The notes under the pieces were generated by a model. It ran no database searches and was not told where the DNA came from. It was given only the letters and a program-made list of their open reading frames with translations. The position numbers were made by a program, and so were the translations under genes. This document shows, piece after piece, positions 1 through 64,000 of a stretch of DNA of 64,000 bases. Source of the DNA: Ulota crispa (lineage: Eukaryota; Streptophyta; Bryopsida; Orthotrichales; Orthotrichaceae); NCBI GenBank assembly GCA_963920765.1, contig OY987249.1, positions 250,501 through 314,500 on the forward strand, in the 5' to 3' direction. Each line of letters begins with the position of its first letter. The stretch's first letter is position 1.

Positions 1-480
1 AGAATGTTTGAGAATCTTTTAGAATCTTTGAGAATCTTTGAGAATCTTTTAGGAATCTTTGAGAATCTTTTGGAATCTTTGGGAATCTTTGAGAGATTTT
101 TGGAATCTTTGAAAATGTTTGAGAACAATTGAGAATGTTTGAGAATGTTTGAGAATGTTTGAGAATGTTTGAGAATGTTTGAGAATGTTTGAGAATGTTT
201 GAGAATCTTTTGGAATCTTTGAGAATCTTTTGGAATCTTTGAGAATCTTTTCATGTTTTTTTGGAATCTTTGAGAATGTTCGAGAACAATTGAGAATGTT
301 TGAGAATCTTTTAGGAAATCTTTGAGAATCTTTTGGAATCTTTGGGAATCTTTTCAAGTATTTTGGAATCTTTGAGAATGTTTGAGAACAATTGAAAATC
401 TTTGAGAATCTTTGGAAATCTTTTGAGAATCTTTTTTGAAATTCAAAAAATCTTTGAAAATCTCTAAGAATTTTCAAGAA
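1..480. repeat. 10-11 bp minisatellite (GAGAATSTTT type)
   Basis: The left edge is built from short units such as gagaatgttt and gagaatcttt, sometimes with a ttggaatcttt variant. Units from about 130 to 210 are nearly perfect 10-mers; the rest vary in length and sequence. The long open frame on the minus strand here (49-477), rich in Phe, Lys, Ser and Ile, is a product of the repeat and not a gene. The array probably continues beyond the window. Confidence 0.9.
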
Positions 481-1348
481 CCTTTTTGGAATCTTTGAGA
501 ATCTTTTTAAAATCTTTATGGAATTTGTTAAAGTACTTCAAAATACTTATAGAAATAGAATCTCTTAGACTGAATTAGAGTCCTTTAGGAATCTTTTTGT
601 AAATCATCAAAATTCTTTCAAAAAACTATCACAATAGTTTAGGTTTGTTTTTGAGATCTTTCTAAAACCTTTTTGGACCTCATTAAATTTTTTTGAAGTT
701 TTCAAAAAAAAAGAATCTTTTAGAAGTTTGAGTGTACATTGACTGGTTTTATTTTCTTTACTTTTCACAATTTGGTAAGATTTAAAATTAGCAACCTTTA
801 AAGTCAAGTAAACACATGACCATAATAACAAAAAACTCAACAGTTTTTTGTTGATCTAGATACTTTTGGACACAACTTCACTAATTCAACAAATTTTTAT
901 ATAAAAAATACAACATTTTGTTGTTTTAAATACCAAAATTTCTTTACAAACAAATATAAATGATGCTCCTCAATTCTTTAAAGAAATCATAAATGTCCCT
1001 TAAGGATTAAAAGTACCAAAAATATCTTTGTGTTACATGATAACCAAGTGTATAGTTTAATGCAAATTCTTACAAGAAACCAAAGGTGATTTTTACATTT
1101 CAAATAACACAAGGATACATTTAACATTTCAAAATAGAAGAGCTTTTTTTTTAATTTTCCAAAATAATAGGAATACAATTGATATTCCTACAAAAAATAA
1201 GGACTATTTTTTATGTTTCACATATTTTCAGGGTAAACTTGATATCTTGAAAGACTTAAAGGGTACTTTAGTAATTTTCCTTCTATTACTAACCAAATGA
1301 ATTAAAAAAAAACAATCTTATAAAATATTTTTATAAGCTTTAAAAGAT
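481..1348. other. AT-rich spacer, nothing recognised
   Basis: Decaying copies of the neighbouring minisatellite fade out by about 600. The rest is AT-rich with only short chance reading frames and no repeat ends or coding signature that I can see. Confidence 0.6.
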
Positions 1349-1760
1349 GGGAATTGACATGTGTACCACACTCTTCCAATTACTATACCACACCATGAGG
1401 TAAATTTTAAATTTCTACTATCAAAAAGCTGAATTTGAAAATTTTGAATTCAGATTTGGACTTAGAGACCATGGTATTGTCTAGAACCATAAAAAAAGTT
1501 GCAATTCAACAACACCCAATGAAAAAGTTTAGTTAGGGAGAAAATTGTTAATTTTATTTTTGTTTGTAAAAAAAGATAAGCTTTTTCATTGGGTGTTGTT
1601 GAATTGCAACTTTTTTTATGGTCCTAGACAATACCATGGTCTCTAAGTCCAAATTTGAATTCAAAATTCTCAAACTCAAATTTTTGATGGTAGAAATCTA
1701 AAATTTACCCCAAAGGTGTGGTACAGTAGTTCAAAGGGTGTGGTTCACATATTAATGCCC
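1349..1760. mobile_element. Foldback (long inverted repeat) element
   Basis: Two arms of about 180 bp (1349-1527 and 1581-1760) are imperfect reverse complements around a spacer of about 53 bp. Matching landmarks include accatggtattgtctagaac on the left and its complement on the right, and caacacccaatgaaaaag against ctttttcattgggtgttg. The outer ends read GGGAATTGACATGTG and CACATATTAATGCCC. A target duplication is not clear, so the superfamily is unassigned. A transcript would form a long hairpin. Confidence 0.8.
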
Positions 1761-2261
1761 TTACAAAATATCCAAAACTAATCAAAAGTCAATAGAATTT
1801 TGATTTTATAATTGCAAGGATTTAATTTTGTAACTTTTCACAACTTCATGTTATTTGAAGCTATCAAACTATGGAGGCTATTTTTAACAAAATAAGGTTC
1901 TTTTTACAAAAAAACTAACACTAAATAATAATTATTAATGAATCCAACCTTTGCCTGCAACAATCCTTATGAGATTTGTGAATTCCAAAAAAAATTATAA
2001 ACAAAATCAAAAGGATGGAAATAAACAATTTATTTAAAATTTCTAAACACCTTTTTTGATTTTAGCTCATAACTTTTGATAAAAAGATTGAAATCCAAAA
2101 AAAATTGTTGGAGGTAAAAGTAAAACACATTTACCAACTATTCCTAGTTCTAAGTTTTTTGAAAAAAAGTCCTTTAATGGGCGGAAATAGCCTCCAAAGT
2201 TTACTGGATTACTAAAGACATGAACATTTAATGTACAAATAGAATCAAGATACTAATGCAT

Positions 2262-2400
2262 GCATGTGCATTTGCACATTCTCTAGTGGTTTTGAGAATG
2301 TGTTAAGGTTGTGGTGTGTGAGAGGAGAGGTGGAGGGTTCAAACCCCGATACCGGCAGCTACCCGTGAATTTGGGCAGCTGCCCATCCCCCTAAAAAGTT
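2262..2400 (+). mobile_element. Possible SINE head (tRNA-like promoter boxes)
   Basis: Near 2335 the sequence agggttcaaaccccgatacc closely resembles a pol III B box (GGTTCRANNCC). About 45-50 bp upstream, ctctagtggttttgagaatg could serve as a degraded A box. This spacing is that of a tRNA-derived SINE. No clover-leaf can be drawn, no clear tail or target duplication is seen, and it is not a functional tRNA gene. Assignment is tentative. Confidence 0.35.
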
Positions 2401-4485
2401 CACATTTTCGTAAAATAATAACAAATTCTATGAAAAAAAATTTTAAAAATGAAAAGAAATAGAATTGAACAACATAAAATACGTAATAGAAATCAACAAC
2501 AAATTAATAGAAAATTGTAAATAATCAACAGAAAAGTACCCAAATCAACTTGACCAAATTCACAGAAAAAATCAACAGTTTTTGGTTGAAATTCTGTTGA
2601 TTTTGTGCTGAATTTTCTACTAGTGTTAAGATGACGTGTTTGCCCTCAGCAACCTAATATCCTACTTTCAAATATACATGTAGTTGGCTTCACATCACAT
2701 TATCCGTACTTTGAAAGTCTATAATATTCTGGATAAGTTGTGACAAGATTTAATACATTTTGTTGCTCCAGCTACGTGTCTTGCTGACCATGAGTGTAAA
2801 AATCATTTACAGAATTTATGTGTAATGTAAACAAAATAACATTGACTTTTTTAATTTTGCGTTTGGTCAAATATGTTTTCTAAAAAAAATCTTTTACAAA
2901 AACTAATGTGATCTAAATAAAATATTACAAATTTTGGCAACTTTTATAATATTCACTTAATAATATATTAGCATTTTGTGAACTATTCAAGTACTTATCT
3001 ACTATTGGTTTTGTCTTAGATAGCACTTTTGGTTAATGAATTTTTATATTTTGTCTCCAAATATTCATGTATATCGTTGTGTACAAGTCATTGATTTGTA
3101 CAAAAGATAAGGATGTCTCAGAGTGGGTATAGAAAAGCTGGTAGATAAGAGAAGATATTCATTTCCATAAAATAAGAGAAAAGCTTGCTATACAAATTTA
3201 CTAGGACCATTGTGAAATACATGCACATGCCCTAATACACAACAACTTTGTTCTATTGATACTATTCAAGTGGCTTTGGAATCTCCTAAATTACATTATA
3301 TTCCAAAGTTTCAACTTCCATTCCCTCTTTTCTACTTGCTATCTATTGCTTGCTTTTAAAACTTGGTATAGACATTCAATAAAATCTCTAGCTTACTATA
3401 GTTACAAGGGCTTGCCACCTAGGCGGGTTCTAAAGGCAACACTTGAGCATCATGCATTACAACCATATTCCTAAAGTCAATAGCAAAATTCTTGAATATT
3501 GTTCAATACTTGAAACTTAGTAACAAATATTGCATTTAAATAATCAAGTTTGATTGTGGGAATTTTTCCAATATTATGTGCATACTTTTTTTTCATGGAA
3601 TTTGGTCAACATTATGTTTACAAATTCATCATGATATTTTTGAGGAACTTCTTGTGTAATTATGATTATATTCTTCTCAAGAAGTTGACTTATAGATTAT
3701 GTAGGTAATACACACAAAAATATTACGCATACTTTCTTCCAAAAATGCAACATGCTTTGTCAACAAAATGTCATGCCATCCTTTAAAAATCATAAAGATT
3801 ATCACAAAAGGGTTTCAACAAGGTATGCTTCATGACCAAAAAAATTCACAAAGATGTCATTTCTTAATTTAATATAGTAAGATGCAAATACTAACCCCCT
3901 AACCCCATTATTCTTACCCATGAGCACCCATTCCTTTTAACTATCTTACGTCATTATGACTAGCCCCCTTAATAGGAAAGTTAGGCAATATTTGGATGAT
4001 TGTCAAAAGTTACTATTAAAAATGTAACTTTATGGATGAAAGTGCATCAATGGATGATTTTCTCCATGGTTTCCTTTCTTGCATGCATTCTAGGATGTGT
4101 GCCTTTAAACCAATGAAAAGCTAAATAATTCCTTGACCAAGAGTTTCTCAATTGATTATGAGATGTTTGTTGTCTTCTTAATTTTTACTTTCAACGTCAA
4201 AAATAATTTAAGGAGACTTTCCATGTGTTGATTAAGTTGGCAAAGAACCAAGAGTTCTATTAGAATTGATAAAGTATATTTCCACATTGGCAACAAAAGT
4301 TTCACCAACTATATCCACATGCAAGAAAATTCCTTTTTGTGTCCCAATTTAGTAACAAGCAAAATAAGAAAATAAGAAATTTTGATCAATACTTAAGTAT
4401 GAATCTGTGACCAGCTTTTAAAAGAAGGATTGGCAAACTTGGCCAACAGCTTATAAGAATAAAGCTAATGTGCTAAGAAGTACTA
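2401..4485. other. AT-rich spacer with a possible CACTA-type terminus
   Basis: Mostly unremarkable AT-rich sequence. At about 2611-2625 there is ttttctactagtg, which looks like the right end of a CACTA (En/Spm) element, but no matching left end was found. Small open frames here (for example 3256-3474) show no coding signature. Confidence 0.4.
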
Positions 4486-4489
4486 CTAA

Positions 4490-5330
4490 CCCCTAAAGGA
4501 CCGTTGTCCCTTCAAGGGACAATTAGGATTGCGGGCACATACCTATAGCTAAATTACTTTATGTAATATTTTGAAACTTTTAAGGAAGATGGGGAATTCA
4601 AAGATCTATGTGGGCATCAATTTTTTTCCTCATTTTGACATTCAACAAAGAAGTTATGCAAGAATTTTTGCTGCCCAAAAGAGGGAGGCAATCTAAGCAA
4701 CCCAAAAACTTCTTTAAAATTTGTATTTTTCAAAAAAAAAAATTTGAAATTTGTTCTTTAGATTTTTTTTTTAATACTTGGAAAGCTTTGAATCATTCCA
4801 TTTCAATCAATGAGATAAAAGTTATGAGATGTTTTTGTTTGTGGACAGTTACAAAATCTCTACTCTAAAATAAACTTTGAAGTCCTTTGTTTTACTCAAA
4901 TTTCAACATTTTGGAAAAATAATTAAGGTAAGAGAAGTACATTGTTTATCTCAACATTATCACCGTTGGGATTTGCATTTTTCATTTCAATAATTAAATT
5001 TTGAACAATTTAGTGATTTGACTCATTCTCTACTTCTTTTTACTTACTATTTTTTCCCATGTTTTGTATAGTTTCAATTGATTTGAAAATTCTCCCACAC
5101 ATGCCTAACTTGGTCTTCTACATGGAAAAAATAAATCTCAACTTTGTATAAAGCAATTTTTTTCATGTAAGAGTGGTCAAAGGCTTCTAAATTTTTTGCA
5201 TAGCACGGAAAAAGTCCTTTTTTTTTCACTTCAGATGTAAAGATCTCCCTCCTCTCCATCTAGAATGACCTGATTTTTTTCTCACAAGTACTTCTTCTAG
5301 TCTAAGACAAGATTTTATGGTTGGATTTCC

Positions 5331-5375
<45 letters not shown>

Positions 5376-5449
5376 ACCTTCTTACTTATCCCCTAGAAGT
5401 GATAGTTTTCAAAAAAATTTACAAAGAAAAGGGCTTGATCCTTTACGGG
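4490..5449 (+). mobile_element. TTAA-type MITE, B family, flanked by CTAA
   Basis: Starts CCCCTAAAGGACC and ends GATCCTTTACGGG. It belongs to the B family of about 920-960 bp that recurs in this window at 9937, 11234, 15041, 27819, 34449 and 45791. Here both flanks are CTAA (4486-4489 and 5450-5453) instead of TTAA. A poly(A) run of about 40 bp (about 5331-5372) lies inside. No long reading frame; non-autonomous. Assignment to a piggyBac-like group rests on the ends and the TTAA flanks of its relatives. Confidence 0.8.
5331..5372. repeat. Poly(A) tract
   Basis: A run of about 40 adenines inside the element at 4490-5449. Other copies of the family lack it, so it expanded after insertion. Confidence 0.95.
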
Positions 5450-5453
5450 CTAA

Positions 5454-6829
5454 CCAAGAACTTGGCTAGTTACATATAATTAAACTTGACATGCAATAGA
5501 AGATTATTATTACCATGAAATTGCTACAAACAAAATATGGAATCTTAACTCCAAGTGAGACATATAATATACCATTAGAAGGTATAGTAAAAAAACTCCT
5601 AACAATATATCATACATTCAATTTGGATTTAAAACCATATTACAATAATGGAATTTTGTTTAAAAAATTAGCTACAACACATTGTAAATATCAAAACATC
5701 TTACATTTTTTTTAAAATAAGGCAACCTTACTTCTTCGCTTATTTTCTTTTGTCTAGCTCACATGACACTGATTGACAAAACTTGTGTAGTTAAGAATAC
5801 TCTTTACCAAGTGAGGTAAGGGCATCATCAACCCATACACAATGTTTGGGACTAGAAACTGGCCACTTTGGCGTCACTCTTCATCCTCGTAAGTTTGTAA
5901 TCCCTTTTGCTTGACAAATCCTCTCATCCTTTATGCAATTCTCATTGTAGATTTAGGCAAAGGAGAAGATACTTGCGAGCACTTGCGAGTTGTTGCCAAG
6001 AATTTGTGAACTATTGCAAGTAACATGTCATTCCAACAACAAACGTACTAGAAAGTCCTAGGCCATTGGGAAACAAGCAAATTTGCCATTTGAGGAGGTA
6101 GTTTTGATAGGGCCATCTCCTAGTTATACATTGCAGTAGTTGCGTTGGAGCCCTAAAGGTATCTCATTCTCCCACACAATTGGCCCACATCAAGAGATAA
6201 AAAATTGCAATCCTATTCCTTGTTTTTGGTTGATGATGCTCTTAACATGGTGGAACTTCACCAATTTCAGAGGAACATCAAAGTTTGCCCTAGGGGTCTA
6301 GAAAAGGATCGGCCCAGTCCACTACTCCACTAGTTTACTCCCTCCTCCTCTCAAGATTCAATTGGTGAGCAGGGATTTTTTCTTGACAAATTTTTGCCTA
6401 AATCTTATTTCAAAATACCTATGGTTACCACCACACTAAGAATTCCAGCTAAAAAGTAGATGAAATCGCCAAATGTCTCCTTGAGCAAATACACAATTTG
6501 CCAGATTATTTTATAAAGAAGCTTTTACTAGTAAATTAATTGGATGAATGTGCACACATTGTTCATTCTTTTCAATTTCAGCTAATTTTTCCTTTCATGC
6601 CTGCAATCTAGGGTGCAAGACACTACCTCAACAAAAATAAAAATAAAAACCTGCTGGTGAGCATGCCAACATGCAAAGAGTCTGTGGTCCCATGCACCGC
6701 ACTTGCAGAGGTTCTGGGCATCTTGGTTGAGATGGCAAGTTGTTTTGTGGGACCAAGGTGGAAAATCTCAGCTTTTTTAGTTTTAGAAATAAGGATAAAG
6801 GTAATAATTTGCTTCATGCTTTGGAATTA
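5454..6829. other. Spacer, nothing recognised
   Basis: AT-rich, somewhat more mixed in composition from 5800 to 6480. Short open frames at 5515-5715 (+) and 6623-6817 (-) have no recognisable domains. No repeat ends found. Confidence 0.5.
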
Positions 6830-7661
6830 GGGCATTTTCACCGGTGGCTCAAGCTCGCTCAAAAAGTGGATGAAATGTGTCTAGGTTCCTCTCAAAACCT
6901 TCTCAAATTCTCTTAGGGTCACTTTACACATGGGGGCCGAGCCAATTTGGCTTGGGGCCAATTGCCTCAAATTTCAATCGACATTTTGCTTAAGGCTGGC
7001 CTCCACTATTAATTAAAATAAGATTGTAGTGGTGGCCAATTGTCTCATATGTAAAGGCCTTAAGGCCAAGGATTTGGGCCAATTCAATAAAGTTAAGCCA
7101 TCTTTACACTAGAGGTGAGAAGTTGTGACAAAAATCTCTTTATGGGCCATGGCTTGTTTTCAAAAAGCTAGCCTTTGGAGATAGTGGCTTCTTGTTGCAA
7201 TGTAAAGTGAGAATAGGCCACAATAATTTTTGAGATGAATTAACTTCTTTAATTTTAAAATTTTAAAATGAAACAATGACATGATGATAAACACCAAAAA
7301 AATAGATTTGGATAAAGGGGGACTTTGTCAAAATGTGCATGAACCCTAAACATGAAGTTTGATATAAACTCTGAAGTTTTTTGTTTACATTATCAAGATA
7401 TGCTATACCAATTGTCTTCATTTATTTTCTTTTTATCAACCACAAAACACTTATAATATTTTTTTTTATTAATTGGTTCTTCCAAAAATCAAGTATTATG
7501 TAGATAGTATCTAGCAAAATAAATACTATGAGTTATAGATCATTAAGAGTATCTTGCATAAAAGATGATAGAAAAAAATCAACATATCAACATATGCAAG
7601 GTTTATATAAAGACTTTGAACATGAGAAGCATAGAAGGAAAAAATGATTTGCAAATAGATA

Positions 7662-8243
7662 CTCCCTCTATCCCATTATAAAGCTCCAAAAAACTTCTCC
7701 ATGAGGGATTAAATGAAGTTTTAGTCATTATGCTAGTGACAAATGCATTCTAGAATCAATATACCACCTACCAAATATCTGCAAAATCTCAAGTTTTTAT
7801 GTTGTCGTTTAGACACCCAAATTCCTTGCAAAAAGTACCATATTTGTGCATAGTTTGTGAAGGCTGCCGGCTCCTCATTATTTTATTCTTTGTACTAATG
7901 ACACTTGCATTCTAGAATCATTATACCATCTACCAAATGTGTATAAAATCTCTAACTTTGATGTTGCTGTCTGGGCACCCAAATTCCATGCAAAAAGTAC
8001 CATATTTGTACATGTTGCTAGCTCCTCATGATTGATGATTTAAAGATTAGTAGCAATGATGGTACCTCATATGGGCAAGGCCAAGCTTGTTAGGAGAGGA
8101 ATGCTCTTCAATTGCTTAACTTGCCCCCATGAGATCATTGGACATGACAAACGCTTTCTGAGCAATTGATATTAGCAAAAATGAGATTTTAAGGGGGACA
8201 AGAACTATGCCTAATTTGGAATTTCATATTGGGACAGAAGGAG
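7662..8243. mobile_element. Stowaway-like MITE (Tc1/mariner type)
   Basis: Ends CTCCCTCTATCCCA and TGGGACAGAAGGAG match the usual plant Stowaway terminal motif. TA flanks at 7660-7661 and 8244-8245. Copy 2 of the host repeat lacks this insertion and has one TA at the equivalent place (about 12746), so the insertion and its TA duplication are shown directly. 582 bp, no coding capacity. Confidence 0.92.
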
Positions 8244-8324
8244 TACAAAATATACAAGCCTAGTGTTTTTTATACACATAAGAACTAGTTAGTAAACCCA
8301 TTTAGCAAGCTAACCACTCCATGC

Positions 8325-8360
8325 CTTTCATGCCCCCCATGCCCCCCATGCCCCCCATGC
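8325..8360. repeat. 9-bp repeat (GCCCCCCAT)
   Basis: About four units of gccccccat inside C element copy 1. A related but shuffled version occurs at about 12826-12856 in copy 2, so the run existed before the copies separated and changed length afterwards. Confidence 0.85.
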
Positions 8361-8910
8361 CTCCAATGTACAGGGGTATTATGGATTTGATTTGAGAAAC
8401 AATATATATTCTATGAAAAAAACAAAATTTTAATGAAACTTGACATTGGCCCCAAGGCCAAGAATTGGCCTCTTGTTTTTGGTGCACCCAATTCAAAGAG
8501 CTTGGGCCATGTCAAATCTTGTCTTTGTTGAATAAAAAATTCATTTCACCAAATTGGCCCTCCCTCTAGGTGTAAGGGGGTTGGGGATGATTTCAACTTT
8601 TTGTCAAATCAAAAGTCAGGATTAGTGACCTCTGACGCACTGAGTTGGCCTGGCTCACAAGTGTAAAGCGGCCCTTATTTAGCAAGTCTAGCAAGCCACT
8701 CTTCAAGCCACTATTCACGTACTATTCACCCTAAGTATAGTGAACTTTATCCTCTACTTCTTTAGATAAGTGGTCAACTGCTTATTTATGGAGTGTGTTA
8801 GACTGTAAGGCCACATTTTCAAAAAGCATGGGTGGAGATTGAGAGCCTTTAGGCCTCGCCAAACCAGATGAAAAGCTTTGAGCGAGCCTAGACTGGTGGA
8901 GATGCCCTTA

Positions 8911-9936
8911 GTCAATCTTATCCCCTCTTTGTGATTTTGGAGTAAACTAGAGTCTCTAAATCCAAGTATGACTTCAAGAATCCCAAACTCCCTCTCTTGA
9001 TAATAAATATCTAAACTCTTGCATTTGTGGTGAACAAAAGAGATGAGATTTTCCACCCTACCCCACAAAATGACATGGCATCTAACCCTAGCTGTTCTTG
9101 ACCTGACCTTAGTATATTCTATTGACAAATTTGTGGATACAAGATGGAAAAGCTTAATTTTAATTTAACTTAGCACAAAACGTAAGAATTTAGATATTTA
9201 TCATTAGGAGGGATTGCACTTGGGAATTTTGAGTTTGGATTGAGATTCACTGACCTTGGATGCGTCTATAACCTCTGAAAGAGATAAAATACACCAACTA
9301 CAAAAATAAGGGCAGATTCTCCTTTATACCCCTGTATTCTTGTATTTTGTAAGATAATTAGAGCTTTTCCACCCTAACCTCACAAAAACATGTGCGCAGT
9401 AAAGTAGTAAGCTTGAAAACTGTTCGCTCATTTTGAACCATCCAGTAGCTTGTTTTGAAATGGTGCATTGGTGGTTCTTACATTAGCCTCTTACAACTTA
9501 TTGAATGCATAGAAGAAAATTTGTTTTTAATTGCAAGAGTCAATCATTCTCCTTATTTCTTCAAATCTCTTCACAACTTGCAAGTGAACGGTTCTTGGAA
9601 GGTCTAAGGTTAATAATAGGGACCTATGACACATATACTTTGAGAATTCATAAGTAACTCAAAAATGCTTCAAAAAATATGAAACGACTTGTGTTACATT
9701 CAACATCTATTTCTCTTTGTTTGAAAAATGAAGTAAAAATCCTCCCATCCACGGAAGACCACAAAAAAGAGGGATGAGCCCTTAGATGGGCGGTTTTTGA
9801 GCGTACTACCTTATACTCATTGCAGGTTATGACATGTCAATGCCGCCAAAGCCACAGCTGATCCATTGCCCAGTTGGAATTACTGCATGGAGAAATTGTG
9901 CTCATTGCTTGAGATCCATTTTTATAATTTATTTAA
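8911..9936. other. Spacer, nothing recognised
   Basis: AT-rich sequence without repeat ends or coding signature. The small plus-strand frame at 9834-10061 runs across the boundary of the next element and is a chance frame. Confidence 0.5.
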
Positions 9937-10870
9937 ACCCCTACAAGACCAAGCCCATTTTTCTACCAAAATCATTGAAAATTGCCACTTCTAGGAGGTT
10001 TAGTAAAAAGGGATTTTATGTTTTGTTTTTGGGAAATCCAATTGTAGGGTCTTGTCCCTGATTAGAAGATGTACATGTGGGAAAAAAATCAGCTCATTCC
10101 AAATGGAGAGGAGTTAGATATTTACATCTAAAGTGAAAAAAAAAAAGTTGATTTCTATGCTGCCCAAAATTTCAGAAGCCTTTAACCACTCTTATAACAA
10201 AAAAATTGGTTTACCCAAATTTGCGCTTTATTTTTTCCATGTAGGAGATCAAGTTAGGAATAAGTGGGAGAAATTTCAAATCAATTGGAACTTCACAAGA
10301 TATGGGAAAAATTAGTAAGTAAAAAGAAGTAGATAATGAGTCAAATCACTAAATTGTTAAGAATTTAATCATTAAAATGAAAAATGCTAATCCCAAAGGT
10401 GATAATGTAGTGATAAACAATCAACTTCTCTTCCTTTAATTATTTTTCCAAAATGTTGAAATTGAGTAAAACAAAGGACTTCAAAGTTTATTTTAGAGTA
10501 GAGATTCCATAACTGCTTGCAAACTAAAACTCCTCATAACTTTCATGTCATTTAATGAAATTGAATGATTCAAAACTTCTCATAAATATAAAAAAATCTA
10601 AAGAACCAATTTCAAAATTTTATTTAAAATAACAATAAATTTTAAGGAATTTTTTGGGCTACCCAGACATGCAATCCTCCCCAAATTTTCACAAATTCAT
10701 GCATAACTTCTTCATCAAATGTTGAAATGAAGAAAATATTAGATGCCCATGTAGATTTTTGAATTTCCCACCTTCAATAAAAGTCTTAGAAAATCACACA
10801 AAATAGTTTAGCCATAAGTACATGCCCGAAGTCCAACTTGTCCCCCAAAAGGACAATGGTCCTTTAAGGG
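9937..10870 (-). mobile_element. TTAA-type MITE, B family, inverted copy
   Basis: Right end ggacaatggtcctttaaggg is followed by TTAA (10871-10874); left end reads TTAA-ACCCCTACAAGACC with TTAA at 9933-9936 and one extra A. Internal sequence is the reverse complement of the elements at 4490 and 11234. The open frame 10133-10315 is a chance frame within it. Confidence 0.83.
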
Positions 10871-10874
10871 TTAA

Positions 10875-11085
10875 CAAATTCCCCCTAAGAGTGGCATTCA
10901 ACTCTTACTTTTATTTCAAATTTTAAGTTGATTTTTTTTAATTCACTGGGAGAGTGCTGCCACACTGCCTGGCTAATTGGCATCTAAAAAACAATTTCTT
11001 AAATATTTTTATAATATTTTTACTATACAGGCAAAGGAGATTCTTGGAAAGTCAACATAGCTAGAACGTATCAAATCATTCTAAA
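10875..11085. other. Spacer between elements
   Basis: About 210 bp of AT-rich sequence with no recognised feature. Confidence 0.5.
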
Positions 11086-13160
11086 GGGCCGCTTTACATA
11101 TGGAGGCTGGGCCAACTTGGCTTGGGGCCGATTGCCTCAAATTTCAATCCACATTTTGCTTAAGGCTGGCCTCCACTACTAATTAAAATAAGATTATACT
11201 ATGGGCCAATTGTCTCATATGTAAAGGCCTTAGCCCCTAAAGGACCATTGTCTATTCAGGGGACAAATGGGATTTTGGGCATGTACCTATGGCTAAACTA
11301 CTTTGTGTGATTTTTTGAAACTTTTATTGAAGGTGAGGAATTCAAAGATCTAAGTGGGAATGTAATTTTTTCTTCATTCCAACATTTATTAAAGAAGTTA
11401 TGCATGAAGATATGGAAAATGCTGCTCCCTGGGCAACCAAAAACTTCTTTAAAATTTCCATTTTTTTCAAATGAAATCTAAAATAGGTTCTTTAGACTTA
11501 TATAGACATGGGGAGCTTTGAATCATTCAATTTTGATAGATGAGATGAAAGTTATGAGGAGTTTTTGTTTACGGGCAGTTCTAGATTCTCTACTCTAAAA
11601 CAAACTTTGAAGTCCTTTATTTTACTCAATTTTCAATATTTTGGAAAAAAGAAAAAACCAAAGGATGTAGATTGTTTATCACAACATTATCACCATTTGG
11701 ATTTGCATTTTTCATTTTAATAATTAAATTCTTAACAATTTAGTGATTTGACTCATTCTCTATTTCTTCTTACTTACTATTTTTTCCCATGTGTTGTATA
11801 GTTCCAATTGATTTGAAAATTCTCCCACACATACCTAATTTGGTCTTCTACATGGGAATAATAAACCTCAACTTTGTGTAGAGTAATTTTTTTGAACTAA
11901 AAGTGGTCAAAGCCTTCTGAAATTTTTGGGCAGCAACAATTAAATAATAATCCGCAATTTAGATGTAAATATCTCACTCATTTTTGTGTAGATTAAGCTG
12001 ACTTTTTTACCACATGTACCTCTTGAAGTCTATTGTAAGATCTTGTGGTTGAATTCTTATAAGAAATAAATTTCTTACCATTGTAGTTGCTTCTCCAAAA
12101 GTGGCAGTTTTCTATGTTTTTTGCTTAAAAATGGCTTGGTCCTTTTGGGGGTTAAGGCCAAGGAGTTGGGCCAATTCAATAAAGTTAAACCATCTTTACA
12201 CTAGAGGTGAGAAGTTGTGACAAAAATCTCTTATGGGCCATGGCTTGGTTTCAAAAAGCTAGCCTTTGGAGATAGTGGCTTTTTGTTGCAATGTAAAGTG
12301 AGAATAGGCCACAATATTTTTTAAATGAATGAATTTTTTTTATTTCTAATTTATTAAAATGAAACAATGACATGATGATAAACACCAAAAAAGTAGAGTT
12401 GGATAAAGGGGGACGTTGTCAAAATGTGCATGAACCCTAAACATGAGTTTGAAACAAATTCTTTGGTTTTTTGTTTACATTATCAAGGTATTTTATACCA
12501 ATTGCCTCCATTTATTTCCATTTTATCAACCACAAAGCATTTGCAATAATTTTTCCTATTAATTAGTTCTTCCAAAAATCAAGTTTTATGTAGATAGTAT
12601 CTAGCAAAATAAGTACTATGAATTATAGATCATTAAGAGTATCTTGCATAAAAGATGATAGAAAAAAAATCAACATATCAACATATGCAAGGTTTACATA
12701 AAGACTTCATGAGAAGCAGAGCAGGAAAAAATGGTTTGCAATTGATACAAAAGATACAAGTGTAGTGTTTTTATACACATAAGAACCAGTTAATAAACCT
12801 ATTTAGCAAGCTAAATACCCCATGCCCCTCCAAGCCCCCCCATGCCCCCCCATGTCCAAGGTATTACGGATTTGATTTGAGAAAAATATATACTCTATGG
12901 AAAAAACACAAAATTTTAATGAAACTTGACATTAGCCCCAAGGCCAAGAATTGGCCTCCCATTTTTGGTGCATCCAATTCAAAGAGCTCAAGCCATGTCA
13001 GATCTAGTCTTTGTTGAATAAAAGACTCATTCCACCAAATTGGCCTTGCCTCTAGTTGTAAAGGACTTGGGGTTGATTTCAACTTTTTGTCCAATCAAAA
13101 GTGAGGATTCTTGGCCTTCAACATAATGAACTGGCGTGATCCCCATATGTAAAGCGGCCC
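11086..13160. mobile_element. Harbinger-like element (C family), copy 2, with TTAA-type insertion
   Basis: Clean 18-bp inverted ends: GGGCCGCTTTACATATGG and CCATATGTAAAGCGGCCC. Flanks are AAA on the left and TAA on the right, consistent with a decayed TWA duplication. It is colinear with copy 1 (6916-8674) through sequences such as caacatatcaacatatgcaa. Without its inserted B element it is about 1153 bp. No transposase frame is present. Confidence 0.87.
11234..12151 (+). mobile_element. TTAA-type MITE, B family, with matching empty site
   Basis: Begins CCCCTAAAGGACCATTG and ends GGTCCTTTTGGGGG, 918 bp. The host C element reads aaaggcc-TTAG before it and TTAA-ggccaagg after it. C copy 1 at 7053-7070 reads aaaggccTTAAggccaagg without any insertion. 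This is a related empty site that defines the element boundaries and shows a TTAA duplication, with one base since mutated (TTAG). Confidence 0.95.
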
Positions 13161-13177
13161 TAAGTCTTAACCCTTAA

Positions 13178-13547
13178 CCCCTAAATGTTGAGGTGGACAA
13201 AAAATGTCCATAGGCTATGAAAAAAGATTTTGTGTTACCAAAATAAGTCACTTTTCATCTGATTTTTTTAGAAGTGATCATAAACACTTGGTTCATCATG
13301 GAAGGCAAAAAATTATCTCATTTGATACATTCATATTTTTAGGCAACCCAAATTGTGATAAGATTTAGAAACAAGATGTTAGGTCCCAAGCTGCCCTTCT
13401 TGCAATTTTCATAAAAGCACCATGCACTCTTGACACTTGCAACTTTAGGAAATAATTTTATAATTGTTGGACATTGCTAGGCATTGACATGAACAATACT
13501 TGTATTGTAGCCAGGCTGGTCACCGTGACCAGCCCGACATTTAAAGG
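13178..13547. mobile_element. TTAA-type MITE, F family, first of two in tandem
   Basis: TTAA at 13174-13177, then CCCCTAAATGTTGAGG; ends GACATTTAAAGG with TTAA at 13548-13551. About 370 bp. Just before it, TTAACCC occurs again at 13167-13173. Its interior (ttagaagtgatcataaacac and gatgttaggtcccaagctgc) is closely matched by the next element. Confidence 0.8.
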
Positions 13548-13551
13548 TTAA

Positions 13552-13908
13552 ATGCCAAGGCAAACATTTTCCATCCTTTGGTTGGGAAAAACAATTATGG
13601 AAAACAAAAAAAAGCAATTTTTTATTTGATTTTTTTTAGAAGTGATTATAAACACATGATCCATTGTGGAAGGTAAAAAAAACCTCACCAAATATACTCA
13701 TATTTTTAGGTAACCCATATTGTGAGAAGATTCAGAGACACGGTGTTAGGTCCCATGTTGCCCTACTTGCAATTTTCACAAGGTCAACATGTACTATTGA
13801 CTCTTCCTACATTTGGCAATTTCCACACCAAAGAAACCATTGAAATCATTGTACTATAGAAATTACTATAGCTGGGCTGATTGTGGTAACCAACTTGACA
13901 TTTAAGGG
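13552..13908. mobile_element. TTAA-type MITE, F family, second of two in tandem
   Basis: Direct neighbour of the previous element and in the same orientation. The TTAA at 13548-13551 serves as the right flank of the first and left flank of the second. Its right end GACATTTAAGGG is followed by TTAA at 13909-13912. Its left end has lost the CCCC motif. About 357 bp, no coding capacity. Confidence 0.75.
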
Positions 13909-14314
13909 TTAAAAAGAAATGGAAAACATACTTGATATGTTGGGCTTCTCTCTTCTAAGAATGACTTTCATAGAAACCAACACCCTCAAAAAAAACATTT
14001 AAAGGTTGCCATTTTTGTCAATGCATATTGGGCCAAATGCAAAATAAGCGCAAGTTTAAAATGTTGAATTTAGGGTATAATGTATGTCTGACTTTCATCA
14101 ATGTTGAATTTAGGGTATAATGTGTGTATAACTCTCATCATTACATTTACTAATCTTTATAGTAGTTATTTTGGTATGGAAATATATGTTTTTCTTTCAC
14201 TTGATTGTTACATGTATAAATACTGTTATTTTAAATCTTTCTAATAACTCCTCATAGGACTTTTCTTATCATTGTTTGTATGTTTATTTCATCATGATGA
14301 TAATTCCACATTAA

Positions 14315-14540
14315 CCCTTAAACAATTATAGGGCATAGTATATACGCTGATGTATAATTGTCATTTGCTATCAAGAATAAATTTTAATTTGGGATCTCAA
14401 GTAGCTCACTAGAACCGCATTGATCTATTCTCCAACTTCTTTGTTGGTTTCAAATGTAATAGAGGTGTGGATCAATTCCAAATACAAGAAAAATACCCCA
14501 TATTATATTGGTCGTAAAGGGCTTTTTGGTCCTTTAAGGG
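14315..14540 (+). mobile_element. TTAA-type MITE, A family (226 bp)
   Basis: TTAA at 14311-14314 and 14541-14544. Ends CCCTTAAACAATTATAGGGC and GGTCCTTTAAGGG. The same short element occurs at 18969-19195, in reverse at 51562-51794, and as a fragment at 50398-50446. Confidence 0.9.
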
Positions 14541-14544
14541 TTAA

Positions 14545-15036
14545 GTTTGTTGTTTATGGCCTTTTTGATCTCTCATCACACTTCCAGTACGGTCTTTGAT
14601 GAAAAGTTTGCCAACTATTTGTAATGTTAAGTTCTTTTTAACCATAATTTAATTTTAAAGAGAAATTTATTACAAAAATGTGTTTTCTATTCTGGTCAGT
14701 AACTAGCATGTAACATTAGCTAAGTCAAAATTCTTGACTTTACAAGAATAGAACAACCCAATACTCAACAAGAGTGGTTTAATCTTAAACTTTGTCTTTT
14801 TATAATAATAATAGTAGTCAATGACATGTAGCTCCATACAAGAGTATCTCATTGTTTTTGATTTTTTGATTTTTTGATTTTTGCTTCGTAGTCAATTTAG
14901 TCTGCATCAATTTATCGTGTTTCAATAGCAGCAATAATTTGAGTCTCTTAAGCAAGAAATATGTTCAAGTTGAATTCCCTTTGAATAAGAGTTGGTGTAT
15001 TGATTTTTTCTAAAAACAATATTGTTTGTAAACCTA
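14545..15036. other. Spacer, nothing recognised
   Basis: AT-rich, includes a short tttttgatttttgatt run near 14858-14882. No coding or transposon signal seen. Confidence 0.5.
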
Positions 15037-15040
15037 TTAA

Positions 15041-15963
15041 TCCCTAAAGGACCAAGTGTCTATTCAACAGACAAATGGGATTTTGGGCATGTACCTATGG
15101 CCAAACTACTTTGCATGATTTTTTGAAACTTTTATTGAAGATGGGGAATTCAAAGATCTACGTGGGCATCTAATTTTTATTCCAATTGATGCCTGTGAGA
15201 AAAAGTTATGCCCAAATAAGCACAAAATTGGGGACTCCGGGCAGCAAAAAAATTCTTATAAAAACTTGAAAAAAAATTTTCTCATAGATTATATCTTTGT
15301 CTACATCCACAGCTTTGATTCATTCCATTTGGACTAGATATGAGAAAGTTAAGGACAATCTTGTTTTTTGGGCAGTTCAAGCATCTTCTTGAAAAAATAA
15401 CTTATAAACTTCATTTTTGAATGCAATTTTAACATTTTTTCAAAAGAAATTGTTGGAGAGGGTGAAGTTTGCTTTTTGGAACAACCTCACCATTGGGATC
15501 ATTGCATTTCAATTCCATTGCAGGGTTATTAGCAATTTAAGTTTTTGTTCAATCTCATACCTTCTTGTGCCTAATGTTTTTTTTTAAAGAATGAAAATTA
15601 ATGATTTATTTATTTATTTATTTATTTATTTATTTCCCAAGATTACCAACTCAACTTCCCACCATGCAAAAATAGAATTCCAAACTCTATGTTGCAAAAA
15701 TTTTAAGTTAAAAAAGTTCAAAATTAAATAATCTAGTCATGCAAGGTGCAAAAAAAGTTGTTTTTTGCTTTTTAAATGCAAAATTTTTCCAATCTATGCA
15801 ATCAAAGTTATTGAGTTTTGTATGACACATTCCTATAGTAGTCTAGTACAAGATCCTACGGTTAAATACGCAAAAAGATTGATTTTCATACATTTTTACT
15901 CTTTGCCATAGAGGTGGTAGTTTTAAGTGTCTTTTGACAAAATAAAGGCCATGGTTTTAGGGG
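15041..15963 (+). mobile_element. TTAA-type MITE, B2 subfamily
   Basis: TTAA at 15037-15040 and 15964-15967. Begins TCCCTAAAGGACC and ends CATGGTTTTAGGG. Interior (caaaaagttatgcccaaata type sequence, and a right part shared with 27819 and 34449) defines a second B subfamily that shares ends with the first but differs inside. A TTTA microsatellite lies at about 15601-15637. Confidence 0.88.
15601..15637. repeat. TTTA tetranucleotide microsatellite
   Basis: About eight units of ttta/attt inside the B2 element. Confidence 0.95.
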
Positions 15964-16162
15964 TTAAGCACTCTATATATATGCTTAGTTTAACTTCTCA
16001 TTGCCTAAGTGGACAAAATTTCCCCATTTTTTGTGTATTTTGAGATTTATTGGAGATAAAGGGTTAACAACAAATCATGCTTTTATTTGAGTTGTTGGAT
16101 AGACCACAAGTAGTGAAGTGTATGATTGTTGAAGAGTTGACCAAGAGGCATATGTACATTAA

Positions 16163-16806
16163 CCCCTAAATGCCCAAGCAACCAGATTTGAGTCTTTACA
16201 AAACTTTGAAGATGAGTAAAACCTTATCAAATCATTATTTTCAGTATTTTTTTTCAAAATAAGTTTGTTTTGAAGTTTATTTTCAACATCAAAAATCTAA
16301 TTTTGACAATGAAAGTTGATGATTTTTCTACTCAATATTTTGTACAAGGGTGTCCACTGCAATCTTGAGTTTTCTAGTGTAGGAAGATCTTGAAAATGAG
16401 CCTTAAATACACTAGAGCTTGGAGAAAAATCCACATTAGAAATCCATTTAAAAAAAATGTAGGAGTAGCTTTTAAAAATTGTAAATTGATTAGAGTTAGA
16501 CATGTAATGACCTTAAAACTCATATTATTTTAGTGACCAACTTTTCAGATTTGACATGTGAAATGAGGATTAGAAAGCTTTAAGTCACTTTTGGACTTTT
16601 AACACCCTCATGTTCAAACGTTATAATCTTTCAAACTATAAGTGATATTGATGTGTTTTCTTTTTCCATGTACTCTCTAACATGTTTAGTTTAAATTTAT
16701 ATGGTTACAATTGAAAAAAACTTGATGAAATTTATGAAAAGGTTGATTGATTGTCCAATTTCATGGAAAATCCAAGAATCCCAGATAGGGCTTGGGCATT
16801 TAGGGG
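16163..16806. mobile_element. TTAA-type MITE, E family, perfect ends
   Basis: TTAA at 16159-16162 and 16807-16810. The ends CCCCTAAATGCCCAAG and CTTGGGCATTTAGGGG are exact reverse complements; with TTAA included the palindrome is 20 bp. 644 bp, interior unlike the other families, no credible gene (frame 16297-16503 is a chance frame). The intact ends suggest a fairly young insertion. Confidence 0.92.
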
Positions 16807-16852
16807 TTAATTCTCAATTTGGTGATTGGCATGGCTGAAAACTAGTTTATAA

Positions 16853-18558
16853 GAGCGTCTCTACCGGTTGGCCGGTGGAATGACATGCCATATGGCTCAA
16901 CCTAGCCCCTTCCTGGAGAACCGGCTTGTTATATAATTCCCATGTTTACCAGATTGAGTTTAAGAGGATGCATTACAAGATTTGGAATTAAAAGCTATGC
17001 CAAAAATAGTTGCAAATTTTGGATGCTACAACAGTGTCTAGGGAGAACCGAGTTTTAGTTACAAGTCAACCAACTTTTTTTGAGGATTGCCAAAATAAAA
17101 TGAAAGTTGGCGGATTTGCTTCTAGCCATAAAAGCATGGCTTTAGGAAATCAACCGAGTTACAATTTCATCTTTAGGAGATTTAGCTAAACGTGCGCTTG
17201 TAGATGAGGAAATGAGCCAGATGAAATTTGAAACTATGGGAAATCAACCTATGAACTTTTCCATGATAAGGAAAATTTCTGGCCTTCTAAACAAGAACCA
17301 AATGTTGTTTTATTTCACAAGCAGTTATAAGGTGGTAAAAGTTCAAAAATTTTAAAAACAAGAAACATGGGTGAGGTGGCCATGTGGGTGAGTGGGTGTG
17401 GGTGAGTAAATGAGAGGGTGAGTGGGTGTGGTGAGTAAATGAGAGGGTGAGTGGGTGTGGTGAGTAAATGAGAGGGTGAGTGGGTGTGGTGAGTAAATGA
17501 GAGGGTGAGTGGGTGTGGTGAGTAAATGAGAGGGTGAGTGGGTGTGGTGAGTAAATGAGAGGGTGAGTGGGTGTGGTGAGTAAATGAGAGGGTGAGTGGG
17601 TGTGGTGAGTAAATGAGAGGGTGAGTGGGTGTGGTGAGTAAATGAGAGGGTGAGTGGGTGTGGTGAGTAAATGAGAGGGTGAGTGGGTGTGGGTGAGTAA
17701 ATGAGAGGGTGAGAGGGTGAGTGGGTGATGGATAACGGGATAAACTGTGCACTTGATGGTTAATGGGATAAATGGTGCACTTGGTGCACCAATCCTTGGA
17801 GGAAACATGGTGCTCAATTGCAAGATGGTGGGACTTGACCTAGTTCAAATCCAGCCAAAGATATTTAAGTAACAAAAGTCAACAATAAATCCTTTTAAAG
17901 TATAAAAAAGTGTGCATTGGTTGGGGGTAACTTGACAAGTTTTTGATGTCTTGGTCATTGTCTTGCTTTGCTATCCCATGCACATGGTAAGTAAAAGATT
18001 GATTTGTTTGCAGCATTTGTAAGATAAAAATATCCAATATAGTACATTAAAGTTTAGATTTCAACCAAACTATTTTCCTAAACTTAGGAAATCAACCGAG
18101 TGAAAAAGAAAACAAAGGTTATTGCTCGACCAAAAAATACATGTCTAGGCCATGACCGATTTTCAAAAAAACCGAGTATATAAGAGAAAACTAGGAAATG
18201 TACTGAGTTTTTTTAAAAACCTCCCCAGACACTGGCTTCAAGCATCTTTGCCATGGCAACATGGGATGCTCTAGGCATCTTTGCAGCAATAGCATGGGCA
18301 AGTTAGTAGTTTAAACTTTTGAGAATTGATGGCAAATAAATTGGGGCCTCACCAACCATCAAGGTAATAAATAAAAGTGTCAGAGCCATGATTCAAGCAC
18401 GCTACAAATGAAAATTACCACGGCAATTGAGAGTGCCCTTCTTTGGAGCGGCTGGGCAAAAATTTGTCATCACCGTGTCAACCCTGGACACTCTAAAATC
18501 AGAAACTACCCTAAGGCCACGATAAATCACAGGCTGGAGCCAACCGGTGGAGATGCTC
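16853..18558. mobile_element. Harbinger-like non-autonomous element carrying a minisatellite
   Basis: Ends GAGCGTCTCTACCGGTTGGC and GCCAACCGGTGGAGATGCTC, flanked by TAA at 16850-16852 and 18559-18561. Such ends with a TWA duplication fit PIF/Harbinger. 1706 bp. Contains a 29-bp minisatellite and several copies of a phrase like gaaatcaaccgagt (near 17148 and 18088). No transposase domain. Confidence 0.82.
17391..17720. repeat. 29-bp minisatellite, about 11 units
   Basis: Unit gagagggtgagtgggtgtgg plus tgagtaaat, nearly identical over about 11 copies, with a slightly longer variant (gggtgag) at both edges. Since 29 is not a multiple of 3, the reading frame rotates and repeats every 87 bp. This explains the two overlapping minus-strand open frames (17287-17823 and 17315-17752), rich in Thr, His, Pro, Ser and Leu, which are not genes. 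Confidence 0.95.
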
Positions 18559-18968
18559 TAACACACAAGTTTTTGTAGAGTTGAGGCTGTGTTTTATCCT
18601 TACATTTCATAGAAGAAAGATACAAACTATGACAAAAGAAAGAAAAGAATAAAATAACATTTTGAAAAACAAAAATCTGTTGATGTGACATAAATTTTTA
18701 ATATTATAAGAAGTACAATCCCACCAAGAAATACTAGTAAAAGAGCACTATTTGGTTGCATTTGCCATCTACCATGTCTCCCTACTTTGTTACACACAAT
18801 GGCTCATAAAGAGTTTTCCACGTGATCTCAAATAATTATAACATTAACATTTTTACATTACATAATAAGATTGTAAAGTATTAAAGCATGTATTGAATGG
18901 TTCTAAAACCTTTGGAGGCAACATAGAGGTGCATAATTACGTGGAATGCTTTTACATCACATGTTTAA

Positions 18969-19195
18969 CTCTTAAACAACTACAGGGCATAGTATATACG
19001 TTGACATATAATTGTCATTGGTTACCAATATATATATTTTAATTTGGGATTTCAAGTAGCCCACTAGGATTGCATTGATCTATTCTCCAACTTCTTTGTT
19101 GGTTTCAAATGTAATAGAGGTGTGGATCCATTCCAAATACAAGAAAAATGCCCCAAATTGTAATGGCCGCAAAGGGCCTCTCAATCGTTTAAGGG
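18969..19195 (+). mobile_element. TTAA-type MITE, A family (227 bp)
   Basis: TTAA at 18965-18968 and 19196-19199. Starts CTCTTAAACAACTACAGGGC and ends CAATCGTTTAAGGG. Closely matches the copy at 14315-14540. Its right TTAA is shared with the next element. Confidence 0.9.
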
Positions 19196-19199
19196 TTAA

Positions 19200-19423
19200 C
19201 CTCTGAGCTCCCGGAGTTGTTTTAGGGCTTAGGAGAAAATGGGCAATTTAATGACCACCACAGCTTGAAAAATTACATTTAGAAATAGTGGCCATAGGAT
19301 TTGAAAAAAGACTACTTTCTTTGCTAATGGGGACTAGACATGACTTCTTTCACGAATCAAGAAAAAAAGTGAAATCAACTTGGGATCCCAACGACAGGAT
19401 CCAGTCGCTGAAGCGCTTAGGGG
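19200..19423. mobile_element. TTAA-type MITE, J family, abutting the A element
   Basis: Starts CCTCTGAGCTCCCGG directly after the shared TTAA and ends GAAGCGCTTAGGGG before TTAA at 19424-19427. 224 bp, interior different from A. Lies about 0.5 kb upstream of the inferred MO25 transcript. Confidence 0.72.
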
Positions 19424-19427
19424 TTAA

Positions 19428-19912
19428 ACAGAACACCAAGATCTTCCAAAAAATAAAGCACCATCAAAATGTACGATTTCGATTTGTCTAAAAGTAAGAA
19501 ATAAGTTGCAAGTACAACTTTGACTGGATTGGTACTTTTGGAGTGCAAGGGAGCGTAAATGCACAGCAGTGGGTGCTGGGTAGTTCTGCTTGAGTGGAGG
19601 TAGGTCAACAATAATAGCATCCGCGTAGATGAATGAAAGAAAGTTGTCATCCGGCTCCATCACCCGGGTACGCTCCTTTCAAGGCTCGTCAGGACAGGAA
19701 GTGAGCTTGGGGAGTTCTCTAGTTTGCTCTGCTACAGCTACGATTTATTGCTCGTCTCTCGCTCGTCTCGCTCGCTCGCTCGCTCACTCGCAAGGCCGGC
19801 GCGTGCTCTGCCTCTCCAAACGTCCCAAACACTTTGATTGTGCTCGTGCTGACCGTAGCTTTGCCGTCTGCGATTCATTCCTGGGATTTTGCGCTCTCTC
19901 CGCTCGTCTCAG
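19428..19912 (+). promoter_or_regulatory. MO25 promoter region and 5' UTR exon
   Basis: Composition becomes GC-richer here, with a pyrimidine-rich stretch of repeated gctc/ctcg units near 19745-19790. The non-coding first exon ends at 19912, judged from the donor cgtctcag|gtgagc. The transcription start is not defined; no convincing TATA box is seen. Small open frames here are chance frames in the leader. Confidence 0.55.
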
Positions 19913-20848
19913 GTGAGCCGCTATTCCGTCCTTTTGGTTTTACTGCTTTTTATTCGTTGTTGTTTTTTTTTTTTTTTTTTTTTGCACGAGCTGATCGAGC
20001 GCCACGGTCTGCACCTTGTATTGTTCACGCGCGAGGAAACGACGCTTCTTTTAACAAGCCGAGCTCCTGCTTTCTGCTGTGTGGAGAGCTGTCAGAGCGC
20101 CAGGGTTGGTTTCCTAGTTCGCATCGTAGTCGTTGTCTTTCAGCTCAGTCATCGATGCTCGCCGTGCTGGTGGCGCCGTTTGCGAGATTTCTATGGTCAC
20201 CATGTTTTTACTACGTGTTACATTGTAGGGATCCAATTGGATTGGGAGCGAGGAATGTCATGTTTCAGGTCTTGAGCAATTGTACTCGCTTGATTAGGGT
20301 TCCGTGAGGCTTTTTGATTTGTGGTACGATTACGCGTTTTCTGAATAGTTCTAGATTGCTGCTCGTTTCTGCTGCCAAAGGTAGGGGGTGGAGCTCCGGT
20401 ATAGTTGCAAACTCCAGGTTTTGCCCTTCTCTTAGGTTTAAGTTGTCATTCCTCCTCTCCGTTTCATTCCCTGAGGCAAGATACTCGTTACGAGGTTCTC
20501 TCTTTTTCACGGATCACTGATTTTCGGTCAGGAAAACTTCTCACGGAGACTGGCTCGGTTCCTTGCTCTCGAGCTCTGTTTGCTTTTTGAGATTAACGTA
20601 AGAGAATCACGACGTGGATACCCAGACGTTGTGACATAGTTTCAGCTGGTATCCACGGTGGGAATATGCTCACTGAGCTGTTGTAGGGTTGGCTTTGTGA
20701 TTGAGGGAATTGACGTAGTGCGCAAGAGGAATGCTGTTGAGGGATGGAATTTCAACAGCGTCCTCTTGAGCATGCTGATGTTGTTGAATGAGCACGTGAG
20801 AGGAGATTTGAGCTGAATGCTCTGTTTGAATATTCTGTTTCATTCTAG
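19913..20848 (+). other. Predicted 5' UTR intron of MO25
   Basis: Donor ag|gtgagccg at 19913 and acceptor tttcattctag at 20848 bracket 936 bp. Exon 2 then holds 31 bases of leader before the ATG. Includes a poly(T) run of about 22 at 19963-19984. Long leader introns are common in plant housekeeping genes. Inferred from splice signals only. Confidence 0.6.
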
Positions 20849-20879
20849 GATGCAACACGCGCAATAAAGGGGGGACACC

Positions 20880-21896
20880 ATGAAGGGCTTGTTTAAGGAG
20901 AAGAAGCGCACGATACCGGAACTGGTGCGGTTGACGAGAGAGTTGCTGTTGTCGCTCAATGCCGCACGCGATCCGAAGCGCGAGGAGAAGATGGTGGATT
21001 TGGGCAAGAATATCCGGGATTTGAAAATTGTGTTATATGGGAATAGTGAGGCGGAGCCCGTACCGGAGGCGTGTGCGCAGCTGACACAGGAGATGTTCCG
21101 CGAGGATGCCATGCGGTTGTTGATACAGAGTTTGCCGAAACTGGACTTGGAGGTGCGGAAGGATGTCACGCAGGTGGTGGCTAATTTGCAGCGGCAGCAG
21201 GTTCAGTCGCGGTTGATTGCCGCCGACTATTTGGACAAGAACAAGGACCTTCTGGATCTTCTTGTTGCAGGGTACGACAAGCCGGATTTGGCTTTGCATT
21301 ACGGCGCCATGCTGCGCGAGTGCATTCGGCACCAAAGTATTGCGCGTTATGTATTGGAGTCGAAGCAGAATTTGCTCAAGTTTTTCAAATATATAGAGTT
21401 GCCTAATTTCGAAGTTGCCTCTGATGCGGTTGCTACTTTCAAGGAGCTCTTGACGAGACATAAGTCCACGGTCGCGGACTACCTCAACAAGAACTACGAC
21501 TGGTTTTTCTCGGAATATAATACTAAGCTGTTAGCCTCTCCAAACTATATTACGAGACGGCAGATGGTGAAGTTGTTGGGAGACATCCTGTTGGATCGTT
21601 CCAATGTGAATGTGATGATGCGGTATGTCAGTTCTAAGGAGAACATGTGTATTCTTATGAACCTGCTCAAGGACTCGAGCAAGAGCATCCAGATTGAAGC
21701 CTTTCATGTTTTCAAGGTGTTTGTTGCCAATGAAAACAAGCCTCCCGAGATCGTCAACATCTTGGTGGCTAATCGAAGTAAGTTTCTTCGGTTCTTTAGT
21801 GACTTCAAGAGCGAGAAGGAGGATGCGCAATTCGACCAAGACAAGGCTCAAGTCGTGAAAGAGATCTCCAGTTTGGAACTGAGGGACCAGCATTAG
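20880..21896 (+). CDS. MO25: MO25-like protein (CAB39 family scaffold)
   Basis: A 338-residue protein in one uninterrupted exon, the full length expected for MO25/CAB39 (about 340). MO25 is an armadillo/HEAT-like helical scaffold that binds STRAD pseudokinase and activates STE20/GCK-type kinases in the cytoplasm; in plants and fungi it is tied to cell polarity and division. Family landmarks include [20 protein letters not shown] (about 140-159), the [20 protein letters not shown] segment (about 173-192), the [17 protein letters not shown] block and [20 protein letters not shown] near the C-terminus. The ATG lies in a good context (acaccATGa), and the start MKGLFKEKK replaces the usual MSFSFFK-type start. 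The intron-free coding exon is unusual; angiosperm MO25 genes normally have introns. Codon use is GC-richer than the flanks. Intact, no sign of decay. Confidence 0.96.
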
Positions 21897-22470
21897 CCTC
21901 CTCGTTCTTTCCAGCTTGGTTGGTTTTGAAGGTGAACTGGACACCCTCCTTCCGACACTGTTTGCAGCTCCGGAAACCAAGAAAGGTACGCTTGACTCAT
22001 GTTGTAATCTACCCGAAGGTTTCTTAATAAGGTGATCAATGCGCTGAATCGCAAACTGGAAATCAGTCTGTTTGATCAGATGCGCTCTCGTCGCCACGAT
22101 GAAGTCATCGCATAACATTGTGTGTATGTGTAAGCATTACATATGCTGGCCGGTGCTGTGGTTGGCACTGCCTGCTTTTTTCTGTTGGTTGTTTTTTCGC
22201 CGACGTATTAGCTGAGTGTGTGCTCACATTTCAGGATTTTGTAACTGAAATTATCCGACGCCTTGGGTTCTCTGTATTTATATAAAGCAGCAACTGTAGT
22301 TCTCTGTCTAAAGCGACTAGAATTCTTGTCCATGGTTGTTGTGTTGGGTCTGGAAACGCAAAAGCTCAAGTCTTTCAAGTTATCATTATTGGCAGATAGG
22401 GAGAAGAGTTGTCATGATCCTCGTATCTTTATCTATTTGAGTGTCTCGGAGCATGAATAATTTTGTTGTT
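21897..22470 (+). other. MO25 3' UTR and downstream flank
   Basis: Moderate GC content falls off after about 22450, consistent with a 3' UTR of several hundred bases. The exact polyadenylation site is not clear. Open frames on either strand here are not credible genes. Confidence 0.45.
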
Positions 22471-22994
22471 AGTTTCTCTTCTTTTTGGCCTCAGTTCTTA
22501 TTTCATATTGGAACCAGGTGTGGGGGGTTGCTGCTGAGGCTAGGGATTATAACATCCAAACTTCCTAACAATTATAATCATGCATTTGAGTATAAGTAAT
22601 GTACAACCATAAGTGTCACTGTCCCCATAACCGTCACCTCTGAAATCTTGGAAAATCTGTGGAAGTGGATAGATGTAATGACAAGGATGTACAACATGTG
22701 AACATAAAATCTTGAAAGTGGTTATGGGTACAATGGCAGTTTGCTCTTTAAAATTTCACAACTTATTCAGGAGTATTCAAATAATACATTTGAGAGTGCA
22801 AACTTATTATTTTTTTGTTCCTAATAGGATCTTATAATTTGCTAGTTGTTTATTGATACTCATCATGTTCAAAACCCTTAGTTTGACGCTTATGGGTGTA
22901 CATACCTTATGCACACATGTTGAATATTTCATCAAAGTATATTGATTTTATATATTGGTGAGCATGAAATTTTTAATCCAATTTTTCATTTGTC
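22471..22994. other. AT-rich spacer
   Basis: No coding signal or repeat ends recognised. Confidence 0.5.
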
Positions 22995-22998
22995 TTAA

Positions 22999-23896
22999 CC
23001 CTTTAGCAATCGTCAACCATATGGGGGGCACCTCAAATTTTCACTATACGGTCTGCAAAACACATTCAAGTACAAAATCTATGGTTCTAGAATCATATCA
23101 GATTGGAAATATCAAAGCTATAAACTTTGGCAATATGAAATTAAAAAAATGTTTGATCTCTTGGAACAATTCCATTTGAGGATTTTGAGAAGCTTGATGA
23201 TCCAAAAAAACTTGTTGTGCAAAAACGTGACACTCTAACTAATTAGTGTCAATTGCATAATTGAAACTTTTGATAGTGGTGAAATTTGTAGAGGTTGTAC
23301 CCCCATTCTAGGTTACTACACCTCTAAAAAAAATACAAAAGTCAAGTCAATTTGTGCATTTCACGGCATAATTTGTGAAATTGAGCATTGGAAGAATACA
23401 AATGTGGCCACACATATATGGTTGAATATAACATGCATTGAACATGTTTCCACAAAATCCAATTGGTCAATATCATCTACATTGGGTATCATTTGAGGTA
23501 CAAGGTCCCACATTTAGCATTGCAAACCTTTAGAGCCTAAAATTTCATGGAATACGCAATGTTGGAGTTGAAATATGCCTCAAGTAGAACTTCTGAATAA
23601 ATCATGCATCCTTTGCACAACTGCTAGAGAGCTAGCACTAGATACTTTGGGTGCAATGTGTGGGCTTTGGGGCCACATCACGGTTGCACTGAAGTAGTAT
23701 TTCATTTGTTATACCCGTATGAGAATCCCAACTTCATATGTAAAACACGAATAGCTACCGTGTTTCTTTATGCCTTACTTTGAAATTTGTTCTAGTAGGA
23801 ACACAAGTTGATGCTCCAACTTCGTTACGTTTTGTGTTTTTGCAAATTAAATAGAACAATGATAACAAGAACCACAGAATACTGGGTACGAAAGGG
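22999..23896. mobile_element. TTAA-type MITE, G family (898 bp)
   Basis: TTAA at 22995-22998 and 23897-23900. Ends CCCTTTAGCAATCG and GGGTACGAAAGGG share only a short terminal match (CCCTTT-G). Interior unrelated to other families here. No transposase. Confidence 0.68.
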
Positions 23897-23900
23897 TTAA

Positions 23901-24646
23901 ATGAGACGTTTCTTGTATTTTACCATCAGTAGATGTTCTTTGTTGAAATTCTATATTGGATTACAAAGTGATGGGTGTTTTTTAAAAATGAACTGATCAT
24001 CAGAGTAGTTAAAACAGTATTTTATGCAGCAATATTTTGCTTATTGTTTGTATTACGTCTATTCTTGGGGTGGGCTCGAAGAATCAGATTGAGGTTCTCA
24101 ATTATAGCAAATCGTAGACAATATCTTTAATAATTTTGGAAGCCACGGGACAATATGATTTTTGGCAACTCTCAAAAAATATCCTTAAACATTTTGTTAA
24201 GAAATTGTACCCTTCAGAAATAATTTACTGTCAAAACCAGGCAACTTCCCAAAGAAGAATGACCAAAGGTATATGCACACCTGGACTTAAGGGTCTGAGC
24301 CGTTATAGTGGAAGTTCGGATATGTGTTTAGACTTGCTATGTTTACGGAACGTTGAGCTTAGCTGGACAGCAACTTCGCACATGATAACAATAATGTCCT
24401 TTCAAGGAAAGGAAGACACTATTGCAATAGTAACATGATATTTAGCAAATATTATGTAGCTCTATAATAAGGAAAAATGAAGCTTTTAGGTCTATGAGAG
24501 TGGTGTTATTTAATGTGGGTTTTGGTAGTCAATTACAAAAAGCAGCATCCTTTCTTACATGTTTGCTCTAGGTTGACGCTTGCCCTCTTAACATCCTCAG
24601 ATCATCATGCGTGAACGTGATTCACAAATATTACCTTCATCCTCTA
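23901..24646. other. Spacer, nothing recognised
   Basis: Contains a 100-codon plus-strand frame (24136-24438) with no recognisable domain and no supporting context; left uncalled. Confidence 0.45.
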
Positions 24647-25594
24647 GGGGTTTCAAATATGCTGTTCATCATCAATTTCCATTACAAGGAATTTGGACCC
24701 CAAAGGGGCTGTAAGTTTTTCTATTCCCAATGTTGGGAACCAACCTTGCTGGTCATCAAAAAAATCAATTTAAAAAATAAATAAATAAACAAATAGATAA
24801 GTCTTAGAAAAAAATAAGAAATTTTTTGAAATTTTTTTCCCAAAAATAAAAAATAAAAAAATAATACAAGCTGACGTGGTCAACATAATGCTAGCTTGGC
24901 CAGCAGCACACTGCGCGTGTGGAAGGTGTTCCCAAAGCTCCCATGGATTTGGGGGAAGGGGCCTCTTTGGGGGTCCAAATCCCTTGTAATGGTTCACCTT
25001 AATGAAATTGGTGAACAACTTAGTGAAGCCATCGTCCATGTCCTCTTGTTCACCCATTCAAATATCCATATTTTAGTGAACTACAGACCACCCCTTCAAC
25101 TTTGCCCAGAATCACCAATCTTGTAAGCTAGTCTAGATTCATTGAGCTCCACTATCGTTGCTTCTAATCCATCCCCTCAACTTGAACCTTCGAGTGCTTA
25201 TAACCTGGTAGCGTGGAGCGAGAGCGAGAGGTTGGGAGCGAGAGCAAGAGGTTGGGAGGGAGAGCGAGAGGTTGGGAGCGAGAGCGAGAGCTAGAGGTTG
25301 GAAGCGAGAGCAAGAGCTAGAGGCGGGGAGCAACAAGGACATGTGCGAGAGCGACAACAAGAATAGGAGCAAGAGGGAGAGGCAGAGGGAGAGACAAGGA
25401 CGGGTGCGGGAGTGGAGACAGGAACAGGAAGAGAGAGAGGCTTCATGCCTTCACGTTGTTCATGCGTGAACCACCCATGAGGACCTCCTGGAGGTCTTCA
25501 TGGGTGGTTCACTTTGGTGGCTTCATGTTCACCTGTGAATGAAAACTTGTTCACAACCACTCGTTCACCATTTTTTTGAGATATTTGAAACCCC
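24647..25594. mobile_element. TIR element with GGGGTTTCAAATAT ends
   Basis: Ends GGGGTTTCAAATAT and ATATTTGAAACCCC are exact reverse complements, flanked by CTA at 24644-24646 and 25595-25597 (a 3-bp duplication, or TA). 948 bp. Contains GAGAGC/GGTTGGGAGC simple repeats at about 25210-25330 and a 19-bp palindrome-like motif around 25470-25510 (cacccatgagg / cttcatgggtggttca). Superfamily uncertain, possibly Harbinger-like. Frames within are repeat artefacts. Confidence 0.78.
25212..25420. repeat. GAGAGC / GGTTGGGAGC simple-repeat region
   Basis: Purine-rich irregular repeats of gagcgagagc and gaggttggga. They create open frames on both strands (25139-25372 - and 25272-25469 +) that are not genes. 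Confidence 0.85.
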
Positions 25595-25629
25595 CTAATA
25601 CATGGGCATAAAATTCCCCATTCTTTTAA

Positions 25630-26235
25630 CCTCTCAAGCATTGAACACCCTTTTTTTTTGGCAACATAGCAATTTTGGGCAATTGACTACCAATGGGATT
25701 CTTGTTCTTTTTCTTTGAAATTTTCACACATTATGTGTTCAAGGAGTAACTTTAAGGCCCAACAATTTTCATAGCTTTTGACTTCATGGTTCAAAAGTTA
25801 TTGCATGATATGTAGTTTTCTTTGCCTGGGGCAGGCAACCAATTTTTTTTTTAAATTACATTTTTTGAATCATATTATTTTTAATTGATTTTTTAGATTT
25901 ATATATACTTGGGAGGCTTTGAATCATTCCATTTTGATCAATGAGATGAAAGTTATGAGTGTATTTTGTTTGCGGGTAGTTATGGATTCTCTACTCTAAA
26001 ATAAACTTTGAAGTTCATTGATTTACTCAATTTTCAATATTTTGGAAAAAAAACATAACCAAAAGATTTAGATTTTTCATCACAACATTATAACCATTGG
26101 GATTGGAATTTTTCATTTCTTTAATTAAGTTCTTAACAATTTAGTGGTTTGAATCATTCTCTACTTCTTTTTACTTACTACTGTTTTTTCTTGTGTTTTA
26201 CAATTCCAAATGATTTGAAATTTTTCAAGTGTGTA
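25630..26235 (+). mobile_element. Truncated B-like TTAA-type element
   Basis: TTAA at 25626-25629 is followed by CCTCTCAAGC, and from about 25890 the sequence tracks the B family (for example tttgaatcattccattttga and gaatcattctctacttcttt). Homology stops near 26235 without a right end, so the copy is 3'-truncated. Confidence 0.65.
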
Positions 26236-26627
26236 CCCAACTTGCTTTGAAGAACAAATTCAGAAATTTACAACCATCTTGTAAGTTTATTATAATTTTT
26301 TATCTCAAATGAATAAAATCCTTGTTATATTATGCCCCACATCAATTCTAAAATGCTCTAAGTGATCCACCCAAACCCCTAACAAACACCAAAAATTCCA
26401 ATACGTGTAGCTCCGGCAGTACTACTCTAAGTGTGCATGTCACATGATCTCCACCAAGTGTGGGTACCACTTCAAGTGTGCAAGACACATGCTGCTCCAT
26501 TGTTGCAATTCATCTTGAATCAAACTAAATGTTGTAACCCATGTAAAGAGCCTCACGAGCAAAATAAAACAAAAATTCATGCGTTATTACCACAGCAACA
26601 CAACCTTGTGATCACAACCCCCTAGCT
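26236..26627. other. Spacer
   Basis: No recognised feature; short plus-strand frame 26431-26625 has no domain. Confidence 0.45.
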
Positions 26628-26631
26628 TTAA

Positions 26632-27329
26632 CCCTTGAGTGCCCCAGCGCCCCATATATCACCTCTCTTGATTTGAAGCCTTGTTTTAAGGTACTAGATC
26701 TAACTTTTTGGTCTTGCTACAAACTACAATTTTGAAGGCATTCAAGTTGTCCATGCCAATGGAGTAATGGCAAAGAAAGCCAAATTGTTGTACAAGCGCT
26801 CCAAGAGATTTGATTTGGTGAAACATCGTACGGGGCAACAAGGGCATGGTGGCACGTAGCGCTTTACAAGTTGCAACCGGTCAATATCCCTTGCAAGCTT
26901 CCTTATGTAAGCTTTGTGGTAGCAAGAAAGTTGTTGGCAAGGGTTCAAGCATGTTCTAGATCCTTATTATGGCAACTGTCACCAACTATGCCGGTCATTG
27001 TTTTCAGTGCACACATTCACATCTAATCTTGCTGCTCACAAACTTTGAGATGATTCCAAGGCTTATGGAATCTTGTAAAAATCATCAAATAGCAACTACC
27101 TACCAAAAATTGAGATTTTGTCATCACATGTTGTTTGATCAAATGTTATAATCTCCCATATTCTGCGGTGGATTGTTCCCAAAATTTGCAAGCCATTTTC
27201 TAAGTAGGTGTTCCACTATTTTCAATGGTCACTTTTTGTGGATCATTTGATTGACCGAGATACAATGGATCAAAGTTATTGGTCTCCAAAAACCCTAATT
27301 TTGGTGGAAACGGCCTAGGCCCTCAGGGG
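26632..27329. mobile_element. TTAA-type MITE, H family (698 bp)
   Basis: TTAA at 26628-26631 and 27330-27333. Ends CCCTTGAGTGCCCC and GGCCTAGGCCCTCAGGGG agree over about 12 terminal bases (CCCYTGAGKGCC). No credible gene inside (frames 26742-26948 and 26969-27151 lack domains). Confidence 0.75.
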
Positions 27330-27333
27330 TTAA

Positions 27334-27814
27334 GAAGCAGTTTTTGATTGAAAGTTCCAAATTATTTCTAAGAATCTAATAAGCAAACCTCATGTCCTCA
27401 TCCAATAACATACTCAACTTCACCATAATAAAAGTGCTGATTAAAAAGCAAGATACAATTGCAAATTGGTTATTTAGAAAGATTCATGTTCATTCTGTCA
27501 TTGCCTTACCAAGGTAATTGAGGGCTTATAATTACTTATTATCATGTAGCTTGTTACTTTATTACTAGCAAACTGAAAATCACAAGTCAATGATGTTATG
27601 GTTTGAGGCAAAGATGGAAGTCTTTGTGATTGCAAAAATTACTTTAAAATGTTCTTTCAAATTACCAGCTAACACAAATTTTGAAGAAGCTATAAATGAA
27701 TTGAAGTAGAGCCATGGTTTATTCCAATAACAAACCAACTTCTAGAACAATACAATGACATTTTTCTAATTCGTAGAGAAAAATTATTCAACGTGTTAAT
27801 TAATTCTGACTTTT
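27334..27814. other. AT-rich spacer
   Basis: No recognised feature. Confidence 0.5.
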
Positions 27815-27818
27815 TTAA

Positions 27819-28741
27819 CCCGTAAAGGATTGTGGCCTTTATTTTGTCAAAAGATACTCAAAATTGCCACTTCTGTGGCAAACAACAAAAAGTTTGAATA
27901 TTGGACTTTTTGCATATCTAACCATAGGATCTTGTATCAGACTAGTATAAAAATGTACCATAAAAATTTCAAAAACATTAACCACACAGATTGCAATATG
28001 CATATAAAGTGTAAAAAACAAACTTTTTAGCACCTTGCAATCTTGCATGATTAGATTGTTTGAATTTGAACTTTTTTAACTTAAAATCTTTGCACCCTAT
28101 AATTTGGAAGTTTAATTTTTTATGGTGGAAAATTGAGTTGAGAATCTTTGGAAAAAAATCAAAACAAAAAATACTTAATTTTCATTCTTAAAAAAAATAT
28201 TAGGTAGAACTAGAAGGAGGTATGAGATTAAACAAAAACTCAAATTGTTAATAACCCTACAATGGAATTGAACTGCAATAATCCCAATGGTGAAATTGTT
28301 ATAGAAAGCACACTTCACCCTTTCCAACAATTTTTTTGGGAAAATGTTAAACTTGCATTTAAAAATGAACTTCATTAGTGATTTTTTCAAGAAAATGCTT
28401 AAATTGCCCAAAAAACAAGATTGTCCATAACATTCTCATAACTAGTCCAAATGGAAAGAATCAAAGCTTCAAATGTAAATAAAACTATAATTTATGAAAA
28501 CAAAAGTAAAAAAATCCAAGTTTTTTTAAGAAAATATTTGCTGCCCAATCTCCCCAAATTTATGCTTATTTGGGCATAACTTTTGCTCCCATACCTAAAT
28601 TGAAATAAAAATAATATTCCTCAAAAACTAGTGTTTTTCTATCTTCAAAAAAAGTTTCAAAAAATCAAAACAAAAATTGAGACCGTAGGTACTTGCCCAA
28701 AATCACATTTGCCCCCCAAAGGGACAATGATCCTTTATGGA
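27819..28741 (-). mobile_element. TTAA-type MITE, B2 subfamily, inverted copy
   Basis: TTAA at 27815-27818 and 28742-28745. Starts CCCGTAAAGGATTGTGGCC and ends GATCCTTTATGGA. Reverse-complement match to the elements at 15041 and 34449. Overlapping small frames are chance frames. Confidence 0.87.
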
Positions 28742-28745
28742 TTAA

Positions 28746-30578
28746 GGAATGAACAACTTAAATGTGACATTATTTTATCTGTAATTAGACGCGACAACAT
28801 TTCATTCTAAACTAGATAAAATTGAAAAAATGATTGACTTGAAATTTCATTTTTGTTACGTTTTTGCAAGCTTTTTATCCATTAATAGAAGGCAATAGTA
28901 GATTTAACTAAACAAGTAAAACGAATAAATTTTAACCAATAATTTGATCCTGGTGACAGAAAACAGAACTAGTGGTCAATTTGAATGTGATGGCATGTCT
29001 TTTCTGAAACACCCTTCTCCAATGCTATGAAGACTTTAAAAAAAAAAGCCCTTTAAGTTTTGAAAAAGCAAGATTTGGATTTATGATATGTATCCTTTAA
29101 TATTTTGTTGTAATCAACTCATTTTTTAAATCGTGCACACAGAAAGAATAGCATTGAAATTTATTATTTTGATTTTGATTTCTTGTAAGTATGAACTCAC
29201 AAAATCAGTGACATGGCTTTTTCTGATATTCTCGATAGCCAATTGCGTTTAATATCCTCATGATTCCAGTCCCTTCCATCAGCATCTTTTGGTATGTTAA
29301 AGAAAATAAAAACACATCTATTGCGGTGGATAAATTTCAAAATTCTAAGCCGTGTATTTATAATTTCATATCGCATTTGTACAACAAATAAATTGTCTAT
29401 TTCATATTATAAACTCAGGATGCTTCTTGAAATGGAGTTCTAAAGTTATGAAACATAAATACAGCATATCCATATCAAAAGAGCTCTCACAAAACAAAGT
29501 CATAACATTTGTCTTTGGTCATTTCTATCATCCATAAAATAAAATAATTCAGTATCATCAATTGGTTCTAAACCATTATTTAGACAAAAAAATTAAATTG
29601 TGCCTTATAGGAAATCAAGATTGCATTTTGAGTAGTAACTCCAAAAGTTCCCCAATCTAAAAACCCTAGAGTAATTTTTTTCAACACTCCTTAAATATTG
29701 ACACTTACTAGATAGATGAATTGTGAAGGAAGGCATGATAGGTAGCCATATTGAGAAAATACTATACTGAAACATGTGCCATTACATGAATCTATCATCA
29801 TCTACGAGTTATTGTGTGAATCCACCACAAGGTGCATTTGTTGTATCCTCTTCAAAATACAATGTGCTCAATTTATATGTGATCTTGTTATCAATTATAT
29901 TTGTGCCCTATACAAATAAACCATGACAACAAACATCTCTAGTTTGAGTTAAAGGGCCTTCACTAGACCTTCTCTCCAATTTGCAAAAATATTCATTTTC
30001 TTCCTTCATCTAAATTACAGTCATTTTTTGGGTTCGAAACCTCCCAAAATAAACTATCTTGAAGATCCGGAATCTCGAAGTCTCATACACCACATCTTCA
30101 TGTGGTTTAGGGATTCGGAATTAGGGGGCTTTCCCATCGTGGACAAGACAAGCAACCAAGTCATACTTTGCAAGTTGCTCGGCTGCCGTCTTTAGATTCT
30201 GGCAATGAAATATGATATTTTTCTCCAGACATTGAAACTCAAAAAACATTGGATTATTTCCTGGGTTTTTTTGGTTTCTGAAATACAAGGCACGTGAAAA
30301 GAAGAAAAAAAAGAGTGAGTAACTCAGTGATCCAATACTCCCATGGCGTAAGCTGAGACCTCGCAACTTCTAGCGAGGGTTCTCCGTCAACTCCTACTTT
30401 TTTGAGTTCTGACTTCCTTGATGGCCTGTAACTCTTTCCTGACAGCACTCATCTACGAGACTGCTGTTGCAATCTTACAATTTTATGTATGTGACTGAAG
30501 AAGCACCATTTTAGGGTGTATGACAATTGAGGAAAAGGGAATACTGAGGTTACGCAAAATAGTGCTCTCATTACAGTA
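28746..30578. other. Spacer with a possible decayed coding remnant
   Basis: Mostly AT-rich. Between about 30110 and 30470 composition is more coding-like and minus-strand frames (30121-30366 and 30254-30448) contain pieces such as LKTAAEQLAKYDLVAC and DGEPSLEVARSQLTPWEYW. They could be a broken gene or transposon fragment, but I recognise no family. Confidence 0.3.
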
Positions 30579-31446
30579 CAGTACCAGGTAGTACAGTTAG
30601 GTAGTGTCTGTTTTGGCATTTTCAATAAATTTGTATAACAAAAAATATAAATGGTATTATAATCTCATATTGTTGGTGTATGATTCTCATGCAATTTCAA
30701 TCAATCATATCAAAATTTGGTTGCTAAAAGCAAAAATCTTATTTTTGGTAAATTGTTTTGTGTCAAATTCATGGTTTTACAAGAAAGCTGATTAAAAAAC
30801 ACTAATGATGAATTTTTGAGATTTGATTGCATGGATGTGTTGGGTACTTCCGTGCGCACATCTTCCCTTCTACCAAGCATCTTCAAAAAGTTCAAAATTT
30901 CTTCAATGGAGACTTGAACATTGGTGTAATCATGACCAAATTTAGTAAAATAGATATTTCTATATGGTAATTAAATTGTGCTATTTGACTCATACATTAT
31001 GATTGAATTTGTACCTTTGAGCATGTTGATATGTTTATTTTGCCAAAAGTTATTAAAAATTTTGAGATATCTATTTTACTAAATTTGGTCATGATTACAC
31101 CAATGTTCAAGTCTCCATTGAAGGAATTTTGAACTTTTTGAAGATGCTTGGTAGAAGGGAAGATGTGCGCACGGAAGTACCCAACACATCCATGCAATCA
31201 AATCTCAAAAATTCATCACCAATGTTTTTTAATCAGCTTTCTTGTAAAACCAAGAGTTTGACACAAAACAATTTACCAAAAATAAGATTTTTGCTTTTAG
31301 CAACCAAATTTTGGTATGGTTGATTGAAATTGCATGAGAATCATACACCAACAATATGAGATTATAATACCATTTATATTTTTTGTTATACAAATTTGTT
31401 GGAAATGCCAAAACAGGCACTACCTTAACTATACTACCTGGTACTG
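30579..31446. mobile_element. Foldback DNA element with about 385-bp near-identical arms
   Basis: Left arm about 30579-30960, right arm about 31068-31446, spacer about 107 bp. Ends CAGTACCAGGTAGTA and TACTACCTGGTACTG are flanked by TA (30577-30578 and 31447-31448), suggesting a Tc1/mariner-like or related TA-inserting element. Mirror-image open frames on opposite strands encode near-identical peptides (for example both contain MNFLKMLGRREDVRTEVPNT), which reflects the arms and does not by itself indicate a gene. A transcript through it would fold into a long double-stranded hairpin. Confidence 0.92.
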
Positions 31447-31448
31447 TA

Positions 31449-32355
31449 CAGGCTGGTTAAGTAGGGCTGTTTTTGCAATTTTGTGAGATAAGAATCAACA
31501 CTATGAAAGTCGACCTGCAGAAAAATCAAAATGAATCGGTTGCCTCTTGATCGAGCAGCTTACTTTAGAAGGCAAACCGGCAAGGGAATGAAATAAATAA
31601 TCGACTTGAACAGATGTGGAGAACCAAAACTTGGCAAGGAACACCGTACGCAGCCTGAGCACACAGAATTATTTGGGATGCCGGAAGCCTCAATTAGCAA
31701 TAGAACTCTTCATCCGAGAGGACATGATGGTCACGCACGCGTCCATTTTGTTCAGACCCCACACTAGGACAGTTCAATCAATCATTAATTGTTCATCCCA
31801 AGACTGAAGAAGTTGCTTCAAACATGACTGGCAATTTTGACGTTATGAGCTGAAAATACACCACCCTCAAACGACCACGAAGACGTCCAGTATTCCATGC
31901 TTTCTGAAAGGTCACAATTGAGTTTACAAGTAGAGGGAGGGAAAACACAATGGTGGTTCCAGAGAACAGGTCAAAATCTGATTTCGAGGTCAAAGTACCA
32001 AAGGCTGTTAAGGTTAAAGTATACAAATCCTAACAAAAGTCCTATAAAATATCTGAAAGTATGTCCATCTGGAGGTACGCTGAAAGAGGAGTTCCTTCTT
32101 TTGCTGCTCTAGAAAATACAGAAATTGCTATTGGAAACAACCGAAATGCTCACTGGGGTGCAGGAACCTGTACGACTCCAGTGCTCACACATCTGCAGAC
32201 CACACAAATGTGTCTCAGTTACCGGTAATAGAATCCATTAGAGCCAAATCAGAGAAATTCTATGCCTAAAAAGATTGTACTGGAAAGAAAAGTTCATCTT
32301 GTGTCCATGCAATACTGCATCATGTGGCAAGCAAAATGATAGAGAAGGAAAGACA
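31449..32355. other. SYS1 3' flank
   Basis: Mixed composition, more gene-like than the AT-rich spacers, downstream of SYS1 on the minus strand. Probably includes its 3' UTR (unknown length). Small open frames show no domain. Confidence 0.4.
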
Positions 32356-33275
32356 CTAACCGAGTCGAGTGCTTCGCATGGGAATGTCTTTCAGCTCCCG
32401 TCGCATACACAGCCACTCTCCGAGCAGAGCGGTGATCACCACACACAAGACATACACGAACCACCACAAGAAGCTGGTGGGAAAGCCCGTGTATACACAA
32501 CACAAAATGAGATGAATAATGTACAGGGTCACTGTGAAATCCAGGCACTTTTTAGCCCTCTCCACCAATAAAAACACGTAGGCCGCTCTGCCAAAAAATA
32601 CACGACAAACACGACAAGATAAGAAAGGAGCGGCAAGTACCCTGCACATAAATATTTCTACTACGCAAAGCTTCACTATGTGATGGCGTTGATAATATCA
32701 TGTTCGGAGAGCAATACTTCGGCTCGGAGAATTCAAGGCAATTAGGATAGCGATTAGGGCTACGAGGCACGGCTCTGATATTTATTCCCATCCACAACAA
32801 AAATGTTGCATGTTCTGACCTAAATCAAGGGCAACAAACTTCTTTGTCTCCAGGATTAAAAACTGAAGGGCAATCGAACTACTGCACTCGCGTGACCAAA
32901 ACCTACTCCTCTAAATTCCCAGTGCTGAACCCAGCACTCATGGTCATACACCAATGCATACAAAGCCGTAGACTCGAAGCCATGCTTCCGAGGTGTGAAG
33001 AAAAGTCTCAATGGCGTGAATCAAGAGGGCAAGAAAAGCAAAGATGCTCACCCGCACAAAGCGTTGACAATGTAAGCAGCGATGATGCTCCAGCCAACCA
33101 CAGAAGCGCCGGTGACCAGCGTGTAATTGAAGAAATATTTAAGCGTGAGCTGAGGCACTTGGGTGCCCACGAACGCCCACAAGAAGAACCCCAAGCTCAT
33201 GTAGTACAGGGACTGGATGCACACTATCTGCGCCAGGATCAGCCACGGATCCCATACCATCGCCCCATAAAACAT
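32356..33275 (-). CDS. SYS1: SYS1-like Golgi membrane protein
   Basis: Two exons, 33275-33052 and 32587-32356, joined at donor tgcgg|gtgagc and acceptor tttttggcag|agcggc, give a 151-residue protein; plant and animal SYS1 are about 150-155. SYS1 is a four-helix Golgi membrane protein that recruits the small GTPase ARFRP1/Arl3p for trans-Golgi traffic. The N-terminus MFYGAMVWDPWLILAQIVCI and the junction region GAAYVFLLVERAKKCLDFT are close to the conserved family pattern, followed by TLYIIHLILCCVY and the C-terminal GEWLCMRRELKDIPM. Four hydrophobic stretches are visible. The intron is 464 bp, phase 2. The start matches the usual family start. Intact. The predicted splice gives unbroken family alignment, so confidence is high despite no transcript data. 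Confidence 0.95.
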
Positions 33276-34444
33276 GGCGCCCTAATGCGCGTGCAGGCCC
33301 GGAGCGTCCGCCCCAAACCAAACCAAGCAAACAAGCAAGCAAGAAAGAAACAAGCAAGATCAAGAACAGGCAGGAGCTACTAAACAGAACGATCGGAGGT
33401 CATGTGCGACGAACAGCAGCAATGCGCGGGCATGGCGCGCGGGTATGGTCATGCAGCGACCCGGCGAGATAAACCTAAAATTCCAAGACACGGCGGAGCG
33501 AAACAACAAACAGAGGATAGGGTGTTTGGGAAGGAGAGCGCGAGGCGTGCACTCGAAGCGAAGAGAAACAGTAGCAGCAACAACGACAGCGACGCCACCC
33601 CGATGATCCACGGAGGAGTGATTGGTGCTGCAACGCAAATGAACACGGCGTCGCTCTCTGCACTCTGGTTCTATAGTTTGTGCGCACGCCCTCCGTGGCT
33701 CTCTTCAATCATTCTCCGGCCTTGCCTTGCTTCGGAGTTGCGCAACTCTGCAGACTCAGGGCGTGCACTTTTACTTCGGAGAGTGGGTGCTCACATGCCC
33801 ATTCCTTTCCGCTTCGGCATTTAAACCCCAAGTATTCGAGTTTATCACACACACAATCACCGTAGAAAACACAACGCCCGAAGGGTGCCCAGGGTGCAAC
33901 TCCCGGTTGATTTTAGGGTTTATGTAAGCTTATACCATTTCACGGTTGCTCGTAACAAATGCACGGTCGTACGGTTGGAAACTCTCGGTTTGGCTCATTT
34001 AGGCTTCTTCAAGTCCACAACATGGTTCTATAATTTTGTTGAATCACCGATGTGATCAAGCTCCAATCAAGTTCAATAAACCTGATATTTTAAAGTATTG
34101 TTTTGGGCGGTTGAGGCATTTATCATAGTTTCTAATTGAGCATCATGAATGATTTTCAAGACCATTATATATATCTTTATTTGAAAGGTCCTTTTTAGTG
34201 ATACCAAAATGGGAGAGTGGAGAGTATCTTAGTAATTATGTAAGTTTCAAAAACTAAATGGAAGAGGAGCTGTACTTTGGATAGAGTTTTTGAGGTTCCA
34301 TTATAATTATTTATAGGTTGAAGTTAAATATTTTGAAACTCGATTTAATAATTGGAGCTTTTTTTTTGTTGAAGGCACAAACTATAGTTATGAGATGTTG
34401 GATCTTGCAAATGTTCTCCACAATTTTATAAGGTTATCATCAAG
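33276..34444 (-). promoter_or_regulatory. SYS1 upstream region
   Basis: The first about 550 bp upstream of the SYS1 start (to about 33850) are GC-richer and likely hold its 5' UTR and promoter; several overlapping open frames on both strands there (for example 33402-33824 +) are composition artefacts. Beyond about 33950 it becomes AT-rich spacer. Confidence 0.45.
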
Positions 34445-34448
34445 TTAA

Positions 34449-35370
34449 CCCCTAAAAGGACCATTGTCTATTCAAGGGATAAATGAGATTTTGGGCATGT
34501 ACCTATGGTCTCAATTTTTATCTTGATTTTTTGAAACTTTTTTTGAAGATAGGAAAAACACATTAGCTTTTGGGGAATATAATTTTTATTCCAATAGATG
34601 CTAGGGAGCAAAAGTTATGCCCATACAAGCAAGAAAATATGGAGATCGGGCAGCAAATAAAATTTTACAAAAACTTGATTTTTTAAATTTTTTTTTTCAT
34701 CTCATAGGTTATAGGTTTGTCTACATTTGAAGCTTTGATTCATTCCATTTGGACTAGTTATGAGAAAGTTATGGACAATCTTGTTTTTTGGGCACCTCAA
34801 GCATCCTATTGAAAATTTAACTTATAAACTTCATTTTGAATGCAAATTTAACTTTTTTGCAACAAAAAACTATTGGAAAGGGTGAAGATTGCCTTCTAGA
34901 ACAATCTCACCATTGGGATTATTGTGTTTCAATTCCATTGCAAGGTTATCAAAAATGTAAGTTTTTGTTCAAACTTAGACCTTCTTCTATTTAATGTTTT
35001 TGAAGCATTAAAATTAAGTATTTTTTGTTTTGGTTTTTTGCCAAAAATTCTCAACTCATTTCTCCACCATAAAAAAATAAACCTCACAACTCCATGGTGC
35101 AAAAATTTTATGTTAAGAAAGTTCAAAGTCAAATAATCTAATCATGCAAGGTGCAAAAAAGCTTGTGTTTTACACTTTAAACGCAAATATCTTGCAATTT
35201 GTGTGGTCAAAAAATTTAAGTTTTGAATAACACATTTTTATACAAGTCTAGTACAAGATCCTATGGTCCAATATGCAAAAAGACCAATTTTCAAACTTTT
35301 TTTCTCTCTACCATAGAAGTGGCAGTTTTGAGTATCTTTTGACAAAATAAAGGCCATGATCCTTTAGGGG
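34449..35370 (+). mobile_element. TTAA-type MITE, B2 subfamily
   Basis: TTAA at 34445-34448 and 35371-35374. Ends CCCCTAAAAGGACC and GATCCTTTAGGGG. 922 bp, same subfamily as 15041-15963 and the inverted copy at 27819-28741. Confidence 0.92.
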
Positions 35371-35374
35371 TTAA

Positions 35375-36425
35375 TGTGGTGTAATGCTAAATCCTTTGAA
35401 ATACTAGCCCCTTGTGAAACCTTGGAGTAGAGGGTTCTCAAATGTAACGGTGTAATAATGCATTGTAATACACATACATCTCTAAGCTAAGAATCCCAAG
35501 TTATTTTTTAACCACAAAATTAAAATATGGTTATCTCAGATTGCGATGAGTATGTAAGAAATAAAATAGACTTAAACCATAGTGTTACAAACAAAAAAGG
35601 CCATGTATTCATATATTTCTGTTTGACTAGATAAATGTTCACATCTACATAATGTGATATCAAAATTTTCTACTTGTAAAACATTTTACAAATGTATTGT
35701 TTTCATTTATGCCAAGATTCTTTTGATTTGTTTCTTTTCATTTTCATATACTAAAAAATGAGGAGTTGTATTTTGTTCAACTTTCAAGAAAAACAATTAA
35801 GTAGAAAGGAAAAGAAATATCAAAATCTTATTAAACTAAAAGCACCAACACATTTATATGCTCTACTAGTATGAAAGAAATACGTATCAAGGTTCTTTTC
35901 ACAAATATGCATGTACAAAATTCAATTTTCAATGATTTGTTAGGAATAAATATGCATCTCATATATTTTCATATTCTCAAGTGGTAAAAAAAATGTGTTT
36001 GAAGTGTTTTGACTGTTCAAAATGAACGCATCACCAAAAAGACAAGAAGAAATCTTACTCTATCAATATAGATTGTCTTACATCTTGTAATCTTTGTGGC
36101 GTTGTTGTTGTACTTTTCATGGTATATTCATTCTGTTGATCCCTATCTGCTTTACCTTTGTTGTGTGTTATTGTTTTGGATTTTTCACATTTATATTAAA
36201 AACAAGGATATCCATCATTTGATTTTAAATATTGAATATGTAAAAGCAAATATCCATTTTTGTTTTGTAATGTTGTCTACATTTTTTATGGTTTTTGACT
36301 TACCTCATGGAACAAATAGATACATTATGCATTCAAAAACACTACCACACAAAAATAAATACATAATTGACCTCTTATGTAAGTAAGTACAAAATAAATA
36401 CATAACACAAGAATCAAGAATGCCT
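35375..36425. other. AT-rich spacer
   Basis: No recognised feature. The 96-codon frame at 36096-36386 is hydrophobic and AT-rich without a known domain. Confidence 0.5.
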
Positions 36426-36428
36426 TAA

Positions 36429-36725
36429 TTCATCTCCACCTTTACACACTAAGCATTTGACACTTGTCATAGTTGGATGATAAGTGCTCTAGGCCCTTCA
36501 AACTACTCTCATGGCACTTAATCCTAATGTGTCAAGCACTTGTCTTTCAAAGCACTATTCATCTTAAGTTTAGTGAGCTTTATCTTATATTTCATTCATT
36601 GATCAATTGAATATTTATGGGACGCATTTGGTGAGCACGAATAGAGAACAAGAATTTAAAGACCTCTCATTAATAGATGTAAATTTTTAACACGTCGAAT
36701 TTGGTGAATAAGAGTGGAGATGCCC
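36429..36725. mobile_element. Harbinger-like MITE (D family), uninterrupted
   Basis: Ends TTCATCTCCACC and GTGGAGATGCCC with TAA at 36426-36428 and 36726-36728. Interior (for example cactattcatcttaagttta then gtgagctttatctta) matches the right part of the D element at 6830-8907. About 297 bp, close to the 316 bp inferred for the interrupted copy. Confidence 0.7.
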
Positions 36726-36728
36726 TAA

Positions 36729-37282
36729 TTCATTGTTATGAACAATTAAGGTAGGGAGGGTGGCAACCATCACGACCCTAAAGAGTAAGGAGGGAACCAA
36801 GAGTACAGCACGCCCGCCTTACGGTCTCCGGTGTGAAGTCGTCGTGCCACGTCATCACGTGGTGACACATTCACACAAGGAAACAGAAAACGTGTGCTTG
36901 GGGCAGGGAAAGGCTGTTGTGGCTGTTATTCGGGGCGGGAGGGGGCTCACTTGTGGGCGATGGGTGCTGCTGGGCCTCCTTGCGCCGTCCATCGCCTCCG
37001 TCGCCAAAGCAGCAAAGCAACGAACTCCACGGTCCTGTGGCCTCCCAGCCAGCTTCAAATGCCGGCGGTAGCCACGTAGAGCGCTTTTTCCAACACGGCG
37101 ATGTATCTTGCACGACACCAGTCTCCAGTGCATTGGATAAGTGGACTTCACACGCCGTTGTAAGTTTTTTTGCGAGGCTGTAGGTTTCGTTGGAGGCTTG
37201 GAATTGTGGCGCTGAAAACGGTGCTGTGATCCTGCGGAGCCACAGATAGGGATTTCGAAGAAATTTTGACGAATTCAATCAG
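36729..37282 (+). promoter_or_regulatory. Promoter and 5' UTR region of the zinc-finger gene
   Basis: GC-rich from about 36830 on, giving many overlapping chance frames on both strands (36760-37278). No known protein is recognised in any of them; they most likely reflect promoter/leader composition. Confidence 0.45.
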
Positions 37283-38355
37283 ATGAATAGCGTTGCCGCA
37301 AATTCTCGTGTGTTGGAATCAGGGCAAGTGTTGGCACTTGGTCGAGCGGGGAGGGCGCCTCTGAAGCAATTATCAACTAGGATTAGATGGAGAGATTCAA
37401 CGAAGCCGTCGTGTCGAATAATGGCGGCCGCTTTGGATCCCGCCTTCCCGAATCAGCAGCAGCCGGATTTTTCTGATTTTCAGTGGCCGTCGACGTCACG
37501 CGTTGGACGGGGGCAGAGCGAAATAGAGCGAGAAGTGAAAGCTGGTGCCAAAGAGAAGTGGTCTAAACACAGTGAAAGTGCGCTCAGCGGTGATACGCCT
37601 TTGCCTCTGCCCATGGCCTTTCCGGGCACCGAGCCTGCCAGTCAGAAACAGATCGACGCCATGCTGAATTGTGATCCCGAATTAGAGGTTCGGTTTTTTT
37701 CTGTTTCTGCTGCTTCAATCTCAATCCTGTCTTCACGGGCACATCAACTGTGCTGTTCATCCCCCGCGAGTAATCACGCTTTTCTTCCGTTTCAAGAATT
37801 TAGGTCTTGAGCTGGCGCAATTTGACTGCGTTCCTACCTGTGTTGCAATTGCAGAATTGTAGGGACCCCGTGTACCAATGGACGGCAAAGTGTTCACGAT
37901 GTCAAGGCACTGGTGAGGTGAGCTTTTACCGGAAACGAGGCAACGAAGTCATCTCCACGTGCATTGCTTGTACAGGCATAGGTACGTAAGTCCTACACCA
38001 TTCACCTCTCTCTCTCTATCTGCTTTCAAGTACGCTGCCTGTGGCATAGTAACTTGCTACCCAATTCAATATCAATGAGACGTAATCTGTTCGTTTGTAG
38101 AACCAAAGGGTTCGTGTTTGCCAAAGTCCTAAAACCCTGTCACTGCGGTTTACAAAATCCTATTGAGAGGCACTCTGTTAGAATTTCTTGTAGGACTTCC
38201 TTTGAAAGAGCGCAAATTGAATTTGTTTCTTTTAAATGAGTGAGAAAGGAAAGGGAGCAGTACCTGAGCAGTAGTCGGGCGATGGTTTTGCAGGTTTCGT
38301 GCAGAGGATTACTTTCAATCCAGCCAAAGTTGATGATTCTGATTTGACCAAATAA
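37283..38355 (+). CDS. DnaJ-type cysteine-rich zinc-finger protein
   Basis: Three exons, 37283-37687, 37855-37981 and 38294-38355, give a 197-residue protein. The second exon holds two CxxCxGxG-type motifs, CSRCQGTG and CIACTGIG, which is half of the four-repeat DnaJ zinc finger. It is preceded by [12 protein letters not shown], a phrase I recall from small plant proteins of the DnaJ cysteine-rich superfamily. The third exon ends the protein with [20 protein letters not shown]. There is no J domain. The first about 45 residues are basic and Ser/Arg-containing, so a plastid transit peptide is possible. Such proteins often aid assembly or redox handling in plastids, but the role here is not known. 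Exon 1 ends at donor gag|gttcgg, which is weak; acceptors gcag at 37854 and 38293 are good. The start codon is the first in frame. Confidence 0.82.
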
Positions 38356-38998
38356 GTTCTCGATTCTCTTGAGATAGGACTCAATCTTATGACCATGATT
38401 CATTATTTTTTCGAAGCTTTCCCTGCGATTACACGTACGGGTGAGTGGTGACACAATTGAATCAGCAGCGACACCATTACGTGTGGCTTGGATTTTATGT
38501 GAGGAGACAAACACGGTAATTACAGACCTATGGAGGAGCTAAAGTTGCTCCAGTAAGAGTCTCTGAGCTGTGATTTGTACTGATTAGAGTGAGTGTAAAC
38601 AACGACTGTGCCTTGCTTGTTGTGAGCGAAAGCTCATCGAGAAAAACCGAAGTTCGAGAGATTCTCCAAGATTCATTCAAGGAATTTATTTGTTAGCGGA
38701 TGCAGCAAGCTTCACTTTCGTTTACTTCATGCCTCAATGGAGCGGCACAGGCTGCTCCTGGGCATAAATATCTGATTTTAGTACATTTTGAAAGACGATT
38801 ATGCTATGGAGCACAAAACTACACCAGTAGCAGTAATATCTTGTAGCACCTGTGTTGCTTTATGTTCCTTAGTCAGATAGCTATTACTGCGTTACAGATT
38901 TAGTGTAGACATATATTGTCCAGGAAGAAGTGACACTTGATAGAACTTCTGAACATGCTCACGCGAAGCTATGGTGTTTACCCAATTACAAGGTTTCA
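38356..38998. other. Intergenic region between two convergent genes
   Basis: Holds the 3' UTRs of the zinc-finger gene (+) and ZIP4 (-). No coding sequence is recognised; the minus frame 38140-38514 is antisense to the zinc-finger gene. Confidence 0.6.
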
Positions 38999-41900
38999 TC
39001 ATGACAAAATTACTTCTGGATTGCGTGATGAAGCTTTTAGCCGTAGGAGATCGGTTAAGTTTTCCATCATTGAAGGCCTGTGAGTTTCCATGGCAGGCAC
39101 GTGCTTAAGTATCTCTAGGGCAACTCCCATCCACAGTTCAGCAGTGTCATATTTCTGCAATTTCAGGTATAGTGCACCTCTGTTCCAGGCCGTGGAAACC
39201 AGCCACTGGGCTTCGTCTTGTGGATACACCTGATCGCCCAACCCAGAGAAAACCTGTTGTGCTTGCTTGTAGAGGTCTAGTACCTGGCAAAAGTTCATTC
39301 ACTTCATGAGATAAACAACCAGGCAATAGCAGAGCTAACTGAAGCAAAGTTAGCGACATGAATGTTACGGTCGAGTTCATTGCATGCTTAGGTTCTACAG
39401 AGTTTGGAAGATTCACTAAAAGAAGAATAGAGGACAAAGACTTCGGGCTCGCCTCTGGGCCATCTTTGCAGCGGCTGTTTGCCAGGTTGATCATCTTTCT
39501 GATGACCGCAGCAACCATTTTGTAATCGGCGTTCGGAGTACTGAGAGTTAGGGTTAGGCACATGCGGAATGAGACTGTTGCAACTTCCATACCGAGTTGT
39601 TTACTTTCCGAGGCCTCCAGGCCCATTTTGAAATAGTGTTCAGCTGTAAACCCGGGCATGCTGCTGCACCGTTTCAGTATTTTGAGCTGTTCTACATAAT
39701 CTTTCGCTTTTCCTTTGAGTTCAAATAGTAGCATGTTCAGGTGGATATCGTAGCTTTCGTCAACCGTGATCCCGGGGTCTGGCATAGCCTCAAGTGCCCT
39801 GTGCACCTGCAGAAAACGGAAAATGCGTGATTGTTCTAATCACGTAGACCAAGAATCAAGAAGAGAGAACCAGGGTGAATGATAGAGCATACCAGCTGAC
39901 ATTTATCCAAGTAGGTCGTTGCGATGTGGATCACCTCGTTCTCGTTCTCGTTCACATCTTCTGTTGCCAGTAAAGCCGACACGGAAAGCAGCAAGGCTGT
40001 TTGGACGAACTGAAGACTGCCGGGAGACGGGGGCAGCGCAGAATAGAAATTTGAGGATATCGCGTAAAACTCGAAACACGACTTCCAGTTTTCTTCTTTG
40101 CCACATTCCATGGCCTGATTCCAAGCTGCTCCTGCAAACCACTTCGCCTCTCGTTCTCCATTGCTTCCGGCACCAAAGAATTTCTCACACCCTACCTCCT
40201 GCAGACGCTTTTGAGCGCACTTGAAATACTTTAATATGTCACTGCGATTGTTTCTTCCTTGAACAAGTAGTAAAATTAGATTTCTGAGAACGACAACTTC
40301 TCCTGTGGCCGGCATTCGTTCAGAGTTGTACAAGGTTAACATGCTGCCAAGTGCAGCAACTGCAACTGTGACCACTTTGCAAGCAATGGCCTCGTGGCAT
40401 GCAAGATTTAAGAAGTCCGGCTCGAAGTCGGGACATTTCAACATCCTCTCGACTTGCTTGCATGCCTCTGCTTCATCTCTTGCTTGCAATACTAGCTTGA
40501 ACTGCATCAACAAATATCTAGATTAGCAACCTTAACTAGTGGTTAATTGACGGAGAAATTTAATGCAAGGTAGTTCATCACCAATATTCAAGATCTTTAA
40601 TTTTAATTTTTTTTCTAAATGATGTAAAGGACAAGGGTTTAGTACCTTGAGAAATATGCTTGCAATGCTTGGATCGATCTGTACGGCAATGTGCAGATCG
40701 TCATTAAAAATCAAAAGGCTTATCAAAAAAGATTTCTCAAGGTTTTCTTGAAGTAGACTACAATACTACAACTGGAAGTGTGCGGCTTGCTAACAACGCA
40801 AGGTAAGTTTTCTCAACTCAATGAAGCCCGTAACCGTCAATAATAAACCGGTGACGATTTACGAATCGGAAAGCTCTGGGATCACCACACACAAATGATT
40901 GGCCTGCTTCCATTAGATTCTCTACCTTCTCCGCTCTATCAATGACCTCCGCAGCTCGTTCGAATTGGGAGAGAGCCATATGGCAAAGACAAAGAACACG
41001 AAGGGACTTGGCCTCGAGCATGCATCCTTTGTCGTCTTGCAATATATACAGCATAGAAGCTTCGAAGAGTTGAATGCTTCGCTTGTATAATTTTGCTTGA
41101 AAATGTTCGGAGCCACTGCCAGTACTTGCATCAATGAGACTTCGAGTTGTCAAGCTGTAAAACGTAGTAAACAGAACTACTTGGCACTTGTGACAAATCA
41201 TAAATGCAAAACATGGCTATAATGCCGGTATTTTGCAGCATAAGTAGACAAATTGTTTTGCGTAATGGTGTACAAATTTTCTGTCCACTAATTTGTACCT
41301 ATTATCTGAGAGGACACCTTCAGCAGCTGCGAAGGAAAGAAAATTACTGATCAAAGGATTATGAACAAGAAGTAAGAAGTTACCTCGTCCAGAGGAGCGT
41401 GTGAACAAATTGTTGCTGTTGTGGTGCACTGTGCTTTCGTCTGTCCTCCAAAACTAGGACTTCGTTTTCTGCCATTAGAGCTGTAAGAATCCTCTCGTCA
41501 CAGGCTATTTTCAAAGCCAGTTCAACGCGTTTGATGCAACTCAGATCATCAGACGGCTCCAGCCGTAATAACTTCTCCAGAACTTTGGCAGCGAGCTGCT
41601 CTTTGTCTGGACCGACATGCTCCAGCAGAACGAAAAATGCCTTCTCAACAGCATCAATTTTTCCAGATTCTTGAATGACTATCTCAAGTGCCGAGACATA
41701 AACATCAACATGTTCCCCAGCGTGACCGACAAGGGTGAAAAGCTCACGCTCAACCTCATCATGCCGTTCCAATTTTGCTAAAGCTCTAAGTGCAAAATAC
41801 GATGTACTTGAAAGATCTGTTATGAGTCTTAGCGCGTCCACGCACCGCAGTGCACTCTCATAATTTTCATTCTGTAATTGACCAGCTGTCAAATTACGCA

Positions 41901-42714
41901 GGATCCGTTGCTTTAGCCTCTCCAGGTTAGTCTTATCGTCCTCATTGGGCTGAGGAATGCTAAGAGCCTCAGAGCAGATATCTAAACCGGTTTCCATGTA
42001 CCGAACAGAATCAGCCTGGGAATCAGTGTCATCCTTCGTCAGAAGAGACTTCCCGAAGTGCAAATACTGCTCTGCCAAATCTGCATGGCGGTTTACAGGA
42101 ATACTGGAAAGAAGACCTCGAGCTTTTCCCAACAGACTACATGCAAGTGTTTCGCCACCGAGCTCCCAAGCCGTTCGAGCTCGAGCTATAAACAAGTCAA
42201 AGAAAAAATCAAGCTGTTCTCTGGTAGCTAAAGATTGGGAAGTCCAACCGTCTTGCTTGAAGCAAAGCTCAAATGCCTTCTCGAAACACGCCGAGGCTTT
42301 CAGATATTTTCTAAGTTTGTGCCATGCGCAACCAGTTTTGAAAAAGAATGTCGCTATCCTTACAAACCTGGAGCGCGCGTTTCCAATGGCGCCAGCTATG
42401 GCCAAAAGATCGCTCGCAATCTGACGAAGCTCTGCGTGGTCCTCGTTAAGTTCTTGATCGCCCTCCAGGTTGTTCACTATATCCACGCTGGTGTTCCATA
42501 ACCGGTAGCTCAGCCGCCACGCATGAATCCGCTGTTCTTCGGAAAACTCAGCTTCAGCAATACTCTCGAGACAGTTACGAAGATGCTGCACATTTTCAGG
42601 ACTGAGCGACGTCGGAGACGCCTCTTCTATTTCGTGCACAAGCTCCTCAATTCGTTGAAGAGACTCGACCTTTGGAGTTTCCATGTCCTCATTCGGCAAC
42701 TCGTGGATTTTCAT
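38999..42714 (-). CDS. ZIP4: ZIP4/SPO22 meiotic TPR protein
   Basis: Six predicted exons: 42714-41384, 41115-40926, 40678-40646, 40501-39893, 39806-about 39417 and 39283-38999. Together they encode about 945 residues, close to the known plant length (about 936 in Arabidopsis). ZIP4 is a TPR-repeat member of the ZMM group, acting on meiotic chromosomes to promote class I crossovers and synapsis. Seen here: the N-terminal IHAWRLSYRLWNTSVDIVNN, then SACFEKAFELC, LLWTS joined to GSEHFQAK, the DRAEK/IDPSIASIFLK/FKLVLQ joins, NWKSCFEFYAIS and the C-terminal QWLVSTAWNRGALYLKLQKY. The third exon is only 33 bp and fits exactly between its neighbours. The acceptor of exon 2 and donor of exon 5 are chosen by family alignment and are less sure (alternative donor at about 39402). 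No internal stop or frameshift. Upstream is a GAGT-type microsatellite in the leader (about 42790-42812). Confidence 0.94.
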
Positions 42715-44283
42715 CGCGTCAACTCACCGAAAACAACTTGAAAATTGAGCAAAGGAATTAAGAATTAAAGATTTACTCAGAGCAGGCACACCTCACACTC
42801 ACTCACTCACTCTGCCAACTGAGTCGAATGAAGCATTCTGACATGAAGGTGCAGATGCCTTCGAGAAACCGGCACAGGCCACAGGGTGAAGAGCCATGGG
42901 CGCGAGACTCAGTTCCTCGGACTGAACCCTCCGCGTCGATTGCTGTCCAATTATTTCAAAATTCAAAACTCTTCACTCCTTGTCCACTCAAGAAGAGTAA
43001 AGTGGAGCACTGGTTTGGAGTTCTCCTTCAAAAACTCTATGCTGAGTCGACTTTTATTTTTATTCCCTATACTCATCAGCGGGTTTCTTTTTGGCGCAAA
43101 ACAGCCAAAAAGAACCAGGCTCTTTGGTCTGTCGATTGGGCCCTTGATAAAAATTGGTGATTTTTTTTACATGAAGTCAAATTGTCTCCTTCCATGACAA
43201 ATTACTCGTCATGTGGCTTTGTTTGTCACTCTTATTTGTGTCAAACATATTAGTTGGTTTTGCATTAGTGCGTCGCGAGTGGCTTTGCCACTTTGCACTA
43301 GCGCATTGTTGCTTGTCGCTTTTTTTCTTTAATTGTCACTTTCATAATTGCGCTTCCCACCTAAGTTATGGACTTCTTTATGTTGATGCAATCTGTGCAA
43401 GTTGCCTCGTTACACTTGTGTGACTGCCAATTTTGTGGTTGTGCTAAACACGTGTTGCGTCAAGACTTACAACAATGGTGATTGGTGGCTGTACATAGTA
43501 AAACTTTGAAGTAGTTGATGAGAGGTTTATGAAGTTACAGTGTGCTAGTTTAGGGTTTCATTATGTGTTTAATTGCTCATTTTTTTTGCACAATTGCAAT
43601 ATTATGTAAAGAGATTGTCATGTTTGTCTTGGATCTTTGAAGTTATTGTTTTTTGTTAGGAACTTTGAATGCAAACCCCGCCACAAGTAACAAAAATACG
43701 TTGAAAATTGTAATAATATAGCCACTGGGGAGCAAAAATATGCTGAAAATTATATTATTGTAGGCATTGAAATTATACTTCTCATCAAGACATTTCGCCT
43801 ATACTTGTATTCAAAGATTTTATTTTGTCGCCAAAATACTGCGTACACTTTCCACTCGACGCCATACGTTTTCTCCTTGCAAATAAAAACAATTACGTAT
43901 TTGGCTTTGTATTTTTCAAACAAGGAGCCACAATGGCTGACCACCAAAAACAAACAAAAATGCCCTGATACTCATACTTGACTAGATCTTTTTTTAATGT
44001 TGAGTGTATATTATACAAAACTTAAATGCCTTTAAATTTATGCAACATTGTGATTACAAATTAGCATATATAAAATGTAACTTGTAGCTTGGTTTGGTGC
44101 TAGACACTATTTTTTTCAAAGTAGTGGAAATTGTTATTTTGATCCAACCAAATTGGGATGTTGAAGCATTATATATATAATGGTACAATTGTACACATCA
44201 GCCTAGGTACCAAGGATTTTTTGGTTTGCAAAAAATCCACTAAGACATTCACTCATATGCTCTTAAATTGTAGGGAGTACCAC
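42715..44283 (-). promoter_or_regulatory. ZIP4 upstream region and AT-rich spacer
   Basis: About 42715-43100 has gene-like composition and probably holds the ZIP4 leader and promoter, with a ctcactcactcact microsatellite. Plus-strand frames 42828-43160 and 42886-43197 have no recognised domain. From about 43200 the sequence is AT-rich with no feature seen. Confidence 0.45.
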
Positions 44284-44643
44284 CACTACAAGAAAAAGTA
44301 TCTACAATGACACATGTGTCACTAAAACATCCTTAAATAATACTAATCTTCACAAAATCACTATAATGAATTACCAAATGGATTACGGTAAATAGTGTAC
44401 CGCTAACCATTTGCTCTAACTACTTTAACATTAGAAGAAAAATTAGGATAAACAACTGCCACTAATTGCAATGACTAGGTCACCAAAATTGCCTCGCAAT
44501 TGCACAAACAATTGCACAACATTTGCACAACTACAATCTAGTCATGCAGTTGTTGTGTAGTTGTTTGTGCAGTTGCAAGGTAGTTCTAGTGACCTAGTAG
44601 TTGCAATTTGTGGCAGTTGTTTATCCTTGTTTTTCTTCTAGTG
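44284..44643. mobile_element. Small CACTA-like element with internal foldback
   Basis: The left end CACTACAAGAAAAA is the classic plant CACTA terminus and the right end TTTTTCTTCTAGTG resembles its complement. Inside, about 44430-44643 is an inverted repeat (gataaacaactgccac against gtggcagttgtttatcc). About 360 bp, no coding capacity. Target duplication is not clear. Confidence 0.62.
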
Positions 44644-45319
44644 TAAGATAACATAAATGGCCATTCCATCTATATTAACTCTAATTCTAAACAAAATTTA
44701 GCAAAAAATAGATTCAAAACTTTTGGTGCTGAATTCAAAACTCAACTAATACAAGCTCAAAAAGAAGTTGGTAGATGTTGATACTAGGAGATAGTAAAGG
44801 AGATCGGACATACTTGAATAGGGTGACTCCTATAAAAAAAAAAAAATTGTACTTGCCACCATTGATTACTATTAATTTTGCCATGCATTACTAAATTTGA
44901 TTTTTTAACATGATATTTTACCTTCCTAGAATTAGTTATGTTCTTTTATTTACAAAGGCACAAAGCATAGTTGAAATAATAATATTTTCTTTGATTCAAT
45001 TTTGTTTCAATGTATGACATTCAAGCAAAATTGATTTATTTCTAATTTTGTTGTAACTCAATTTCTTGTGTAGAGTTTCACCTTACCTTAATATTACCCT
45101 CAACTTCTAATGTTATTTTTGGCTATTGGAACACAATAATAGTGTGCACGTTTCTTTTAGGCTTGAGAGGCTTTACTTCACTCCTATTTCCAACCACGTC
45201 TCTTGCTCTGTATAACAATAGTATCTCCCAAAGCACAAGCAAAGGTTAGTAGCTTGGGTATTGCCAATGGACCCTATAACCAAAAATCATTCCTCTTCTA
45301 GTTCTACAATTCCTAATTT
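44644..45319. other. AT-rich spacer
   Basis: No recognised feature; a run of 13 adenines lies near 44837. Confidence 0.5.
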
Positions 45320-45786
45320 ACAGGTTTTGGTTTTAGGGTTTCCTATTGAGACTTGGGGGGTTTGGGGTTTTGTACTAAGACTTGGAAGGGTTTTAGGGTT
45401 TCCTACTAAAACTTGGGGGAATGTTTAGTATTTTGCATTAACCTCCATAATTGCTAATTCCTAGGTTTTAAGATTTTTTGCTAAGACCTAGAAGGTGCTC
45501 TATAGTTTTTTTGGATTGAATGCCTAGAAAGGTAATTTAAGATCATTTTTGGATTCAGTGCCTAAAAGGGCAATGTAAGATTTGTTGTTGATTTGTTATA
45601 GGACTAGGTGCCTAGAAAGGCATTTTAAGATTTCCCTAGGGGAGGTGCTGTTTAGTTTAGTTTTGGGTAGTTTTGTTGGATTGAGTTGTTGTTTCCATGA
45701 GGAAGATGCTGTTTAGTTTAGTAGTTTAGTTTTGGGTAGTTTCTTTAGATTGAGGTGCTGTTTAGTTTAGTTTTGGTTTTTTTGGA
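45320..45786. repeat. Mosaic of three short degenerate tandem repeats
   Basis: In order: units around tagggtttcctactaaaact (45335-45425), units around tgcctagaaaggcaatttaa (45515-45630), and units around gctgtttagtttagttttgg (45648-45780). Each is repeated two to four times with variation. Confidence 0.7.
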
Positions 45787-45790
45787 TTAA

Positions 45791-46657
45791 CCCCTAAAGG
45801 CACAAGCCCTTCTTTTTTGTGAAAGTCACTAAAAACTGCCAATTTTGGGGGAATGAGTAGAAAAGTAGGAAAAATGTTTTTTTGATAATCCAATTGTAGG
45901 GTCTTTCTCTAGATTATGGAAGGTACTTAAGGGAAAAATACTCAACTCATTCTAGATGTAGAGGAGTAAGATATTGACATCTGAAGTGAATTTTTTGTTT
46001 TTTTTTTCCTATTGCCCAAATATTTTAGAAGCCTTTGACTGTCAAGCCGCTCCTATATCAAAAAATTGCTCTACGCAAAGTTGAGGTTTAATTTTACCAT
46101 GTAGAAAACCAAGTTTAGTAAGTGTGGGAGACTTTCAAATGAATTGGAGGTGTGAATCATACTTCATAAAATCTTGTAATGTTATAAGGTCATGAAATCT
46201 GCATATACACTAGGCAAAATTGGAGGATTTATATAAAATTCAAAAATGTAAGTTACTTTGATCCATATGGCAAAAACCAAGGAATTTTAGTCTACTACAA
46301 CTTGGAAAAAATGAAAGTCAAAAAACAAATACACAAACCACTCAAAAAATTGAAGCATTAAATTTTACAAAGAGCAAAACAAATGGAGGTTTGGGAGTCC
46401 CCCCAATATGGGCACCTTCCACTCCACTCTCCTTTGCCCAAGTGTCCACACCTTGTGCTCACAAGGGCTGATCCATTTTGGAGTCAACACCCACTTACAA
46501 AGGAGAGGCCTTGTCCAAATTGCCCCTCCTTGCCCAGTTTAAAAAAATCTTGATAAATTCTTCTTCAAAAATTGGAATGAAGAAAAAAATTAGGCGCTAG
46601 CATAGATCTTGGGATTTCCCACCTTCAATAAAAGTTTCTTAAAATCACACAAACTAG
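45791..46657 (-). mobile_element. TTAA-type MITE, B family, inverted, right end lost
   Basis: TTAA at 45787-45790, then CCCCTAAAGGCACAAGCCC. The sequence follows the B family in reverse at both flanks but differs in a middle block (about 46150-46560). Family homology stops at about 46657 (cacacaaactagtttt) about 60 bp before the expected right end, replaced by coding-like sequence. Confidence 0.75.
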
Positions 46658-46809
46658 TTTTGCGAGCAAATAGGAAGAAGCCCAGTCAGAAGTTGCAAAA
46701 GGGGAAGTCAGCGCGTGGTGCCCATGCTCTAGCTAGTAGAAGACAACTTCCACGCAAGAGCGCGGCCAAGCCTGCGGATACTTCCTCAAAGAAGAAGAAG
46801 GGCAATTAG
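46658..46809 (+). pseudogene. Lys/Arg-rich coding-like fragment fused to a MITE
   Basis: Immediately after the broken B element the base composition and codon use turn gene-like. The frame reads RKKPSQKLQKGKSARG, then RRQLPRKSAAKPADTSSK, ending KKKKGN and a TAG. It looks like the basic C-terminal tail of a nuclear or nucleolar protein, but I cannot name the family. An AG (aaatag) just before GAAGAAG could be a splice acceptor. It may be a captured 3' exon, a gene relic, or the last exon of a gene whose other exons I did not find. Confidence 0.45.
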
Positions 46810-47298
46810 AGGCACCCTAGCGGTATGGGTGGTAGTAGTTAGTTTAAAATAAAATTGATGTTTTTACAAGAAGTTAATTGTTGGTTGCTTCCTGTTTAGA
46901 TATTCTTGGACACACAAATTTAGATCTTTAGGATCTGAGTTCTACAATTAGAGGAACTTTGTGGAGTGGAGGTAGATCCCCACTTTTGGATCAAGGAATG
47001 AAAGTATGAAATGTGTCATTCTTTGGTTGGTGGCTTTCCTTCAGGAACATTTGGAGGTTCCTCAAGATCATCTATTAAAGGCAATTGTACAATTGTTGCC
47101 TTGGGTGTTTCAATACTTTTGATTTTCCTAATGCAAAGCGAAATTCCGGATTTCCAATTCAAAATTCTAAGTTGATTCTTTGGTGTGATGTGGTATGCAT
47201 GCAATGCTAGAATCATTATTTAGAGCGGGTAGCCGGATGTTGAGAGTTGGAAATAGAGAGTAATCCTTGGATTTTGTTTGATCTGGTGGGTGAAAGTA
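46810..47298. other. Spacer
   Basis: The first about 100 bp after the fragment could be its 3' UTR. Otherwise nothing recognised; frame 47016-47216 (-) has no domain. Confidence 0.4.
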
Positions 47299-47906
47299 CA
47301 CTAGAGGTGTACCACTTTTGGCACAATTTTTACTATATTTAGTGTGCAAAAACACATCAAAAACACTAAAATATTGAATAACTTTTGTGAAAACACTGTT
47401 TTGGAAATTTGTTTTTTGAGACATTCTAGACCTAGTTGCAATCATTTGGAATCTTAACACAATTAAGGAAAACATGAATTTTCACAAAATCATCCCTTGC
47501 CAAAAAATGAGCAAAAAATGAGCATTATTTTAGTAGATATTTGAAAAATTTGTGATGTTTTTAGAAATTTGAATGCAAATTTAGATAGAAGAGCCATGGA
47601 TGTCTCTTGTGAAGTAAGGGTGGAAGAATATGATTTCTCTAAGTCCAAAATTTTTGTAATTTTCCATAATTTTCTAGTACTTTTCTAGTACTATGACATT
47701 TTAATAGTGATCTACAAAAGTTCAAATTTAACAACTTAAAATGCTTTTTTTAACAATTTAAAATACAATCCCATGTACTTAACTCATATAGTTAATAGGG
47801 AAACAAAAAAATCTACAAAAACCCTTTAAACTTTGAGCAATTTCAAGTACAAAATCATTTACCTCCGTTTTTGGGTTGTGACACCCAAAGTGTATTACCT
47901 CTAGTG
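47299..47906. mobile_element. TIR element with CACTAGAGGT ends and TA flanks
   Basis: Ends CACTAGAGGT and ACCTCTAGTG with TA on both sides (47297-47298 and 47907-47908); including flanks the match is AGTACACTAGAGGT. 608 bp. Could be Tc1/mariner-like (TA) or CACTA-like (CACTA start); the class is unsettled. No gene inside. Confidence 0.72.
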
Positions 47907-47908
47907 TA

Positions 47909-48800
47909 CTCTTACCTTGGTTTTTGGAGTGTCATTGAGGTGGTTGAAAAACTATGCGTATTGGAGGGTAGCTTTTGTTTGGATTCATGATCATGAGACT
48001 TCTGTGAAGAATAGCCACTTTTAAACTAGGTACAATCTAGATACCAATCCGGGTGTACACTAGTTGACGGTTGAAGAGGTTCCACTACAACCAAAAGTGG
48101 TTATGAGCAAAGGAATAGGGGTCCTCGAGTTATCTGGTTACCAATCTCAGCAAAGGAAACTAGGTCTGGGCATGTCTGTTGTTGTAGTAATTTGGGGTTG
48201 TAAGGGTTTTCTATGTGACCTGCTAGTTTGGATTAAGTTCTAGATCAGCTGTGAAGGAATACTTGCATCTCATTGTCTTGTGTTTGTTGTTGTGGTTTGG
48301 TTTAGTGATCTTTCAGTCAGTTTAAACTCTCAAAGGGTAGGATTTCACGCAGTGTTCCTTAAATTCAAATAGCGGAACCTTCTGATATAGAGGCTAAACT
48401 TCTATAACTCGTAATCAATGTTGAAACCGGATTTGGAAGAGGTACATGATATATGACAATCCTTTTGAGATTCTGGATAGTTATAGTAGATTGTTGTGGA
48501 TATGAAGATCAAATTAGGAGTTAGGTAGAACGTGAGAGTAGAATTCTGATTATTTCTCTAGCGTGTATATGTATGTGGGTTTGCAAATCATAAATAGGAT
48601 TTCTACATCTTGTTCCGGTTATTCTTTAGGAACTACAAACTAAATTTTTGTGGAACAATAAACAAGTCATCTTCTTGGTGTTTTAAGTCAATTTTAATGC
48701 CAACAAGAGGATAAGTACTTTCTTGTGCTATGACACAATTGTGGACAACATTACAGATACTCAAGATACATTGAGAAACGTGAAGTTCTAGGGGGTACAA
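47909..48800. other. Spacer, nothing recognised
   Basis: Slightly more mixed composition than the AT-rich spacers, but no domain or repeat ends seen. Confidence 0.45.
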
Positions 48801-48804
48801 TTAA

Positions 48805-49572
48805 CCTCTAAAGGACCAAAGAGCCCCCCAATATGGCCAAAGGGGGTGCTTGGAGGTGTGAAAGTATACAAAAGAGGCATTTTTAGCTCAAATTTTAGTC
48901 TGCCACTCGAATCCAAATGAAGTTGTTAGTTCAAGATTTTTTTTGATTGGCTTGTTGTTCCTTGAAGCGCCTCCCTTGCTCTAGATTCTACATGGAATAT
49001 GGAAAATATTATATTTTTTCAACAATTAGAAGAAGAATGTCTTTGGGCAAACAAAGGGAGCGCTTAGAGAGTTGATGGGATGGGTGCTCTCATGTCTTGT
49101 ATTTTACAAGGGAGAAGTTTGGTGATGTGTCACTTTTTTTGTTCTTGATTTGGGCAAGGTTTTCATAAGTCTAAAGTAAGGAGCTAGTGGAATCTAGCTA
49201 CTTTGAGTGACCATATCTTTTGGAGTTTTATCCATTTGTGAAGTGTTTTGTTCCATCAAGTATAGCAAGATACAATCTCATGGGATCAACCACTAGGTAA
49301 ATCTTTTTTTGAGAAAATATTACATGAAAGTCCAAAATCCATATTTTGAACTGTTGCCCAAATCAAAAAACATGAGATTCTCAACAATGGGAATTTTGCA
49401 GAATTACTTGGATTTGAAATCAAATCAATCTAAAACATTTGATTTATAGTTGGGTATAGAATGACCAATTTGGATTATGTAATTACTTGTTCAACTTTCC
49501 AAAAACTCGGGGAATGTGTTGAAGGTTTCATGTTGGGCGCATGCTGAGTTTTCTTAGCAAGATGCTTAGGGG
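48805..49572. mobile_element. TTAA-type MITE, I family (768 bp)
   Basis: TTAA at 48801-48804 and 49573-49576. Ends CCTCTAAAGGACC and CAAGATGCTTAGGGG; terminal match is short (CCYCTAA). No coding capacity. Confidence 0.7.
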
Positions 49573-49576
49573 TTAA

Positions 49577-50397
49577 AGAGATTGAGTGTACCAATACCTT
49601 CATTGTACGCCTCATATTGTGGCATTTTCAATTCTTTAATGACTAGATTTACATCCTGTACCAGCTTGACTGCGTAATACAAAATTGTAATTAACAAGGA
49701 AGACCTGCTGTCAAATGTGGAATGATAGAGAATCTAGGCAATTGAAAAAATAATTATCATTTTGAAAGAATAAGCTAGCAGAGGAGCGACAATGAGCAAT
49801 TACTAAAACATGCCAGTCCTTGCAAAAGATCTAAATCAACCGCATGCCATCTCTCTAGCTCAGTCATAAAATGCAAGTTTACAACATAACTTACTCCAAC
49901 CACCCCACCCCTTGAAAGCTTACCCAGTTCCATGTTACAAAAAACAATAAATCAAGAAGCACTTAAACAAAGAGAAATAGTAACAAATGTTGGCAATAAG
50001 ACCATAATGAACCAAGACTTTGTTGTTAACATTTCTCCTAACTGTACAACATGAGCGTATGTGATAGAGCCTAATGCAGATAAAAGACTTTAGTAGGTTT
50101 CTGGACCTCTCACCTTTATTAAGCATTCCTTAGGATGCACCACATTGATAAGTGTTGTGCCTGCAAAAACTTAAGGAAACCAACAAGTTATTGGCGACCA
50201 TGACCGTAGATCACAATTAGCTTATGATTTGCACTAGAAAGAACAAAACACAACTAGCATTTATTGAACCCTCCAAAATGGTTAGTTCATTTGAATTCCT
50301 AAAGACTTATCTCTAGCATAATTTACCTCCAACTTTGTGAGAGCATTTGTACCATTGGCTTGTAAGAAAGTTAAACAATGGAAAATGCAATGCCAGG
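49577..50397. other. Spacer, nothing recognised
   Basis: AT-rich; frame 49935-50126 (-) has no domain. Confidence 0.5.
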
Positions 50398-50446
50398 TAG
50401 CAAATGACAATTATACGTCAGTGTATATACTATGCCCTATGGATGT
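50398..50446 (-). mobile_element. Fragment of A-family TTAA-type MITE
   Basis: The sequence tagcaaatgacaattatacg through tatactatgccctat matches the terminal about 50 bp of the A element (inverted) and is followed by TTAA at 50447-50450. The other end is missing. Confidence 0.75.
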
Positions 50447-50454
50447 TTAACCAC

Positions 50455-50540
50455 GGGGAGTGCATTATTCATGATGTTTGTGGATAGCGTGCGTTCAAGC
50501 CCCTATAAGATGGGGGCTGTGTAGGTAATTTTTAAAAATT
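50455..50540 (+). mobile_element. Possible SINE-like remnant
   Basis: gcgttcaagcccctataaga resembles a degraded pol III B box directly beside the A-family fragment. No clear A box or tail. Weak. Confidence 0.2.
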
Positions 50541-51557
50541 TCTATAGGACTATATTTACAAAACTTTCTAAAGTTTGACAATTTCATGTACCCTAGGCTT
50601 CATTTGAATTAAGTTCTTATGATATTTTTGTATACTCTATGTTCTTATAAATACACAATGACACAAACAAAATTACACACATGTAATTGAAGACCAAACA
50701 CTTCAAAACAAAAATTTGAATTAATCACATAATACTTCAAACAAGAACTTGAGAGAAAACAAAAAGCATGGAAAAGCATATATTATACCTAAAAGCATAT
50801 TTGTAATCAATGTAGGATGAGGGAAAAAGTAGTGAAACCCATTCCACTTCAACCATAAACCCCTTTTAAGTTGAGCATGCAAAGAAATCAAAGAAAGCTT
50901 GGAAAATAAACTCGCGGACTGAGATCGCATTGCACATGAATGGATGAACCCTTACAAAGTCCAGAAACCTCGCATGAATAGAAAGTGTTGTGGCAGAATT
51001 TGAGATAAATTGTGCAATCAAAACCACAAAACATGCAAGCATGCAAGCAGGAGTTGCTAAAGCATGACCCAGCCCTTAAACCCCAAGCTAATCCTAAGCA
51101 CAAGCCACAAGCTTGTACTATACATGAACATCAACGGAAATTTCATCCACATGTCCAATCCTATATTCATTACATGTACATCATTTATTAACCTTATAAC
51201 CTTAAGCTATTGCTGAATACAGCTGACATTGGATACTTGGACATAGATCAAACATGGAATACTTTGTCATACTAAAAACAAGGGATACTTTAGCTAACCA
51301 TTAAAATTTAAATATATCCAATAAAAGTGTAGATTTTGCTTTTTGAATATTGGCAAGGCTGCTATACAACCAAAAAAATTATAATTCTTATTATTATGCC
51401 CTACCCTTCATTATTTATAAAGAGTGCACATCCATTTCAATGATGCTTATTTTTTTATAAAGCCATGTTAAAAATTTAGGACCAAGGCAATTATAATAAC
51501 CCTTCATTTGATTGCATGTGTACAATACATAAAAAAAGGAGTGCACTCCCCGTGCAT
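50541..51557. other. AT-rich spacer
   Basis: No recognised feature; the minus-strand frames 50721-50930 and 50888-51103 lack domains. Confidence 0.5.
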
Positions 51558-51561
51558 TTAA

Positions 51562-51794
51562 TCCCTAAAAATCTGAGAGGCCCTTTGCGACTAGTACAAT
51601 ACGGGGTATTTTTCTTGTATTTGGAATGGATCCATACCTCTACTACATTTGATACCAACAAAGAAGTCGATAAATAGATCAATACAGTTGTGGTGAGATA
51701 CTTGAGATCCCAAATTAAATTTTTTTATTGATAGCAAATGACAATTATATGTCAGCGTATATACTATGCCCTAATCCCTACCGACATTTAAGGG
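51562..51794 (-). mobile_element. TTAA-type MITE, A family, inverted copy
   Basis: TTAA at 51558-51561 and 51795-51798. Starts TCCCTAAAAATCTGAGAGG, ends CCGACATTTAAGGG. Reverse complement of the copies at 14315 and 18969. Just downstream the sequence gggttaaaggttaagggtta holds three TTAA-type ends in a row. The minus-strand frame 51491-51682 is within it by chance. Confidence 0.88.
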
Positions 51795-51812
51795 TTAAAG
51801 GTTAAGGGTTAA

Positions 51813-52276
51813 ATCCTAAGGAAGACATTCTTCAAAATCCATGGATTTCATGATTTAGAATATCATCGTTGTTTGTAATATTGATAGTTTAAATTAAAAA
51901 TTGGAGATGAATTAGTGGCACCTAAATTTGAAATGCAGCTGCGTCTTTATCAAAATTTGAACTGGTTACTATACTCACCATTTTCCTTTGTGATTTGAAG
52001 CCTCAGTCATCTTGCAAGTTTGATATTTTTTCATTGTGCCGATTGTTTGAAGGTGCTCAAGTGATGTGATCATTAGAAGTACTTGTTGGAAGAGCATCAA
52101 GTGGTGAGGGGGTGACAAGTCACGGTCCAAGAGCATGAGTAGTCATGAATGAATCTTGAATATTTAGTAATTTAGTTACGTACCTTGATTGCAGTATACA
52201 ATCATTCTGAGAAAAACAACTGTATAGTGACAAAAGCAAGAGACTAAAGCAAATTATTAGAGAACGCAGGCAATCT
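51813..52276. other. Spacer
   Basis: No recognised feature. Confidence 0.45.
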
Positions 52277-52915
52277 ATGCGGCTAGGAATACATCTTGAC
52301 AACATTTCAATGGCATCTTCACCTTCTCGTCAGCCTGCAAATGAAACTCAGCCTGCAGCACCTGCACTTGAGCGTAGGCCGCAAGAATCTGGAGTGGTGA
52401 TGACTCTTGTGCATGCGCTGGTTGCTCCAAGACGCTTGCGGGGGGAAATTGTTGCCTGGGTTAGGGCTAGTCCAACAAGGCGTATGAGACCGCAAGCTAT
52501 ATCTCGGGTTGGGGCTGGTCCAATAGGACGTATGAAACCGCAAGCTATATCCCAGGTTGGGGCTGCTCCAAGATGACACAATTCAGCCCCGGTTCCTCTA
52601 GAGGATGATTCTTCTCATGGAGTCTCCCTTTCGCCAAGCAACAAGGGAGAGACAAGTAAGCTAAAAGTGTCATTCCGCATGGAGAGTGAGAGTTCAATGG
52701 ATACTAGATTTGTATTTGATGATTCTATAGTGGGTGCAAGATTGCCTTTGAAGAAGCGACTAAAGTTTTGTGATCCTAAATTACATGGCATGGTCAAAAG
52801 CCTCTCGCCGCTGGCAAAGGGCACAGCACTTGCAGGTGTGGAAGAAACTGGTCCAGAGATAGAAAATGTTCACAAAGTAGGTGGATGTAGAATACTAATT
52901 CTGAAACCTAGTTAG
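52277..52915 (+). pseudogene. Broken coding fragment with 16-residue tandem repeats
   Basis: A plus-strand frame opens at 52277, carries two full and one partial 48-bp (16-residue) repeats at about 52447-52573 (pattern ...GPIGRMKPQAISRVGA-like), meets a TGA at 52574-52576 and then continues in the same frame for another about 110 codons to 52915. The second half is polar with KKRLKFCDPKLH and VKSLSPLAKG. No family recognised. The frame ends just inside the retrotransposon LTR that begins about 52902, so the original 3' end is lost. The single stop suggests a decaying gene, a captured gene piece, or two exons with the stop in an intron. Confidence 0.5.
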
Positions 52916-53043
52916 AGAAGAATGATTGCTTTGATCAAAAAATACGAACTAAAGTATATATAGGATTGAGTCTAGACCTAATCTGTTCTTCATGAATGAA
53001 CACATCCAGAACACAGATGTAACTCTAATGGTTGTTACTAACA
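52902..53043 (-). repeat. Putative 3' LTR of the copia element (142 bp)
   Basis: Read on the minus strand it starts TGTTAGTAACAACC directly after the purine tract TTGAGAGGGGG (about 53044-53054) and ends GGTTTCA, so TG...CA. It contains a TATA-like tatatatactttag. The length is very short for copia. No matching 5' LTR was found upstream of gag. Confidence 0.62.
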
Positions 53044-53210
53044 CCCCCTCTCAATCTAGGATTAGGGATTGTCTAGATTTCTGTGAGAGAAGACAGAGAT
53101 GGCGCGAACTAGAGGATAAGGGTCAAATGGTCTACGTGATCTAGTTGATAACTTCTCCTTCATTGGTTTTGTGTATTTGGCGTTATGGTCTTGCTGTAGA
53201 GTGTTGAGTT

Positions 53211-53540
53211 GTGTGGTGGCGTAGTGGATTCACCAATTGGACAAGCTATTGGAGATCCACTTGTAGTCTGGAAATGTCAAAGTTGTTGTGCTTGCTGTTC
53301 ATGTTGAGCCGCAAGTATTGCCAAAGTTGTGATGCTGATGTACCAAAAGAGGTGGGGCGGCAGAGTGATAGTTGGAAGGACATTGTCAATGGGAAATTCT
53401 ATGTTGTGCAGCAAAGGAGGGTTCCTGGCCTATACTTTTCCTGGGAAGCTTGCTCATGTGAGGTGACAGGATTCAAGGGAGCAGAGCATAAGAGCTTCAA
53501 GTCTCTAGCGGAAGTTGAGGATTATCTCTATAGAACGTAG
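53211..53540 (+). CDS. Antisense ORF with RNase H1 N-terminal (viroplasmin-type) domain
   Basis: A 109-codon frame on the plus strand, between the end of the copia pol (53624, minus strand) and the LTR. Residues about 61-107 fit the RNase H1 N-terminal / viroplasmin-like RNA:DNA-hybrid-binding fold: KFYVVQQRRVPGLYFSWEAC, then VTGFKGAEHKSFKSLAEVED. Family features seen are the F/YYVV start, the R-x-PG-x-Y-x-SW core and the VxGFxGAxxKxFxSLxEVExYL tail. This domain occurs in eukaryotic RNase H1, in some retroelements and in the caulimovirus inclusion-body protein. No catalytic RNase H domain follows on this strand. The upstream part of the frame may be partly intron or leader (possible AG near 53351). 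It may be an antisense accessory gene of the element or a captured host piece. Confidence 0.62.
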   Translation: MWWRSGFTNWTSYWRSTCSLEMSKLLCLLFMLSRKYCQSCDADVPKEVGRQSDSWKDIVNGKFYVVQQRRVPGLYFSWEACSCEVTGFKGAEHKSFKSLAEVEDYLYRT

Positions 53541-53623
53541 AGATAGTGCACTGGGTTTGTGGAGTTTAGTTAGGATTTGATGAGGTCATTGAGTCTATGT
53601 AACCCTAGCGCACTTCTATGCAG

Positions 53624-56600
53624 CTAAAGTCTAATATGGCCTAAGGGCTTTGTGAGTGCATCCGCCGGTTGAGTCTTTGTGTGTATGTATTGCTAGCTGA
53701 TCCCCCCCCCTAGCACTCTCTTGCACACAAAGTGGTAGTGAATTTTGATATGCTTTGAGCAAGTATGGAAGACTGGATTGTGGGCGAGTTTCATAGCAGC
53801 TTGACTGTTGCAATGGATTGTAATACTGGGCTATGGTGACAATGAAGGTGTATGCAGGAGCTTGTGTAGGAGCCGGTGAAGCCACACAACTTCCTGAGCG
53901 TCATCATTGAGAGCTGTGTACTCGGATTCCATGGAGGAACAAGTTCTTGTAAGCTGACGTTTGCTTTGCCAAGTAACAGGACCACCTGTGAGGGTGAAAA
54001 CATATGCTCCTATCAAACGCCGGGTCTCAGGACAAAATCCCCAATCAGCATTGGTGTATCCCTTGATTGCAATGGGTGCGCCAAATTTGTAGAGAATGCC
54101 GACGTCCAAGGTTCCTTGCAGGTAACAAAACAAGTGTTTGACGGCCTTGAGATGGGAATCTTGAAGTTGGGACATGTAACTACTAAGGCGGCTTACTTTG
54201 TAGGCAATATTTGGCCGTGTGATTGTCAAGAAAATTTATTTTCCTATTAGTTGGCAGTAGTGGTGGGGATCACTTGGTTGAGAGTGCATGTCTGTTTGCA
54301 AAACAAAGCCTTCTAGAAGTGGTGTTGAGGCCTGCTTGCATTTTGCCATGCCAAAATCTTGAAGTATTGAAGAAGTGTATTTGCGTTGGTGGAATAGAAT
54401 GTTGCTAGGAACAATCTTGAAGGATATACCAAGGTAATGCCTGATCTTTTGGAAATCAATCATTTTGAATTCCTTATGTAAGAATTATTTGAACCAAATG
54501 ATAAGCTCTTCAGAACTGCCAATTATGAAGAGGTCATTGACGTACATCATCAGAATTAGGGTTTCACCCTTACTGTACATATGATACATGTTGTCGTCAG
54601 TTTGACTTTGGAGAAGCCCTATACTGTGGAGTGCAGAATCAATGCGGTCATACCATGCTTGTGGCCTTTATTTTAAGCCATACATAGATTTTTGAGTTGG
54701 TAGACAAGTTTCTCTTGGCCAGGGAGTTGGAAACCACTGGTAGTTGTCACATGTACACAATTTCCTTGAGGGAGCCATGTAGAAATGTTGTTTGTACATT
54801 CATCTAGTGAATGTGCCAGCATTTGGCTGCAGCAAGTGCAATCCCTGTGCAAATGTTTCCCCATTTGATGAGTGGAGCAAATGTCTCCGTGAAATCAATT
54901 CTGGGCCGTTGCTCGAAACCTCAAGCAACAAGGCGAGCCTTTTTGAATGGCTGTTTGCTTTGGGTGCCAGGTTTAATCTTGTATATCTACTTGCAAGAGA
55001 TGGAGCGTTTGCCGGGTGGTAGAGGCTAGGTTGAAGTTCCCAGGTTTGGTTCTTCAAAATTGATTCTATTTCTGTGCGCATGGTCTGTATCCATTTGAGA
55101 TCATATTGGGCTTGCTTAAAGGAGATGTCAACAATGTTGGGTTCAGGTAGTGTCAATTGCGGATAGACGAGCTCTAGTGCGGAAGGCGTGGATGTGAGGA
55201 GGCACTCGTCAAAGTCATCAACGAAGACTGCTAGTTTGTATCCGCCCAAGCGTACGTTCTGCCGTTGTGGTCAAGTGGAACGGCAAGGGGCGGGTCCGGA
55301 ATTGGCATTGCCCATGTCGTTTGCTTTGTTTGTTTGTGCAGTGTGGGGTGCCGGGGATGGAGAGTCAGGGGCGGGGTAGTCTAGTGTGGAAGAATTAGTG
55401 ACATGTAGTGTCGGGATTAGGTTGGGTGGGAGAGGCAGGTTTGGGCAAGTAGGAGAAGGCACGTGGTTGGATTGTGGCTGTGGGAGCAGGTAATCAAAAT
55501 AAGGTGGGTCGAGGAGGGGCTCTGTAGTTTCAATCATGGACGGTTGTAAATTGCCTTCATCAAAATGCACGTTACAAGATATGATGATGTTTCTGGTCTT
55601 TGGGTTATAACACCTGTAAGCTTTGGTTTGCTTGTCATAGCCAAGAAGAAGAGTGGGAATGGCCTCAGGGTCAAACTTTTGACGAGTTATGTCTGGAACA
55701 TGGGAATATGCCAAATAGTCTAAGACACAAAGGTGGGAGAGGTTGGATTTTGTGCCTATAAAGGCTTGTTCTAGGGTCATTATTTTCAAGGCCTTCATGG
55801 GGACACGGTTCTGTATGTAGGTTATAATTTTGGCTGACTTGTCCCAGAGTGATTTGAGGATTCTAGTACCTGTAACAGTACTATGGATACCCTCTAGGAG
55901 GGTCCAATTCTTACGTTTGGCTATGTTGTTCTAGTGCGGCTTATGAGCAGTAGTGAGCTGGCAATGAATTCCATGCGTGAGATAGTAGTCTTTGAACGCA
56001 AATGACATGTACTCGCCCCCTCAATCAATACGGAGGGTTTGAATGCAAAAGTGGGGTTGTTCCCCTAACTTATGGAATTGCTTGAAGAAATCCAGCGTTT
56101 GAGATTTTTTTGCCAACAAATAAATTCACGACTTTTGAGAGAAATTGTCTATAAAAGTGAGTATGTAGCGGTTCCCACAGCAAAAAGTCACAAGTATAAG
56201 GCCGCAAAGATTGCTATGAACTAGTTCCACTGGTTTGGTTGTGTTTGGGCTATAGATCTTGGGAATTGGGTTGCGGGGTAGCTTACCAAGCATACAAGAG
56301 TGACATGTATGCTTAATGAGCGGGATCTAGGGTAAGTTGGCTACCAAGCCGTGTCTCGAAAGGTGGTATAGGCCCTGATTGTTTATGTGACCAAGCTGCT
56401 TGTGCCAGAGGTGCACAGCTGCTGTAGAAGCTGGCTTGGTGAGTAGAGGGTCAGATAGTGGAGTGATGGGTTGGAAGGGTGGTTCATATGCAGGCCTAAT
56501 CATGTGTGCTGCCTCGGCATGTAAAGCTAGAGAGGAGTGCATGGATACTAGGCTTATCAAGCACAATTTCATGCTAATTTTGTAAAGGTTGTTTTTCTTT

Positions 56601-58034
56601 TTCCATGTGCCTTGTAGAAGGATTTTATTAGGATGTTGGGATTCAAAAATCTAACAAATTGTGGACTCAAACAAAATTTGGTAGCCCATGTCAGTAAGCT
56701 TGCCAATTGAGAACAAGTTAGTCTATACTCTAGGGATGTATAAAACATTGTGGATCTGTTTTATTTTTCTAGATGTATTAGTGATACGTATAGTACCTTG
56801 CCCAGCTACTGGCATGTGTTGGCCTCCCGCCGTTCTAATGTGAGGAATAGTAGACAAGCTAATGGTGCCTAAGAGCTGACGACTACCCGTAATGTATGAA
56901 GAAGCACCAAAATCTAAGAACCATTTGTCTTTAACGATTTTAGTGATGCACATGTTCATAAAGGCTGTGTTGTCATTGGTTGTGTCTTCTTCATCTTCAA
57001 AAGCGTCTATGCATGTTTGCTAGGGATCTAGAGGTTTGTCATTGGTGTTGTTGTCCTCTGCATCAACAACCTTGGTGACTGAGGTTCACTCGTTGTTGTG
57101 GCTGGGGTTGATGGAGCTCCATCTTTGTGGGCTTTGTCTAGACGTCACGGATCTGAGCTTGAATGGTGGCCTGTGCGCAATCCCTGGCGTAGTGCCTAGT
57201 TTTCCCGCATTGATGGTAGGTAACCGGCGTTGACGACAAGGTCGATGGGTGTCGTTGTTGAGCAACAAAGGGCTGGGCACAACCTACGGAAGAGCGTCCA
57301 CGAGTGGGAGGTTGACCACTGCGTTGGAATGTGCGGTGGTTACATACAAAGTTAACATCTTCCTCATTGTCATGGTGTTTTTTGTTGTTTCAAGTGATCT
57401 CCTCCTGCAGTAAGAAGCCCTCTCATTCTAGGAATGTCAGGGGATCCTTTTGCCCCTTCTAAACTATTCGAAACATTGACCAAGATCTAAGAAGGCTTTT
57501 TAGGGTCAGATCTACTAGCTCTTCATCTGGGATTCTGATGCAAAGATTAGCTAGTTGGGTCACTAAAGAGTTGATGTTCCGTAGGTGTTTGGCTACAAGT
57601 TTGCTATTTGTCATACATGGGGCATAAAATTGAGCTTTGAGCACAAGTCTGCAAGAAGAGCCCTTGACATCCCATATAGACTTGAGTCTAAGCTAGATTT
57701 GAAGGGAATCATCAATGTAAACAGCGCTCAAAAGGAGAAACTTGCGTACCATGGAATTGTTAATGCGGGCCACAAGGTTCTTCAAGTCGATCTCCCGTTC
57801 CTTGTCTACAACTAGTGTTGTGATTGCAGCGCCGGTTGCTGAGTTGGCAGTGACGGCACTTTTGTTGCTAGAATTGGAGCTAGTGGAAGCAGCAACAACG
57901 GCAGGAGAAGGTTCAATGAACCTCCATAGACGTTATTGCTTCAAAATGAGTCGAATTCTGTAGCTCCATATCACGTAGTTATTGGGCCTTGTTAACTTTT
58001 GGGACTCTGGGACCACGCACTCAGATGGGTCCAT
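53624..58034 (-). pseudogene. Decayed Ty1/copia gag-pol
   Basis: Minus-strand order gag, protease, integrase, RT, RNase H defines Ty1/copia. Gag: starts near 58034 with MDPSECVVPESQKL and NYVIWSYRIR, then SLVTQLANLCIRIPDEELVD. Zinc knuckle near 57190-57240 reads YHQCGKTRHYARDC, first Cys replaced by Tyr. Protease (about 56723-56959): WFLDFGASS, where DSGAS is expected. Pre-integrase (56327-56572): LWHKQLGHINNQGLYHLSRH. Integrase about 55800-56330, with stops. RT about 54480-55250: active site YVND instead of YVDD. RNase H (54229-53624): TNADWGFCPETRRLIGAYVF, SMESEYTAL, and the C-terminal YIHTKTQPADALTKPLGHI. A 9-C run at 53702-53710 marks a frameshift. Many stops and frameshifts break the frame, so it is not functional. 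The 5' LTR and a Met-tRNA primer site were not found. Confidence 0.92.
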
Positions 58035-59180
58035 ACTGCTAGAAAGAGATTACAAAAAAAGAGAAAAAATACAAACAACAAGTGTCCAAAACTAATGCGT
58101 TTGCGGAAAGCAAGGAGCAACTTTGCATCGAGAGGGTCTGGGGGCCGTTGCCTTGCTCTATATGAGTGCTCAAACCTCCCCCTCAAAAAGTAAGAGCAAG
58201 CACAACCATGTTCTAATGTTAACTAAAAAGCAAGCTAAGCGCAAGGAAATAGCAAGAAGGTGGGTTTAGTTGTAGATTTCCAACTAAAGATGCCTTCCAA
58301 GCAATGGATCTTTTCTAATGAGCCTACAACATACAATGATGAACAAAATGGAAATATATATCCAAAGGGTCTAATGTTGGCCTAACTTGGCTAAGTAAAA
58401 TATAATGTGGGGGTTTATACCTTATCACGGGGACCTACGTACCCTACATCGTAGTCGTTGATGGCCTCCATCTTCCTTGAATGTAAATGCGGTGGGGAGG
58501 AATCAAGGGTGTAGTGACTCTACTTTTAAGGGCAAATAATCACAACACTTTAAGGGGTTTGGTTGATTAACCCCTACTAACAGACCAGCTTACTCTTTGG
58601 ATGAGTGACAAATTATCACAACATAACCCGAGTACCAGGGAATGATTTAGGAGAGGATTAATCCACTTCTAAATGATCCAAATAGTATTTGAGAGTGCAA
58701 GGTCACCTTAAGCTAGATAGTGGCAAAAAGATGATGGATGCACTATTTCAAATGCCAAACTTATGACACAAGTGGAAAATGGCAAGATAGAAATGATTGA
58801 GGCAGTTTTAGGAATCAATATTAAACCCCAACACTTAATGGTCCTTGTGAAACATCCTCTCAAGCCAAGAAGTTGGTGAGGAATAGTTATGGCTTGCACC
58901 TTCTTTCCCTTCCGTCTTTTTCCTTCTTCTATCTTGTAGTTCTCCCTTGGAAGTTGGGCTAGAGGGCAGGCTCGAGGGGCAGGCTTGGGCTAGCAAAGCC
59001 GGAGGTTTGGGAGGCCATGGGAAGGGGTGCCGGCTGCTGGGCGTCAAGGGGCTGGAGATGGCACGTCTGCTTGCCACACGAGGAGCGCTGGGGCTTGTGT
59101 CTGATGGAATTCAAGAGCCGAGAGCTGATGAGTTAGCTACGAGAATGCTGGCCGCAAGCTATGATTGACAGGAACTGGCT
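58035..59180. other. Upstream flank of copia, GC-mixed spacer
   Basis: Expected place of a 5' LTR but none matching 52902-53043 is seen. A TTAACCCC occurs at 58568 without a partner. Opposite-strand frames at 58835-59077 and 58947-59168 overlap each other and lack known domains. Confidence 0.4.
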
Positions 59181-60510
59181 TAGCAATTCTTGAGGCTAGT
59201 AAGCAGGCTACAGGAATGCTCACTGCGTGCCCAATGGAATTCTCAGCTAGGAAGAGGAGCTGGCTTGTAAGTTGTGATCAACAAGGAACTGACTAGCAAA
59301 TTTTGAGAAGCTAGTGAGCGGCTACGGGGAGTGCTAGGCTGCATGTTTGATGAATTCTTGGCTAGAGGGGACTGTGCTCATGAGCTAGTGATTGACAAGA
59401 GTTGGTTTATGAGCTATGATCAACAAGGAGCTAACTAGCAATTCTCGAGAGGCTGGTGAGCGGCTCCGGGGAATGCTGGCTGTGTATCTGATGAATTCTT
59501 GGCTAGAGAGCTGGCTAGCAATTCTTGGAAGTTGGTAGCAAGTCTATGGGGAATGCTAGGTTGCGTGTCCGATGGAATTCTTGGCTAGAAGGGGGGGCTA
59601 TGCTTGTGAGCTAGTGATCAATAGGAGTTGGCTAGCAATTCTTGAGGGCTGGTAAGCAGGCTATGGAGAATGCTAGGCTGCGTGTCTAATGGAATTTTTG
59701 GCAGGGAGCTAGCTTGTGAGCTAATGACCAAAAAGGAGCTAGCTAGCAATTCTTGAAGGCTGGTAAGCAGGCTATGGAGAATGCTAGGCTGCCTGTCTGA
59801 TGGAATTCTTGGCAGGAAGCTGGCTAGCAATTCTCAAGGGTTGGTAGCAGGCTATGGGGGATGCTAGGATGCGTGTCTGGTGAATTCTCGGCTAGGAGGG
59901 CTATACTCGTGAGCTAGTGATCAACGGGGAATTGGCTTGTGAATTGTAGTTGACAGGGAGCTACTAGCAATTCTCGAGAGGCTAGTGAACAGACTATGGG
60001 GAATGTTAAGGCTGCGTGTCTGATGGAATTCTCAACAAGGAGCTGGCTAGCAATTCTCAAAGGCTAGTAAGTAGGTTACAAGGAATGCTAAGACTGCGTA
60101 TCTAGGAATTCTCGGCTAGGGGAGCTGGCTCCTGAGCCAATGATCAATGGGAGCTAGTTAGCAATTCTTGAGGGCTGATAGCACGCTATGGAAGACACTA
60201 GGCTGCATGTCTAATGAATTCTTGGTTAGGAGGGCTGTGCTCGTAAGCTAGTGATTGACTGGCTAGTGGGCTAGTGAGCTGTGGTTGACAAGGAGCTACT
60301 AGCAATTCTCAAGAGGCTAGTGAGCATGCTATGGGGAATGCCAGGCTGCGTGTCTGATAGATTATTAATTAAGAGGGCCGTGCTCATGAGTTGTGACCAA
60401 CAAAGAGCTAGCTTAGCAGGCCTTGAGGGCTAGTAGCGGCTATGGGGAATGCTAAGGCTGCGTGTCTGATGGAATTCTTGACAAGGAGCTGGCTAGCAAT
60501 TCAAAGGCTA
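59181..60510. repeat. Modular tandem array, about 13 units, spacing 80/112/141 bp
   Basis: The motif tagcaattct recurs at about 59181, 59294, 59436, 59516, 59633, 59744, 59825, 59965, 60048, 60159, 60300, 60415 and 60494. Each is followed by a gctagtaagcaggctatgg-like segment, then aatgctaggctgcgtgtctg, then gatggaattcttggctagg. The distances fall in three classes of about 80, 112 and 141 bp, differing by about 30 bp. The longer units add one or two modules like tgagctagtgatcaacaagg. Confidence 0.9.
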
Positions 60511-62390
60511 GTAGCAAGCTATGGAGGGCACTAAGGCTGCGTATCTATAACAGGGTGTGATGTGAGGGGGGCGCTGAAACTCTTTGGTTGACCGTTGGAG
60601 AGGTGAATCTCACAAGCTTAGATAAACTTGGAGCAAGGGCAAGGCTGCAAGCTAATCGAGTTTGGGAAGTGAGGTGACGTCTCAGAGAGTTCCAAAGGAA
60701 CTAAGAGAATTGGCCAAAGCTGAGCTCAAAAGATTCTAGTAGAGCTGCTAGGAGGTCTTGGTCTGGTAAGGCGGCAAAGTTTTAGGAAGGGAATAGTAAG
60801 CCAACCATGGGATCTAACTCACTCTAAGGGTGGACTCTAAGGTTCAATTAATAATCACACTGACTCTTGAGGACTTCTATGAGGTATGGAAAAACAGCAT
60901 CACCAATTATAATCTAATTTTCTAAATGTTAGTAAAATCACTTGCAATAGATAATCAACTCCTAACTTTCACTAGATGATCCACAAAAAAGACTCTAACA
61001 AGGAAGATGATGATAAGTAATGAGAGGAATGGGCCCAAGGGACAAGAGAGAATTTTAAGTAATGAGTGATCTAAACATAACTAAGTGATCGTGACCAAAA
61101 GAGAAATGAAAGTGTTGATGGAAAAAGTGACAAAAGAAATGAACAAGTAATGCTTTTGGAAGGAGGTGGACCTTCTTTTATACATTTGAGGGAGGACATC
61201 TTGTCTTTCTATTTAAGAGATCCATGGATCTTTTGAAATCTACCTAAAGTCTTAGAAAAATTTAAAATGGATGAAATCTGGATGAATTTGCCATGACTTC
61301 TAAAGCGTAGATCTAAACAACAAATAGATGGTGGCATTGGACTCCTTAGATCCAAAATAGCTGGTTTTGGTTGTTTACACTTTCAATTTTGAGCTACAAA
61401 GCGTTGAGAAACTTGAATGAAGGGTTATGGTGGATGGATGAAAAACCCAGAATTGTGAATTCATCCCAGATATAAAAATTGACTACTTGAGGTCTTCCAA
61501 CGTTGTCAGAGAAGCTAGGAAACACTCTTTACTTCTGTAAATGAGATTCCAATAGATGATATCTTGAAATTAAATGACACGCTGTCTTGATGGAGATCCC
61601 TTCATTATATAGATACTTGTTATTTATTTATGTTTGTATTGATTTCAATAAATCAACAGTCAAGACAAAAGATGTGGTTGTGGTAAGAACTACGGTTTGG
61701 TGACAGTGTAGTGGCCAATTATTCTAGTGCATTGCTCCGTCTTGTCACATGCACAGCTCAATGAGATAAGTAGCGCGTTGGTTGAGCCAAGTTCCTGCCT
61801 CACTAGCTGCCAAGCAGTGAGCCGCCATCACTGCTCAACAAGTCCAACGAGGTTCAAATTTGGACTGGCGGGCGACCAGAGACAACCGCTTTTCCAACCA
61901 ATCAAGTCCACAACTTAGGGACTAAAGATAAATATTTGAAGTTATTATATGGTTACAAGGGCATATGACCACTTTACGGTGGTGTTTATTTTGTAATTTA
62001 ATCATTTTATATGTTTATTTGGATGTTTTGAAAAACTCATATATTTTGCTTTTATTTGAACAAAAAATACTAAGGATTTAGAAGTGAATGAGAAAAGTGT
62101 AAAAATAAAAGAGGTTTGGAATCTATGGTAGGGTTAGGATGGAGAAGAGCATGGGCTGATGTGCCTTACCTCCTTACTTTAGATAGGGTTGAAATTAAAG
62201 AGGAGAGATTCCTTAGTATATTGGAAATTAGTATATGAGTATTGATGGAAAAATGGAAGAAATCTCGAAACTTTGATATAAAAAAACTTTATGTATATAC
62301 ATGATTTTGAATTGAAATTTGAACGAGTTGATTTTTGTGTGACTACCTTTTCAAAATGAATTTGCTAGTTTGATTTAAAGTTGTAATGCA
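60511..62390. other. Spacer after the array, nothing recognised
   Basis: First part (to about 61200) is moderately GC; the rest is AT-rich. A small plus-strand frame at 61727-61918 and a B-box-like aggttcaaatttgg at about 61849 were seen but neither is convincing. Confidence 0.45.
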
Positions 62391-63100
62391 AAAGTTATAA
62401 ATATTTGAATTTTGGAGTCAAAAAGTCAAACTATAAAGAAAGGCTAAGACTTTGACAAGCTATAGCTTATGATTTGTATATCATTTTGTAATAAGATTTA
62501 GAAGAGTGTTTATTTTAGTCTTAGCTTTCTAGAAAGTCCTTAAACTCAAAATTTGAAGCTTGAAAAAAAAAGTTATGGAGGTGTAAAAGATTAGAGGTGG
62601 CTGTCCTTTGTTGAGAGAAAGCCAAAACTTTAAAGAGCTACAACTTTTGGAAAATATGAAATTTTCTTTTCAAAATTTTAGAAATGATAGTTTGTTATTA
62701 TAGCTTTCCAAATTATCTTCAATCATTCTATTTAGAGTCTTATTGAAGAAGTTATAGTGTGTAGAAGTTGGGAGTTTAGATACATTCTAAAAAACTGAGA
62801 CCTACATTTTAATTGACTAGAACTTTTGGACAAAGTTTTATTTTGAAGTAAAAAATTTAGAAATTGTAGCCAATGATATCATCTTTCTAAAATGATATCA
62901 TATTTATATGAATAATGTGTAGAACAAAAGTTATAAAGGTTTATAGAGGCAATATTTAGTTTGCAAGGAGGAAGAAGAGCTTCTACTTTAAACTTGCATA
63001 ACTTTTGGACAATAGTTTGGATTAAGTTGAGATTTAGAGGAATATTAGAAGGTTAAAAAAGCTTTTCAAATAGCTATTACACTTAGCATTTGGATCTTTA
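62391..63100. repeat. Diverged tandem repeat, period about 179 bp, four units
   Basis: The phrase aaagttat(a/g) starts units at about 62392, 62570, 62749 and 62928 (spacing 178-179). Each unit also contains a caacttttgga-like phrase and a ttttagaaatgatag-like phrase at matching positions. Units are strongly diverged. Monomer size is like many plant satellite repeats. Confidence 0.65.
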
Positions 63101-64000
63101 AACCATCTGTGATACTAGATAGAAGATCGCAGTCTTTTTAGGACTTGTTGTTTGTGATTTTTTTTATTATTTTTAATAAAACATGAAGACTTGAAGACAT
63201 AAAGACTTACAGATATAAAGTTATGAAGACTTTAAGAAAAATATTTAAGTTTGTTTTTTATGTACGTGTAAGATGTGGTTTTGTTATTCCTAGCTGGTTT
63301 TTGAGGCTCATTTATGAATTTATTTTCATTTTCTTTTATAAACCTTGTTGCAGACAGTTTGGATTAAATCAAGCTTAACCCCATTTATTGTTGTGGTGAC
63401 AAAGTGGAATTGATCGCCCACATAGTTAAAATTTGTTCTGTTCTCATGATTTGGAATTTTAGCGAGCAGATCGTGAATTTGATTTTAGGATCCCATCATA
63501 CGAACAATAACTTGTGTCTGCTACCCCAATCTATCTGTCTCGTATCCAGTGAGCTTTTATCCATAGTTTGATCTTTATATCCCTAGAGCCAACCACAAGA
63601 TAGACCAACGGAAGACTAAAGACTGAAAATTTGAAAAGTAAGAATTAAGACTGACGACAATTTTAGTCAGCAACGTACGATCGCAATGAGACACCCTGCA
63701 TGTTCCCAAGGCGCGTTCCTCTCAACTCGACAACAAGTTTTCTTGAAATTGACTAGATATCGTCATTTGAAATCTTGCCGCTATCAAACAATTTAGAACT
63801 TGGAAGATTGTTGTAAATCTTTGAGAAACTCTTCCATGAATTTTGGTAGCATTTTACTGCCATTTGTCAATTTCCTTCGACCGGAGTTGACTGATAGCCT
63901 GGTAGATTGACTACTTAGAATCTTGTCCTATGAGACGTAAAAGGCATTGGGGCCCTTGGATATAGACGCACTATATTATATGCTAACTGGAAATACAAAC
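63101..64000. other. Spacer, nothing recognised
   Basis: AT-rich becoming mixed after 63400. No feature supported. Confidence 0.45.

Follow-up and report, generated by a model that had tools for sequence, protein, structure and literature searches.

The moss Ulota crispa carries, in two copies of one repeat, a site that is intact in the first copy and interrupted by 918 bp in the second, and this arrangement raises the question of what kind of element was inserted there and which transposase could have moved it. The window, i.e. the whole stretch of 64,000 nucleotides that was analysed, corresponds to C8:250501-314500 of assembly cbUloCris4.1 (genome of 274.8 Mb, 157 contigs). We conclude, at a probability of about 95%, that a piggyBac lineage of approximately 7 kb in the moss genome has given rise to the 918-bp element, which is a MITE-like, non-autonomous piggyBac transposon. 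The odds for this reading rest on the linkage of its ends to transposase genes.

The insertion and its target site

The boundaries of the insert were deduced from three short sequences, each of which occurs once within the window: the intact site AAAGGCCTTAAGGCC at 7053 (pattern count), the flank AAAGGCCTTAGCCCC at 11223, which is interrupted by the insert, and GGGGGTTAAGGCC at 12147. Therefore, the element occupies positions 11234-12151, between TTAG and TTAA (Table 1), and the filled and empty pair reported in the preliminary description is real. The alignment of the two host copies proposed there agreed with it as well: after removal of the MITE and one 4-bp copy, the joined flanks were 92% identical to host copy 1 over 449 columns, and the junction was gap-free. 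The same joined flanks matched a further 29 host-repeat copies, which makes 30 distinct ones in total, all without a gap at the junction. In the 31 rows of this comparison, which count copy 1 twice (as 'window' and as L009), the site reads TTAA in 18, TTGA in 10, and TTGT, ATAA and CTAA in one each; TTAA is found in 17 of the 30 distinct copies. As all these copies lack the insert without any gap, the empty state is the commoner one, and the insertion added itself and four bases. The empty sites seen here may be ancestral rather than excised.

A similar picture was obtained for the whole genome. The exact left end, CCCCTAAAGGACCATTGT, stands directly after TTAA in 1,284 of its 1,486 occurrences (86%), and reversed-pattern controls gave none; TTAA makes up 0.63% of 4-mers in the window, thus this association is not due to chance. 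Such whole-genome exact counts are free of the best-scoring-copy bias of our sample of 41 copies, which is non-random and consists of the window copy, the 39 best-scoring others (with 500-bp flanks) and the older relative at 9934-10873. In this sample, a script found TTAA on both sides of 25 copies (L056, inspected by eye, would make 26), on one side of 12 and on neither side of four (L042, L044, L051 and L063); the window copy (WIN2) is counted among the 12 after visual inspection of its flanks.

The preliminary description pointed to other related empty sites, and seven further insertions provided them. When the joined flanks of the 41 copies were compared with about 294 kb of fetched loci, a few kb more, and the window, related sequence spanning the junction was available for eight copies (WIN2, L039, L045, L046, L047, L066, L070 and L072), the remaining 33 of the 41 being uninformative. 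All eight were gap-free at the junction after removal of four bases, with small gaps a few bases away from it in some comparisons. The related rows all read TTAA for L045 (three rows), L066 (three) and L070 (one). Both TTAA and TTTA were found for L047, and TTAA once and CTAA four times for L072 (two CTAA rows being one window sequence). The seven rows for L039 contained no exact TTAA (CTAA in three, then TTAG, ATAA, CTAG and TGAA), nor did the site of L046, which reads TCAG only. A four-base TTAA duplication accompanies insertion of the MITE; a different target duplication, which the preliminary description had named as contrary evidence, did not appear in these copies or empty sites. L045 and L066 are insertions of opposite orientation at the homologous TTAA of one repeat family (window 22592-22917).

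The assertion that the original pair proves a TTAA duplication stood only in part: the pair holds, but TTAA is a palindrome, and one pair alone does not distinguish its duplication from that of TTA/TAA or TA within a TTAA target. Since the palindrome blurs the boundary in any single filled and empty pair, and the host repeat is itself PIF/Harbinger-like, one could imagine a Tc1/mariner or PIF/Harbinger element that duplicates TA or TTA/TAA and strongly prefers TTAA. We give practically no credence to this possibility, as 86% of the left ends follow TTAA, whereas the flanks of the host repeat in the same genome are varied three-base T-N-A sequences (TTA, TAA, TCA and TGA), as in PIF/Harbinger, and the linked transposase is that of piggyBac. 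It is this link to a piggyBac transposase that settles the choice between TTAA and the shorter duplications. Like the Tourist/PIF-Harbinger MITEs, to which the host repeat is akin, the 918-bp element is a high-copy plant MITE whose inverted ends are short; its TTAA flanks and piggyBac link do not fit that group, and the T-N-A flanks and GGG...CCC ends of the host repeat are unlike it. The host repeat has inverted ends of the GGGCCGCTTTACATATGG type, is non-autonomous and is present in high copy number.

Structure, copy number and relatives of the MITE

The consensus of the 41 copies has perfect 14-bp inverted ends, CCCCTAAAGGACCA, which extend to 18 bp once TTAA is added. A published hallmark of piggyBac, general although not invariable, is inverted ends of 12-19 bp with CC[C/T]T and TTAA (PMC2872659), and the 14-bp ends, which begin with CC, fall within this length range. 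As to the CCYT-like ends of the preliminary description, the CCC start was found, but not a strict match to the letters of the motif: the consensus reads CCCCT, with one C extra. The older window copy reads CCCTT, and the ends adjoining other transposases of the genome read CCCTT, CCCCT or CCCTA.

In the window copy no open stretch exceeds 59 amino acids, the length of the longest one, therefore the element is non-coding. Classification of MITEs relies chiefly on common ends and target duplications (PMC2872659). Being non-coding and short, with inverted ends and a high and homogeneous copy number, the 918-bp element from Ulota crispa is a non-coding piggyBac-type MITE. When the genome was searched with the insert, 8,280 first-look candidates were obtained, the best 40 of which were scored and showed 88-100% identity. 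The 41 copies are 910-933 bp long; identity to the consensus is 92-95% for the copies and 80% for the older window relative. The 40 close copies are on average 89% identical to one another, and the insertions therefore do not look recent. The right end with TTAA, at no more than three mismatches, occurs 5,202 times genome-wide, relatives included, compared with none in the control; the MITE and its relatives have thousands of occurrences in the moss genome. Three exact right ends at C1:22709367, 22709425 and 22709483, on the same strand and spaced by 58 bp, suggest that the terminal segment is repeated in tandem there.

Table 1. Positions of the MITE, its target sites, host repeats and relatives within the window
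Feature	Position	Strand	Remarks
Host repeat copy 1 (C repeat)	6916..8674	+	PIF/Harbinger-like non-autonomous; TTA/TTA flanks; carries empty site
Empty target site (TTAA) of host repeat copy 1	7060..7063	.	
Host repeat copy 2	11086..13160	+	carries MITE
Left target-site copy	11230..11233	.	TTAG, mutated TTAA
Non-autonomous piggyBac-type element (MITE)	11234..12151	+	right end is the one common to transposase 3' ends
Left terminal inverted repeat, CCCCTAAAGGACCA	11234..11247	+	consensus 1-18 (with TTAA) pairs perfectly with 929-912
Right terminal inverted repeat	12137..12151	-	consensus plus one base; altered in window copy
Right target-site copy	12152..12155	.	TTAA
Older relative of MITE	9934..10873	-	80% to consensus; TTAA 5', TTTA 3'
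MITE-family relative	4487..5453	+	full profile length; CTAA/CTAA flanks; E 2.5e-216
MITE-family relative	15038..15967	+	TTAA both sides; E 8.2e-81
Partial MITE profile match	25820..26246	+	profile positions 193-616; E 2.2e-89
MITE-family relative	27815..28744	-	TTAA both sides; E 6e-49
MITE-family relative	34446..35374	+	TTAA both sides; E 4.5e-66
Member of second related high-copy family	45787..46683	-	TTAA on 3' side

A second family combines the 3' end and a 5' piece of the MITE with a different middle. Its window member, 45787-46690, consists of a MITE-like 5' piece (46683-46501), other sequence, and a 3' end (46156-45787) that resembles the end adjoining a transposase on C6. The best 40 of 3,629 first-look candidates were scored, and the 39 others were 81-87% identical to the window copy; no listed transposase adjoined these 40 places on inspection by eye. 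We considered this element as a possible link to the 5' end of the autonomous element and set it aside as another high-copy family.

The window also contains an open frame for a Mo25-like protein (20868-21896, +), another for a SPO22/ZIP4-like meiosis protein (41380-42723, -), and two adjoining frames that resemble, by eye, pieces of a Copia-type polyprotein (54800-55930, -).

Ends in common with piggyBac transposases

The search with PF13843 (DDE_Tnp_1_7) gave 120 matches over the cut-off (best E 1.3e-73), coming from 116 scored of 528 first-look candidates. After pairing of split pieces, at least 116 piggyBac transposase places were counted in the moss, and none in the 14 control genomes. 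Fifteen loci (L078-L092) were fetched, and a TTAACCC end was found downstream of the transposase in 11 of them; none was present downstream of L082, L084, L085 and L088 in the stretches read. These ends vary (CCCTTTAGCGACCA, CCCTTGCATGACCA, CCCCTTGAGGACA and others), and because of such differences several piggyBac lineages seem to coexist. Most of the 11 ends diverge from the MITE past the first bases; L078-L080, which have little beyond the TTAACCC start in common with it, were rejected as its partners.

A different result was obtained for the transposase fragment L081 and its relatives. L081 matches PF13843 with E 3.1e-44, as well as the solved transposases of Trichoplusia ni (T. ni) piggyBac (6x67, E 1.8e-17) and piggyBat (9c0f, E 1.2e-11), with both of which its three D regions of the catalytic D..D..D align; Asp is lost from several transposase copies outside its group. 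A Cys-rich C-terminal region is a feature of piggyBac transposases, and such a stretch is present in L081 and L086. A genome search with L081 gave 115 matches, which we divided at 43% identity to L081, a line of our own drawing: there is no clear gap between the 44 rows at or above it (43-60%, L081 included) and the 71 rows below (31-41%), and one C4 locus straddles it with pieces of 56% and 41%. The group includes L086 (55%), the C6 locus (50%) and L082 (43%). Between the transposase frame of L081 and its right end, about 0.1-0.7 kb past the frame, lies an (HTYI)n repeat in three forward frames.

The 3' part of the MITE was found behind transposases of this group. Positions 559-929 of the MITE profile matched 3' of L081 (E 7.3e-24) and positions 562-929 matched 3' of L086 (E 2.6e-63), each oriented as a 3' end should be, and positions 563-929 matched 3' of the C6 transposase (L095; E 7.8e-78). 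The distance from transposase to 3' end is about 1.45 kb in L086 and about 1.48 kb in the C6 locus. Altogether, six loci of the L081 group have a MITE 3' end, three of them read and three recognized by coordinates. A right-end match 5' of L081 (L093, to position 742; profile 646-929, E 3.5e-7) was weaker and was assigned to a neighbouring element. Upstream of the L086 transposase, L094 contains a self-inverted sequence of about 800 bp, matching both strands, which is also present in the window at 30614-31410.

Neither the 41-copy profile nor an 18-bp end pattern detected a left end within 2.7-2.9 kb upstream of L081 and L086. Such an end was found on C1. The sequence at C1:661173 begins with an exact left end and is 91.5% identical to MITE positions 1-189 (profile match to 205), after which it departs from the MITE. 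The 601 unique bases that follow have six other matches in the genome. The best of these (71%, query 1-390) is followed 3.7 kb downstream by the group transposase C9:17731989, which has the same orientation. The remaining five measure 77 bp at most, and inspection by eye placed no listed transposase nearer than about 5 kb to any of them; one, on C6, precedes the C6 transposase by about 12 kb. Further along C1, a group transposase at 665966-667021, in three pieces with stops inside, is followed after 1.3 kb by an exact 27-bp right end at 668325-668351. By coordinates, C1:661173-668351 (7,179 bp) thus presents a left end, a broken group transposase and a right end in that order. As the first 948 bases alone were read, the whole element is pieced together from coordinates; it is probably a complete piggyBac element, at which the MITE would have its ends in common with an element encoding DDE_Tnp_1_7. 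Comparison of sequences indicates that about 190-205 bp at the 5' end and about 370 bp at the 3' end are common to the MITE and this transposase lineage. MITE consensus positions of about 205-560 were found in no transposase locus fetched.

Could the MITE-like 3' ends be independent MITE insertions beside piggyBac genes, the true partner being another element? MITE ends are very common, the 5,202 right ends with up to three mismatches being enough to place some near transposases by chance, and of the 30 transposase places outside the group within the listed stretch, one has a right end as well, 4.1 kb downstream. However, among the 100 exact right ends listed (C1-C3 and part of C4), the 27-bp end was found within 5 kb downstream of three group loci out of about 19 (our count after merging split pieces among 23 rows), always in the right orientation and never in the wrong one, while chance would give about 0.002 per locus, or about 0.04 in total. 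Moreover, the transposase-to-end distances in L086 and the C6 locus are nearly equal, the matches start at about position 560 instead of running across the whole MITE, and the C1 sequence departs from the MITE into unique DNA that is common with another transposase locus. Independent insertion is therefore highly unlikely.

Another possibility is that the MITE belongs to a different superfamily with the same target, and that the transposase merely shares the target of piggyBac. Kolobok and Sola3 also use TTAA, hence TTAA by itself is not diagnostic of piggyBac. On the other hand, the terminal sequences surround DDE_Tnp_1_7 transposases in correct order and orientation, and a member of the group matches solved piggyBac transposases, which makes a Kolobok or Sola3 origin extremely unlikely. 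Accordingly, assignment to the piggyBac superfamily, as in the preliminary description, is supported by TTAA, the CCC-starting ends and the linked transposase; ends tied to a transposase of another superfamily, which it had named as contrary evidence, did not appear, DDE_Tnp_1_7 being the superfamily searched.

On the piggyBac reading, the MITE is most likely moved by transposases encoded elsewhere in the genome. A transposase from the larger relatives would recognize the inverted ends common to both, and the MITE would be mobilized in trans, being excised and joined into TTAA so that one TTAA is left on each side. The chemistry would be of the cut-and-paste type; cut-and-paste transposition and precise excision are known properties of piggyBac (PMC2872659). 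The MITE could have arisen by internal deletion or rearrangement of a larger element, and its middle (about 205-560) may come from a variant that we did not read or from captured DNA.

piggyBac elements in the moss and in other plants

The preliminary description regarded piggyBac as rarely described in land plants. The host is indeed a land plant, a moss, but the superfamily has already been recorded: a survey found PiggyBac in all eukaryote groups studied (PMC4438587), and it is among seven MITE superfamilies of angiosperms (PMC10004981). Transposons of this type are already used for plant genome editing (PMC10794571). The moss MITE is thus probably a new family of an already known type. The angiosperm elements are likewise plant MITEs assigned to PiggyBac; in the text available to us (PMC10004981) the superfamily is named without ends or partners, whereas the moss has a transposase with the same ends. 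Among the listed titles and opening lines of abstracts on piggyBac in mosses, liverworts and plants, from a collection without most subscription journals and Repbase, we found no earlier account of the MITE family, and the main text of the Ulota crispa genome paper (PMC11803377) makes no mention of repeats, transposons, piggyBac or MITEs. A match to piggyBac in the Niphotrichum literature was rejected, as it concerned only the word 'piggybacking'.

A parallel may also be drawn with animals. Coral CMITEs and AmiPB1 (PMC2872659) similarly comprise non-autonomous TTAA elements with piggyBac-type ends, an empty and filled allele pair, and an autonomous piggyBac (AmiPB1) with common ends. The coral elements differ in their animal host, while the moss MITE is 918 bp long and has thousands of ends in a 275-Mb genome. 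With T. ni piggyBac (6x67) and piggyBat (9c0f) the moss elements have in common the TTAA duplication, CCC-starting ends, the DDE_Tnp_1_7 core and aligned D regions; they differ in the distant relationship of the moss transposase fragment (E 1.8e-17 with 6x67), the CCCCT ends, and the length of the putative full element, about 7.2 kb compared with about 2,472 bp in a well-defined piggyBac (PMC10813416).

The abundance of the family is unusual. The MITE profile has nine matches in the 64-kb window, covering about 6.6 kb or 10% (summed spans in a non-random sample). The 1.5-kb flanks of 29 host-repeat copies, 58 in all, form an equally non-random set, in which the profile covers 4,426 of 87,000 bases (5.1%) and matches 11 of the 58. 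In published tables, obtained by methods different from ours, PiggyBac accounts for 122,417 bp of the fern Ceratopteris (0.00%; PMC6890710), and the entry for the grass Stipa is 75 bp (0.00%; PMC8319324). It is likely that piggyBac is a major genome component in at least one moss lineage, with diverse transposases and several very-high-copy MITE families adding up to several percent of the genome.

The present analysis connects target duplication, ends and transposase within a single plant genome. If it holds a working copy, the L081 group could provide a piggyBac transposase native to plant cells. If piggyBac is indeed a major component, it would contrast with its near absence from the fern and grass tables, and mosses would be a place for studying the activity and silencing of piggyBac in plants. 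Should the share of several percent hold genome-wide, piggyBac would be a main force in the size and structure of the moss genome.
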